The position numbers were made by a program, and so were the translations under genes. Below are positions 1-64,000 of a stretch of 64,000 nt of DNA, piece after piece. The first letter of the stretch is position 1. Each line of letters begins with the position of its first letter. This DNA comes from Sipunculus nudus (Eukaryota; Annelida; Sipuncula; Golfingiida; Sipunculidae), in contig CM049317.1 of NCBI GenBank assembly GCA_026874595.1, forward strand, positions 34,005,901-34,069,900. Reading direction: 5' to 3'. Under the pieces are notes generated by a model, which saw only the letters and a program-made list of their open reading frames with translations, ran no database searches and was not told the origin of the DNA.

Positions 1-1089
1 TTTGAAATAGCTCAATAAGCCCATCTTTACATATCTTAATAGACGATGTTATGTAAAGACGATTTTTATCTGAATATTATTCTATTACATAAATTACCAT
101 TATCATGTTTGGTTTATATAAACAAAGTAGATTTGACTTTCAGGAAGATGTTATCAGGGTCGAACACCGAAGACGAGGATGAAGGCTTTATTGAAAAAAA
201 AATGACTCAACTCATGAAACCATATGGATTAACTAGTTAAGGTTATTTAATGTTATTTTAAGTTAACTGAAACCGAACTGAATACCACTTGACATGATTG
301 TATAATTCCATAAATTAATATGAGAAGGCTGTTAATAAGTCAGGATGTTTTAAAAGATATTCCGAAAGTAATCCTTGATTCAGGGCATTTTAGGCAATCA
401 CGGAAAGAAAGTATTTAGAGGCATCACATTACATTTGTCGAACACCAAATATGTCTTGTCTTAACGATTAACGTTTCAACGAGAAAACTAGGTAGGTACA
501 TTAATGAATGATATATCATATCTCATTTTAATCTCCTATGACATAAAATTCTCTAGGTGTTATATATGCATGTTAAGATACCGTGTGCAAGTATTCCTTT
601 AGTTTCTTCATGTAAAGGTTGTTTGCTCTTGGATACATTAAACTGCATAACTGACATCGAGAATGGTACGACTTTGTCCCAATTATGTTTACAAACAATG
701 ATAGGTCATTCGAAACAAAAGTGATAAAACTGAAGAAATACTTACTTTTTAATAAATTCATTATTTATTATATATAAAGTTCATGTATGACTCGTTATGT
801 TGGCATGCTAAATGCCATATATACTTATCAATAAACATATATTACGTTTTTTATAGCAGAATATATATATTGGAATCGAACAAAATGGTTAAAATTGTTA
901 TATAATCATAACACAGTACATCGGGCAGTTTGCATTTTGCTCATATTATTCTCTCAAAACTAACGAATCGTCACCTGCCTGATTCTTTTTCCCCATTTTT
1001 TGCATAGTGACACGCATGGGTTTATTATTAACTGGTAAATCTTAATATATCCGATCAATCTGTCAATAATACTTACACACAACCGCAGT

Positions 1090-1165
1090 TCTCGGAGTAA
1101 CCGTTTTCAGATGAAGCTGAGCTTGTCTTTGTTCAAGTCTGGGATCTGTGATGTTATTTGAATAC
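1090..1165 (-). other. Candidate small exon in gene B intron 1
   Basis: On the minus strand an acceptor-like atcacag is followed by an open stretch coding DPRLEQRQAQLHLKTVTPRT and AVV, then a strong donor gtaagt. A similar segment, about three-quarters identical, lies at 16445-16520 in gene A intron 1 with the acceptor AG changed to AA and 1 nt missing. No similarity to a known domain was recognised. It could be a lost exon or only duplicated intron. Confidence 0.25.
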
Positions 1166-1373
1166 ATTCGTAAATATATAACGATACATGTTATTAGTAG
1201 GAAAAGGAATCAAGTAGTGTGCATTAGAAATAAAATTAATATATCATAATTTCGTCTTGCCAGGTTCAATTGTTAATTTTGAAAAAAAAATGATGCACGC
1301 TATCATTACATCAAATGCAATTCGTGTGGAAAAAAATGCCTAAACTTCACTACCACTTTGATATCAACAATTT

Positions 1374-1922
1374 TGGGACGAAGGCGTTCCACTATTGTTA
1401 TTTGCGGTCAGAGATTCCGTACATTAATCGCTTGGGTTCAGTTTGTTTGAACTTGTGTTTGTTAACACAATAAGGGGTCCTTTAAAAGTGATCAAATATC
1501 AATGGGTCAATGAACAGAGTATAAAGTGGAACGTTTTGGATTATGTGGTCATATTCAATGAAAGGTTAAACGATGCATGTGACCTAGCTAGACAAATCTT
1601 GGCAAAAGCACAGACTAAACTGAAAACATGGTATGACAAAAAGGCTAGGGATCAAGAATTCAGGGTTGGAGATAAAGTATTGGCATTGTTACCAGGTAGA
1701 GACGGTCCATTGCAAGCACGGTATCATGGACCCTATGACATTCACAGAAAAATCAGTAATGTTATTAATGTAATCAAAACTACAGACAGGCGTAAAGAAA
1801 CTCAGTTGTGTGATGTAAACATGTCCAAACCATATTTCGATAGAAATGACACACAAGTGAATCCAGCTTGTTTAGTATCTTTTGTTGATGAAACAAAAGA
1901 AACTGACAATATGAGATTTTGA
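1374..1922 (+). pseudogene. Ty3/Gypsy integrase C-terminal fragment
   Basis: The frame starts WDEGVPLLLFAVRDSVH, then an in-frame TAA where Gln is usual, then SLGFSLFELVFVNTIRGPLK, KTWYDKKARDQEFRVGDKV and LLPGRDGPLQARYHGPY. These are the end of the integrase core and the GPY/F module typical of Gypsy elements. It is truncated at the 5' side and inactive. It lies within the insertion that separates gene B intron 1 from its gene A counterpart. Confidence 0.85.
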
Positions 1923-1935
1923 TACAAGTAAAGGC

Positions 1936-2049
1936 ATGAATGAAATACCAAAATTGGGTAATTCAGAGATTCTGGCAAATCTGGATGTAAAATTAAGACA
2001 TCTTTCGTCCAAGGAATCACGAGAGTCATCAGAAGTGATAAGAAAATAT
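1936..2049 (+). pseudogene. Gypsy pol remnant: linker preceding reverse transcriptase
   Basis: Directly after the integrase, in another frame, the codons give MNEIPKLGNSEILANLDVKL and then RHLSSKESRESS. This resembles the segment before the reverse transcriptase in Gypsy polyproteins. It is cut off where the LTR-like sequence begins at 2050. Confidence 0.45.
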
Positions 2050-2206
2050 TGTTACGGGGTGCATATAAAAGCGGACCGAACAGTCTCGCTAGTGAAGCTT
2101 GCTTTCTAGCGAAGCGGTTGGTTCGTCGGACTTGTACGCCACCGATATGGGTTCGAAACCGGGATCGGCCCAGGATTTTTTCCCTCAACAATTTGTCCTC
2201 GTAACA
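2050..2206 (+). mobile_element. LTR-like repeat 1 of a miniature LTR element, with tRNA-like boxes
   Basis: It begins TGTTACGGGGT and ends TCGTAACA. Inside are a tRNA A-box-like tagcgaagcggttgg (2107-2121) and a B box gggttcgaaacc (2149-2160). It is followed at 2210 by TGGGGGCTCGTC, which matches the start of a tRNA-Pro type primer-binding site. Confidence 0.6.
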
Positions 2207-2324
2207 AAATGGGGGCTCGTCTGACGTTACGGTTAACTTTGTGGCCAAGGTATCAGCACACCAAAGTGTGACTCCTGGGATAATGAGTATTGTTCTGATA
2301 GCAGAAGGCTCTTAAGAGGGGGTG
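2207..2324 (+). mobile_element. Internal region of the miniature LTR element
   Basis: 118 bp with no coding capacity, holding the putative primer-binding site at 2210 and a purine-rich tract aagagggggtg at 2314-2324 directly before the second repeat. This is the layout of a TRIM-type, internally deleted LTR element. Confidence 0.55.
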
Positions 2325-2480
2325 TGTTACGGGGTGACATAAAAGCAGACCGAACTGTTTCCCTAGTGAAGTTTGCTTTTCTAGCGAAGCGGTTGGTACG
2401 AAGGACTTGTGCGCCACCAACATGGGTTTGACTCCCAAATCGGCACAGTATTTTCCCCTGAGCAATTTGTCTTCGTAACA
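2325..2480 (+). mobile_element. LTR-like repeat 2
   Basis: Direct repeat of 2050-2206, roughly 80% identical by eye, again TGTTACGGGGT to TTCGTAACA. The A-box-like segment is kept, while the B box has decayed to gggtttgactccc. No clear target-site duplication is seen around the pair. Confidence 0.6.
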
Positions 2481-2809
2481 AAAAAAAATCAGCCTGGTCA
2501 GTGATTTGTACTACCTTTCTTCAGTGAATTAACAAATGGTTCGCCAGTGTCTAATTATGTACAAATCGCACTTAAAGAGGCATAAGGCTGCTAATTTCAT
2601 TACGTTTGTTCACATTAGAACTACAGGAAAGGCATTAAAAGTGAGTTGAATACACGAGACGGAATAAACACCTGAAATAGATAAAAAACCAGCTATAAGG
2701 CCCCCTTCTAGAAAGAAGTTGGCCAAGATTAACATTCTTGTTAATATGCAGACATGAATAACTTTATCATATAAAAATAAAGGACGGACTGAAGCAACTA
2801 CAAATGTAC

Positions 2810-2912
2810 CGTTTGAGTAAGTTGTACAATGTTCCGATTTGCTGGACAAGTCACAGGACAGGGTTTGAGCTGCCAGGAGTATGGACCCAAAGAGCTCCAA
2901 GCACTGTCTCAT
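2810..2912 (-). CDS. Gene B exon 1: signal peptide of a third paralog
   Basis: 103 nt like gene A exon 1. Encodes MRQCLELFGSILLAAQTLS then CDLSSKSEHCTTYSNG. The donor is ACG|gtacat, weaker than the gtaagg of gene A. The sequence on both sides also matches the flanks of gene A exon 1. Further exons would lie leftward; none is recognisable before the window edge, so the gene is partial or a duplicated fragment. Confidence 0.55.
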
Positions 2913-4004
2913 TGCCGTTTGACCTTGGAGCCAATCAGTTTTAACAAGGACACATTTTCAGGTGGCCATTAATGGCTTATATCTAAAACATCAGCCCGTA
3001 TTGTATTGTGATCCAATTATGGTAAGTAGACGAACGTCACGGTAAACTTAACACAGGCTCTATGTATCCGTGTTAAAAGAAATGTTAATGAATAGCTTTG
3101 TATAAGCACAGCGAGTAACATAAACTACTACATAATAAAGATATTAAAGACAGGAACGTGTATATGCTTTAAAACTGTTTATCGTGGTAACGAGTTGACA
3201 TTTCCTACACAAGTGCAGCGTCGTGGACGAGAGAACCCTTGATATATCGGCAGGCATCCGCGTAAACTAGGGACGGAATGACCAAAAACAAGTTTTATTT
3301 TGTTTACCTAATACACACAAAAGGGTCAAATGCACAACTATATATAAATCATAACTAATACAACTGAAAAAGAAATATATTTATGATTTCGATTTCAAAA
3401 ATTCCAAACACTGCAGTATGATCACTATGAATCCAAAGTAATTAGGTATATTTCATTACACTGTATCAATACTCAATGTGGCTAAATCTTATGTTCACAT
3501 CCGCCCTATATATCATTTTGCACTACGCATGCTAGAAATCAGTCTGCTGCATTTACACTAAGAGCTATCTCGAGTGTCAAAGTTCAGGTCACATGCAGGT
3601 TAAAGACACAGTACTTTGCATAAACGGTATGTTTTCTTGTGAAAAGCCATTACGAAATCTGGGAAATATTAAACTCCTAATAATAAAAAAATATATTCAT
3701 ATGAATATCTAAGAGGAGATGTAATGTCGCGAGTCATAATAATAGTTGTTTAAATAAACCGATGAGCCATGACTCAAATTCCCATCACAGACTGTCACGA
3801 ATAGATTCACGACTGAAAAATACCTAATACTCCGCACTATAGATATTTATTATGGTGTAACTTATCGCCTTGGCCTGCCTTTGGTGAGCCCTGTCCTCTC
3901 TAGTTCACACCTAGATAAGGAGTGGCAACCCAATCAGAAGACAAATCCGGGTTAGCATGCCGAGAACACAGAAGATTTGGCTTGCTGATATTATATTATT
4001 ATTT

Positions 4005-4570
4005 AAAAAAAAATGACTCAACTCATCAAACTTCGTAAAGTTACGTTTTAATTTAATTTAACTGAAACCGAACTAAATACCTCCTGAGATGAATGTGATA
4101 TGATCCCATAACATAATATTAGAAGGCTGATAATAAGTCAGAATGTTTTAAAACATATTCCTAAAGTAATAAGTGGTTCAGGGTATTCTAGGCAATCACG
4201 GGAAGAAAATATTTAGATGCATCACATTACCTTTTTTGAACACCAAATATATCTTGTCTAAACGATTAACGGTTCAACGAGGAAACTAGATAGGTACATA
4301 AATAAATGATTTATCATATCTCATTTTAATCTCCTATGACATAAAATTCTCTAGGTGTAATATATGTATCTTAAGATATCGTTTGCAAATATTCCTTTAG
4401 TTTCTTTATGTAAAGGTTATTTGACATTGGGTTCATTAAACTGCACAATTATCACCGAGAATTGCACGACTTTGTCCCACTTATGCTTCCAAACAAATAT
4501 TGGTCATTCAAAACAGAAGTGATAAAACTGAAGAGTGACTTATTTTTAAATTAATTTATTATTTATTATA
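4005..4570. repeat. Duplicate of 205-760
   Basis: From aaaaaaaatgactcaactcat onward this stretch follows 205-760 base for base with scattered differences (shared features: ttctctaggtgt, tttgtcccaattatg / tttgtcccacttatg, aagtgataaaactgaag). It lies just downstream of the gene A stop. Together with the neighbouring block it suggests a tandem duplication unit of about 3.8 kb. A further copy of the 1-200 sequence is seen at 21310-21490. Confidence 0.7.
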
Positions 4571-4752
4571 TATATAGCTATTTTACGTCCGTTATATAGA
4601 AAGATGTGCTAAACAGAACACAAATGTTAAGATTGCGTTAAAACATGGCCTTAAATACCACCGTCGTCAGCACTCTGAATGCCTGATATCTTATTGTCTA
4701 AGTGTTTTTTTTTTTTGCAGAGTCTTCGTAAACCTTGGTACATATACATTTC

Positions 4753-4930
4753 TTAAGTTGAACCGTGCTTGAGTCTCGTATAATGTTGCGGAATCTCGTA
4801 AAGCGACGGTTGGTTCTCTGGTAGTCTGTGAAGGCTTTCGTAATATGGATCACTACAAGATGGCGCTACGTCAACAATCGAGGGTTGCATAGGAGCTTCA
4901 TGATGAGTAGTGTTTTTTTCACAGTTCGGC
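4753..4930 (-). CDS. Gene A cytoplasmic tail exon with tyrosine motifs
   Basis: The acceptor caacgttcag|G at 4930 gives the phase needed after the TM exon (completing a Trp codon) and a 58-residue tail ending in TAA. The frame is open upstream to 4968, where another AG occurs, but that site would break the frame. Visible motifs: DPYYESL and HYTRL (two YxxL) and SLYEIP (YxxP). YxxL motifs can serve endocytic sorting or, when phosphorylated, SH2 binding; the 16-residue spacing between the two is not that of a classical ITAM. The exon junction is inferred. Confidence 0.55.
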
Positions 4931-7900
4931 CTGAACGTTGACTCTCTCGAACACAAGGGCGCAACCACCTGTCAATGTCAAATGTTAAATTTAAACATAC
5001 ACATGTATATGCATTTTCAAGTTTAATTCACAGTAGTATTTGGTCGGGGCATAATAAAGTAAGTAGTGTTCGACACTTAGTGAGAACTTATCTGGAAGCT
5101 CGTGCTATTTATATCACATTGATACCACTCTTTTCTTCACCCAGTTTTCTCTTAAAACATAATAAAATAGTTCATATTTATACTGTTCTCATCATATTGT
5201 CTTTCACATTTACTAGTTTATTTCTACATTTTTCTTACAATTGTTGTCTAGTCTTTGGAAACATTGGTATTAAAGGATGCTTTTCCAATATCTGGCCTTT
5301 ACTGCCCAAAGATAATCCATTGACCCTTTCATAAAAAAGGCCAGAAAGCATTCTGAGCCCACGGTACACAGGCTGATCACATTGTTTATACCGCCATGTT
5401 TATGTTATGTGTGTAGGGGGGGGGGGGAGCAATAAATTAAACAAGGGCGCCTGGCGTAAGTCAGATTAACCAGAGCTTTAAATCTTGTAACCTTTCAAAT
5501 CCCGCACACATGCAAGCAACAGCTTTCAGTTACTTAGTTTTACTCTTGGTCAGTATGGGCGCACGGACCTCGATGATGTACAAGATCATAAATCTATGAC
5601 AGACGCGTTATAAGAACCTTTCCATTATTAAGCCTGGATCCATTATTAACTGACCTGAAGAACTTTTTTACGTTTTGTCAACCTCCTTGGTAGGACCCCT
5701 CTTTACCTAAACCCTAGATCCGCCCCTAGATATACATGGTTAGATGTCCTCCATGGAAAGGGTTATGGGGTTTCAATTACATTCAATTACATAAATAAGT
5801 AAATGTACTCTGAAATGTAATAAAACTTTTCTTTTTCACCATATTGACTTCCCAGTCCCCCTCCCGTCCGTATTTTGATACCAGCCACATACCTTGTGTG
5901 CAGCATCATTGAAGCCAACGCATATGTAGCAATGTACCATTATGTGCATTGCAAATAGTTTTATACACAAGAAAAAGTCCCATTGATTTTTTTAATGTCT
6001 TTATACACTAGTGAAATGGAACACTTTATTCAGGAAATAATAGTGATCCCTGAACCAATTTCTTAGATTGTCATGCGTACTATATATGCTAAGAATTATG
6101 AAAGAAAAGGACAACATGATCTTCATATGATTGCATTAAAGCAGCTTTGCTTTGGAAAATTCGTGAAACACAGTTTATAGGAAATAGATGCTACTAAAAA
6201 AAGTAAACATACCTTAAAACTCACCAGGTATCTGAGAACACTGAGAGAAGAAAAATGGCGGAAGCAAACACAGATATGATAATAACTATGATATCTCTAT
6301 GGTCAGTAGGTGGCGCTGTTGTTATTCCTGAAAGAAAATATTGTTGGTTTCGTTTATATGGATTCAAAATATGAATATGATATATATATAGTAATAAAAC
6401 TGTTAGGAGTAACAATATACATGATTCCAGAACAATGCTACAACATTTTCATTCATCTCTGAACTGATATATATATCACAACTTAATCTTACGATTAACG
6501 TAATACATATAACATAGCTTTCCGTTGATAAATTTATAAAAATCAAAATTCGCTCTCAAAAATAGAATCCTTTCCTCTGTGTTATGCAAATTGCATTAAC
6601 AGTAACGGCCATTACTCAATTTTTACTCTTAGTAACATATTTCATAATGTTCATGCTACATTTGTAAACCAGTTAATTATTTTCATAAATATTCATGAAT
6701 ATAGTGTATGATTCAGTTACCTGTCCGAATGTGACTTGTGGAAAAAGTAGATCTATAAGTCGATTTGGTTTCCATGGTGTCTTCTTTATTTTAAGAAATA
6801 TACTTACTCAACTCTTTTTTTATATTTTAATATTTACCATATGAAATAACTGTATGATGACAGAAAGGTAGATGTTGATTATCCGAAGTAAGTGTAAGAA
6901 GTCGTTCACAGATATTTAAGAAACAGGTGGTGTTTACAAAAGGGAAGTATGAAAGGAAACGGTAACCATTGCATCTAATTCGAAGTTAAATTACCCATAA
7001 GACGCACTTAAATAGATAAAATCTATTGAATTTGTGAAGGTATCGCAGTAACCAGTGGCACCTGTGTTATAATGTTTAGTGGAGAAACTGTTGTGAGACA
7101 GTGTGGATTCAAATTATAGGAATATAATTATTTGAATTTTTTAACATTTAATTGAATGGCCTATTTAAACACAAAATTAGGTCACAGAAGATGCAAATTC
7201 AATATTCAATAAAAGGACATTTTATTTGCTAAATATATTCGTTTGAATAATTAACGCAAGATGTCGCTCATAAACAATTACAGATTCCAGAAAATGATGA
7301 TTTAAGGTACAGCACTGAGGACTTTCATGTTACAAAATTAAGTTTTATTTTAATGATTAGGTCAATGAAAAAGAAAACCATTGAAGTATTCATGTGCATC
7401 TTATTGACACCAGGCGTGGTCTTTTCCGGAGTAGAAGCCCTGTCTTCCGTTGTGGTGACCTTTGTATCTGGGTTTACTATAATAAAAGAAATATACAGTC
7501 TGTGACACAACATGATGGATTCAAATATTACGAACTGAAAAGTATTAACGGACCAAAACGACGAAGACGTGCATGTATCAAAATAAGAATGTGTCCTCAA
7601 CATGCATTTTATGCTTGGAACATCCAAGAAGCAATTTTGGTTATATTCTTTGAAACAGGAAATCATGTGAAAGGCTAATTTTATATCAAATAAAATGAAA
7701 TTCGAAGGAACGCCTTACAAACTATTCCTTTTCATATGCATATCACATTTCAAAGAATATTTGTCAAGAAGTGTCATTTCGCAAAATATATTGCACTGGT
7801 TGATTTTTCTCAAGAATGAGCCATTTTTATATTCGTACCTTTTTCGCAAATGATTGAAATCATAAGAGTATCGCAGTCAGTAATATGTCAGTAATAGTTA

Positions 7901-10900
7901 TTAATACCTGTCTACTGGCCATTCGTTGAAAATATTAGCCACACATGAATTAAAATATCTTATTAATATGACATATATAATTTAACACAATAGATTCGTC
8001 TGAAGCATTATCGCAAGATGTCGCTCATAAACAATTACAGATTCCCACATATGATGATTTAAGGTACAGAAATGAGGACTTTCATGTTAAAAATTTAAGT
8101 TTTATTTTAAAGGTTAGATCAATGAAAAAGAAAACCATTGAAGTATTCGTGTGCATCTTACCGACACCAGGCCTAGTGTTTTCAGGAGTAGAAACATTGT
8201 CTTCCGTTGTGGTGACCTTTGTACCTGGGTTTACTATTATAAAAGAAATATACAGTCTGTGACACAACATGATGGATTCAAATATTACGAACTGAAAAGT
8301 ATTAACGGACCAAAACGACGAAGACGTGCATGTATCAAAATAAGAATGTGTCCTCAACATGCATTTTATGCTTGGAACATCCAAGAAGCAATTTTTGGTT
8401 ATATTCTTTGAAACAGGAAATCATGTGAAAAGCTAATTTTACATCAAATAAAATGAAATTCGAAGGAACGCCTTACAAACTATTCCTTTTCATATGCATA
8501 TCACATTTTAAAGAATATTTGTCAGACAAGTGTTATTTTGCGAAATATATTGCACTGGTTGATTTTTCTCACGAATGTACCATTTTTATATCCTTACCTT
8601 TTTTCGCAAATGATTGAAATTATAAGAGTATCGCAGTCAGTAGTATGTCAGTAATAGTTAATAATACCTGTCTACTGGCCACTCGTTGAAAATATTAGCC
8701 ACACATTAATTAAAATGTCTTATTAATATGACACATATAATTTAACACAATAGATTCGTCTGAAGCATTATCGCAAGATGTCGCTCATTAACAATTACAG
8801 ATTCCCACAAATGATGATTTAAGGTACAACACTGAGGACTTTCATGTTACAAAATTAAGTTTTATTTTAATGGTTAGGTCAATGAAAAAGAAAACCATTG
8901 AAGTATTCATGTGCATCTTACCGACAACAGGCGTAGTGTTTTCAGGAGTAGAAGCCCTGTCTTCCGTTGTGGTGACCTTTGTACCTGGGTTTACTATTAT
9001 AAAAGAAAGATATAGTCTGTGACACAACATGATGGATTCAAATATTACGAACTGAAAAGTAATAACGGACCAAAACGACGAAGACGTGCATGTATCAAAA
9101 TAAGAATGTGTCCTCAACATGCATTTTATGCTTGGAACATCCAAGAAGCAATTTTTGGTTATATTCTTTGAAACAGGAAATCATGTGAAAGGCTAATTTT
9201 GTATCAAATTAAATGAAATTCGAAGGAACGCCTTACAAACTATTCCTTTTCATATGCATATCACATTTTAAAGAATATTTGTCAGACAAGTGTTATTTTG
9301 CGAAATATATTGCACTGGTTGATTTTTCTCACGAATGTACCATTTTTATATCCTTACCTTTTTTCCATTGAGGAATTCCTATTATATTTTGTATAATTTA
9401 AATGGTTTCCTCCACCATTATCGACTACAGAGCGCCAACATCCGAGCCATAGAGAGTGCCTCGTATCAATTAATATGACTAGTTGTCAAATCCATGTAAA
9501 ATAAATAAACTTTATATTAATAAAAATAAATAATTGAAGTGTTAATTAGCATTTAACCGGTACCAGGCGTGGTGCTTTCAGGAGTATAAGCCTCGTCTTT
9601 CGGTGTGGTGACCTTCGTAACTTGGTTTACTATTATAAAATAAAGATACAGTCTGTGACACAAAATGATTGAATCAATATTATGAACTGAAAAGTATTAA
9701 CAGACCAAAACGAGGAAGACGTGCATGTATACGAATGTGTCCTCAAAAAGAGTTTTATGCATTGAACATCAAGGAATGAATCTTTGGTTATATTCTTGGA
9801 ATCAGAAAATCATGTTACGGCAAATTGTTGTATCACATAAACTTTGGAAGTCCTGTTCATACGCATTTCACATTTAAACAACATTTGTCACCCAAGTGTT
9901 ATTTTTGAAAAAAAAAATATTAAACTAGCTGATTTTTCCCAAGAATTTACAATAGTAATATTCTTACCTTTCTCGCAAATTAATGGAACCTTATAGGTCT
10001 CACAGTCCCGTGATATCCAGTTCCCAGACTTATGAATGACAACACATTTGTTTGGTTGTGGAAAGTGAGGCAACCTGACATTCCAACGGAGCTGTGAAAT
10101 GTCAACCAGATTATTCCCTGTGAACAAAGAACATAATTTATAATAAATTGTGAAGCTTTGGCTTAATTCATTGTTCATTTTGGTAGAACAGATGTTACCC
10201 GTATTCAACCTAGACTCAATTACAACATAGTTCAGTCTAATCTAATGCGTAATCCGTACGTCATACATTTTTTAAAGCACCACGATTATGTGGGTCATAT
10301 TGAAATGTCGGCACCATGGTTTATGCTTGGTATAAGATTAATATAAAATCTGAATTTCAGAATTTATATTCCAAAGAAGTTAAAATTATTTTTGCATTAT
10401 TAAATAATAAATTAGTTATAATTAGTTCACTTAATATTATAATGCTTTGAAACCTTTGTTGGGCCATTCAGATGGTAAATAGCAATATACCTTGGTGCCA
10501 TGTCCATACGAAGCTGCTGCCCCCTGTCCAAAATTCCACTCCATTTTCCAGTATCTTTTGCAAATCGTCATGAATAACATCCTTATGTAGATTAAGAAGG
10601 TGAGATACTCTAGATTTACCGTAGGCTGGACAGACGTGGACAGCGGTCGCCCAATTAACTGGCGGGTTCATGACCATGTAACGTACGGCTTCATCATGGG
10701 AACCTCTGGCTTCACCAGGTTGGCATGGTGGTTCTGAAATGTCAACAGCGCATTACTACCCAATATTTCCATTTGATATTATATATAACTCAATGTCTTA
10801 TATAATCAGATCACTCGGAATCAGCATGGACCATGTTTTGTTCACCTTTGTGTTCACATATGTGTATACATGTAAAATATACGGGTTGAATTCCAGATTC

Positions 10901-13900
10901 CTTTAAAGGGGGAGGTTGGTGAATGTGCTGACTCATCAATGGAATGGCTTATAAGATACTTTACAAAAAACACAAATTGCAGGTTTAATACTGTTATATT
11001 TTGTTTTTACTCATAATTTTATAGAACAACTCAAATGATCACTTTACTATATTTGGAGTTTATTTTTAACCCTAATAACCCAACCTCTGGATCCGGCCAG
11101 GAAATGCTCTTAAAAATATACGTTCTGAAACGGCCATATATATGTATATATATATATAAGTTATTCTCAAACCGTACAGCATGATTGCAGTATAATCAAT
11201 CTTTGAAACGCAAAACCAGGCTTCGGTTCAAATGAACTAATGTCGCATTCTAGGACGTTATAACAATATATTCAACCATGACCACAATTATCCATATGAC
11301 TAGGTGAGTCATTATAAAATACATATACTTTGGTGACAGGTTGGAGAGAGAAACAAATGCAAATGGAATTTTGAGTGCAGTGGAAAAGTGTTGAATAACA
11401 TGCTACACGTGAAAGGTTTATTTACTATTATATCTGGTACAATATATTAATAAGCCGGTATGTATTGCTACGTATTGTAGCTCATCACATAACATTCGAA
11501 CGTTTACTTCGTAATTTCGGATTGTTTAAAGTTCAAAGAACGCTTTAAATCAAGTGTTTCTCAGCATCAATGAACTCCTATTTCTACAGAATTTAAGTTT
11601 ATTGTTTTGTTGATAGTTTCTACTTTACCAGATCACACACACATGAATAATACCTGTGACACATATTGGTTTGTACTCCCTGTCAAAGCTTGCAGAGTTG
11701 AAGGACACGTGTACCTTGGCTTTGATCAACCTTGATCGACCGTGTATACATAGACCTTGACCATGAGGGGTGGACGGTTTTTTCGGGCTCCCTCCGGACA
11801 ACATTATCGCCGCTCCTTAAGAGAAATGTAAAGAATTTTAAATATTCCATCTATAATAAACAATTATATTTATCAGATATCACGGTAATACATTTATTTA
11901 CATAAGATAAACCATTAAATGCTTGTACAAGAGAGGATACTATGACATCTAATTATTTGATCGGCTTGAACCCGCTCAGCATAATATAACAGGTATAATT
12001 TACCATTAAGCATAATGATCTACCATCAACAACGCGCATTCATCACGTGTGACACGAACGCTCTTATTATTGAACAACTTTCAAAACAGACCAAGCATGA
12101 GAAGGACCGCAGTGATTTCAGATCACACACAGGTCTATCAAATTAAGGTTCTCGTCTGAACAGCAGTAAAATACCTTGCGATCCCACATTTGAATGACCT
12201 TCGAGACATTCAGGAATTAGATCTCCTCAGGAGAGGCCACGTTATATTGAAAGTATATAAATCAAGCGGGCCTGATTTGGGGCTATAAGAATCCCTTAAC
12301 TGGTTACACCTATAAGAAGGCTCTTTGCACAGGCGGTATATATACTGTTACCAATAACCATTAATACACATCAAGATGAACTGTTTTTGTGTTTTTCTCT
12401 TTATGCGACTATAATGTGTAACTCGTTTTTAGTTTTACTGGGGACAAGTATGGCTAAAAGTGTATTATTTTTGTTTAATATTTTATATTAATCTGGCTCC
12501 TATTAGTATGGCAGAAACCCTGACTTGGCAAACTCGTCAGATCGTTGTTTTAAACTATTTATGTAAGGAAGTGGCAAAAGCTTTGTTTTGACAGAGGAGG
12601 CGCTAAAGAGGAGACCCATTAAATAAGGTCTAATTCATGATTAATAAAGGTTTAGCATATTCCTTCTTGTCGCCTGTCCTTAGCTTACTGATATACACCA
12701 TGGATAAAATAACCTACCCTTAAGGTGTAAAATTTGAATTTCATTTCTAAACATTCCTGACGACATGAAGCTGATCCGTTTATCCCAATAAATCCAAGGT
12801 TAAAGTTAATCTCGGCGTCATTGTCCGGCGTCCAAGGAGTCTGGTAACAAGCTTGGTAGTACAAGGGCACAGGTAGTCCAGACCCTTAGGGATATAATAA
12901 ATGTATATAAATGTATACTTGCAAATTTTGCAACCGATGACACAGTGTTCAATGGCTCGACCAGAGAGTTTCTAGATTATGAAGTATGGAAAAAAATATT
13001 TTTTTTTTAGGTTTCCATACCGGCCGGTTTCGTACCACACAGTGCCACAAGCTCTGTGTCACATATGCCTAACTGTCTAGTATTATAGGATGCTTAAATA
13101 ATATATATATATATAAAGATGAATAATGGGAATTATTCATCTTTTTGTATGGAATATTGCCTTACTTTCGTTAATATTACGCATATCAACCATACATGAA
13201 TGTCATATCGTCTATATCTATCTGTATGTAATTACAACATTGAAGTGATAACTTCCAAGGTTCATTAAGCAAATATTGAAGCTTTTCAAATCAATACCAT
13301 AAAACGTATAAAGAATAATTAGCAATAATGAGTTTAAGCAAGAAAAAGTCCTCAAAGTTTTAAGAGACTTGAGACCTGGTAAGCTAACAAACCAGGATGC
13401 TTTGGGTATTCTAGCATTTATTCAATTTAAAAATGCTGTGACCTGAAAAGAGGTGTATTTCGGTCTGGTAAACTCGGAGCCTGCTCTTGTGACATTTAAA
13501 CCATCCTGGCGAAGCATTTCAAGAATTAAACCAGGAAAAGACAAAATCCTCAGAAAAAGCGGTCAAAAGATGCGTACAATGCTAAATGTAATGCTCATCT
13601 GAAAAATTTTTCTTAGGTACAATCAACAACGGGAAAGTACTAAGCGGCCTCACAACCTAAATTATTAAGATGTTAAGGAAGGATTTAACCCTAGAGAAGA
13701 AACTTTGACTGCGGTCAATGATAAATTATACTTAGAAATCTCTAGCTAAGGGCAAAAGGTGGAGGACATTATAAAAAACTTCAGGAAAGAACCCATAAAT
13801 TGTCAAAAGAGAATGAACTATTCAGGAAAAAATTGATCCTACATCAACCAAAATGTGTGAATAAGTCTATCAAACGAAAGAAAATAACGATTGTCAATTT

Positions 13901-14986
13901 GATAGCTAATCACCGAGCTTCATTAAAACAAAATCAAGATCACAAGATTAGATGGTGTAACACGCTCAAGTCCACTAACGAGGTAAAGGGAAAGTGAAAG
14001 AAAACTGTAAAATGTAAAGAATCCGAGAAACATGGAAAAGTGAAACTGAATGGACACACACCAAAAAAGCTGTTAAAATAATCGCTTAAAAAAACTTTAG
14101 GAACAAGCTGAATAAATTTTCAAAAGAAATAAAAGTACTCCAAAGTTCTCCCCATGCAACAGGTTAAAGAAGCTCTAGCAGGCAAACAAACCGCAACATC
14201 TAATTTTGATAGTACAACCATCGTCCGGAAGATATTCAAGTACCTGGCCAATTGTTTCAATAAACTAGATAGCAAGGGAGAAGGAAACTAAACATTATTG
14301 CCCCCTTCGGTATAGCAGGTATTAGTGAGAAGCTACCAAATAAAAGGAAATGCAATACACATGTAAAAGCTGGGGACTGGAATACTCTCTACAATTGGAA
14401 TATTTAGATAGCTATAAGAAGTGTGAAGCGGTCGGGAAGCCTCCATGTTTGTTCAAGGTTAGCAGGGGACTAGGATACCACACACCATTTACACTTCATG
14501 TAATAATCACTCATGAGTAACTACTAGCTACAAGGAAACCCTACACAAATGTATTTACTAAGCATGGACTGGCCCTTAAACTTTGCTGAAAGAGACTGTA
14601 TGGCTCGCCGAGTATTTGTATCAACAAAATCTGGTGAACCGTTGCAACCCAATTAACCATTGTATCTGTTCCTGTTGTATTCATTTTTTTAATACGGTCA
14701 TTTAATGTAGTAACTGAGCATATATTTAAATCATTTCAAAGTGCGGAACAGTTTAGTCATTTCTTGTAATGACCGATGGTAACATATTTGACGCAAACTG
14801 ATTGACATGTTAATGTATTTCACACAAAGACTGACTTTACAAATTGGTTTATATATGTTCTCATTTCGAAAAATATTGATATTGGTGCTAGCCATGGTAT
14901 CCCTAACATGGAGATGGCCCACCTGTTTTATTTAAAGGTACGCGTAATTTCTTTATTTAGTGTTTGACTCGTACAAACGAAACGAA

Positions 14987-15064
<78 letters not shown>

Positions 15065-16041
15065 CAGTAAAACTCCTTCTTACGGACAACTCAGTAAGGC
15101 TCAGTCCCTTCAATTTTGACTCTATATTATGTTTAACGTAAACTCAGTAAAGCGGACAACTCAATTTCTCGGACAACGGACACATTTTCCCGTCCCGCCA
15201 GCGTACCCAGTACATATTACAACCCTCTAAAGCGGACAGACATCACGAGTTCTATTTTTGTTCATATGTTTGCCGGGAGAAGGCGCTCCGAAGTCATGAC
15301 CTCGTGTGACCTGTTTTGGTCAAAGTGACTTCCCGGGGACACGCATAATTGGTGAACTATTTTAATGTTACATGTAAATATTCAGTCGAAATTGAAGTTT
15401 ATTTCTATGAATGTGTAGAAAATACAATCATTATTAAATTGAGATTGGCAGGTCAATTACGAAAAAATCAGCTTCCATACTGAGACAGCTTTCATTCGAC
15501 AAAACCGTCAACAAAGACTGCCGTTTGTGCTTTGTGATCGGCGTCCTGTCCGGGGAGCCGTAATTAGTTTGCGACAGTTTGCACTTTGTTATGATGAATC
15601 CTTTAACAAGTGATCATGCTGTCCAGATGCTATCACTTATCAATCTTCAATGTGCCTAGTGCATCCATCCATAAGCTGTCGATTGCTTAGAAGATGAAGC
15701 ATGGCACGTCGAAGTAAAACTGCCAAAATTAGTGTGCCAGGCCTAGCTGGTGTTTGTCTTTCTTTTTTTTTTTTTGATAATTATATTTTATAAATTGCAC
15801 GTGCATATCTAAGCTAATTTGAAAATGATTTAAATCAAATTTATGAAGCCAATTTCGAATTAGGCCTGCATTTAATCACAACAGGATATCAGAAACATTC
15901 AATGAAGAATTGACGCAATATGCCAAACCTCTGAATAGGAAAACTCACTAACACGGACAAAATCCTACAGTCCCTTGGGTGTCCGGCTTAGAGGCATTTC
16001 ACTATTATATACAGTTATATTTGTGTATATATATGCTTACA

Positions 16042-16077
<36 letters not shown>

Positions 16078-17222
16078 TGGGGGGGGGAATGTTTATAAAA
16101 GGCGCATTAAAGCTTATAACCAGCCGCCCTCCCCCCATCCCACATTGGTGCTACGCCTCCTCTGTTATAAATCCTAAATACGCCACTGGACTGTTACACA
16201 CAAACTCGCACTAGAGAGACAAGAAACAATATGAGACATAAACTACCTAGAGGGTGCCTTATCCAGTTTTTGCAATGTGTACTTAAGGACCCCTATATTT
16301 TAGAATCAAACAAAACGGTAAAATTGTTATGTTTTACGTATCGTCACGAACATGCCATAATTTTTTAATTTTTATTATCCAAGCGTAGTGACACACTGGG
16401 CTGATATACTTCATGATATCTGGTCACTCTGTCTATACTACTTACACACAGCCGTAGTTCTAGGGTACCGGTTTTTAGATAAAGCTGCGCTAGTTTTTGT
16501 GATAGCCTGAGATTTGTGATAGTGTTTAAATACATTGATGAATATATGGCGTTAAATGTAAGTAGGAGGAAAGGAATCCAGTAGTGTGTATTAGAAGTAA
16601 AATTCATATATCATTATTTCGTCTTCTCAGTTGAAAATTGTTATGACAAAGTTAATTAATGCACGCTTTAATAACATCGAATACCAAAGCTGTGGGAAGC
16701 AGTCGCTAAATATTAACCAGCAACTTTATTTTCAACAAGAAAAAATCAGCCGCGTCTGTGATTTGTACAAACGATCTCCCGTAAATGATGAAATGTTTCG
16801 CCAGTGTCTAAATCTATTTTTATCCATTAGACATATGAAAACCGCGCTTAGAGAGGCGTCAGGCTGCTAATTTCATGAAGTTTGTACGTATCAGAACTAA
16901 AAGAAAGGCATTTACAGTGAGTCGAAAACAGTTACCTGGATGAACACCTGAAACAGAATAAAAAATCCTTAATAAGGCCTAGATATTGTTGACGATGCTA
17001 GAAAGTATTTGGCTAATTCTAACATTTTTGGCAATATGCAGACACCATACATGATTAACTTTATAATATAAAAACAAAGAACTGACTGAAACAAATACTA
17101 ATGTACACGATTACCTTACCGTTTGCGTTAGTTGTACAATGTCCCGAATCTCTGGACAATTCACAGGACAGGGCTTGAGCCGCAATAAAAATGGACCCAC
17201 TAAACTGCAAGTAAAGTTTCAT
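4753..17222 (-). CDS. Gene A: remodelled paralog of gene C with multiple stalk exons and a tyrosine-motif tail
   Basis: Exons from 5' to 3' on the minus strand: 17222-17120 (leader), 12884-12718 (WSC first half), 11815-11654 (CTLD1 second half), 10733-10491 and 10117-9968 (CTLD2), 9629-9558, 8993-8922, 8233-8162, 7476-7405 (stalk copies), 6327-6225 (TM), 4930-4753 (tail). No match to the CTLD1 first half or WSC second half was found. Including the orphan WSC exon would shift the frame; skipping it and the last stalk copy gives an open chain of 1155 nt (384 aa). Several cysteines are lost. It may be a functional receptor with a changed ectodomain or a decaying copy. Confidence 0.65.
6225..6327 (-). 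CDS. Gene A transmembrane exon
   Basis: 103 nt, phase 1 in (acceptor attttctttcag) and phase 2 out (ACCTG|gtgagt), the same phases as the gene C TM exon. Encodes GITTAPPTDHR, a helix IIVIIISVFASAIFLLSVF, then SDT. Residue similarity to the gene C membrane segment is low. Confidence 0.7.
7405..7476 (-). pseudogene. Gene A stalk exon S1 with destroyed splice donor
   Basis: A 72-nt copy of the stalk exon (VNPDTKVTTTEDRASTPEKT, TPGV). Where the other copies read GTCG|gtaaga this one reads GTCA|ataaga, so the donor GT is gone. The exon is probably skipped; because it is phase-symmetrical, skipping keeps the frame. Confidence 0.6.
8162..8233 (-). CDS. Gene A stalk exon S2
   Basis: 72 nt, phase 1 at both ends, acceptor ataatag, donor GTCG|gtaaga. 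Encodes VNPGTKVTTTEDNVSTPENT and RPGVG. It differs from S3 at a few residues (RA to NV, T to R, V to G). Confidence 0.65.
8922..8993 (-). CDS. Gene A stalk exon S3
   Basis: 72 nt, phase 1 at both ends, acceptor ataatag, donor GTCG|gtaaga. Encodes VNPGTKVTTTEDRASTPENT and TPVVG. It is part of the third repeat unit of the 7237-9365 array. Confidence 0.65.
9372..9520 (+). mobile_element. SINE-like tail, copy 1
   Basis: Contains catccgagccatagagagtg, cctcgta, tgactagt and atccatgtaaaataaat. The same ordered motifs occur at 38690-38790 and 50200-50275. It lies where the third unit of the stalk-exon array stops. Confidence 0.5.
9558..9629 (-). CDS. Gene A stalk exon S4 (most diverged copy)
   Basis: 72 nt, phase 1 at both ends. 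Encodes VNQVTKVTTPKDEAYTPEST then TPGTG. The acceptor is ataatag and the donor ACCG|gttaaa is weak. It lies just outside the tandem array and retains TTPKD as in gene C, so it is probably the ancestral copy. Confidence 0.6.
9968..10117 (-). CDS. Gene A CTLD2 second-half exon
   Basis: 150 nt, phase 1 at both ends (acceptor ttcacag, donor gtaaga). Encodes NNLVDISQLRWNVRLPHFPQ, KCVVIHKSGNWISRDC, KVPLICEK. All three cysteines of this half are present, and most substitutions relative to gene C are conservative. Confidence 0.85.
10491..10733 (-). CDS. Gene A CTLD2 first-half exon
   Basis: 243 nt, phase 1 at both ends (acceptor atttcag, donor gtatat). Encodes EPPCQPGEARGSHDEAVRY, NWATAVHVCPAYGKSRVSH and FWTGGSSFVWTWHQG. 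The Cys of VICYK in gene C is Arg here, leaving the PPC cysteine without its long-form partner; the core cysteine in VHVC is kept. Confidence 0.82.
11654..11815 (-). CDS. Gene A CTLD1 second-half exon, core cysteine lost
   Basis: 162 nt, phase 1 at both ends, same length as 43959-44120. Encodes GAAIMLSGGSPKKPSTPHGQ, GLCIHGR, NSASFDREYKPICVT. The third core CTLD cysteine is Phe here (SASF versus SASC) and the NW of gene C is ML, so the C2-C3 disulfide cannot form. Confidence 0.75.
12718..12884 (-). CDS. Gene A WSC first-half exon (orphan)
   Basis: 167 nt, same length and phases as the gene C exon at 40789-40955. Encodes VPLYYQACYQTPW, FIGINGSASCRQECLEMK, FYTLR with acceptor ccctaag and donor AGG|gtaggt. 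The exon is intact, but no CYCG-coding second half can be seen between 12718 and 11815, so its phase-0 end does not fit the next phase-1 exon. Confidence 0.75.
13320..14650 (+). other. Decayed coding-like segment, probably an old transposable element
   Basis: Several adjacent short open stretches (one of 65 codons at 13800-13997, Lys-rich) in plus-strand frames, interrupted by stops, with base composition less AT-biased than the flanks. No domain was recognised. It lies in gene A intron 1, where the missing CTLD1 first-half exon would be expected. Confidence 0.3.
14988..15064. repeat. (AT)n microsatellite
   Basis: Uninterrupted AT dinucleotide tract of about 75 bp in gene A intron 1, ending at the left end of a pogo-like element. 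Confidence 0.95.
15065..16004. mobile_element. pogo/Tigger-like non-autonomous DNA transposon
   Basis: The left end starts CAGTAAAACTCCTTCTTACG; the right end read on the other strand starts TAGTGAAATGCCTCTAAGCC, followed by GGACACCCAAGGGACTG. CGGACA hexamers recur near both ends, as in the element at 28179-29368. Flanked by TA. No transposase frame. Confidence 0.55.
16044..16075. repeat. (AT)n microsatellite next to a poly-G tract
   Basis: AT repeat followed by a run of nine G at 16080-16088. Confidence 0.9.
17120..17222 (-). CDS. Gene A exon 1: signal peptide
   Basis: 103 nt from ATG to donor ACG|gtaagg, phase 1 out. Encodes MKLYLQFSGSIFIAAQALS, a short leader, then CELSRDSGHCTTNAN, which aligns with CDLSRESEHCTTNSN of gene C. 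Length and phase equal those of the leader exon at 2912-2810. Confidence 0.75.
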
Positions 17223-18084
17223 TGTCGTTGGACTGTTTTAACCAACCAGTTTAAACAAACTGATTTACGTCGTCATTCATGCCTTATGGTAAAAGCATCA
17301 CTTTTAACAGACCCTTATGATGTCATGATCACACTATGTCAAGGAGCAGGAAAGTCATGGTTAACTTCACACAGGCGTCTAAAAAGTAATTATAATTAAT
17401 TATACAGCGAGTAACATAAACTACTAAATCCTTCTTATCATACAGACAGAAACGTGTATGTTCTTATAAAGCATGCTCAGTTTACATTGAAAAATCTATA
17501 GAATGAAAATAAAACCACGTTTCACACACTAATCATGTGCATATCTAATCAGTTGTGGTTTAGACTTCCAAACTAAAAGGGATCCGGAAAACACAATTAT
17601 AAGTTTTCCCGATTGGGTTTGCGTGTAATAAATTAAAACAAGAACATATCCACTGGATCTGTAATAGCTCATACGTGCAGGTTGATTCATACACCACGGC
17701 TCTTTACACTAATATCAAAACACCAAGTCTCCTCTCCGTGTTGTAAAAATAATTTTACCTTAGAATACTAGTTATTATAACACCTACAAAACATTTGAGG
17801 TTTCCGTTTAAAGGGTCCCTTAAGGGTCCGGATCCATTACCATAAGATATTCGGGTAAGCTGTTTTGTACATGTACATCTCAAACGATTCTAAATTGTAT
17901 TTGGGAACACGCAACCCACATCACACCGTTAAATATATAAAACCCACCAAATAAATAATAAAATAAGCGCAGAAAAAATATACGAAATATTATTCGGATT
18001 ACTTGTTTTACACTTTTTTTCTGAAACGTATGTCCTATATGCACACGGCGTCTTACTGTCTTGGTGCTCGAAATAATATTTGTG

Positions 18085-18640
18085 GCTACTAGCTCGTAGA
18101 ATATAGGCCACTATGACCTAATCCAGGTTCCCATGGAGATTTTCCTAATATCCCCCTGGATTTTAGGTTAGAATATCCTAGGACTACGGAAACAGATTTG
18201 TGCAATATCTGCTTTTATAAGTGCTCATAACCCCGCTCACAGAATATTTATCACCATGACATTGTTTCAGGATTTCAAGGAGTTTTGTCAAGAAATTCTC
18301 TGAAATTAGAAGATTTTAGGCTAAGCGATTACAATTAGCGCCAATCTGACTTTCAGGGTGCTAAAAATCGTGATTTTCCTCTGTAGCTCACGGAATATAG
18401 ATCACATTGACCTAATTTAATGTTTCGAAGAGCATTCACATAGAACCTCATTGAATGTCATGTAACGGAACACTAGGCTAAACGGATAAGATCTGTGCCT
18501 TGTCTGACTCACTCGGTGCTCCAAATCATGCTTCCTTTCCGTAGCTCGCAGATTATAGATCACAATGACCTAATTTCGTGTTTCAAAGGATATTTAACCA
18601 GGGCCTCTCGGGATGTATAGTTAGCTGTTTCAAGGTCAGC
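18085..18640. repeat. Decayed tandem repeat, about 165 bp spacing
   Basis: The phrase gctc-n-(c)ga/atatagatcaca-tgacctaat recurs at about 18090, 18388 and 18553 in diverged form, with similar intervening sequence. Confidence 0.5.
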
Positions 18641-18779
18641 TTGTTATTGTTTGTGCCCTATTAACCTCGTTTTGAGATCTCAATGATCAATATGCATGGA
18701 AAGAATAATGGCAATAAATGCATTGGTTATTCAGATACTAGAGCTTTTGTATAATGTTTATACACCGTCTATGACGGGA

Positions 18780-19500
18780 CGTATGATGGTATACCCACCG
18801 TCCGTCCGTTTACTTCTAGTGTCGCCTTGATATCTCAACGGGGCTTTGATGGATTTTCAGGAAACTCACCATAACTACTTACCAATAATTTATCTCGCTC
18901 GAGTTCGATTTTCGGCAAAATCTACGCATGTCTAATAAGGTCAGATGTTATTAGGCTTCTTTGTGGTGTTGCCGCCATAACTTGATGGATTTTGTAAAAA
19001 CTCAACAGAAATGTTAATCAATAAAATATCTCCCATAAGTTCGATTCCCAGCAAAATCCACGCATATTTAATGAGGTCAGAGATCACCGCACTTTGGAGG
19101 CACCGTAATGACCTATAACCAAAAATGCTATTGATTTTCATGAATCCCATTATACATGTTTACCAAAAGAGTTTCTCACCTCAATTAAAGTCTCAGCAAA
19201 ACTCACTCATATCAGATGTCAGAGGTCACCAGGCTGATTTGTACAGGCCGATTTGCGATCTCGCCGCGAAAGCGCAAAAAGAATATTAATTTTTTTTAAA
19301 CAATTTCCAGCAAAATTCATGCATATTTAATGAGGTCAGAGGTCAAATACACTTTGGTGGCACTACCCTGACTGATCGAAAATTTGATGAATTTTCATAT
19401 AACTCGATGATCATGATGAGTATTAACCAATTCAGGATCTCACCTGAAATACATTCTCAGTAAATTCATGCATATTTAATGAGATCATAAGTCACAAAAT
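18780..19500. repeat. Decayed tandem array with a conserved 'catatttaatgaggtcag' core
   Basis: Variants of cagcaaaattcatgcatatt followed by taatgaggtcagaggtc occur near 18914, 19054, 19192, 19308 and 19458, spaced 115-150 bp, each followed by 'cactttggtggcacc'-like and 'gatgaattttcat'-like segments. It looks like an old satellite or repeated element. Confidence 0.6.
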
Positions 19501-19608
19501 ATGCAAAAGGCGAAATATGCACCATTTGCTGCGATCTTATTTTAATTATTCTTGGGAGAAAAACAAGCCCTAAACTCAGAAAGTATAGGTTGTAAGGTCG
19601 TATATAGG

Positions 19609-19610
<2 letters not shown>

Positions 19611-19677
<67 letters not shown>
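19611..19677. repeat. (AT)n microsatellite
   Basis: Pure AT tract; open frames across it are artefacts of the repeat. Confidence 0.95.
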
Positions 19678-19678
<1 letters not shown>

Positions 19679-19833
19679 CTCGCTTAATGCTCGAACCACT
19701 GACCACAACTTTCAGGACCGGCGGGTGCGACCCCTCTCGAGCGCACACCCAGCTCTAAAATCGTCCGATCCCGTGACTGTCCTTCCTAGAGGGGTTTCAC
19801 CGTACACAAATTGAGGACACAAACCAAAGTTGG

Positions 19834-19834
<1 letters not shown>

Positions 19835-19915
<81 letters not shown>

Positions 19916-19945
19916 TATGTAAATATATATGTATGTATATATATA
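19835..19945. repeat. Compound (CT)n(AT)n microsatellite
   Basis: About 47 bp of CT followed by AT and mixed AT/GT repeats, ending in a short GT run near 19960. Confidence 0.95.
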
Positions 19946-21040
19946 ATAAATTATATATGTGTGTGTGTGTAAATTTCTTTAATATATAAAAATTACAATT
20001 ATAATCATACACAACCAAAAATCTTAAACTAATATTCCTTATAATACGATTATGATTTTAAAAATATACCAAACCCTGCAGTATGATTTTTATGAAACCA
20101 AAGTAATTAGGCTTATTTGATTACACTTGAACATTACTGAATGTGGATAAATCGTCTGTCATTTTAAATAACTGCCGTAAATAACCCTTTTTATAACACA
20201 TGCTGTAAATTAGTCTGGCATATCCACACTAAGGGATGTCTCGAACTGAGCATCAAGGTCCAAGTCATAGCCTTGTAAAAAATACAATTTACAGTACGTA
20301 CCGTATGTTTTCCTGTTAGATAGGAATCTGGGAAATTTTAAAATCCTATTAATAGAAACATATTCATATTAATGTCTTATAAAAGATGTAGTATTGCGAG
20401 TCATAATTTTGGTTGTTTTTAAAGTTTTTATGAAAAGATGAGACACGACTCATGCACGTTCCAATGACAGAGTGTCAAAAACAGATTCTCGACTGAAACA
20501 TGTCCAATACACCGTGCTATATATGTATATGATGTATATAACTTCTCACCTTGGCCTACCCTTATTCAGTGATTGCCTTGTCCACCACACGGCGGTAATT
20601 GAACCTGTCTTCTCTTGCTCACACCTAGATAAGGAGTGGCAACCCCATCTGAAGATAAACTTAGAGAACACAGTAGATTTGGCTTGCTGATTTAAAGCGC
20701 CATCTTCTGTAATTCCAAAAGGGTTCTCTGATTTTAAGTCCTCCGTGTGTCCTTACTATTATGCTTGATTGTCAATACCTATTTTAATTATGCATTTTGA
20801 TAATCGTTAACTTAGTGATGTTTTTAACTGTATATACTTTTCGCGGTTCTTTGAATTACCGAGGCAGATGTCCCAAGAATTTTAAATTAACTTGATTGAT
20901 ATGTTTTTTTTTTATGAGAGGCGTTTATTAGTGTGCTATCACACATTCTTTACACGCTGTATAAGAGCATATTTTAATTAAGATTTTGTGCGATGATTCA
21001 TATATTTATCGTGTGTATTTATGAGTACCACGAGCGAGCA

Positions 21041-21155
21041 CGAGGCGGGCACGTGCTGCATTACAGTTAGACGCCTAAAAAAGAACCTGGTGCGCTCTAA
21101 TTACTCGCCTGTAAACAGGACGCGCTCCACTGGGACGATGCCTGATTAATAAATG
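21041..21155 (+). repeat. Interspersed repeat, copy 1
   Basis: Shares gcgggcac-tgctgcatt, gaacctggt-cgctct and acgcgctccactgggacgat followed by gcctgatta with 32072-32190. About 85% identical by eye; far better conserved than its surroundings. Confidence 0.65.
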
Positions 21156-21213
21156 AGAATACATATTCCGACGCCATTATGACATGAAACACATTAATTA
21201 AAACTGTCATGCG

Positions 21214-21215
<2 letters not shown>

Positions 21216-21288
<73 letters not shown>
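21216..21288. repeat. (AT)n microsatellite
   Basis: AT tract with a single interruption (acat) at 21257. Confidence 0.95.
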
Positions 21289-21290
<2 letters not shown>

Positions 21291-21715
21291 TTTATATCTT
21301 TTTTTATAATCAGTTAAGTCCATCTTTACCTCTTTTAAAAGACCCTGTTATGTGAAGACTATTTTTTTCTGAATATTATTATTTTTTCTAATTAATTATC
21401 ATTTTCTTGTTTGGATTACATAAAGCAAAGTAGATTTGGCTGGACGTTAAATGTGAGACGGGAGACTAGGATGAAGTCTTTATTATAAAAATGATTCTTG
21501 TCGGCGCTGCGACGCTTTCTCTGTCCTTTTCTGGATAACGTCCCGGAAGGTCCCGAAATCCCTTTCACGCAGTCTTCTGTCTCAGAATGAGGAGTACTTT
21601 TGTCTTGAACTAGATCAGCTTATCCCTTTGCTTATTTTATCGCTGTTAAATATTTTAAGTTGGTCAGAACATCTTATCATTTGATTGAGTCAGAACCAGG
21701 CTTACATTTTCCCGC

Positions 21716-21900
21716 GTCCAGCTGTTGTTTAGCTCAGCTGGTAAAAAATCATCTGAGCTATAGTCGTGTTCCATTGTCCATCGCCCGTCTGTCTGTCCGT
21801 CCGTTAGCCTGCCACATTTTGAAACTGATGGACCTACGATTCCAAAATTCGGCATACTGTTTGATGTCCCCAAGATCTCCTACCAGGCTAAAAACTTGGT
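21716..21900 (+). mobile_element. tRNA-derived SINE-like remnant
   Basis: Contains a good A box, tagctcagctggt, in a tRNA-like context and a degenerate B-box region about 35 nt later, then gtctgtctgtccgtccgtta, a phrase also common in dispersed mollusc repeats (compare 18800). No intact tRNA cloverleaf can be drawn. Confidence 0.3.
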
Positions 21901-24795
21901 CACTGCAATCTCGTTCCTTCGAGAAATTAAGTAAACCTCAATTTTCCATTAAAAACCTATTAACATAGTTCTGGACTGCCTAATATCAAAACCGGTCCTC
22001 TGTTTTGCTTCATATTCCAATAAATATTCCCCAATATAATTTCTATGAACAAGTCAGAAATTAGGTCAGTATTACATATTTCTAAAAATGTATGAGTCTA
22101 AACATAATTCACTTTGTAAAAAATCAGGAAAGATATTTAACCACTTAAAATGATAATTGTTGAAGCTGGAGACCTTTTCAGGGATATTAATTTATTTAAT
22201 CAATATTTAATTCTATATCCAAGATTAGATCTGAATTTTGTAATTTTTTAAAGCTATTAGCATAAATATTAAATCAGTACCTTAAATCATGTCCTTCTTT
22301 GACCTTCTTTGACCTTCTTTGTTTCTTTGACATGTTTATTCCTGTAAGTATGTTTGATTTTATTTTCATGGCAGGTACACATTAGGATTGATTCTGTTAA
22401 ATTCTGAAAATTGAAAATAAAAGCTGAAAATTAGACTGGTTATTGACTTTTTTACAGTGGCTCTATTGTATTCACTTGCATTCGTCCAGCTGCAGACAGG
22501 CCACTTCTGGTCACTGGAGGTCAGCTATGGCAGGGTACCTGATCTGTCATAGGCCACTGAGACCCCCTGCCGTGACAGGTATACAGTTATTTTTATACCA
22601 ACCCCCCCCCCCCCTCCCCCCCCCCTTCCTCGTCAAGTGTTACGCGGTAATTGTTATTGTTTACACTGTATTTCCTTAATTGTAATGCTGTTTCCACTTC
22701 ATTATACCTTTTTTTCTTGAAATAGTAATTGAAGGAGTAATCCTGAAGATATGCAATGATCAGCTTTGTTTGTCTATTTTCAAATATTCAGTAATTGGGA
22801 ATGCACTATTTTTAGCCTGTAACCACCGTTGAATTTAATGATTATCTTGTATGCATATATACTAAGCTATTATAACCCCAACATTTCATCCCCACCACCT
22901 AAACGCACACACACACCCAACGCACACACACACACCATAAAGTCTTTGCACCCGTTTACTAGGGACGTTAGTTTTATTATTTAACAATATTATAAAAATA
23001 TATATATCTAATTAAACAAATGTGTAAACTATTAAACTGTTAACAGTTTATCCAAAAGCCAACCAATGACCATGGTAATAGTACAGATCATTTGTTCAAA
23101 AACTGCTCACGTGCTTCATTTTCAATATTAGGAAACACATGATCAGTTCACAAAATATTATTTGCAACTGTTTCTTACTCATCTATACAGAACAAACATA
23201 TCAACCAACCATACCCTATATTAAATCTTCCTCCCACACTTCATCTCAATTTGATATTATTTTAGATTTTCACCTACAAGGTCAACTTCAGCTGAGCACA
23301 GAGATCCTAGGGTCCCTTGTTCTTTACCGATACCAATTGTATCGACTTCACACTCATCTCTTCATTATTTTTTTTCCATTTTCCAGTGAAATTAAAAGGC
23401 ATGTTTCATGGATAGCAAATCTCATGATACATTATCCAGTGATAATTAAGACTTCTGATCAGTCGTTCCATCAATTATGTATGCAATAAATCAGTCAAGG
23501 TCTCAAATGTACCAGGATATATTTCTATCCTTGACAAATTATTTCTAGTCCAATGAATGAATTTTTAAGAAATCTCTATATATAAATCTTTATTTTAGAA
23601 ATTCGACGCGTAAAAGCGACGGTCTTAGCTTAAGAGTTGTTTCACATAAAACTTTTGATATCACTCAAGCAATGAACTTCAGGTCAGTTTAGGTGAAGAA
23701 TCCTTGATAGAAAACGTTCAACTGAAGTATCGCATTTTCCTCAAACGGCTGTCTCCTTATATTTTTTTTTTCCGTACAATTTCTGAATAATGTTCCATTT
23801 CATGCCGTTGTCATCAAACGACACGGATGATGTTCACATATGATATGATGTATGGAAAACTTTAATCTACTTTCAGGTTAAGGCTACGAACCATTTCAGC
23901 TGTTTTTCATCTTTATATGTTATCATTTACTGTTGCAAACTTTGGCTAATAAATCTGGAATATGAAACATTTGGGTTAATGTCGGTGAATTAAGTTAAAG
24001 AGAAACAGCTACACATTACGCTAGATAGTTTAGACTTTCAGAACAATGATTTTATCTGACCTGTCGACAAAAGAATAAATTCTATGAGGGCTCCAGCCGT
24101 ATTTAATTACAGACTTGCCAAATATCCAGTATGGCCGCCAAAGCACAATCACTGATATTTGATACATTGACACATTGATCAGTGCTTTCAAATTTCAGAC
24201 TCCTGTTAAAATACAATACGTCTGTCAGGACAGCCATTTGCAGGTTATGGCGATCGAGGGGCCATAATTGAGGATCTTAACTGTCCGAAACCTCTAGTTT
24301 GTGTTAGAGCAAGAACAAGGGAAAGGATAATTTTATTTTACCCTGGGGTAAAATTAAAATGCAACTCATTACTAAATTTGTGTGGTTTATACTACATTTT
24401 AATCATATTAATGACTAAACTCTACATGTATAACATTAATTTCATATCTGCGTTTGAAGACCGGTATATTTTTTTAAACGTTATTATCACTATTAGGACC
24501 ATGTGTGAAGCCTATTTCTTGTTCGCAATGTACAGAGGGTATATACATAACTATTGCAATAACATTCAGACTATGTGTTTATTATCAGTTCGTCTATGAT
24601 TTACAATCCTATAAGAATCAAGTCAGCAAGGAGTAAGTAAGGATCTTAATCTTGGCTTGACACGTTTAAATCTGACAAGACCAGATTTCAATTCCCAAGC
24701 AAAGGATTTTAATTTGGACTGGTCCACATCAAAATTTAAATCTGCCCAGTTTAAAATTGGATCCTATTCTAATAAACTTGTAATATTATTAATAT

Positions 24796-24798
<3 letters not shown>

Positions 24799-24849
<51 letters not shown>
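24799..24849. repeat. (AT)n microsatellite
   Basis: Pure AT tract of about 50 bp. Confidence 0.95.
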
Positions 24850-24852
<3 letters not shown>

Positions 24853-25469
24853 TAACTCTCGAAAGCGACCTCTGTTGTGCGATGTTGACACTTGTATGTC
24901 GGGGATTTGCAATAAGGAACAAATAGGTGACATCCTGTTGTAAATGAAGTTGGGATTCTTTGCGCAGACATAATAAACACATGGACTCTTCTTATGGACA
25001 ATGTGGAAATAGGGATCCTGACAGGATGCGTTTGGCTTTAACTAAAGATGAGTGATAACGGACAATTCTTAATTTTAGACACCATTACAAAATGTTGGAA
25101 TTATTATAAGCTGCTGAAGAGTCAGATTTTATTTCAACAGGAAGACTTAGTCATATCAGATCCTCTCATCGATCATGAAAATCAGCGAATGCTAAGTGCT
25201 GTTTGAGGCGGGTTCAGGGGTGTTTAAACAAAATCTGCATACCGATTTATTCCGAAAAAAATATACCATATCAATTTGGCATGTATAATGTATCTATTTT
25301 ATATAGAGCTAAATCTCAACCCATATTAGTCTTCATTAGCATTCACAATTTTAAAGCTGAAAACGCATCAAAATAAGCAGAATAAAAAGTTCCTGTGTCA
25401 CTGGAATCATCAGTTTAAAACAGGTAGTTAAAAGTTCACATAACAGCACAAACTGCACTTGATAGACTC

Positions 25470-26235
25470 AAATATCATATAAGACTAAATAAATGTGCCT
25501 TAAGTCATTTCTTAAATTGTTAAGAGTATCACAACCTCTTATGTCCACCGGTAGGGAATTTCACAACATTTGGCCAGTGACACTGAATGATCTTTCAGCA
25601 TGAGTATTCTTGGCACAAAACAGTTTATATGTATGCAAATAATCTATCAGATAGACTGGTGCTCCTCTCTTGACACATGTAAAGATCAGTACAAGCACTT
25701 TGTATTGTATCCTGTATTTAATGTGTAGTCATGCAGCTCCTTGAGACACTATGTCGCATATATTCAGAGTTATCCTGGCGGCAATATTTTGCACTACTTG
25801 TAATTTTCGAAAGGTGCACTTTGGTAATCCACTAAGAACTGCATATGCAGAATTAAAATGTGATAATACTATTGCAGACATTAATATTATATATGCCTCC
25901 AGAGTCAAATATAATGTGATATTTTTAATGCTTAAGAGATTAAGAATCAGAGTCTGACACTTGGATGCGATGTGTTTCTTGAAGTTCCACTGACTGTCTA
26001 GCTGTATCTCGAGGTGTTTAACGTTAGGTTTGTCCCATTTCGATTTACTTAGCGTCTTCCTGGATCTGAAAATAACGAAATCTGACTTTGTGTTGTTCAT
26101 TTTTAATCTTTCTGCCATCATCAAACTGTTCAGCTCTGCCTGATAGTCTCCGGCAACGTACGCATTCTTCAACACATGGTCGTCCGCAAAACCATATACA
26201 AGAACATCTGATGGAATCATCTCAGTTTAGTGTAC
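25470..26235 (-). pseudogene. LINE reverse-transcriptase C-terminal remnant
   Basis: On the minus strand: VYGFADDHVL (the catalytic Y/F-x-DD box), MNNTKSDFVIF, VKHLEIQLDS, LPKCTFRKLQVVQNIAARI. After a frame change follow YKVLVLIFTCVKRGAPVYL, AERSFSVTGQML, a stop in place of Trp, NSLPVDIRGCDTL and LRNDLRHIYL. This order is typical of CR1/L2-like LINE open frame 2. Truncated, frameshifted and inactive. Confidence 0.85.
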
Positions 26236-26799
26236 TGGTATATGTCAGAAAACCAAAAGGACCGGCGCAGGAACCTTATTGAACAGAAAATGTGAGGCTA
26301 AATTCCTTAGAATGTTCAACGCCTACCTTAACTTTACACTCCCTGTGGCTGAGATAAGTCCTGAACCAATGTTGTACAGAATCACAAAGACCAAACCGAT
26401 TACTAAGTACTTCGAGTAAAAATATTTTAAACGTCTACACATTTAAATATTAATTTTACTGTCATATATGTATCAATATACTACTAAAGTGGTCCTGCCG
26501 GTAAGTTTGTACCAGAACTTCCGAAGAAACGGGCCATGACAGTGGGCGAATTTGTTATCAGCGTCATTAAGATGCTTTAACTTACAGAATCCACACCAAC
26601 TTGGCCTTTCCACTTGCACACAGTTAAATTCCCGGCAGCATCACATCCCAGCTCGGTCCCGTAACATCATACCGCGCCTGCCATTGCTGACCTTCACCTT
26701 GGCCGAATACAACAAAGACGTATATAGATTGATTCCGTTTCGACCACCAGACGTCGCTACCTTATGGGTCTGCCGAGGTCGCTACCTTAATATGGTTAT

Positions 26800-27175
26800 A
26801 AATGACTATACGAATGAGCCGGCTAATAGAATTAAACTAGAGGAAAGCTTACCTCGGGTATCTTCCTGGAAAGATGCAATTGATTATATATATAATACCA
26901 CTATGGATATGTTTATGAGGCAATTGCAGTTTAGAATTATCTTTAAAATATTGTCTGTGAATGTAAAGCTATACAGATGGAAAATAACTGATACCAATAT
27001 GTGTTCATATTGCAAAAACAGAAACAGAAATAGTAGTGCATTTATTCTGTGACTGCGACACAGCTAAATCATTTTATAGACAAATTAGTCAGTGGGCAGA
27101 ACACGCTGGAATAAACATTCCCGCACTGACTCCGCTCCTTTTATACATGGGATGTAACTAAGACAATGTCAATAA
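26800..27175 (+). pseudogene. Non-LTR retrotransposon C-terminal zinc-finger (zf-RVT) remnant
   Basis: The frame reads RQLQFRIIFKILSVNVKLYR, WKITDTNMCSYCK, then after a frameshift LFCDCDTAKSFYRQISQWA and LTPLLLYMGCN. The CxxC...H..C arrangement after the thumb is the zf-RVT module of LINE reverse transcriptases. It is on the opposite strand to, and different in type from, the fragment at 25470-26235. Confidence 0.65.
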
Positions 27176-27446
27176 ACGTATAATAGATTTGTTATATTGC
27201 TAAAAAAATATGTAATTTTTAAAATAGAGAATCGGGTAATTTTCCATCTTTCACTGTATATATATCACAATTAAAAAATTGAAAGGATTTGAAAGAAGAG
27301 TGGCTGAAAAAATTAACCTACTTAATGTTTTTTAAAGAGTGAAGAATTTTGAGAATTAGCTGTAGAATATAATTTTGAAATGTTTATAAATAAGTAGGTA
27401 AGAGTATGTGCATGTGTGTGTATGTATATGTGTGTATATATTTGGT

Positions 27447-27448
<2 letters not shown>

Positions 27449-27490
<42 letters not shown>
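27449..27490. repeat. (AT)n microsatellite
   Basis: Pure AT tract preceded by a GT/AT-rich stretch. Confidence 0.95.
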
Positions 27491-27493
<3 letters not shown>

Positions 27494-28178
27494 GTGAACG
27501 CGGCAATTATGCTCTTCCTCTACAACGTGACCCAACAGGTTGTCATTTTCTAGTCTCATATAAATATTTTAAAGCCAAAAATCTCTTCTAATTTTGACCT
27601 TGCCGTAAACGAGAATTCAGACAGCCGGAAATAAATTACATAATGATTTGTACTCATCCCTCTCGTCAGAAATTGGGTAAAATCGGAATTTAATATTTTC
27701 ATGAACAATTATGATTGATTATATTTTAGTTTGTACTTATTATAAATTAATTGTATGAATAACGATGTTTTAATAAATTTCTATTCTGAATATGATTGGA
27801 TTTCCGTCTGCCTACAGTATTTCCCAAAATATTGTCTAAATATCTGTAAATTACAATGCAGTTGGTCCAGATAACAGTGCATATGAAAAATCATTTTAAA
27901 TTGTTTCGATTGCTAATCAGTCGGTGAGATGGTGTCATAATTTTTAAACATCTCATGCAAGATTAACAAATTTGGGATAAATGTCCGACTACAAGAAAAG
28001 GTATATATGAATTAAAGGTGAACTATTGTTTCATATTGTGTATTGTTATGAGATTGATTTCAGATTATATACAGTTTATACAGTTATTGCTAGTGGTAGT
28101 AGAGGAAGTAGTAATAGTAGTTGTTGTAGTTGTACCAATAGCTGTAGGTTCAATGTTAGTAGTAGTATTATATTATTA

Positions 28179-29368
28179 CAGTGAAACCTGTCTTAAGCGG
28201 ACAGTCAAGGGACTCAATCATTTTGTCCTTAACAGTGAGGTGTCCTTATTAGGCAGGTTGACCTTGGTTGATAACTGAGGGATTATAAATAAAAACAACG
28301 AACAGCTGCAAGAACTTGTTTATTGTATTATATCCGATTTCATGTATATGAACAACATCAAGTAGTGAACAATATAAGGAGAAAAGTCTATGAAGACTTA
28401 TAAAACAACGTTCATATACTCGCTTACGCTCTTTTTCGCTGTTTCACATAGTCGAATAAGCTTGACATTCTCAGGTAGCATAAGCTCCCGCCACGGAGCA
28501 CGTGTGGTGCCACCTGGCGGCATTGCCTGAATGATGACGTTGATAATGCGAAGATTGTAATGGCTACGAACCTGGGATCATTCGTTTTAAAAGGTGAATG
28601 TAGCTTTAGCCTAAAATAAACTTTCTTTGATGATGGTTGTTTGGTTCGATTTGCTTTAATGTTGAATGCACCCGAGATTAAACGAACCCCGGGGAGTTTG
28701 TGCTCGGCAGCACTGTAAAAAAACAGCTAAGGAGCGAGCAGATGTTTGACACTGAGCAGATCAGTTTGAGATATACTGAGCAAAACCGATAAATTAATAT
28801 CAAACAGCCTGCTATAACAAAGTGGCTAATTTTACAGTTAGATATTGCGTGGTGAGATAAGGGACGCATGGGAAATCGGTAGCCGTTTAATCAATTTATT
28901 GACCCAGCGGTCGAGCGAAAAATATGCAGCTACGCAACGTGTGAATGATCAACCATGGAATAAAGTGACACGATGTTTAACGCTTCATATTTGCTGTGTT
29001 TAACTTAGGAGCACATTACACCGTGACATGAGCACAGCCACGCATTAAGGTAACAACTGGGGATTGCATAATCCTTTGTGTTCCAGTACCGGGAACAGCA
29101 ACAATACCGGTGGTCTTTAATGTTGCCCGGGTCGAGTGATCAGTGTCCGCCAGAGGTGGCGTATCGTGTCCGCTTTTGTCAGGTTCATGTATTCTTAGAA
29201 TGTCGGTTTGAGTTGAAATCTGCTGTCCGTTGTCCGCAGTAGTGAGGTGTCCGCCTCACAGAGGTTCCGCTTATACATAACATATAGGGAATTTTAAAGG
29301 GACTTAACTATCTTGTCCGTTATAGCCAGTTGTCCGCCTTAGTGAGGTGTCCGTTAGACCAGTTTCAA
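28179..29368. mobile_element. pogo/Tigger-like non-autonomous DNA transposon, about 1.2 kb
   Basis: The left end is TA|CAGTGAAACCTGTCTTAAGC then GGACAGTCAAGGGACT; the right end on the other strand is CATTGAAACTGGTCTAACGG then ACACCTCACTAAGG, followed by TA. Near-terminal 'cggaca' and 'gtgaggtgtcc' repeats occur on both sides. No transposase frame is seen inside. Confidence 0.65.
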
Positions 29369-29414
29369 TGTATTTAATTTCCTGTTTTCAGTGTGCTAAA
29401 ATTTAAAGATACAA

Positions 29415-29887
29415 TTAAAGGTGCCCAATCACCTACCTTTCGAAACAGAATTCATATGATCTCTGGGTTCCTTTGAGCACATAATAGTGAGCAAAGGGTA
29501 ATTTTGGTTGTGAAAAGTTCTTATAGGGCCTTCATGAAGGATGTGTAAAATTGTTTAACAACAACATGTTTGTAAACACAGCAATATTGACAAACAGGAA
29601 AAACATGTAACCTAACGTGGTAGGTTGCATATATGCAGAGCTATAGAAAAGTCACTTGTTGCAAAACGCCATTTGCAAAGCTCTGGCTTATCTGAATTGC
29701 TGCCAGATGCCCTCGTTGAATTTGTATTGATTATTTGGTTGGCCCCCACATATTATAAACACAATGCTATAAACATAACAAGGAGCCTGTGTGCGGTGAT
29801 ATCCACTTTTTCTGACCTATTTTTATGAAAGCTCTAAGGGATTACCTTTAGTTTATAAAGGTCAGATAGGTGATTGGGTACCTTTAA
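29415..29887. mobile_element. TTAA-flanked MITE, copy 1
   Basis: 473 bp including flanking TTAA on both sides. Inverted ends: AAAGGTGCCCAATCACCTAC on the left and, on the other strand, AAAGGTACCCAATCACCTAT on the right. A second copy at 52951-53412 matches along the whole length. A TTAA target suggests mobilisation by a piggyBac-type transposase. Confidence 0.75.
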
Positions 29888-31860
29888 GCTTATGACGGAT
29901 CGAAAGATGGACCATAATTTTGCTTCTGTGTACATTTCTATTTATGAGTGAGCTTTAGCGGCGCTTGTTTTCCTAAACAGCATCTCCCAATCTAAACCTC
30001 CATGGACCATTAATAAACACATATCAAGAAACACAATCATCAAACTATTGACACTTGATATGAGATATAGTCGACAGTAAAGTTTAAAAGTTATTACATA
30101 AGGGCTTGTCAAGTTTACAACAGGTAATAGATAAAAGGAGGTCGATTCCATATGATATTTCATGTATTTTCTTTCAGTCATTTATTTAAAAAATATTATC
30201 AATGCTAGATTCCATATAAAAAATTGTATTTGTTGGTTATTTTTTGCAGATTTTGATAACTGATGGACAACCTGAATTCGTTTAAGTTTAATAGATGTCC
30301 TATATTGAATAACCCGGATTTTATGTCTTGGACTGAATGATGATGAAGTAAATCAACCGGTTATGCAGCATTTTACTTTGCCATATACCCACGAGAAGGC
30401 AGCACAGGGTTTCGTCGTCACTGGCATATATATAACACAGTGAATATATGTTTCAAGCAACAAAAACGATTACTACTCAAGAGGCACAGGAATCGTCCAG
30501 CCTTAATGTGAACCACCTCATTACCCATGCATGCATATTTCCCGGTGTTTTAAATATAAAACTTACACTCATGTGAAAGAGTAAGAGCATTCACAAATTA
30601 AAAAATTAGATTACAGAAGAATAATTAATATCGATTTGATTACATTTTTATCTGCTTTTAACTTAAGCTAATCTTAACATTCTTTAAATGCAAAAACGAT
30701 GCTTGTAAGAAATTTACAGATTGAATCATATGTAGAAGTGAAAAGTTCATATACCAAGGCACTGGCGCAGGACACCGGTAACTTGCACAACACACAAACA
30801 CCCGCCCTCACACACAAATGTAAAAACCTCATAATCGCCCGTCTGTGTGGTAGCCATGACGATATAGTAGCATGCCGATTAACTGGGGATCTTTGAAATA
30901 ACATTTTGGTTCAAGAAAGTGGATACCTGGACGGATCGGCTTTCAGTAACATCATGCAATAAACGTTCAACAGACCGACACAATTTGAGAAAAGATGCTT
31001 TTTTACTTCTTTAATTGTTAATCTCTCTGTCTCGCTGTCTATCTGTCACTCTCTCTCTCTCTCATATCGTAACGACTTTATCTTACATGAAACTGTTACA
31101 TATATTATGTTTTATAAATCGACAAACAGAAAAACAGAAAATACGTAGCCAAAGATGGCATGCGGTAACGTAAAATGTGGTCTGTTATCTCCACCAGGTC
31201 AATGGGCACAATGTACCAAATCTTCGTCATCAAAATGTTTCTTTTTCTGCGGAATCCGCCCATTAAACTGCGGTATATTGGTTATCATTAGTAACGGTTT
31301 AGCCCACGTGACCGCCCACTCTACCCGCAGCACAAGTCACTTCAGTTAACATCCGATTACTGGGTATTGCACCCTAAGAAATGCACTCGAGAAAACATAA
31401 AAAGGCCAATAAAAACTAGCACAATAAACTCTCATAAATGTCATATGTTTCGGAGATGTACGGCATATTTTGATTATATCGATGCTGAGATCTTATTTTC
31501 ACTGGTCAGAAATCGGTTCGTGTGTACAAAGAAATCAACAAATCACGGACACTTCAAAGGGAACATGGTTGACTTATAAATTTATGATAAACTTTGGGTT
31601 TTAAAATACGCCTCTACCTTGCGATCGCACTGCGACTGCAGACATCTTAACTTACAATTTGTGTTTACCCATACATCAACTGTTATTATTATTAGTAGTA
31701 GTAGTATTATTATCATTATTATTGTAAAACCATAAAAAAAAAATAAAAAAAATTACAATTTTAGGATATGCAGTTGATCCTTTGCCAATTAATGGTATAA
31801 AAAGGCTCCATTGTTGTTGTCATAAATGGGTGAGACATGTTAACATTACAGCGTGAACAG
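29888..31860. other. Intergenic, no gene seen
   Basis: AT-rich sequence with a short CT-rich stretch (31021-31060) and a TAG/TTA trinucleotide run (31681-31725). Open frames are short and lack recognisable domains. Confidence 0.55.
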
Positions 31861-31870
31861 ATTCACGGTG

Positions 31871-31949
<79 letters not shown>
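31871..31949. repeat. (AT)n microsatellite
   Basis: AT tract with one GT interruption at 31891. Confidence 0.95.
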
Positions 31950-31954
<5 letters not shown>

Positions 31955-32071
31955 CTTTGTATTTTATGCAATGGTGTGACGTAATAAGATTCTGCACTGA
32001 CTGTTCAAGTGAAAATGTTACTTGAGATGATGTGTGGTGAGTCATTATTATAGTGTGTAGCTCTACAGGGC

Positions 32072-32190
32072 ACACGGCGGGCACCTGCTGCATTCCAATT
32101 AGACACCAAACAAAAGAACCTGGTACGCTCTGATTACCCGTCTGTAAACGGGACGCGCTCCACTGGGACGATGCCTGATTAACAAATAAA
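32072..32190 (+). repeat. Interspersed repeat, copy 2
   Basis: Second copy of 21041-21155 (gcgggcacctgctgcatt, gaacctggtacgctctgatt, ctccactgggacgatgcctg). No terminal repeats or target duplication are obvious. Confidence 0.65.
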
Positions 32191-32416
32191 GACGCTCACT
32201 TTGCGCCCCTCCCAACGACTCCATGTATAAGTCATTGTCATGTGTACTACGTAAACTTCTATTCACTAATTTCTCCTAAAAGAAAACATGAATTCGGCTA
32301 TCGTGCCGATATTTTTTTTATTCTCAATGATTCAATGATTACTGCAAAATAAAACCTTAAATTATGGATGCTTTCATCATAGAAATAGATTTGCATAAAA
32401 ACTGTTATCACCGATT

Positions 32417-32420
<4 letters not shown>

Positions 32421-32485
<65 letters not shown>

Positions 32486-32486
32486 T
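32421..32486. repeat. (AT)n microsatellite
   Basis: Pure AT tract with one AA interruption near the end. Confidence 0.95.
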
Positions 32487-33087
32487 CCTGGGCCTTCACC
32501 AATGTTTCAATCGAAAACCTAACTAAAAGGTAAATACACAAGTTACCATCAACCTGGTTAACGATGCAATAATAATTGGACATGAATGAGCTTCCTTGAC
32601 ACCTTGAATATGGGTTACAATTCTTGAGGGACACGATGTGTCCTGCATTCAGTCCGGGACACACTTTTCCGAGGGACACGAACTATCCTACTTTCAGTCT
32701 GCCCTCAGCCTCCAGGGGTATGAGGGGGTGAGAAAATGGTTCATCCTTCTTTTTTAATAAACTGACAGGGACCTGCGAGTCATGATGCAAGTCATAATAG
32801 AACACCATATCCCAAGGGCAGGTCGAAATATTACTTTGTGGTAGTATTTGACATCAGAGGCTCATATGATAGTGTTTTATTTGCTAAATAATGAAACTAA
32901 AATGTTGTTACACAGAAGCTGTTTTGGTTACTGGTACCTTTTCGGCGAATGTCGGCTACCGCAGTGATCGCTGTCAAGCCGTCATGAAGGACGTTTGGGA
33001 GGAGGCTGCCCAAATAGCCTTCATAGACCAACCACTCTGTGTGTTTGCGGTTATATACTGATGATGGTTATTGATGCGGTATGTGCG

Positions 33088-33090
<3 letters not shown>

Positions 33091-33139
<49 letters not shown>
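33091..33139. repeat. (AT)n microsatellite
   Basis: Pure AT tract. Confidence 0.95.
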
Positions 33140-33142
<3 letters not shown>

Positions 33143-34035
33143 ACTTTAGCCCTGTGTCTGTAGCTACATGAAATTAAACATTTAAAAAAACATTTTAAAA
33201 ATATTTTTAAAAAATATATATATACTTATTGTAATCTGCATTTTACCTGAGGTAAATTTCATTACAATTTTATTCAAATAAGGAAATCGTATTGGACACG
33301 GACTTGAAATCCGGTTCCAGATAACCCGGACTCGAATAAGAGGGACTTGGACTCGAATCTCAAGGACTCGAACTTGGACTCGGACCCAGATGGTGTGGAC
33401 TCGACTACATCACTCTCGTATAGCAAATAACTGATAAAGAATGAACAATACCCACCCCACCCCCCTTCCCCACCCCCTAATACACACACAGGGACACGGG
33501 AATGACAGATGCATTTGGCATCGAACTTTCGGTATCGCAAATTTTCAAAGAGTTTGAAACCCTCATAAAGCTAGTTGCAGTATGTATTTTATGTCACATA
33601 GCCATAAATAGATCCAAAATGCACATTATCCCCCCGCCCCCGTACGGGAAACGGGAACAATAGATGCATCGAACTTGGTTAACACATATGAGAAATGGTT
33701 ATATACAGGATGTCAGGTGATATAACTGAATGGCAGCCCTCCATTAAGAAAGGAATTCGTCCTTTCCACACGATCACATACCATGTAACGCAAACGCCGG
33801 TCTGGTAGCAATGCTAGATGCCAAGATACCGAGAAGACCAGCAATACCATTGATTAATTTATATTTATAGGAAAGCCCTTTATTTACCTTTCTTCTTTAG
33901 AGGAGACTATTCACACTATACGCATGCATGAAAATACCCAATTGTCAAAATAGTCATTTGGAACACTTTAAGGTTGACGAACATTTTTGTTTAAATTATC
34001 GGTATAACTATCATGTCTACCTTTCTCTAACTCTG

Positions 34036-34045
34036 TATATATATG

Positions 34046-34113
<68 letters not shown>
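34036..34113. repeat. Compound (AT)n(AG)n microsatellite
   Basis: About 30 bp of AT followed by about 48 bp of AG and a few GACA repeats. Confidence 0.95.
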
Positions 34114-34117
<4 letters not shown>

Positions 34118-35267
34118 CAGACAGACAGACAAAGCGAGAGCTCTCTGGCGCAGGCGTTCATTATTTGATACCCGGTTTGCTTGACGTGTCGTGTTTATGT
34201 TCAGATTGATTCCCTGAATAAAGGAATCTATCTATGTACATATATCCCTGATCCCTTTTTTCCTGTCGGGAAAGTTTGTAGTAGGGCTACGTTGTACTAT
34301 AACGTACACGTGTCGTATAATTTTCCTTTGGTACCTGTTCATGTTGACTGCCCACACTAACATATGTGGGTTCTTGTTTGCTCAAATATTTTTTTTTCAA
34401 TAAGAACAAATTTAAACAATAGTTGAGAATCTTCTTGTAAACATTTTGAAAATTCAAACACGTAGTGCAAATCCACATTTTCAAATATAAACATGATTAG
34501 TTATAAAACTAACACCAAAACGCAATGTTACCCTCATGTCCGTATAAAGACACAACATAACCACATTCCAGTGCATTTCGGTGTCAAAGTCAGCGTACTG
34601 ACCACAATAAAATAAGGGTCTGGTATTCTCTCGGTGACCTGGTATCTTAAAAAGCTACTCTCATGAGTTCACCTAATTCACAGCTGGGCACAAAGGGGTA
34701 CGTGTCCAACACGGTACGTGATAACCATGGTACACTTGATGGTTACCCTAGTGACACGTACATGTCAAGGCGTCACCACGGAGATTATGCATCCGTCACC
34801 ATGCTTGACGTGGGTTTAGAGTGCAAGGCCAGGGCACAGATTTCCTTGCAAGAATAATTTTATATAGTTTTGTTATTGTTTTATTTTTCCGTACATATTA
34901 TTAATGTTAACCTTAAGGTTACTTATAGTAATTGTTATTGCAGTCTTTCTTATTTTATAATCTTATTATATCTGTCCATGTTATTTTATCATATTAAGCA
35001 GTGAGTGATTCAGGGTTCAGCCTTCTCAGAGAAAATATGCAAGGTTTACCAATGAATGAATATTTCTTTGTGGCATTTTTCTCTAGAATGTGATTCGTTT
35101 GGATTGTTTTGATCAGTCCATATAGAAATATATGGAATTTTAAATAACCGATTTAAGGGGTTTACATTTTCTGCATGATATAATTCACTTTTGATTTAGT
35201 TAATAATTACATTGCCTCCTGATATCGATAGTATTATTATTTTAATCATATTCGGTATCATATATAC

Positions 35268-35284
35268 ATATGATATATATATAC

Positions 35285-35341
<57 letters not shown>
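35268..35341. repeat. (AT)n microsatellite about 600 bp upstream of gene C
   Basis: Imperfect ATAC/AT start, then a pure AT tract to 35341. Confidence 0.95.
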
Positions 35342-35345
<4 letters not shown>

Positions 35346-35943
35346 CAAATTACCGTATTATTGTGCTGTTACTACCTCTAACGCATAAATGCATATTGAA
35401 AATGTGTCATGTCCTTTATTTAGTTGTATTTTTTTTCAGCGGCTTTACTTGAGAAAAAGATCTATATGTATATATATGTATTATCCACCTGCATAAATAT
35501 TTTACGTATTCGATTAATTTTTAAAACATTAGATGAAATCTTACCTCACCTCATATTACTTAAAGAACTACCATTGTATACGAGATCGCGTGATGTCATT
35601 AAGGTATCGTCCACGGCCTAGCACGGACTTATCTACACAACACGCATTCTCACGTAAACGTGTACACAGAGAGATGCGGCCTATATAGTAATGACACTAA
35701 GTAACTGCCGTCATTAACACAGACCGGTTACGCCTGGTGCTCACCTCGTTTTTTGTGGCCGTCCATTATACGTTTTCGCCCAGTTTTCCGTCGTTACGCC
35801 CAATGATTCCTCTGTGGTCGCCCTCTATTTGTACCGCGCGCACCCATCTTCCCCAGTAGTCCGCATCTTTAACAAAGCCTGTCAAAAGGAGACAGAATCA
35901 GCGCTCCGTGTCTGCCTGTATACTTAGCCGGGATTCAAAGCTT

Positions 35944-36006
35944 ATGAAACATGGGTTGGATTTTACTTTCATTGTTATATTGGATGCTTCATATTGTGAT
36001 TATTAA
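35944..36006 (+). promoter_or_regulatory. Upstream ATG overlapping the gene C start
   Basis: An ATG 7 nt before the chosen start opens a 20-codon frame in another phase that stops at 36006, inside exon 1. Its context is weak (C at -3) while ATG 35951 is strong. It could lower translation of gene C through leaky scanning, if the transcription start lies upstream of it. Confidence 0.4.
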
Positions 36007-36062
36007 TGTTCAAGGTTGTGATTTATCTCGTGAATCTGAACATTGTACTACAAATTCAAATG
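35951..36062 (+). CDS. Gene C exon 1: signal peptide
   Basis: Encodes Met plus a hydrophobic stretch (residues 1-22, likely cleaved after VQG) and then CDLSRESEHCTTNSN. It ends in phase 1 at AATG|gtgagt. The mature start CDLS..SEHCTT is conserved in the two other leader exons at 17222-17120 and 2912-2810, which supports this reading frame and start. Confidence 0.85.
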
Positions 36063-38967
36063 GTGAGTATAATTCATACCTGAATTTTTTAAAAGTAAAA
36101 TCTCTGATTATATAAACAATGATTTCATGCACATCTGATGTGTTTATTGAGATTCAGACCAGGATCGGTATAAATTTATGATTGTATTGTTACAAAGCTG
36201 GCCATTTGCAGATAGATGAGCAACAATAGTTTATTGTGGAATAAATTTATTTTACAGGCTTACTCTAAGGGTAACAGGCTACAGCTGATTTTTTAATTAT
36301 AATTGCCACTCAACTCTAGTTTACATTCCTAGAAAAGAACTTTAATACAGTTTTTGTTATCCTACAAATATATGATATATATTACTAATCATTGAGCGCT
36401 TCAATTGTATTTACATCTTAAGTCATTTCGTGACCTATGTTGTGACTAAGTTAGTTATAATTATTGTATTGCTAATGCTCTATTCTATTCGAAGACAAAT
36501 ATTTATATAAATTATAATGAAATAAATCCAAAACAATAAAAGTATCCAAAACACAATAAAAACAAACAAAACACATGTACATTTAATTTTTTTTTGTGTT
36601 TGGGTGAAGCCCTGAATGATATACCAGAATCAATGAAGAGTTAAATTGTCTAATAAGTTTTTTTCAGGATAAAATGGTAAAATTATCGTCATCAATCATA
36701 TATATGTTACAGGGATACTGTATATTCAGGAATGAACCAGTTCAGTCTTTCCACGAAATAGCATTTAACAAAATGACAAAAATTTCAAGGCATTAAGAGT
36801 AATGATTAAAATCTTGTGATCATTATTAGTCACTCTGCCTTTAGTGTTTTATAGTCAAGTAATACCAATAAAAACTCATTCAAATTTCATTTGCTCTATG
36901 TAGCCCTGAAATAGTCCGCTTTCCCAATATATATACGATGACTCATACAAATTACAAATGGTCTGAAGCCCAAAGCGTATTATGCATTTTTTTATAAAAA
37001 CACTTACTTGCCATTGACCTGTTCCCGTCGTGTCGGTTTCATCATCTGTGAACACCATGTACACCTACTGATCTGCTCAGAGCTATATCCCACCCTAAAA
37101 GTCACAGACCAATTCGTTAAAAAAAAATTACTCGCAAACCTCTGTTCTAACCTAACAACGTGTGTGGTCATGCAGAAGTTACATACAACTAGCCCAAAAA
37201 CTGTCATTACGAGTAACGCCTGGAAAATTCAGTTATTTCATGAAATGTCAGAGTGAACAGTCGGTTCTTGAAATGCCTGAAATATTTAGGTATCTCATGA
37301 AATGCCTTATTAAACAGTTTGCCCGTATTATGTACTGTTTTTGCGTATTGGTTCGCAAGGGTTTTAATTTCACAATATTCGCGAATTGTTAAGAATTGCG
37401 AAATGGAAACCCTCAGTAATAGGACGGCCCATCAACGTAGATGATGAGCTTTAATTAATCAGCAAACTACTCTGCATGTGCAAGGTTTCGGATACGGACA
37501 ATGCAAACAGGCATTCATTGAAGTCAAAACATGCGGTAATTAAACTGGAAGCTAATCGAATGTGACACACTTGTGAATCTGAAAACAGTGACAGAAGTGA
37601 TTGAGGTGCCTTACGATTTATCACTTTTTTTATAATATACACAAATACTGCTTACTCTATGATTTTATATTTTTGTTCAGATCGCGAAAATGAAACCCTC
37701 ACAAACCCCCAAAATGATTAAATCACGAAAATACAGCCCCCTGAAAATGAAGTCAGTCACAATGTAGTGTATGTGAGCGCGCACACACACACCCTCACAC
37801 ACATATATATATTATCACTACTCAGCTTATAATACAATAATACACTTGTTCTCATAGTGAGCCACGGACTCACTTAAAAACACACATGGACTGTATACAG
37901 TAACATGTTTTTAGTTCCAGCAGAAACTATTATCTCGTTATAGAACTGATGTAGGCGAGATTGTAACAAACACATATTATAAGATAAACAACACATCACA
38001 GCTTTCACATTCAGTGACACTGAGCACGCTGTTATGACATAAGGTATATTGTCATCCAAGTGAAGTGCTATATACAGGGCTCTCAGGAACGCGGGGGTAA
38101 ACGTCTGTGGCGTTCTGGATTACTTTAGGACGCTCGAATATTGGGGCCCAAACATCCAATGAAATGCGCGAATTTCAGTCACTAACCATCGCCGGCTTCC
38201 TAAAAACAAACTAAACAGTTATGCAAACACTGCACCGGCTACTGAACCTGGCAGTTCTCTATATTCAAATGATTATATGATGATACGATTTCTAATCATA
38301 TAATAACATGATAGTGACATAAAATAACAGAAATAAATATCCATATTTACATAACCATTCAAAATTTGACACGAACCATCTCCGTTTGGGATACTCCAAG
38401 CTTAAATGGGACCCTCCATTTTTTCGGAACGTCCTGGACTCTACAATTTTTTTTTTTAAACCATGAATATATAAAATATGTTGACTCATTATGGAACGTC
38501 TTGAACGACTCACCACAGATGAACTCTTAATGCCAAATTAAAAAAAAATGACATGGGCCAATATATCTGCAAACCATGGGACGTGGAGAACAAAAAAAAA
38601 CCTGGGACGGGCAACTAAAAACCACTCTCATAGCTACGCCGGGTAGCTAGAGCGAAGAGCGCTGAGTGTTATATCACTTGAGCATCCAGACCCCTACACA
38701 CTACAGAACGGTACCATCCGAGCAATGGAGAGTTCCTAGAATTAGGTATTATTACTTGCTGTACAATCCATGTTCAATGTAGAGTTTACATTTATATATT
38801 TGTAAAACCGTCTTGCAAGATCGTATCGTCAAATGTCTTGAATTGTCGTTTTCGCGATGCAGTCTATAAAAAAAATTTGGTTTCAGCAATCTAAAACAGA
38901 TCGAATTAAATCATAAACAACACAGAAAAGTCAAGGAGTACCGACAGACCGACTGTAGAGATAAACA

Positions 38968-39031
<64 letters not shown>

Positions 39032-42000
39032 CTCCATCAGACTTTTATTGTTGTATGTAAAAGTGTACCCAATAAGCATATGCCTAGCTGTCTCTTTCAA
39101 AAGCACCTCATATAAATTTTATTAGCACAGTGCCATTCCAGGCATCGACTAACTCATAAGAAATTTTGCCAATAAATTTTAAGGAGTTGTAGTTTAGGAA
39201 TTCAATGATTTGATCTCCAGTTCTGTTTTATCCATGAATATCGTAAAATAAAAAACAAAACACCCATGAATATACATACTCATGTGTTTAATTATTAAAT
39301 ACATATGATTAATGATAGAAAATGTGTCGAGTATAAAATTAAGCAAAACTACCTATTGGCTCCGCGATGGCATATTCGGTTGTTAATGGTTGACTAAGCT
39401 CTCGTAGGGGTTTCTTTGGCACAGGTCTCCTCTCCGTGTTTTAATCTGTAATTATTTAAGGTAACGTTATTGCCTCCGCCAGGAGGGTATGTTTTCATTC
39501 CCGTTCGTGTTTGTTTTTTTTCTTACAACATGACTCACGCAGGAATGAACGAAATCCCATGAACTTTCCAGGGCACCTGGGAATGGGCCAAAGAAGAATT
39601 GATTAGATTTTGGTTTGGGCCTGGCTCATCAGCCGCATCCAGGAAGGACTGCTAGGAATATTCACAAATGTGTAGCCACATATATGATGATCGAAGACCC
39701 ACAAGTACTTTATGACGCTGTGCTAGATGGATGATGTCATAAAGTCCACATAGTACATGTATTGTGTTTCTCTGGACAGGTGTAAAGAAGTGCTTTTATC
39801 TGTGTAATGAAGAGAAGACATGGAACGAGGCCAAAAACTATTGTGAGGGCAACGGAGGCCATCTGGTGGCTGATAACGGAACTAGACCTATTGAAAACGT
39901 CATGGAGCTCCTTCAGCGAGTTGACGAGGCATGGACGTCGGGGAGAAGTGGACCTCGTTACTGGAACTGGGCCACAGGTATGATTTAGCGTGTTACAAAA
40001 AAAGGTTCATAAGCAATGGAGATCCTTTATTGAATCAAATCTACATCCCATATTAAAGTTGCTGTTACATATAAAAAAATGTAGATGTATAAAGAATAAT
40101 AGAGAAATATCATCACTGAGATATTTAATTTCATAATTCAGTAAAGATATTCATTATAGAATGACCATATTTCTTTGGTATAAACAAATATACTCGTAAA
40201 GATATTTTGCAAGAAGTAAACTATATCCTTTGTACTAGCGTGTGCCGGATAAGCTATTCGGTCAGTTTAAATGATGGCGTTGTCAAAAAAGCGTGAATGA
40301 ACGATACATTCCTAGTTTCTCGAAGAAGATATAAACTATGAGGTTGACTTTTTGTTCGCGAATGTTTGTATTTTGTTATATTCGCGAAAGGGAAGCTATC
40401 GCGAAATTAAAACTCTCTTGAATAAGATGCCCTATCTTCACAGATGAACAGCTATTTTACTGAAGCCTCACTGCTACCTTATCCACATTTGTACAGCGTT
40501 AATGTTAGAAAGAAAAATATTGATATTTTTTAAATGAACACATTTTTTATGTAATCCAAAAACCAAGCCTAATATTATTATTAATTTCAAATTATTGAAA
40601 TTGTCGAATTAAGGACAAGAATTTCCATTCGTTCGTTGCCCCCTTAAGTCTGTTCTCGTCTAATTGTTTGCTGGCATATTATTTGATTCATATAATAATA
40701 CATAATACATATACTCATGTAGACAGCTAAAATTAACGCTTGCGCATATGAAAGCATCCACAGTATTTACATGTACTCTTCTCTTTAGGGTCTGGACTAC
40801 CTGTTCCCTTGTACTACCAAGGTTGTTACCGGACTAATTGGCCGACGGACAATGACGCCGAGATGAACTCTGACCTTGGATTTATGGGGATAAACGGAGC
40901 GGCTTCTTGTCGTCAGGATTGCAAACAACAGAATTTTAAATTTTACACCTTAAGGGTAAGCTATTTTGTGTATATCAATAAGTTACGAGCAAGCGGACTT
41001 AGGAATATTTTGAACCTTAATGATAAAATTAGTATTAATTTATTGCTGTTAATCTCTTGATACCTCGCATCCCATAGGGCACTACAGACCATGTTAAGGA
41101 TGGTTAATCCATCCCTTGTTTCCGGGTTTCATTTGTTCAATGACTCAGTAATCCTCGCACGTATTAGTTTCCGAGAAATAGTTAATATTAATCCAATCTG
41201 ACAACCTCATTTTTAGTAATTCATTTTACTTCTTCATCTGATGGACCAATCCTTCCTCTTATACGCAATAACGTCTTTAAAAGCTGTGTTTTTAAATTTG
41301 TTTTTTTTATCACGCTGGATCATAAATTACTCTTGTTCCAGGATATCCGAGGTACCTTCAAGTGTTACTGCGGTAATTCTTTTGGCCGACTGGGATTATC
41401 CACATCATGTAAAAAGAACTGCGTGGATTTCCACAACTGTGGGACAACCCATTCGAGCGCCGTGTATTCTGTAAATGAAGGTAGGTTTACATGTGTCACT
41501 AGGTTTACATGCATGTGTCAAATGCTTTCTCAGTTATGTCATGGATTACATTATGGTTTAAACAAACGGTCTAGCAAGTCTGCTTGGAGTCAAATCTTTC
41601 ATAGAATCTCGAAAATTAGCAGAATTAACAAGACTAACTTTAAACTCAGAGTATTCGAATGAGTTTTTTTCGTGCAACACAAAAACGATGTATATCTCCT
41701 CTGCCTCCCATATCCAAATTTGAGTGGGAATACTTCAAAATAAGGAATACTTCAAAAGTTTTGTGTTCTTATCAATCCTAGATCGACCTTGAAAGTCACC
41801 AGGTTTTTAATTCATCTGAATCCTTGGTAGAAACAATTCATGTATAAAATCCCTCCCCCCCCCCCCCCACCACCCCACCCCAATGCTGAGTAGTTCAAAA
41901 GTTATGGAGTATATAAAAATATTATATAGGCTGATTTGAACTTGATGATTAATGTCAGTTCCTAGCTTCTGGACACATTCAAGATTTCGCTAGAAACATT

Positions 42001-45000
42001 TAACTAATCAAGTTTCGTGAAAAAACAAAGATGTTTGAAATTTATAGCGTTCCCAAAATATTTCTATTTCGGCTGATTTGAACTTGAAGAGGAAAGTCAG
42101 GTAACAAGTTTTCCATCGTTTTCGAGAACTTGGTTGAACGAACTTGTGCATCATGTTTGAAGAAAAGTATGCAGTGCTTCAAAAATTGCCATATTCACAA
42201 GAAACAATGGGCAATAAATAATTCTGATGATTTGACCTCGAAAGCTCAGGTCAGGGTTACCAATTTATTAACTCAAGCAAGAACTTGTTTGAAACAATTT
42301 TGCATACCAAACTTGAGTAAAACTATGCGATACTTTAATATTTATGTGGTTAACATAAAAATTCTATTTCGGATTTTTCGTCTTGAATGAGAAGATCAAG
42401 GTCACTGGTTTTCCATCTCATCCGGATATTGGTAGAAACAATTCAAATTTTGGAGTTTCATGAAAAAATAGAGTTTCAACGTTATCGTAATCACGCGACG
42501 TCGTCACCAACGACGACTGGTAAAACACAACACTATGTCTTCTCCATGGGACGGAGACATAAAACTACATATGTACCTATATATGTTTGCGTAAAACTTA
42601 GAAAGTACATAAACTCTAATAAACGTTCAAATAGAAAACAAAATATTAACATTTATATGTTTTGATGGTATTTGCCTTAGCCTGATCTTGGCTAAGGATT
42701 AATTTACATGGATGCACTGATTTAAGATTCCATTTAGCTCCAAATCTGCCAAGCATGTATGCATTTACAAATATAAACGGGTCTGTCTTGAGACAGTATT
42801 TCGTATGTGGAATGTAGGGTATTTGACTGCAGTTCAGATAAAAATTCACAGACCTTGACAGACCTGTGACCTGAATTCTCTGAGGTTCTAGCCAGAAAGA
42901 ATCATTATAACAGTAAATGGCTTGGTCGGTTTTTGAAAATTGGGCAGTGACATAAAGCGCTCGTGTCACAACCAGATGGATACGCTATATTTATAAGGAT
43001 GGGATAATTCATTCTGCGCTCGAAGTTTCACTGGTTAATCATACGTATAATGAATCATTACTAGCTCGTATAAACGAAGACTGGACTTTACGCTAGCATC
43101 TCTTATACATGCAAGCGTTTAACAGATTTTCATATATTAAAAAAATGAATGACACTTATTTATGATAAATATAAGTGTTTATATTTGTGTTATGTCAATA
43201 AGTAGGGCCATATCGACCCTCTAACATCACGTCCGGATTACTGGCCTGCCAGAATGCCTTTGCATCTAGGTCTGAGGAACGCATTATAAGGCCACATGAG
43301 GATGAAAATATTTTCGTCATTTCTGACAAAGCCTCATGGCCTTCAGATACACTTTCAATTGACATACACCAGACTAATCGTTTGCATTTTTAGTGTACTT
43401 TTTATCAACACCAAACATGAACGAGAACGTTTCCGTTCTAACTCAGTATATTAGTAAATTCCTCTGCATGTTTATTGAATTTCTGACCGCATGAATAAAA
43501 GCATGGCTTGAACGGGTTACTGGGTGCAGCGAAAGTGTAGGTGAAACAGGAAATTACTCGTTACCATAAAGACGGAGTTTCAGTTTTGGTTGTCAGTTCA
43601 CATGTATTTTCTTGTATAAATGCATCATTCATAGCATAATGTTAAGATTATGGTCTGTTTACAACAACATGAATGCAACATGATGGAAGACCACTGCGAT
43701 GCATTCCTCGATGTTGCTTGTATTACGACTCAAGTAGGCGTACCAGCCCAATAATCATTGCCTACGGAGTCGGGTTGTCACGGCTAGTCGATAAGTACCG
43801 TCTGATACAGAGGAGTTTTAATATGGTAGGCCCTATTTATTAATGCCAACATGGATTTTTAAAATGATTTTTATTAATTTGATTTAATTAAATTGTCAAC
43901 ATTATCAACAACTACTCCACGGATAAATGAATATTTTGAATTTTTGACATTTCTTCAGGAGCGGCTGTGAATTGGTCTGGAGGGAGCCCAGAGAGTCCGT
44001 CCACGCCGGGAAATCAAGGTCTGTGTTTACAAGGTCAATCAAGACGTCGGCAAAACCAGTCGCATGTGACTGTCAACTCGGCAAGCTGTGACAGGGAGTT
44101 CATACCAATATGTGTCACAGGTATTATCCATGTGTGTGTCTGTGTGTGCTTTTTTCCGGTTAATTGTTTAAAAATATTATTTTAAAAAATAAACCAATAA
44201 TTTGTAGAAAGGGTAACTGTTTCGCTGGGTAACTGAATCCTTAGAACATTCCCGACAGTTTTGTACTGAAACTCTGTCCGTGTTAATAGTAAAAAGTAAA
44301 CTGTTATAGTTTCTAAATTTAAACCAAAAGTATGTACAAGTCACACAATTTGTAATTTACAGAGAAAACATATACATTTACGTACATGTATTATATGATT
44401 GGAATAATATACTGTAATTAAATAAAATATAATAAATATATATTATCTTCATTTTGAAGCGACTGTTTATTTTTAGAGCATATCCGGGCCGGATCCAGAG
44501 GTTGGGTTATGAGGGTTGAAAATATTTATTACCTTTCCTTTGAAACAAATGCCAAATATAGTAAGAACGACACTTGAGTTGTACTATAATATTATAAGTA
44601 ACACCTATACTTTTCAAAGTATTTTTATAAGCCATTTCATTGATGAATCATCAGCAAACACCACCCTCCCCGTTTAAAGAAATCTCGATTAAGCCCTGTA
44701 TATTTTACATGTATACACGTGTAGGTGAACAAAAGTCCGTGCTTATTCTTAGTCTGTATACTAGTATATGTGATATAGATTTATATCAAACTGTAATATT
44801 GGGTAGTTAGTTAAATGCCTCATTGACCATTTCAGAGCCACCATGTCAAGCTGGTGAAGCCAGAGGTACACATGATGAAGTCATATGTTACAAGGTCATG
44901 ACCCAGCCAGTTGATTGGGCGAAAGCTGTCCACATCTGTCAAGCATACGATAAAAACAGAGCATCTCACATTCTTAATCTACATAAGGATGTCATACACG

Positions 45001-47730
45001 AAGATCTGCAACAGATACTGAGGCATAAAGAGGACTTTTGGACAGGAGGCAGCAGCTTCGTATGGGCATGGCACCAAGGTATACCACTATTTATATCATC
45101 TTAATAGTCCAATAAAGGTTTCAAAGCACTAACATATTCAGTGAACTAATGCCATGGCTTTTGGAAGACGTAAAGTTTTAGTTTTAAAGCTTAAAGCACA
45201 TTAGTATACACGCTCCTCTACCGTGTATATGATGATATTTTTCAATTAAATAATAATCTTAACTTCTTTGGAATGTTATTTCTATTTTATACTTATCATA
45301 AACCATAGTACCGATATTTCAGTGGGACTCACGTAAGTGCATATGCAGCGCTAAAAAATGTGTATAATGTCCGGATTACGCATAAGACTAACCTGTGTTG
45401 CCATTGAGCGTAGGGTGAATATGTGTAAAACATCTGTTCTACTAAATTGAACATTGTGTTAAGCCATAACTTATAATAAATTATTTTCTTTGCTTGTAGG
45501 CAATAACGAGGTTGATATAACACAGCGCCGTTGGAATGTCAGGTTGCCTCACTTTCCACAAACGAACAGATGTGCTGTTATTCATACGTCTGGGTACTGG
45601 ATTTCACGTGACTGCGAGACATATAAGGTTCCATTTATTTGCCAGAAAGGTAATAAGATTACTATTGCACATTCATGGGAGAAATCAGCCAGTGTAATAT
45701 TTTTTTCGCCAAAAAAGAGACATATGTGACAAAATTGTTTTAAATGTGATAAGCATATTTAACGGAATAGTTTGTAGGACGTTTATCCAATTTTTTAGGT
45801 GATATAACAATTTACCTTTCAGATGATTTTCTATTTAAAGATTATAACCAAAGATTCAAAATTCGGGTCTTCCGTTCCAAGTAAAAATGTATTTTTAAGG
45901 AAGCATTCCTTATTTTGTCACATGAGCATTTCCGTTTTGGTCTGTTAATACTTATTTCAACTCTAATGTTTGAATCCATCATTTTGTGTCACGTACTCTA
46001 TATTTCTATTAAAAGTAAACCCCGAGCCAGGTACAAAGAACACTACACCGAAAGACTGGGTTTCGACTCCTAGACACACCACGACTGGCACCGGTAAGAT
46101 GCTTATGAACATTACAATCTGAAAAATCAACCATAGAATTATTTTTAGTGACCTAACCATTTAAATTAAATTAAGTGTATGAAACTCCTCAATGATGTAC
46201 ATTAAAACATCATTTGCGGGAATCATTGTTTATCAGCGACATCTTGCTTCAATGCTTCAAACGAGTCTATTTTGTTAAATTATATGTTATTTTTTTATGG
46301 AGATATCCGAAGAAGTGCCTGGCAACAATTTTCAACGAATGGCCACTAGAAGGGGATTTTAAACTTATACCGACCTTAATGATTCTCATTTCATAAGGCA
46401 TACTTTAAATAGTTATCACTCTGAGATAACTTTCCTGTTATTGATATCAACCTAAACAATCCCAAAGTTAATAACGTTCTGTAATATATTACAATGAAAA
46501 GTACAACATTTGACAAAAAGCATATGGTGGGATAGAAATGGTAACTCACACAAAATTCAGTAAAAAGGACATATGAAATACATATTCAATTTACAAACGA
46601 GGTACCAGAGAATAAACTGTTCTTAAGCAACTGACTGAAGCGTTTTAGCTGTGACCTCTGTTATATGGTTCTGTTCTTTCTATTTTACAGCCACTGTCGA
46701 ACAGACATCGGTCGTCAACATAAACACGTACATCATAATCGGAGCCGTGGCCGCGGGGGTCATAATTCTCCTGCTCATCATTTGTTTAATCGTCATGTAC
46801 CTTACCAGGTAAATATATGTTTATACCTGCCTTGTTTATCTTCGTAAAAGGTTGATTTCAAACAGTCATTAAATGTGATCAAGAGTTTTTTTTTTTCATT
46901 AAATGGGTTTGTTGTTGAATGCATGTGACTGATGTGAATTCTTTCAGATTTTTTCTTGATATCGTATTAAACACATATATTGCCAAGCAGGTTTCCTTCA
47001 ACCTCTTTCTTGTTATTTTTTTCGAAAGAAGGGATAGTTTTTTTTTTATAAAAACTCGGATTAAGGCGAGCAAACAATATGTTTTGATTAAATGAACATG
47101 TATATTTTTACAAAAAACATACAAAAAATTCACTTTATGGCACACTGTCTTTTTTACAGTCGCCGGAAGGCAAAGAGACGTGCTCCAGAGGGGGCTCCAG
47201 TACCATTTATAATCGGAAACAGCCCCCAAAACATGGACCAGTTTCGTATGAGCCAAAGCACTCTAAACAACAGCTACGATTACCCTACAGCAATGTACGG
47301 ACCGGGAGGGTTTGAAGAAACGTCAAGCTGGCAGAGGCCTCAACACAAACGACTTCCCCACATGGCGACCATGTTTACACCACCCGGATTAAAGGGCGGA
47401 TCACCCGAATCGTACGCACAGAACGAAATATCGGAAATTAATCCGGAAGATTTGTATGCAAAGCCGGATTTGAGTAAAAAGACTCGACGGAAAGAAGTTA
47501 ACATTGAAAACAGTAGTTCGTCTAGCGGAAGAGACGTCATTGATGACGTTTCTAAGGTCAACTCGTCTGGTGTTGATGCGAGAAACGTGAACATGTTTCA
47601 AGAGGAAGCACAGGCCGCTAACAGTACTGTGAACGAGTCGGTTTTTGATAGATGGTTGAACTCTGTTGATCCCAAATACACCGGCAGCGATAAGGCGTCC
47701 GAAGTACAAGACGATGATTTGTATTACTGA
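35951..47730 (+). CDS. Gene C: membrane receptor, CTLD with nested WSC domain + second CTLD + TM + long tail (10 exons)
   Basis: Ten exons can be joined with consensus splice sites: 35951-36062, 39780-39977, 40789-40955, 41342-41480, 43959-44120, 44836-45078, 45500-45649, 46016-46093, 46691-46808, 47160-47730. The sum is 1938 nt, 645 residues plus stop, with no internal stop. Order: signal peptide; CTLD1 first half; WSC domain; CTLD1 second half; long-form CTLD2; Thr/Pro stalk; transmembrane helix; basic juxtamembrane segment; 189-residue tail with Tyr motifs. Both CTLDs keep their disulfide cysteines but show no EPN, QPD or WND calcium/sugar motif, so the ligand cannot be predicted. Family knowledge: such proteins are surface adhesion or recognition receptors; the exact role is unknown. 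The start is chosen because ATG 35951 has A at -3 and G at +4 and opens a hydrophobic leader. No TATA box is certain. A polyadenylation signal follows the stop. Confidence 0.85.
38630..38790 (+). mobile_element. SINE-like tail, copy 2 (gene C intron 1)
   Basis: Contains accatccgagcaatggagag, ttcctagaattaggtatta, tgctgtacaatccatgttca. The ordered motifs match 9372-9520 and 50200-50275. Confidence 0.45.
38963..39029. repeat. (AT)n microsatellite in gene C intron 1
   Basis: AT tract with one GT interruption near its start. Confidence 0.95.
39780..39977 (+). CDS. Gene C exon 2: first half of CTLD1
   Basis: 198 nt, phase 1 at both ends (acceptor tctggacag, donor gtatga). Encodes VKKCFYLCNEEKTWNEAKNYC at its start: the long-form cysteine pair KKC..YLC, then the first core CTLD cysteine in NYC. 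It continues through a segment ending RYWNWATG, where the CTLD is cut at the same place as CTLD2 (ending VWAWHQG). The rest of the fold is encoded at 43959-44120. Confidence 0.82.
40789..40955 (+). CDS. Gene C exon 3: WSC domain, N-terminal part
   Basis: 167 nt, starts in phase 1 (acceptor ctctttag) and ends in phase 0 (AGG|gtaagc). Encodes LYYQGCYRTNW, then FMGINGAASCRQDCKQQNFK and FYTLR, matching the GCY..., SC..C and aromatic positions of WSC domains. The paralogous exon at 12884-12718 has identical length. Confidence 0.85.
41342..41480 (+). CDS. Gene C exon 4: WSC domain, C-terminal part
   Basis: 139 nt, phase 0 in and phase 1 out. Encodes GTFKCYCGNSFG, then SCKKNCVDFHNCGTTHSS and AVYSV: the CYCG, C..C, CGG-like and VYS signature of a WSC domain. 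Exons 3 and 4 together are 306 nt and start and end in phase 1, so they form a symmetrical module. No counterpart was found in gene A. Confidence 0.85.
41755..42545. repeat. Diverged tandem repeats in gene C intron 4
   Basis: Phrases like 'gctgatttgaacttga', 'gaaagtcaggt', 'ttttccatc', 'ttggtagaaacaattca' and 'tttcgtgaaaaaacaaa' recur about every 130-165 bp. A run of C lies at 41851-41868. No open frame of note. Confidence 0.5.
42646..42969 (-). other. Unassigned open frame inside gene C intron 4
   Basis: A 107-codon frame on the opposite strand with balanced composition and four cysteines in its central part: FSKTDQAIYCYNDSFWLEPQ, VTGLSRSVNFYLNCSQ, HTKYCLKTDPF. The look is of an extracellular domain fragment (weakly like the C-terminal part of invertebrate F5/8-type or fucolectin-like modules), but no family can be named with confidence. 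It may be a retroposed or nested exon, or chance. Confidence 0.25.
43959..44120 (+). CDS. Gene C exon 5: second half of CTLD1
   Basis: 162 nt, phase 1 at both ends. Encodes GAAVNWSGGSPES, GLCLQGQ, SASCDREFIPICV: the three remaining core CTLD cysteines (C2 in GLC, C3 in SASC, C4 in PIC). They match the first cysteine in exon 2, so the domain is split by the WSC exons. The paralog at 11815-11654 has equal length. Confidence 0.83.
44836..45078 (+). CDS. Gene C exon 6: first half of CTLD2
   Basis: 243 nt, phase 1 at both ends (acceptor accatttcag, donor gtatac). Encodes EPPCQAGEARGTHDEVICYK (N-terminal long-form cysteine pair), then DWAKAVHICQAYDKNRASH with the first core cysteine, and ends DFWTGGSSFVWAWHQG. 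About three quarters of the residues are shared with the paralog at 10733-10491. Confidence 0.85.
45500..45649 (+). CDS. Gene C exon 7: second half of CTLD2
   Basis: 150 nt, phase 1 at both ends. Encodes NNEVDITQRRWNVRLPHFPQ, RCAVIHTSGYWISRDC and KVPFICQK, supplying C2, C3 and C4 of the CTLD. It is the best conserved exon between genes A and C (paralog 10117-9968). Confidence 0.88.
46016..46093 (+). CDS. Gene C exon 8: Thr/Pro stalk
   Basis: 78 nt, phase 1 at both ends (acceptor attaaaag, donor gtaaga). Encodes VNPEPGTKNTTPKDWVST followed by PRHTTTGTG: a short Thr/Pro/Lys spacer of the kind that carries O-glycans, between CTLD2 and the membrane. In gene A it corresponds to four 72-nt exons. 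Confidence 0.75.
46691..46808 (+). CDS. Gene C exon 9: transmembrane segment
   Basis: 118 nt, phase 1 in and phase 2 out (ACCAG|gtaaat). Encodes ATVEQTSVVNIN, then a roughly 24-residue helix beginning TYIIIGAVAAGVIILLLIIC, then MYLTS. The next exon opens with RRKAKRR, the positive-inside flank of a type I membrane protein. Confidence 0.85.
47160..47730 (+). CDS. Gene C exon 10: cytoplasmic tail and stop
   Basis: 571 nt, phase 2 in, stop TGA at 47728-47730. Encodes a 189-residue, Ser- and Asn-rich, low-complexity tail. Visible motifs: RRKAKRR next to the membrane, YDYPTAMYGP, EDLYAKPDLSKK (a YxxP site of the type bound by Crk/Nck SH2 domains), VFDRWLNSVDPKYTG, and an acidic end DDDLYY. Binding roles are inferred. 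The tail has no similarity to that of gene A. Confidence 0.82.
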
Positions 47731-47785
47731 TCGATTTAGATGAAAACTGTTCAAATATGCACATCTTAAGTATAGCCATGCTCAA

Positions 47786-47791
47786 AATAAA
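47786..47791 (+). terminator. Polyadenylation signal of gene C
   Basis: AATAAA, 56 nt after the gene C stop codon, the first such hexamer downstream; suited to a short 3' UTR. Confidence 0.6.
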
Positions 47792-49335
47792 ATGATGTTC
47801 ATTACGTGTTTATGAAGGTCATGACCTGCACTTAATCCGTGATTTTTACCTAGCTGAATTTAAATTAGGTCGATAAGCCTTACGTAATAAGCTTGTATTT
47901 TAAGACTCGCCACTGGATTTAGACTGCATTTCTTTGCTGTCGTTCCCTGTCTTTATTACACGTGACTTCCTCTTATCTGTATATAAGCAAGGAACCAAAC
48001 TAACAAAGATGCTCAAATCATAAAAAATGCAGCAGCTGAGTTGAATTCTGGGATGTTACTGAAAGTGAAAACACTGTACTTACTGCATAAAATTGTTAGT
48101 GGCATACCTGGACGAATCAGATATAATGATTTATAAGATAAATTAATTTGTAGATTCTGCTTTTTATATATTCATTTTGGTTCGCAATTATCTGACCTTT
48201 CACCTAGGCATCTAATTATTTAACGACCTTTAACCTTTTGGTTCAAACAGGACGCTGGCGTCTCAGATCTTCGGACATATATCCACGTTCACTTATCAAA
48301 CATTTTGTAGTACTACTTTTACATTTTTATAGATAGTATGAGTATAGATATGTAATTGTACATGAACATATACTAGCATATATTAGTTTAATATATTTAT
48401 TACAACTCAGACAGCCGAGATACATCCTTTCCGTACTGAGTAACAGAGCTTGGTTTTCATTTGACATGTACTGTATATGCACGTATTATGTCACTTAGTT
48501 AAAGTTTAATTCCTTCAGTGTGTGTATATATATTTATTCGTTGTACATGTATATGTCGCCATATTGGCATGTATTGAATGTGATTTTATATATTTTTTAG
48601 TTTATAAATATATCATTTGGAAATTTATGGAAATTGATTTTTTACTAATACAGTGCAAATGTATAGTAAAGAAATTACGCTCAAAGGTGTACAACACAAA
48701 CAGACATTCTTTTTCACACACACACACACGCGCTTGGTATGTAAACAAGCCGTACCTACGCTCCCGAGGGGCGGACATATAGTATAATTTGTTTATTATA
48801 CGTCGCCATTTGTATTGGCTATTGATGATTGGATACAGGCATCGGAGGCATACAATGAAATGCGTATGATGCATCCAGAAACCAATCAAATTTGCTCACT
48901 ACATATATCAACAACTACAACAACATAGAGCGTATTGCCAAATCACAGGCTACCGGCCAACTTTAATCTGTCTCGGTATATATACGTCCCGGAAATTATT
49001 AGCCAATAAAAAACCGTGTGTCGGTTTCGTCAACGTCCAGTGTCGCCGTCTCGTGGCCAACCCCAGCGAACGATGAATCGCTGTGTGAAATGCTTTTATG
49101 GTACGCTTCCCCATAGCATTCTATTCACATGATACATCATGCAACGTGTCAAAAATTATAAAGTTAATTTGTTTTATTTGTTTACAGCTGCCCATGACAA
49201 ACAATTCATTATCTTCTTGACATGTGAATATTAACATAACCTTTCAATTCTCTAACGGTCATAAAGATTAGTTGTTTGAAAAAGAAAAGTAAATTACTTC
49301 TGCGAAAAGCTTGTCTATATGGGTGTGCTGTGAGC

Positions 49336-49470
49336 ATGATGGCCCGTTTATGGAAGTACGTTTGTGTTCTGTCTGTGTCCTTAACAGTTATCTATATTAC
49401 ATGGCACAGGCATCGGCGCAAGGTGACAATACAGGAGGATGACTCATTTCACGCGTCGCCCATTCACTGA
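49336..49470 (+). other. Possible first exon coding a type II signal anchor
   Basis: From ATG 49336 the frame gives MMARLWKYVCVLSVSLTVIY then ITWHRHRRK: a short N-terminus, an 18-residue hydrophobic helix and a basic flank, like the anchor of a Golgi enzyme. A donor-like cgcaag|gtgaca follows the basic flank; otherwise the frame stops at 49470. No downstream exons are recognised. Confidence 0.2.
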
Positions 49471-50089
49471 TGTCAGGGAAGTTTATAGTTTCATACAACT
49501 CATTATAGATTTTCTTCACGAACATTTGAGCATTGATGCGCATATTTTTAGCATATACATTCAACCCGGCGAAAGAGTCAATATATCTTCCGGGGGGGGG
49601 GGGGGGGCTAACACACACACATTTATATATATCGTCTGTACGACACATTTCAAATATATTAAAATTAAGTAAAAGGTTTGAGAAAATATGGTTTTATGTT
49701 TCCCCATGTAAGCTAATTCTAAACCAGGTTTAAATATGATATTTCATAGTACACTCATAAGTTGAACCAAAGTCTATATTTTCCATTTATTATAGATTTC
49801 CAATATATAAATAACAGTCTCTGAATATTGGAGCGGGGGTGATAACATTGACCAATCCCCCTTTGCTAAAACATGGGAGGATAAATACCGCCACCCCCCT
49901 TCTTATAATGACGCCCCTGGAATATAACCTGGATGTTAACAGAAGGGGGGGGGGGGGACAAAGAGCAAAGGCCTCACAGCCTCAGAGGGGAGGCACATGC
50001 GATGGGATTATGCCTTCCATGGTCTAGTGATGGTGAAACCTGCATGGGGGGGGGGGGTCCGGTATTAAGCGTGTATTTTTATTTATATT

Positions 50090-50275
50090 GACTCGTGTTC
50101 GATTCCCGGTGTGGCTATCAGAGTTCACTGAAGCGGTCCGTTAAAAGTCCATATTTTTCTCTAGGTCCATCGGTTTCCTTCAACCCTACAAACACCAGGA
50201 CGTCACCATCCGAGCCATGGTGAAAGCCTCGTATTAGTTATCATAACTAGTGGTACAATCCATGTAAAATAAATA
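50090..50275 (+). mobile_element. tRNA-derived SINE, copy 3
   Basis: Begins near a B-box-like gtgttcgattcccggt and ends with accatccgagccatggtgaa, gcctcgtattagtta, actagtggtacaatccatgt and aaaataaat. The tail is shared with 9372-9520 and 38630-38790. The A-box region is not clear, so the head is partly lost. Confidence 0.5.
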
Positions 50276-51086
50276 CAGTGTTTTTCTGAAATCTCTCCCT
50301 GCATGCGGCTCCTTAATCAGCCACTACTCGTTATGATTAAATTTGTCCTATGAACAAATTGAAGCTGAGTTATCATTAGGCCTTTTGGATCTACAATGGC
50401 ATATTGGTCGAACAAACCAAATAAAATATAGTATTTGTATATTCCTGTTTAAATTTAACTTGAGTTTATTGATCCTAATGGTATAATTTTGGTGTACTTT
50501 TTAGTGAATCTTAATTTATTTCTATGGCTTATAATATATGTCAGCACGTTACACCAGTGACGTCACACTGAGTAATACAAATTTCGAAATGGCTTCAGTG
50601 TTTTGTTCTGTTACCTGACTGATATTTGATATTTAAAGTTCAACTGTATTATTAATACGTAGTTTCCGAAATAACTTAAAAATTGCCCACAAATATCGTG
50701 AGGTACATGTATGACTGACTAATTCTACTTGGGTTTGGTGCCTTTTCATTGAAAAATAGACCTGTCCTATCACAAAGGCGACATCTGTCGTCAAAAGTGT
50801 TAAATGTCTGACATTTTATTGAATATAAACGGAGTACCTTTGAACAAAAACAAGATTATTGTTATGTACAGTAACTATAACTTTTGCTTTACAGTGCCAT
50901 CTAGTATTAAAAAATTTAACGACTTAAGAATTTAAGATAACTATCTTTTTTTTAATAAACGTTAGCTTTCGTGTATTTAACATGTATTATCGTTGGCAAT
51001 CCTCTCAAATGTATGAGAATATGCAAAGGAAGAATCAAGTTTTAATGCTTTACTGAAACGTAATGTGTTTCACCAAATGAAAAAAG

Positions 51087-51311
51087 ATGGCGCTGAAATG
51101 GAATATAATTAATGCTGAAGACGTTTTGAGGTACCCCATTGGTACAAGTGAGGAAGGCCAACCTCCCACATATTTAACGTCGAGTTTTCTGTCCGAGTCT
51201 CTTGCTGATTTGTACCCGATTTTATTTGAAAGAGCCCGCAATCAGCTGCGTCATTATACCTTTAAGGGAAGGAAAACAATTCAAACACTTAGGTTAGGGC
51301 ACCATTTTTAA
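51087..51311 (+). other. Short open frame, 74 codons, unassigned
   Basis: Starts MALKWNIINAEDVLRYPIGT and continues FLSESLADLYPILFERARNQ. Composition resembles real protein (amphipathic, few low-complexity residues) and the local G+C is higher than around it. No homolog recognised; it could be an element fragment. Confidence 0.2.
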
Positions 51312-51352
51312 TAAGCCCACGAATATAGTATTATCCTTGTCCATAGTAATAG

Positions 51353-51355
<3 letters not shown>

Positions 51356-51400
<45 letters not shown>

Positions 51401-51415
51401 TATATTTGTGTGTGT
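51356..51415. repeat. (AT)n microsatellite
   Basis: AT tract followed by a short GT run. Confidence 0.95.
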
Positions 51416-51521
51416 GTAAATAAAGATAGAAATGATCTGCGGGAATGCAGTCTTTCCTCCGCGGTCACACAGCGTTCTATGTTTCACAACGGAGTATGAT
51501 ATGCTAAGGTATGTAATGAAT

Positions 51522-51570
51522 CTGAATCACTTACGTCTGTTTCGCTTCATCGGCTCATCAGGTGACTGAC
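51522..51570 (-). ncRNA. Hammerhead ribozyme motif
   Basis: On the minus strand the two invariant boxes CTGATGA (51561-51555) and GAAA (51543-51540) are separated by gccgatgaagc, able to form a short GC stem. The flanks gtcac before the first box and gtgat after the second can pair as stem I (five pairs, one G-U, extendable by one more A-U). After GAAA, C-agac-G-TA is compatible with the minimal one- to two-pair stem III known from Penelope-like elements. It lies just 3' of a Penelope-like coding remnant on the same strand. Confidence 0.6.
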
Positions 51571-51594
51571 GTTTAACAATTACGACATCGTTTT

Positions 51595-51952
51595 TTATTC
51601 TTTCTTTTGGCACGGTTAGATGCCCTTGGACATGGCGACAGATGGATACAATTTCGGAACTTTTGTTCAGTCAGTTCTTTTGTTTGGAGCTTAAGACTGC
51701 TAGTTTCTCGGCCAAACACAAGTTGCACTGATGTGAAGAGGTCATGAATCTGTTTGGTTGCTGGATTATTGATCAGGTGATAGTGAAACGTTGTTGCTTG
51801 TCTTTCAGAGTCCATACGTGTTTTGCAAACTCTGTTTCGTTTGAATGGGTCATGTGATTGAACAGTTTCTTGTGGTTGTAATAACTTAGTTTAAATGGGC
51901 CTCCGGTCATGCCAATGAACGTGTTAACTGATACAGATCCATCACATACTTT

Positions 51953-51955
<3 letters not shown>
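51595..51955 (-). pseudogene. Penelope-like retroelement remnant: GIY-YIG endonuclease part
   Basis: The minus-strand frame reads FIGMTGGPFKLSYYNHKK, NETEFAKHVWTLKDK, a TGA in place of Trp, then SII, QCNLCLAEKLAVLSSKQ and, after another stop, SSEIVSICRH. The order YIG..G...R/K...H..S, the 'HVW.LKD' and 'CNLC..EK' phrases are typical of the C-terminal GIY-YIG region of Penelope-like elements. At least two in-frame stops; inactive. Confidence 0.75.
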
Positions 51956-52012
<57 letters not shown>

Positions 52013-52026
52013 ATATATATATATAT
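51955..52026. repeat. (AT)n microsatellite
   Basis: AT tract with one GTT interruption at 52008. Confidence 0.95.
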
Positions 52027-52691
52027 CTGATTTATATAATTATAAATACATATGAAAATGATTGTTAACCCATTTGCTTATGCTAGTCCACAAGCAGAAT
52101 GGCAGATAAGGAACTTAAGTCTTCCATACTAAATATTCATCATATATTTTATTTCTAATACATGTATATAGGTGTTATTTTCTGAATAGCTGAGGGAGAT
52201 GACCACATTTATCAACACCTTCCCACATTTACTTATATGTGGGGAATATATACTACCTTCCCCATATTGACGCCCCTGATAGAAATGGAAGTTCAGTTGA
52301 TCCGTACTCCCTAGGCAACCAGTGTACGCCAGGTGCCTCCTCGTGGGAGGGCCATGTTAACAATGATCGTATGTTGTCAGGTTGTATCTCGCATATCATA
52401 ATAATCTGCCTACAAAAAAGTCTGTTGACCTATATCACATAGTTATTAAACGAGCATGACACGGCATTTATCAATTCGTTGTGCTACATCGGCGGGTATA
52501 AAGTGCATATATACATTATGAATTACACACGGATATAAACTATACACACGCAGTCACGCGGTTACAAAGCCGTGTTTTAGTATTGGGTGTACCCTTCTTT
52601 CTTCTGCAAAAGGTAAGGGGTAATTTCAATCTTAAATTAATACACACAAGATCGGTTTAGTAACTATTCATGAGTCCCCTTTTGTAACACC

Positions 52692-52935
52692 TCAGGGGCG
52701 GATCCAGAATTTAGGAATATGAGAGGTCCAACTCAGGAAGACTAATAAAAACACCCATAAAAAGGTCCCCAGTCATTCCACCCTCACCCCCCCCCCCCAC
52801 CCCCGCCCCCACCCTCCCAAAAAAGGGGGAGGGGGGCGTGGTCCAGACCGCCAGACTTTGGTCTGAAAAGTTGCGGCGGCTGAAAAAGTTGGCGGGATTC
52901 CGGATCCCAAGACTCCCCCCCCCCCTATCTTAGAT
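52692..52935. repeat. Interspersed GC-rich repeat, copy 1
   Basis: Starts ggggcggatccagaattta and shares 'gaggtccaact', 'ggactac/aagactaat', 'ggtctgaaa', 'ggcgactga' and poly-C/G runs with 55652-55885. C/G homopolymers interrupt it at 52786-52800 and 52913-52925. Confidence 0.6.
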
Positions 52936-52950
52936 CTGCATGTGCACTGG

Positions 52951-53412
52951 TTAAAGGTGCCTATTTACCTACCTTTTGAAAAAGAATTTATGTGATTTCT
53001 GTCTCCCTTTGTTTATATTTTAATGATCTTATGGTAATGTTGGTTGTGAAAAATTCTTATTATGCCTCCGTGAAGCATTTATGAAATTGTTGATCAAAAA
53101 CAAGTTTGTAAACACAAAAGTATGGACAAACGGGAGAAAAACATGTCACTTAAGGTAGAAGGTTGCATATATGTGGAGGTAGAAAGGTCACTTGTTGCAA
53201 AATGCCATTTGCAAAGCTTATCTGACTTGCTGCTAGATGCAACTGTTAAATTTGTTTTATTTTGGCGGGCTCTCATATTATAAACATATTGATATAAACA
53301 AAACAAGCAGTCTTGCTGCTGAGGTATCATCATTTTCTAGCCTATTTTCATAAAAGAGTCAAGGGAAAACTTTAAGTTTTTTAAGGTCAGATAGGTGATT
53401 GGGCCCCTTTAA
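52951..53412. mobile_element. TTAA-flanked MITE, copy 2
   Basis: 462 bp, begins TTAAAGGTGCCTATTTACCT and ends agataggtgattgggcccct followed by TTTAA. It aligns throughout with 29415-29887, including 'ttgtaaacaca', 'cacttgttgcaaaa-gccattt' and 'aaggtcagataggtgattgg'. Confidence 0.75.
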
Positions 53413-54821
53413 CAATAGAAACGATTAACTGATGATTATATCTGTACAGGAAAAAGAGTGATCAAGTGAAGTTTCAGTTATCTTAAAAACCTCCTTACTA
53501 GAGCACGAATATTTACACAACTGGACTGGTTATCAGCTTTTCTGATTCAAGATACTACACTATCTTCTAGTAAAATAATTTTTAAAGCATAAAAAACCAT
53601 GTTAACTTCAAATTTTTAATGCTGTATTCTTTCATTAACAAACAATTATAGATGGAAAATGTATATTATTTCCTGATTTTTCATAAAGCAACCTGCATTT
53701 ATGCATAATAGATTGCACAAATGAGATAACTGAATTAAATCTAATTAAATGATTAAGTTTTTTTTTACCATTTAAAAATTTAAAATTTTCATTTATTCTG
53801 CGGTTTCTTTAGTTTATAACGATTTAAAGAACTATAAGAAGATAAAAATTCTTGGTTGCTTCCCGGCCGAATTCAAATATTACCTGGATTTCAATCTTAT
53901 ATTGCACGCACACAGTTTATAAACATGTATTAGATCCGATATCTTGCACCCCCCCCCCCCACCCCGCTTCCTCCCCTCCCTGTCCCTTTCAAAATCCCGG
54001 ATATGTCCCTTGCATGAATGTATTTGATGTCGTCAGAGGGCAGGACTTGAATAACATGACTTTACTGGCATCTTCGGGACGAACCAGGTGGCCACTCGCA
54101 CGACGAAACCAACTGTGTTTGCGTCACTTCATGCTACTGTATTGCATACCATGTGACGCCACTTTGCACCCAGCCAGGTATCAGACATGCCTGTGCCAAT
54201 TCTCGTATATATCATATAGCGCTACCTAACGACTGATAACGATACTATGCTTGTGTTTCACATCGTTCCTCAACATGCGACGCTTTGTGAATAAAATCTG
54301 TTCTGTTCTGTATAAAAAGTCTAGACATAGTGCCAAGCTAGAGCTAAGCTGAACCAATGAGGTTACTGGTGAGCAGACAAGGACAGAGGACTCCAGGTTC
54401 AATGCTTGCTGGCCAAGTTGTTCCCCGAACTTTATTGTTGTTCTGATCGTGGCCAGCTATTGTACCAGGCTCGCCGCTTATTTTGACAACCCATAAAGCT
54501 CCGCTGGGCCAATTGCCTGGCGTGATATAGCTCACGCCTATGAGAGTGAACCCTCCGTGGATCTTAAATACTGGGTGGGATTTTCAGATTTCTCTGATCA
54601 GAATCAAAGATGGTGAATAAACATTTGCTGCGCATCCAATTATCAGAACGCACATTCATGACCGCGTGATCGAGTGCCCCTATACCGGTAGTGGTAGCCA
54701 TACCATGACCGAGAAGTAAGTGGTCAGTTACGGAGATAGATGTATCCACGAGACCGCATGTGAAAGTAGGCCTAAATTTCTCATAATGTAACAAAAAAAT
54801 CAATATTATACTTATCCGAAC

Positions 54822-55345
54822 TAGTGGTGGGCCGATCATCGAGTTTTATCGAAAGTCAGTCGGTTTGCTGCCACTTTCAAGCGCTCGATTACCAAAGGCA
54901 ACTATCGAATACACCATAATCATGACTTGGTTTTTTTTCCATAATGCTTTTATGTTAGAGGCAAGAATGATTCATTACTTTACATTGTTTGGCATTTCAT
55001 ATAATGAGTCGGTGTTACCAAATAACTTCTTATGTAACTAAGCAAGACACAGTAGATGCGAGAACGGAGAACTTAATAAATTGTTGTTTAATTCTTGATT
55101 ATTATAATTAATTAAAATGATACTTGGAATAGCTTAACTAAGTATTGAAAGGAAAATTAAAAAGGCAAGAACTCGTATTCTTAAGGTACAATTACTCAGA
55201 CATGCGGGCTGGGTTAAGTGAAGTACAGTTTCACAGAAAACTGCACATTTTTTTTATATTTGTCTGAACCGATGAATAATCGATCATCGATCGGTTTGCT
55301 CAAACCGATGATCGATTATGAAAAAGGAACCGACTCCCACCACTA
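54822..55345. mobile_element. hAT-type MITE with perfect 8-bp target duplication
   Basis: Ends are TAGTGGTGGG and CCCACCACTA (perfect 10-bp inverted repeats). The 8 bp ATCCGAAC lies directly on both sides (54814-54821 and 55346-55353). The element is 524 bp, non-coding, and carries sub-terminal inverted 'cgatcatcgatcggtttg'-like motifs. Length of duplication and terminal sequence fit the hAT superfamily. Confidence 0.9.
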
Positions 55346-55651
55346 ATCCGAACATATTCATCCAAATTACTATTTCATTCCTAGAGGGATTGTCCTAAAG
55401 ATGCGATTGCTGTTTGACTGACGCTGAATTCTTATCGGACAAAAGAGAAATGGTGTTTCAAACACAGGGATCCGGATGAGTAAAACAGTAAAAACAGGGG
55501 GCGTTTCATTGCTTCACTTAATGTCGATCGTCAACTATACGTCCACTATACGCTTTGTATTTTTTTTTTAATTACCAGGTGTATTTAGTTCAATTATGTA
55601 AAAAAAATATAGGGACATGAGTGCACATATTATTGACGGCATCATCTATTG

Positions 55652-55885
55652 TCAGGGGTGGATCCAGCATTAGGAAAACGAGGGGTCCAACCCCCGGAGG
55701 ACTACTGACAAACCCTGAAAAAAGGGGTTCTCAGGTCTGGAAAAAGCGGGTGGGGGTTCCAGGCCGCAAAATTTTCCGACCATTGATTGGCCTGAAACCC
55801 TTAAAAATGAATTGTGGCGACTGAAATGGGGGGGGGGGGGGGTCCGGATCCCCTGAACACCTCCACATCCCCTCGATCTGCTTCT
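55652..55885. repeat. Interspersed GC-rich repeat, copy 2
   Basis: Starts ggggtggatccagcattagg and ends near a poly-G run (55827-55842) followed by tccggatcccctga. It is the same family as 52692-52935. Confidence 0.6.
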
Positions 55886-56282
55886 GATTGTCCGTGTCTA
55901 CCAGCTAGGAGAGATTGTTTTACCATTTCGTGGTATAGATATTCCTCAGTTTCTGAGACTAACACAAGGTGGCGCTGGAAAGAGGCCGCCAGTGCTCCGA
56001 CGCCTGCATTCACTCAGGTCGGGCTTCACAGAAACGAACAAGGTTTCTTTCAAAATGTTAAAGTAACATCTGAACTGCCCTGAACCGGCGAGTGCTCTCC
56101 CTTTTTTTTAAATGACATTTTCGGGTAACTATAATATTGACTATTTTTAATTAGCCTTCTTGGCTGAACACTACATGTGTGTCGGTCGTTCTGGCAACAC
56201 AGTCATAAGCCAACATTTCTTGTCGCATGCGTGCATGATATTTTCATCTCACTTCCGAAAAACTAATTACCTGTCACATCTG

Positions 56283-56389
<107 letters not shown>

Positions 56390-56455
56390 TCAAGGCATAG
56401 ATGCCTATATGACTGTGGCCTTGTAGAATCGCCGTGACATCGGGACCGCGTGACC

Positions 56456-56587
56456 ATGACCCCAAGAAGTGTCCTGGTAACAGGCGCCAACCGAGGTATC
56501 GGCCTGGAGCTCGTCAGACAGTTTGTAAACCTGGACGAACCTCCAGTTCATATCATCGCAGCATGCAGACAGCCTGAGTCGGCACAG
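56456..56587 (+). CDS. SDR exon 1
   Basis: 44 codons from ATG, beginning MTPRSVLVTGANRGIGLELV; holds the cofactor-binding glycine motif TGxxxGxG. Ends in phase 0 at CAG|gtaaat. Confidence 0.9.
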
Positions 56588-56751
56588 GTAAATATAAACA
56601 TAGCACTTTACAAATATTACTAACGCTCTCTGCATGTATACTGAGTGATGTTTAGTGCTAATAAAAGGAACAGCTGCTTCCCTGTGTTAAGCATCATTTA
56701 CCTGACGACACGATCGCTGGTGTGTATGTAGTGTATATACATAGTAATGCT

Positions 56752-56822
<71 letters not shown>

Positions 56823-56931
56823 ATATATCTATAAATAAATATATATATTTATTCGAAGAAAATGGTCTATATGTAGTTGACTATTCACGATGTGCATTTC
56901 TGAGTAATGAATATAATATTTCAACACTTGA

Positions 56932-56992
<61 letters not shown>

Positions 56993-59082
56993 CATTAACA
57001 TTAACGGATGCTGTATTAAACACAAAGAGCTTACACTTACTAATCCTGTTAAACTGATCCTAACGGACCAGAGACAGTGTACAAACGCCTAAAGTTGTGA
57101 AATATACACACCATAAGATACACAATGAGAGAATGTGACTCTTGAGATATTTACTTTTATCTGACCAAATGACTTTTCGGGATTTCAACAAGAAAAATAC
57201 CCATTTTCGCGTCAGTTATGTCACAAAGATAGCCACTGTATATCACGGCAAATCCTTTCCTTATTCTGATCACCGGTCTCTAGGAACGCCCAGAACACAT
57301 ATTGACACCTAAACCTGGCATCATATGATAACTACTTAAATGCATAATATCAGCTTTTCAATATTATCTTATAATTAATGAAAATAAAATTGACAGGTAA
57401 TGTTCCGTGTTGTTGCCGGTTCATTTGAAAACGCCGGTTAAAAGCCTTTATGACCCATGCATGCCGCCCTTCCGCCAAAGGTCGTTTCTTTTCGAAACGA
57501 GCCTCTTCCAATTATGTAGTGTTGAACGGCCGTGGTTACTGGTGTCATCTGTCAAACTTTAAAATCAAATGTATAACATTTGGAGGAGACACCTGTTTAC
57601 ATTTCATATTCATATTTTACTATACGATTCAAGAATTCCATATGGGATAACCAGTTTCATATTAATATTATAACAAAATATCTGTAGAAGAATAATTGAT
57701 TAAGAGAGACCAACTTTCAAGCTGTATAAACTTATTTTACAGTTAGTCTATTTGTATTCTCGTAGGAGTTGAAAATGCTGAAGAAGAACCACAGTAATGT
57801 ACATGTTTTCAAACTGGGTGAGTGGAGTATTGTCATAGTCCATCATTGTCGCTGTATTATACATCTTTGGGCTAAATCATCTCCTGTTATCTCAAGATTA
57901 TACATTTTACTCATAAGGGGCTATCAACAGGCTTGAAACGTCGAAAGTCTAAATGGTGAATATTATCAAATACTGAAGAGAACTGATAATGACTGAATTT
58001 GATGTAATCGCCTAATGTCATGCTGGCAATAAGAGTATAAAATGCAAATAAAAAATACATATTTTTAGTAGACCTAAGAAGAAATTACGTTGAGTTCAAG
58101 TCCCATCAAATTAGGTTACTACCCGGAATTGAAAAAAATATAATCGTATGTTTATGTACATAACACATGTATTCTATATTCCTTGTGTAGAGGTGACGGA
58201 CTGCAGTCAACTTCCAAATTTAGTGAACCAGGTCAAAGACAAAGTTGGTGACACAGGACTTAATCTGCTCATCAACAACGCTGGGATCTATGACACTAGT
58301 GGTTTGCGTGACGTCACAGCGGACGACTTGAGAAAGAGCTTCGAGGTTAATTCCATCGCGCCACTGATGATAGCTAAGGTATGAAGGTTTGTCATCATAT
58401 AGGATCGGGGAACGATCCGTCCGTACGGGTATATTACCCCCGCGGTCTGCCTAAATTAATTCAGCTAATTAATTATGCTAATATTTAATTGAGAAATCTA
58501 GGGCACTATACACTACTATTCAACGGCACAATCTTACAACAGAGACACGTAAAACAGTGGAACCTGTCTGAAAGACCACCTATCTATTAAGACCACCCTT
58601 GAGTGAACAAAACAGTCACTTTGGTTATGACTGACTTCTCTAATAAGACACCTGTGAATTAGGACAACTTTTGACAAGTCCCATCTGTGGTCTAATTACA
58701 CAAGTTTCACAGTACTGTACTTTCATTCCACTTGACACAACTCATCTATATCCATCTGCCGCAAATACGTCTTATCTCTGACGTCTGAGATGGAACTGGT
58801 GACTAAAATAAGTATTATTTTCAAAAGTCTCCAGTCATGACTTGTCATCAGAATGGCTTTATGGGAAATTATGGTTTGTGAAATATACTGCAGTTGGCGG
58901 CACTCTACAGTCACTGTCACCTGTAATAACTGCACAGTAGCCTATAAATTCAGTTTTGAGCTAGAAAAGTATTATCCTGAGTTTACCCTCACTTTATTAT
59001 ATTTCACTGTGGTGGGGAAGATTAAATTTTTCTTCCCTAATTAGTTTGTTTGTTACTAAGGTCAAGGTTATGAGCGGTTTTT

Positions 59083-59135
<53 letters not shown>

Positions 59136-61079
59136 ATGATATTAAGAGTTTTAATTTTGGAGGTAAGCTGGGTTACCATAATATACATGTATTTCAGTTC
59201 AGTGACACTGGGTAAATTCTCCGCCCCTGTCATTCGTTGGTATTAGGGACTGCGTTTTTTTTCTGCAAATAACCTGTAAACTAGTGAAGTGTTGCATAAT
59301 GTAGAACACAGGAACTTTTCATAAGGATCCTGGTGGAGCTATCTGTGTAGTCTCTGACCACAAGTCGAGTTATTAATGTTTCATCCATGATTTAAAGGAG
59401 AAAACATCTCTGGGCTTACTCAAGAGAATATCCGTCAGTGTACTCTTTTTCATCCAACAATGCCTTTTTGTAGATGCCACTTAAATTTGATCTTAAGAGC
59501 TTTGTTGATTGTTATATTTCTAGACATTAAAACTTGCAAGCACAAGTGACTCACAGGTCATGCCGCTCAGCTAATATACACAGCTTGTGGCATAATTGCC
59601 TAGTATCAACTATGGAATTTTGAATGAGAGAAAGGGGAAAAAATAGATTATATGCAGCATACTGATTTTAATAAAGGATATTAAAAACTAAACAAAATCT
59701 GTTATTCAAAATTTTATTCTGGGAGTCTATATACAATTGTAAAAACTGAAAAAAATGGAGGAATAGTAGGTTTCCCGTAACGGATAAAGATAGCTAAAAG
59801 CAACATAAATAGGAAAAAATGCAACTATAAATGAGAAAATGTGTTTTTGATATGATTTATTTGCTTAAAATGAATCAGTTAAAATGTTTCTGGCATTTCG
59901 AAGAGCTAGTCCGTTTCGTTCATAATAAGTGAGTAACCGAAATGAGAAAGGATTTGAGATGCGGAACATCTGTCAATAAAATACCCTTGCAATGAAAAAT
60001 ACAAATATCGAAAGCTTATGTTATTAATGTTACCTTTTATCGTGTCAGCCTATAACGACATGTTCTGCTTATTTAAGTGTGCTTGCTGTTACATGACCGT
60101 CAGAGAATTTTTCTTTGAAAATCAGGCCTTTCTACCTCTACTTGAGAAAGCTGTTTCTGCTAATCCCGGTCTGAGCCCTGGCTGGAGTAAAGCTGCGATA
60201 GTCAACATCAGCTCGGGTTATGGATCTTTGTCAGGCTCTACTGGAGGCATTTACCCGTACAGGATGAGCAAGGTACATTAACAACATCAACAGTTCAGTC
60301 AGGCCGTGTCTGTGTACCGTATCATGATATGTAATAACAACATGAACTCAAAAAGAAAAGCAGCTCGGATCATAGATCTATGTGAAAACAACACGGATTA
60401 ATTTTTAAAAGGGACTCGGGTTTTAGAGATGGGTTAACTACTAAATTACACACAGAAACAAGAACACGGTTATTGAACATCACATGTAGCGTAATTGGGA
60501 AAAATATTTAATTTCTCAAATACACATTATACAGAAATAAAATACACATTGTGGTAAATGAATTAACGTTATTTAATAAAAGTAAAGAGCAATTGTTGGC
60601 AATTTTGAAGCAGTTGAAGCAATGGAATATAGTCCTTACAGTAATAATAGCGTGAAAAGGTAACATACGGTACTAGTATTTCCATATGGTAAGTTAAAGG
60701 TTATTTAAAAACGGCTGATCCATCACCCATGCATGCATGAGCCTGATCCTGATGACTCATCAGAAGAAAACTATTTCTAAATAACTTTTCGGATGGTATA
60801 TATGTAAAGAATACTTTGAAGACTTTGTTCATGTTCTTTCCTCTCTGCATACAGGCTGCCTTGAACATGGCGACGGTGTCGTGTGCAAAGGACCTTAGTT
60901 CCTCCGGTATCATTGTGGTGGCGCTGTGTCCTGGCTGGGTACAAACAGACATGGGCGGGTCTGCAGCAACGCTGACGCCACAACAATCGGTCTCCAAATT
61001 GATAAACAACATGAAACTGCTGGACGAGACTCGATCTGGATTATTTATAAGCAATAAAAATGAGCCGTATAATTATTAG
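56456..61079 (+). CDS. Short-chain dehydrogenase/reductase, C-factor/sniffer type (5 exons, 247 aa)
   Basis: Exons 56456-56587, 57766-57817, 58191-58378, 60126-60272 and 60855-61079 join in frame to 744 nt. Features in order: Rossmann nucleotide-binding motif VTGANRGIG (residues 8-16), NNAG (about 90-93), a catalytic Ser in NISSGYGS, the Tyr-x-x-x-Lys pair in YRMSK bridging exons 4 and 5, and PGWVQTDMGG after it. Length and the ending FISNKNEPYNY fit the cytosolic NADPH-dependent carbonyl reductases related to sniffer and bacterial C-factor. Substrate unknown. All key residues are present, so it is probably active. Splice sites are consensus throughout. Confidence 0.92.
56754..56815. repeat. 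(AT)n microsatellite in SDR intron 1
   Basis: Pure AT tract. Confidence 0.95.
56934..56990. repeat. Second (AT)n microsatellite in SDR intron 1
   Basis: Pure AT tract, 120 bp after the previous one. Confidence 0.95.
57766..57817 (+). CDS. SDR exon 2
   Basis: 52 nt, acceptor ttctcgtag, donor CTGG|gtgagt, phase 1 out. Encodes ELKMLKKNHSNVHVFKL, the helix and strand following the first Rossmann unit. Confidence 0.85.
58191..58378 (+). CDS. SDR exon 3
   Basis: 188 nt, acceptor ccttgtgtag, donor AAG|gtatga, phase 0 out. Encodes EVTDCSQL, LNLLINNAGIYDTSG and FEVNSIAPLMIAK, including the NNAG motif and the conserved Asn of the F-x-VN stretch. Confidence 0.9.
58555..58712. mobile_element. Short pogo-like MITE in SDR intron 3
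   Basis: 158 bp. The left end is CAGTGGAACCTGTCTGAAAG then ACCAC; the right end on the other strand is CTGTGAAACTTGTGTAATTA then GACCAC. The inverted ends resemble those of the longer elements at 15065 and 28179. No clear TA duplication. Confidence 0.6.
59087..59134. repeat. (AT)n microsatellite in SDR intron 3
   Basis: Pure AT tract. Confidence 0.95.
60126..60272 (+). CDS. SDR exon 4
   Basis: 49 codons, acceptor gaaaatcag, donor AAG|gtacat. Encodes AFLPLLEKA, WSKAAIVNISSGYGS and IYPYRMSK, with the catalytic Ser, Tyr and Lys. Confidence 0.9.
60855..61079 (+). CDS. SDR exon 5 and stop
   Basis: 74 codons plus TAG, acceptor ctgcatacag. Encodes AALNMATVSCAKDLSSSGI, ALCPGWVQTDMGG and SGLFISNKNEPYNY. 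Confidence 0.9.
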   Translation, partial: AALNMATVSCAKDLSSSGIIVVALCPGWVQTDMGGSAATLTPQQSVSKLINNMKLLDETRSGLFISNKNEPYNY

Positions 61080-61768
61080 TCACCTCAATAGAAGTCTTCA
61101 CTGACTAAACTTTATACGTTTAAAGTTCAAGTATAGCCAGACTAAACCAACTATCGCTCAGAAATCTGCAAACACAGACAGATTTACAACCACCCAAGTG
61201 GCAGTTTTACTCACAAGTGTTATATTTACCAATACATGGTCAGAAAAGGACATAGACATTTTAACCACAACCTTGGAGTTGCACTTTGAGTTATTTTAGA
61301 GCTACCCTAATCGCCTTGGACTATGAAAGTTTCAATCATATATACTATAAACAGTCTTTTAACATGTCTTGAACAACTTATCGAAGCCTCAAACTCTACT
61401 GAAGTAAATCAACGTAAAACCAAAATACTGGAGGTGATGGGTAATATCCCGGACGCAAAAGAACATTTTCCAGACACAGGCTTGTAAATCACGAAATCAA
61501 CGCAAACCCGAGAAAAATTTAAAACAGAACTGAGCAATGGAATCCCACCAGGTCTATCAACTTCATGCGACATTTAAGACATCAACACGGTTATTGCCTA
61601 AAATAATAATTAATTTAGACCTTTATTCAAAATTCGGCTTAAGGAGCGTAAAGTAAAGGACTTGTTCCAACTGAGACAGCTCGATGGACGAATGACAAGA
61701 TTGATTGATTGATATTTCTTTATAATTAGTTACTGGTGCCTTTCAAAACTGAAGTACTGTACCAACAG

Positions 61769-61774
61769 AATAAA
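61769..61774 (+). terminator. Candidate polyadenylation signal of the SDR gene
   Basis: AATAAA in 'cagaataaaagcc', 690 bp after the stop. The nearer sequence offers no other clear hexamer in the right orientation except the coding 'caataaaaat' at the stop itself. Confidence 0.35.
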
Positions 61775-61916
61775 AGCCTTAGGAATCACGTAATACATAC
61801 ACAAATCATTATCCCATGTGCAAGGCGAAAACAATTTTATCTCATGCGTAATGGGTAAAACGTAAACCTTGGATATTTATGGCATGTTCGTCTACATTGG
61901 AGTTTGATTATTCCAG

Positions 61917-62570
61917 TTTTATTTGCGACTCCATCCAGTTTTATTTGAGACTCCATCTCTGTTATTGTAGTTTTATTTGCGTGCTCACGGAGGGGTCTAA
62001 GTACACTGAGACTGCATTTCTCTTATTGTAGTTTTATTTGCGTGCTCACGGAGGGGGCTAAGTACACTGAGACTCCATCTCTATTATTGTATTTTTATTT
62101 GCGTGCTCACGGAGGGGGCTAAATACACTGAGACTCCATCTCTATTATTCTAGTTTTATTTGCGTGCTCATGGAGGGGTCTAAGTACACTGAGATTCCAT
62201 CTCTATTATTCTAGTTTTATTTACGTGCTCATTGAGGGGTATAAGTACACTGAGACTCCATCTCTATTATTGTAATTTTACTTGTGTGCTCACGGAGGGG
62301 TCTAAGTACACTGAGACTCCATCTCTATTATTCTAGTTTTATTTGCGTGCTCACGCTGGGGTCTTAGTACACTGAGACGTCATCTCTATTATTGTAGTTT
62401 TATTTGCGTACTCATGGAGGGGTCTAAGTACACTGAGACTCCTTCTCTATTATTGTAGTTTTATTTGCGTGCTCATGGAGGGGGCTATGTACACTGAGAC
62501 TCCATCTCTATTATTGTAGTTTTATTTGCGAGCTCACGGAGGGGGCTATAAATACACTGAGACTTCACCT
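61917..62570. repeat. Minisatellite, about 61-bp unit, about 10 copies
   Basis: Unit contains tctctattattgtagtttta, tttgcgtgctcacggagggg and tctaagtacactgagactcc. Copies begin near 61971, 62032, 62093, 62154, 62215 and so on to about 62570, with a few substitutions each; the first part (61917-61965) is a shortened variant. Confidence 0.95.
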
Positions 62571-62574
62571 CTAA

Positions 62575-64000
62575 TACGAACAGTTAATGTTTGATTTGTT
62601 AATATTGATGCAATTCATGGATCTTGTGGAGCGATTTGTGCATGTACAGGTCATAGGGTAAACGGATACGACGTCATTCTTAACGTATATCTCATTTTGA
62701 AAATTTAAGGATGTCTTTATGCTATTACATGAAGTGTACTACTATCAAATAAAGTGAAGTGTTATTGGTTACGCTTTTGTTGTGAGAATCCCTACAGGAC
62801 TAAGCACCAGAGGCCAAAGGATGTTTTACATGTAGAGTATATCCTCGAATATATAACACCTTAACCCTATAACCTGTAAGTGTGTACATGTCAGAGATGA
62901 TAAATATATTTTTTTCCTGTCCTGAAAACCATAATTTGATGATTGAAGGAAAATAATTTTCAAATTCATATTCGAACACATGAAAGTCTAGGATATGTCT
63001 CTCTATTTTATAATTTCAAATTTGTCCATCAGGTGGCAGCACTTGTAAGCTTAATCGCATCATGATTGTGCATGTTTTGGTATCACGAGCTGAAGTTTTA
63101 AGTCAAAACCAGTTTCTTTACCGTGAGCTGCAGAGGACATGTGTGTTTAACAATCTATATCTGTCATTAAAGTGATTTCTATGTCAGAAATTCTTAAATA
63201 AACATGATACTTTATACTGAATCGTGTAACCATTACCTTCCAATAAAATAAACATTGAGTGACTGAACGTTAGTGTAAAACTGACTGTTTGTAGACGACG
63301 ATAACGACGCTTCTGTGTATTGTATCAATGAATGTGTGAGAGAGGTTTTAAGGAACTTTCTATATAACTCACCTTTCCTGGTGAACCTCCAGATTGGGTT
63401 GACTTCCAACATGATATGAATTTGAAAAGAGCTCTTATTTTGATATGGCTAGGATGGCCCAGGACTGGGTCCGGAGCAGTCCCGGACTAGCAGTCCGATC
63501 CGCTTTTAGTGCCGCACACAGAGCGGACCGGACCCTATTCAAATCCGATCCGATTCGATCTCGCCACGTCCGCTCTGATACACATTAACATTAAAATTAT
63601 GTTCAACTCCAACAGCATTCTCTTAACAATAATTGGCCTGATAATAAAAATAATGAACTATAAGTAATTGCCAGGTTACATAGGAAACCGGCAGTTTTCT
63701 TTTTTTTTTTCCAGTTTTTCTCCCTTTTTTTTGGGGGGGGGGGGATTACACGGATGCTTTTCTGTTCATGTGTTTCCATGAACTCTCTTTAGTTCACAGG
63801 CATTTTATGGAATCATTCTCAAACACTCACATAACACTGATTCAGATATATACATTTTTAAAGGATACATTCAGTGTATTATACAAGAAAATATACAGTT
63901 AGATTGTGGGCAATATATACAATTATATTAAATAAAATGAATTATACAAAGGCAATCGGTAAGTTTAATCGTACAAGCCTTACAACAGGCCAATTTTACA
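62575..64000. other. Right end of the window, no gene seen
   Basis: AT-rich sequence with a locally GC-rich, internally repetitive patch of 'cggac'/'ccgatccg' motifs (63465-63585) and a poly-T/poly-G stretch (63700-63745). No open frame with a recognisable domain. Confidence 0.5.

Follow-up and report, generated by a model that had tools for sequence, protein, structure and literature searches.

The locus analysed here raises the question of whether one complete extracellular domain, a WSC domain, is encoded inside another, a C-type lectin domain (CTLD), and whether such nesting is confined to a single gene. We analysed a window of 64,000 nucleotides of the Sipunculus nudus genome (contig CM049317.1, positions 34,005,901 to 34,069,900, forward strand); coordinates below count from its first letter. 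A WSC domain within a CTLD was not described in the open-licence PMC literature, as judged by title and start of abstract among the matches listed.

A receptor gene with a split lectin domain

On the forward strand of the window, ten exons with AG/GT borders join in frame into a model of a 645-residue type I membrane receptor, consisting of a signal peptide, the N half of a first CTLD (CTLD1), a WSC domain in two exons, the C half of CTLD1, a second CTLD (CTLD2), a stalk, a transmembrane helix and a tail. Exon 1 (35951–36062) supplies the start codon, the signal peptide and an N-terminal CDLSRESEHC segment; stretches resembling it lie on the minus strand at 17165–17118 and 2855–2808. The nested part comprises exon 2 (39780–39977, phase 1-1), with the CTLD1 N half, core cysteine C1 and a W-x-W motif, exons 3 (40789–40955, phase 1-0) and 4 (41342–41480, phase 0-1), with the first and second parts of the WSC domain (WSCa, three cysteines; WSCb, five), and exon 5 (43959–44120, phase 1-1), with the CTLD1 C half and core cysteines C2–C4. 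These four exons had been proposed in a first-pass annotation, which placed C1 on one side of the WSC domain and C2–C4 on the other; all four are present where it had put them, the core cysteines are divided as described, and the intervening WSC domain has eight cysteines of its own. CTLD2 follows in exons 6 (N half, 44836–45078) and 7 (C half, 45500–45649), both of phase 1-1, and the plus-strand model is completed by the stalk (exon 8, 46016–46093), the transmembrane helix, read by eye (exon 9, 46691–46808), and a cytoplasmic tail (about 189 residues, eight of them tyrosines), ending in a stop codon (exon 10, 47160–47730). A polyadenylation-type hexamer starts at 47786, 3' of exon 10. Used as a query, the tail matched only itself among the candidates scored. 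Based on the genomic exon structure, a WSC domain is very probably nested within CTLD1.

With the WSC domain left out, the joined CTLD1 halves, which together hold all four core cysteines, matched positions 2–106 of the 107 positions of Pfam Lectin_C (PF00059) with 37.0 bits (E = 6e-9; curated cut-off, 22.6 bits), and CTLD2 matched positions 3–107 with 33.7 bits. The N half alone reached 24.4 bits in a match ending at position 59, and the C half alone matched no Pfam family at E ≤ 1.

The eight cysteines of exons 3 and 4 show CxxxC, CxC and CxxxC spacing; the reference is the spacing in yeast Wsc1, derived from its residue numbers (PMC9024836). Excised from the protein, the window WSC domain scored 28.4 bits against PF01822, 0.6 bits above the cut-off of 27.8; a Pfam scan of the whole 645-residue protein at E ≤ 1 did not list it, a genome search with PF01822 returned 17 matches that did not include this intron-split domain, and a comparison with the PDB gave nothing meaningful (best E, 0.63). 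Among related genes at other loci (see below), the excised WSC domains of P1 (28.9 bits), P5 (46.1 bits) and P6 (65.9 bits) exceeded the cut-off, those of P2 (19.9 bits) and Q3 (17.1 bits) fell below it, and there was no Pfam WSC match for P4, Q1 or the single WSCa exon of P3.

Recurrence, junction and alternative readings

The nesting, originally claimed for the window, recurs elsewhere in this genome (1.43 Gb): counting the window locus, eight loci distributed over four contigs have the order N half, WSCa, WSCb, C half, ruling out an accident of a single gene. Among 29 other N-half loci examined, 24 had a WSC exon of at least 10 bits no more than 1.5 kb downstream and five did not, and at this threshold no locus had one upstream or on the opposite strand (0/29 each). 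At 8 bits the controls were not clean (upstream, 2/29; opposite strand, 1/29). Our first profiles found a downstream WSC exon at 21 of 29 loci at 12 bits, with none upstream or on the opposite strand; at 10 bits, these profiles gave one hit in the opposite-strand control (1/29). At Q2, only an N half and WSCa were found within 6.1 kb. The window C half as query matched itself, P1 and an inverted copy in the window; more distant C halves came from exon scanning. Taken as a genomic pattern, the nested design appears to define a receptor family and not a one-off. Comparison of the window gene with P1 over 347 codons gave an overall omega (NG86) of 0.30, with values of 0.10 for the CTLD1 N half, 0.13 for WSCb, 0.50 for WSCa and 0.64 for the CTLD1 C half; given the recurrence at other loci and the overall omega, chance nesting is very unlikely.

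The first-pass annotation had also located the WSC insertion at the position of the intron inside CTLD2 and explained it by WSC exons having entered a CTLD intron that was already there. The two sites indeed share alignment column and phase, CTLD2 has no WSC domain, and the intron preceding exon 7 contains no WSC exon match. The CTLD1 junction column is common to seven of eight CTLD1s (P6 is off by one column) and to both CTLD2s examined. The WSC exon pair forms a symmetrical module (1-0/0-1) flanked by phase-1 introns. Together with the near full-length Lectin_C match obtained without the WSC domain, these features support the proposed insertion. As the expected phases had been preset in our other exon scans, the test of phase is a scan in which none was imposed; there, the best splice borders at the eight loci had the expected phase in 61 of 64 cases, the three deviating borders including the donor of the window CTLD1 C half, for which the expected donor ranked third.

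The phase-1 introns on either side of the WSC pair are also what would permit the pair to be an optional cassette, with splicing switching between a plain and a WSC-bearing CTLD1, and skipping both exons would keep the frame and yield a 543-residue protein with CTLD1 intact. However, the genomic data contain no sign of skipping, and the conservation of WSCb relative to P1 and the retention of WSC at other loci fit either constant or frequent inclusion; we regard an optional cassette as rather unlikely.

Far less probable is a tandem of half-domains, in which a decayed half CTLD would be followed by a WSC domain and then by an unrelated cysteine-rich exon. Profile matches can give this impression when the WSC domain is left in place, the best Pfam stretch then being a half CTLD beside WSC (P6, positions 3–64 of 107; P5, positions 4–67, in two stretches). 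When the halves are joined, in contrast, all seven other members tested exceed the Lectin_C cut-off (30.2–50.6 bits), and in all eight members, including the window gene, the match is nearly complete, running from positions 2–4 to 105–107. Moreover, the core cysteine of the N half is invariant in 10 of 10 aligned members, the three cysteines of the C half, supposedly unrelated, are invariant in 8 of 8, and the junction falls on the CTLD2 intron column.

A misassembly or a separate intronic gene is the least credible reading, since the order and phases are repeated at loci on other contigs, although the window does contain a degenerate inverted copy on its minus strand, comprising a WSCa exon (12718–12882, 73% identical), a CTLD1 C-half exon that has lost one core cysteine (11655–11813, 60%) and the CTLD2 exons (9969–10734, 71% and 80%), showing that the region has been rearranged. 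By eye, the WSC exons lack a start codon, a signal peptide and a stop codon of their own, which rejects a separate gene within the intron.

Known relatives and a possible recognition function

Bivalve-specific CTLD proteins with additional domains, WSC among them, have been described as uncharacterised with a possible immune function (PMC10140915). They resemble the window receptor in combining CTLD and WSC, but the passages of that report that were consulted make no mention of a WSC domain inside a CTLD. Among solved structures, the joined CTLD1 is closest to 7qsr, from the PLA2R/mannose receptor group, with E = 1.8e-11 when the matches to four CTLDs are added up; the strongest individual stretch scored 22.5 bits (E = 0.00086). 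This group is defined by ricin-type and FN2 domains. The window receptor, in contrast, shows neither in the Pfam scan (E ≤ 1) and possesses only two CTLDs, with the WSC domain inside the first.

In polycystin-1, the lectin and WSC domains are separate. The window receptor shares the CTLD and WSC domains with the polycystin-1/REJ family, both being present in human PKD1 (PMC1934368), but has a single transmembrane helix (by eye). Membership of this family is not supported by the whole-protein Pfam scan (E ≤ 1), which found no PKD, REJ, GPS or PLAT domain and no polycystin membrane region. The best solved relative of the P6 WSC domain belongs to Kremen-1/2 (Kremen-1 match in the PDB, E = 4.1e-11). 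Kremens contain a kringle domain, and we know of no Kremen with a CTLD. The WSC region of Kremen-2 is likewise split by a phase-0 intron, and Kremen also has a CUB domain (PMC3927609). With neither kringle nor CUB in the whole-protein scan at E ≤ 1, membership of the window receptor in the Kremen group is not supported.

Overall, these observations are likely best explained by a type I receptor with a complete WSC domain in the long loop of CTLD1, shuffled in, multiplied and used in glycan recognition. On this account, the phase-1 intron that follows the W-x-W motif would have received the two WSC exons as a symmetrical pair through exon shuffling, and gene duplication would afterwards have produced further copies of the nested unit. 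The CTLD may serve as a platform, with the WSC domain anchored at both ends on what is ordinarily the ligand-binding face of a CTLD. Residues Y22/Y24 and Y107 of yeast Wsc1 form a single surface cluster (PMC9024836), so both termini of a WSC domain would lie close to each other. The receptor probably displays its WSC domain on the long loop of the lectin, where it would bind glycans or microbes; the composite head would bind glycans, probably microbial or surface ones, and receptor clustering could signal to the tyrosine-bearing tail. As deduced from sequence, this recognition mechanism has about even chances of being correct. Slightly less assured is the wider picture of a receptor family on several chromosomes, in which CTLD and long-loop WSC make up one recognition surface and WSC inclusion is possibly controlled by splicing.

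If correct, a whole domain within a CTLD would reveal the carrying capacity of the long loop and provide a natural example of a recognition module incorporated into a second one; the multi-locus expansion resembles a recognition-receptor repertoire. Profile-based annotation may report a partial lectin beside WSC, as in P5 and P6, or miss the WSC domain, as in the window protein, and such receptors may therefore be hidden in annotated proteomes. By eye, the window CTLDs lack the EPN/QPD-type and WND motifs, which mark calcium-dependent sugar binders and not the CTLD fold; in other members, the C halves of P4 and P5 show QPD and QPN, respectively.

Structure of the split lectin domain

The plus-strand receptor gene model occupies positions 35951-47730 of the window (contig C12:34005901-34069900, in a genome of 1.43 Gb) and comprises ten exons with AG/GT borders; the exon coordinates given in the first-pass annotation proved exact to the base. 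Splicing of the ten exons yields a single open product of 645 residues, ordered as a signal peptide, the N half of a first C-type lectin domain (CTLD1N), a WSC domain encoded by two exons (WSCa and WSCb), the C half of the lectin domain (CTLD1C), a second lectin domain of two exons (CTLD2N and CTLD2C), a stalk, a transmembrane helix and a tail of about 189 residues with eight tyrosines. The tail exon (47160-47730) matched only itself among the genome candidates scored; the ectodomain exons do have relatives.

Joined without the WSC domain, the CTLD1 halves covered positions 2-106 of the 107 in the Pfam Lectin_C profile (PF00059; E = 6.1e-9). The N half by itself scored 24.4 bits, up to profile position 59, and the C half by itself matched no Pfam family at E ≤ 1. 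PLA2R was the top hit of the joined domain among solved structures (E = 1.8e-11 summed over four PLA2R CTLDs, the strongest individual stretch scoring 22.5 bits, E = 0.00086). The division of the core CTLD cysteines between the two halves, read earlier from the sequence, was confirmed, as was the shared split position: the WSC insertion column is the intron column of CTLD2 in the window gene, and likewise in P2, a related locus; CTLD2 lacks a WSC domain in both. Exon phases are 1-1 for CTLD1N, 1-0 and 0-1 for the WSC exons and 1-1 for CTLD1C, which makes the two WSC exons a symmetrical module, skippable in frame; in the gene model, skipping it leaves a product of 543 aa.

Recurrence across the genome

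As a genome query, the N-half exon gave at least 68 matches at E ≤ 0.01 (150 of 201 candidates scored), of which 17 lie within 25.3-26.0 Mb of C12 and 9 within 32.7-33.1 Mb of C13. For WSCa, WSCb, CTLD2N and CTLD1C as queries, the counts were 5, 6, 14 and 3. The surroundings of some matches were read, and eight loci, spread over four contigs, showed the order N half, WSCa, WSCb, C half. Five are on C12, namely the window gene, P1 (33.97 Mb, minus), P5 (77.04 Mb, minus), P6 (34.08 Mb, minus) and Q1 (25.64 Mb); the others are P2 (C2:25.28 Mb), P4 (C9:39.15-39.17 Mb, minus) and Q3 (C8:19.69 Mb). The joined halves exceeded the Lectin_C cut-off in all seven loci other than the window's (30.2-50.6 bits). 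With the WSC left in, Lectin_C matched P5 and P6 best over a stretch comprising just the first part of the domain, and annotation can therefore overlook the nesting.

The exon scans behind this order had phases specified beforehand. When, as a control, acceptors and donors near each of the 32 exons were scored with the phase left free, 61 of the 64 best-scoring borders had the expected phase. The exceptions were the N-half acceptor of Q1, the WSCb donor of Q3 and, in the window gene, the CTLD1C donor, whose expected site ranked third (3.0 vs 3.5 for the best). Profile matches of at least 10 bits followed the same exon order at L023, L031 and L033. Within 6.1 kb at Q2 (C13), an N half and WSCa were the only ones of the four exons detected. 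P3 (C12:56.05 Mb; L028 and L034) holds a pair of closely similar N halves, separated by about 7 kb, each with a WSCa. One WSCa is divided between two frames, which suggests decay; neither WSCb nor a C half was found at P3. At L007 (C8:16325338), WSC stretches precede an N-terminal portion of a CTLD (18.4 bits); this locus may be a WSC-CTLD gene without nesting.

A census covered 29 N-half loci besides the window's (L010-L038), with 1.5 kb per side; of the at least 68 matches, 30 came with loci, two more lay in P4 and P6, and 36 fell outside the examined set. With first-round profiles at 12 bits, a WSC exon lay downstream on the same strand at 21 of the 29, and none lay upstream or on the opposite strand; the downstream, upstream and opposite counts were 22, 0 and 1 at 10 bits and 24, 1 and 1 at 8 bits. 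Four of the 21 loci (L010, L011, L028 and L034) are profile contributors or strongly resemble one, and without them the count at 12 bits is 17 of 25. Second-round profiles, widened with P5 and Q1-Q3, gave 24 of 29 downstream, none upstream and none opposite at 10 bits (25, 2 and 1 at 8 bits), five loci having nothing at 10 bits inside 1.5 kb. Of the two counts, that of the first round is more independent, because the widened set has more contributors or close duplicates among the loci.

Identity and divergence of the nested domain

Excised, the window WSC scored 28.4 bits vs a cut-off of 27.8 (PF01822); WSC was absent from the Pfam matches of the whole protein at E ≤ 1, and comparison with PDB chains gave no meaningful match. 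Its eight cysteines are spaced CxxxC, CxC and CxxxC, as in Wsc1 (consulted part of PMC9024836). P6 carries a canonical nested WSC (65.9 bits; best solved match Kremen-1, E = 4.1e-11). Excised WSC domains exceeded the cut-off in P1, P5 and P6 and fell under it in P2 (19.9 bits) and Q3 (17.1 bits); those of P4 and Q1, and the lone WSCa of P3, had no WSC match in Pfam.

Between the window gene and P1, dN is 0.115, dS 0.377 and omega 0.30 over 347 codons (NG86). By exon, omega is 0.10 for CTLD1N, 0.50 for WSCa, 0.13 for WSCb, 0.64 for CTLD1C, 0.53 for CTLD2N and 0.20 for CTLD2C with NG86, and 0.27, 0.60, 0.13, 0.54 and 0.18 for CTLD1N, WSCa, WSCb, CTLD1C and CTLD2C with YN00. Nucleotide similarity reaches into the introns, so this pair is fairly young. 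P2, P4, P5, P6, Q1 and Q3 are far more distant (15-51% identity to window exons; 54% for P2 WSCb in the genome search).

A degenerate inverted copy of the gene lies at window 17165-7409 (minus), with a signal-type exon, WSCa, a CTLD1C that has lost one core cysteine, and CTLD2. Omega against the window gene is 0.93 for WSCa, 0.55 for CTLD1C, 0.64 for CTLD2N and 0.27 for CTLD2C. The copy has no convincing CTLD1N match; where WSCb would be expected, the sole match is weak and contains a stop (12129-12076, E = 0.60), perhaps a decayed remnant.

Possible function, precedents and neighbouring features

In CTLDs, a W-x-W motif comes before the long-loop region, the usual place of ligand binding. The two ends of the WSC domain may lie close together, judging from the consulted part of PMC9024836; if so, the domain would be insertable with little strain. 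The product would be a type I receptor with a composite recognition head and eight tyrosines in its tail. The usual sugar motifs were not found by eye in the window CTLDs; the C half retains QPD in P4 and QPN in P5. The kinds of domain and the expansion across loci suggest a possible role in pathogen recognition.

The literature, searched by title or start of abstract, yielded no description of a WSC domain inside a CTLD. In the parts covered, PMC10140915 reports bivalve-specific CTLD proteins whose added domains include WSC and does not mention such nesting, and the main text of a bivalve C-type lectin review (PMC12842671) lacks the word WSC. From the parts consulted, a WSC protein and C-type lectins are separate mussel transcripts (PMC4581086), human PKD1 has both a C-type lectin and a WSC domain (PMC1934368), and the WSC region of Kremen 2 is interrupted by a phase-0 intron (PMC3927609), as in the window gene.

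Elsewhere in the window, 9618-7409 (minus) contains four stalk-like stretches, three of them spaced 757-760 bases, in blocks with nearly repeated-looking frames, a possible amplification of the stalk exon. Another signal-peptide-type exon, at 2855-2808 (minus), lies with the P1 N half about 32 kb downstream and is possibly the first exon of P1. By eye, open frames at 56438-61079 (plus) resemble short-chain dehydrogenase exons, with a TGANRGIG motif, and those at 1428-1922 (plus), 25729-26226 (minus) and 26540-27052 (plus) resemble fragments of retroelements.
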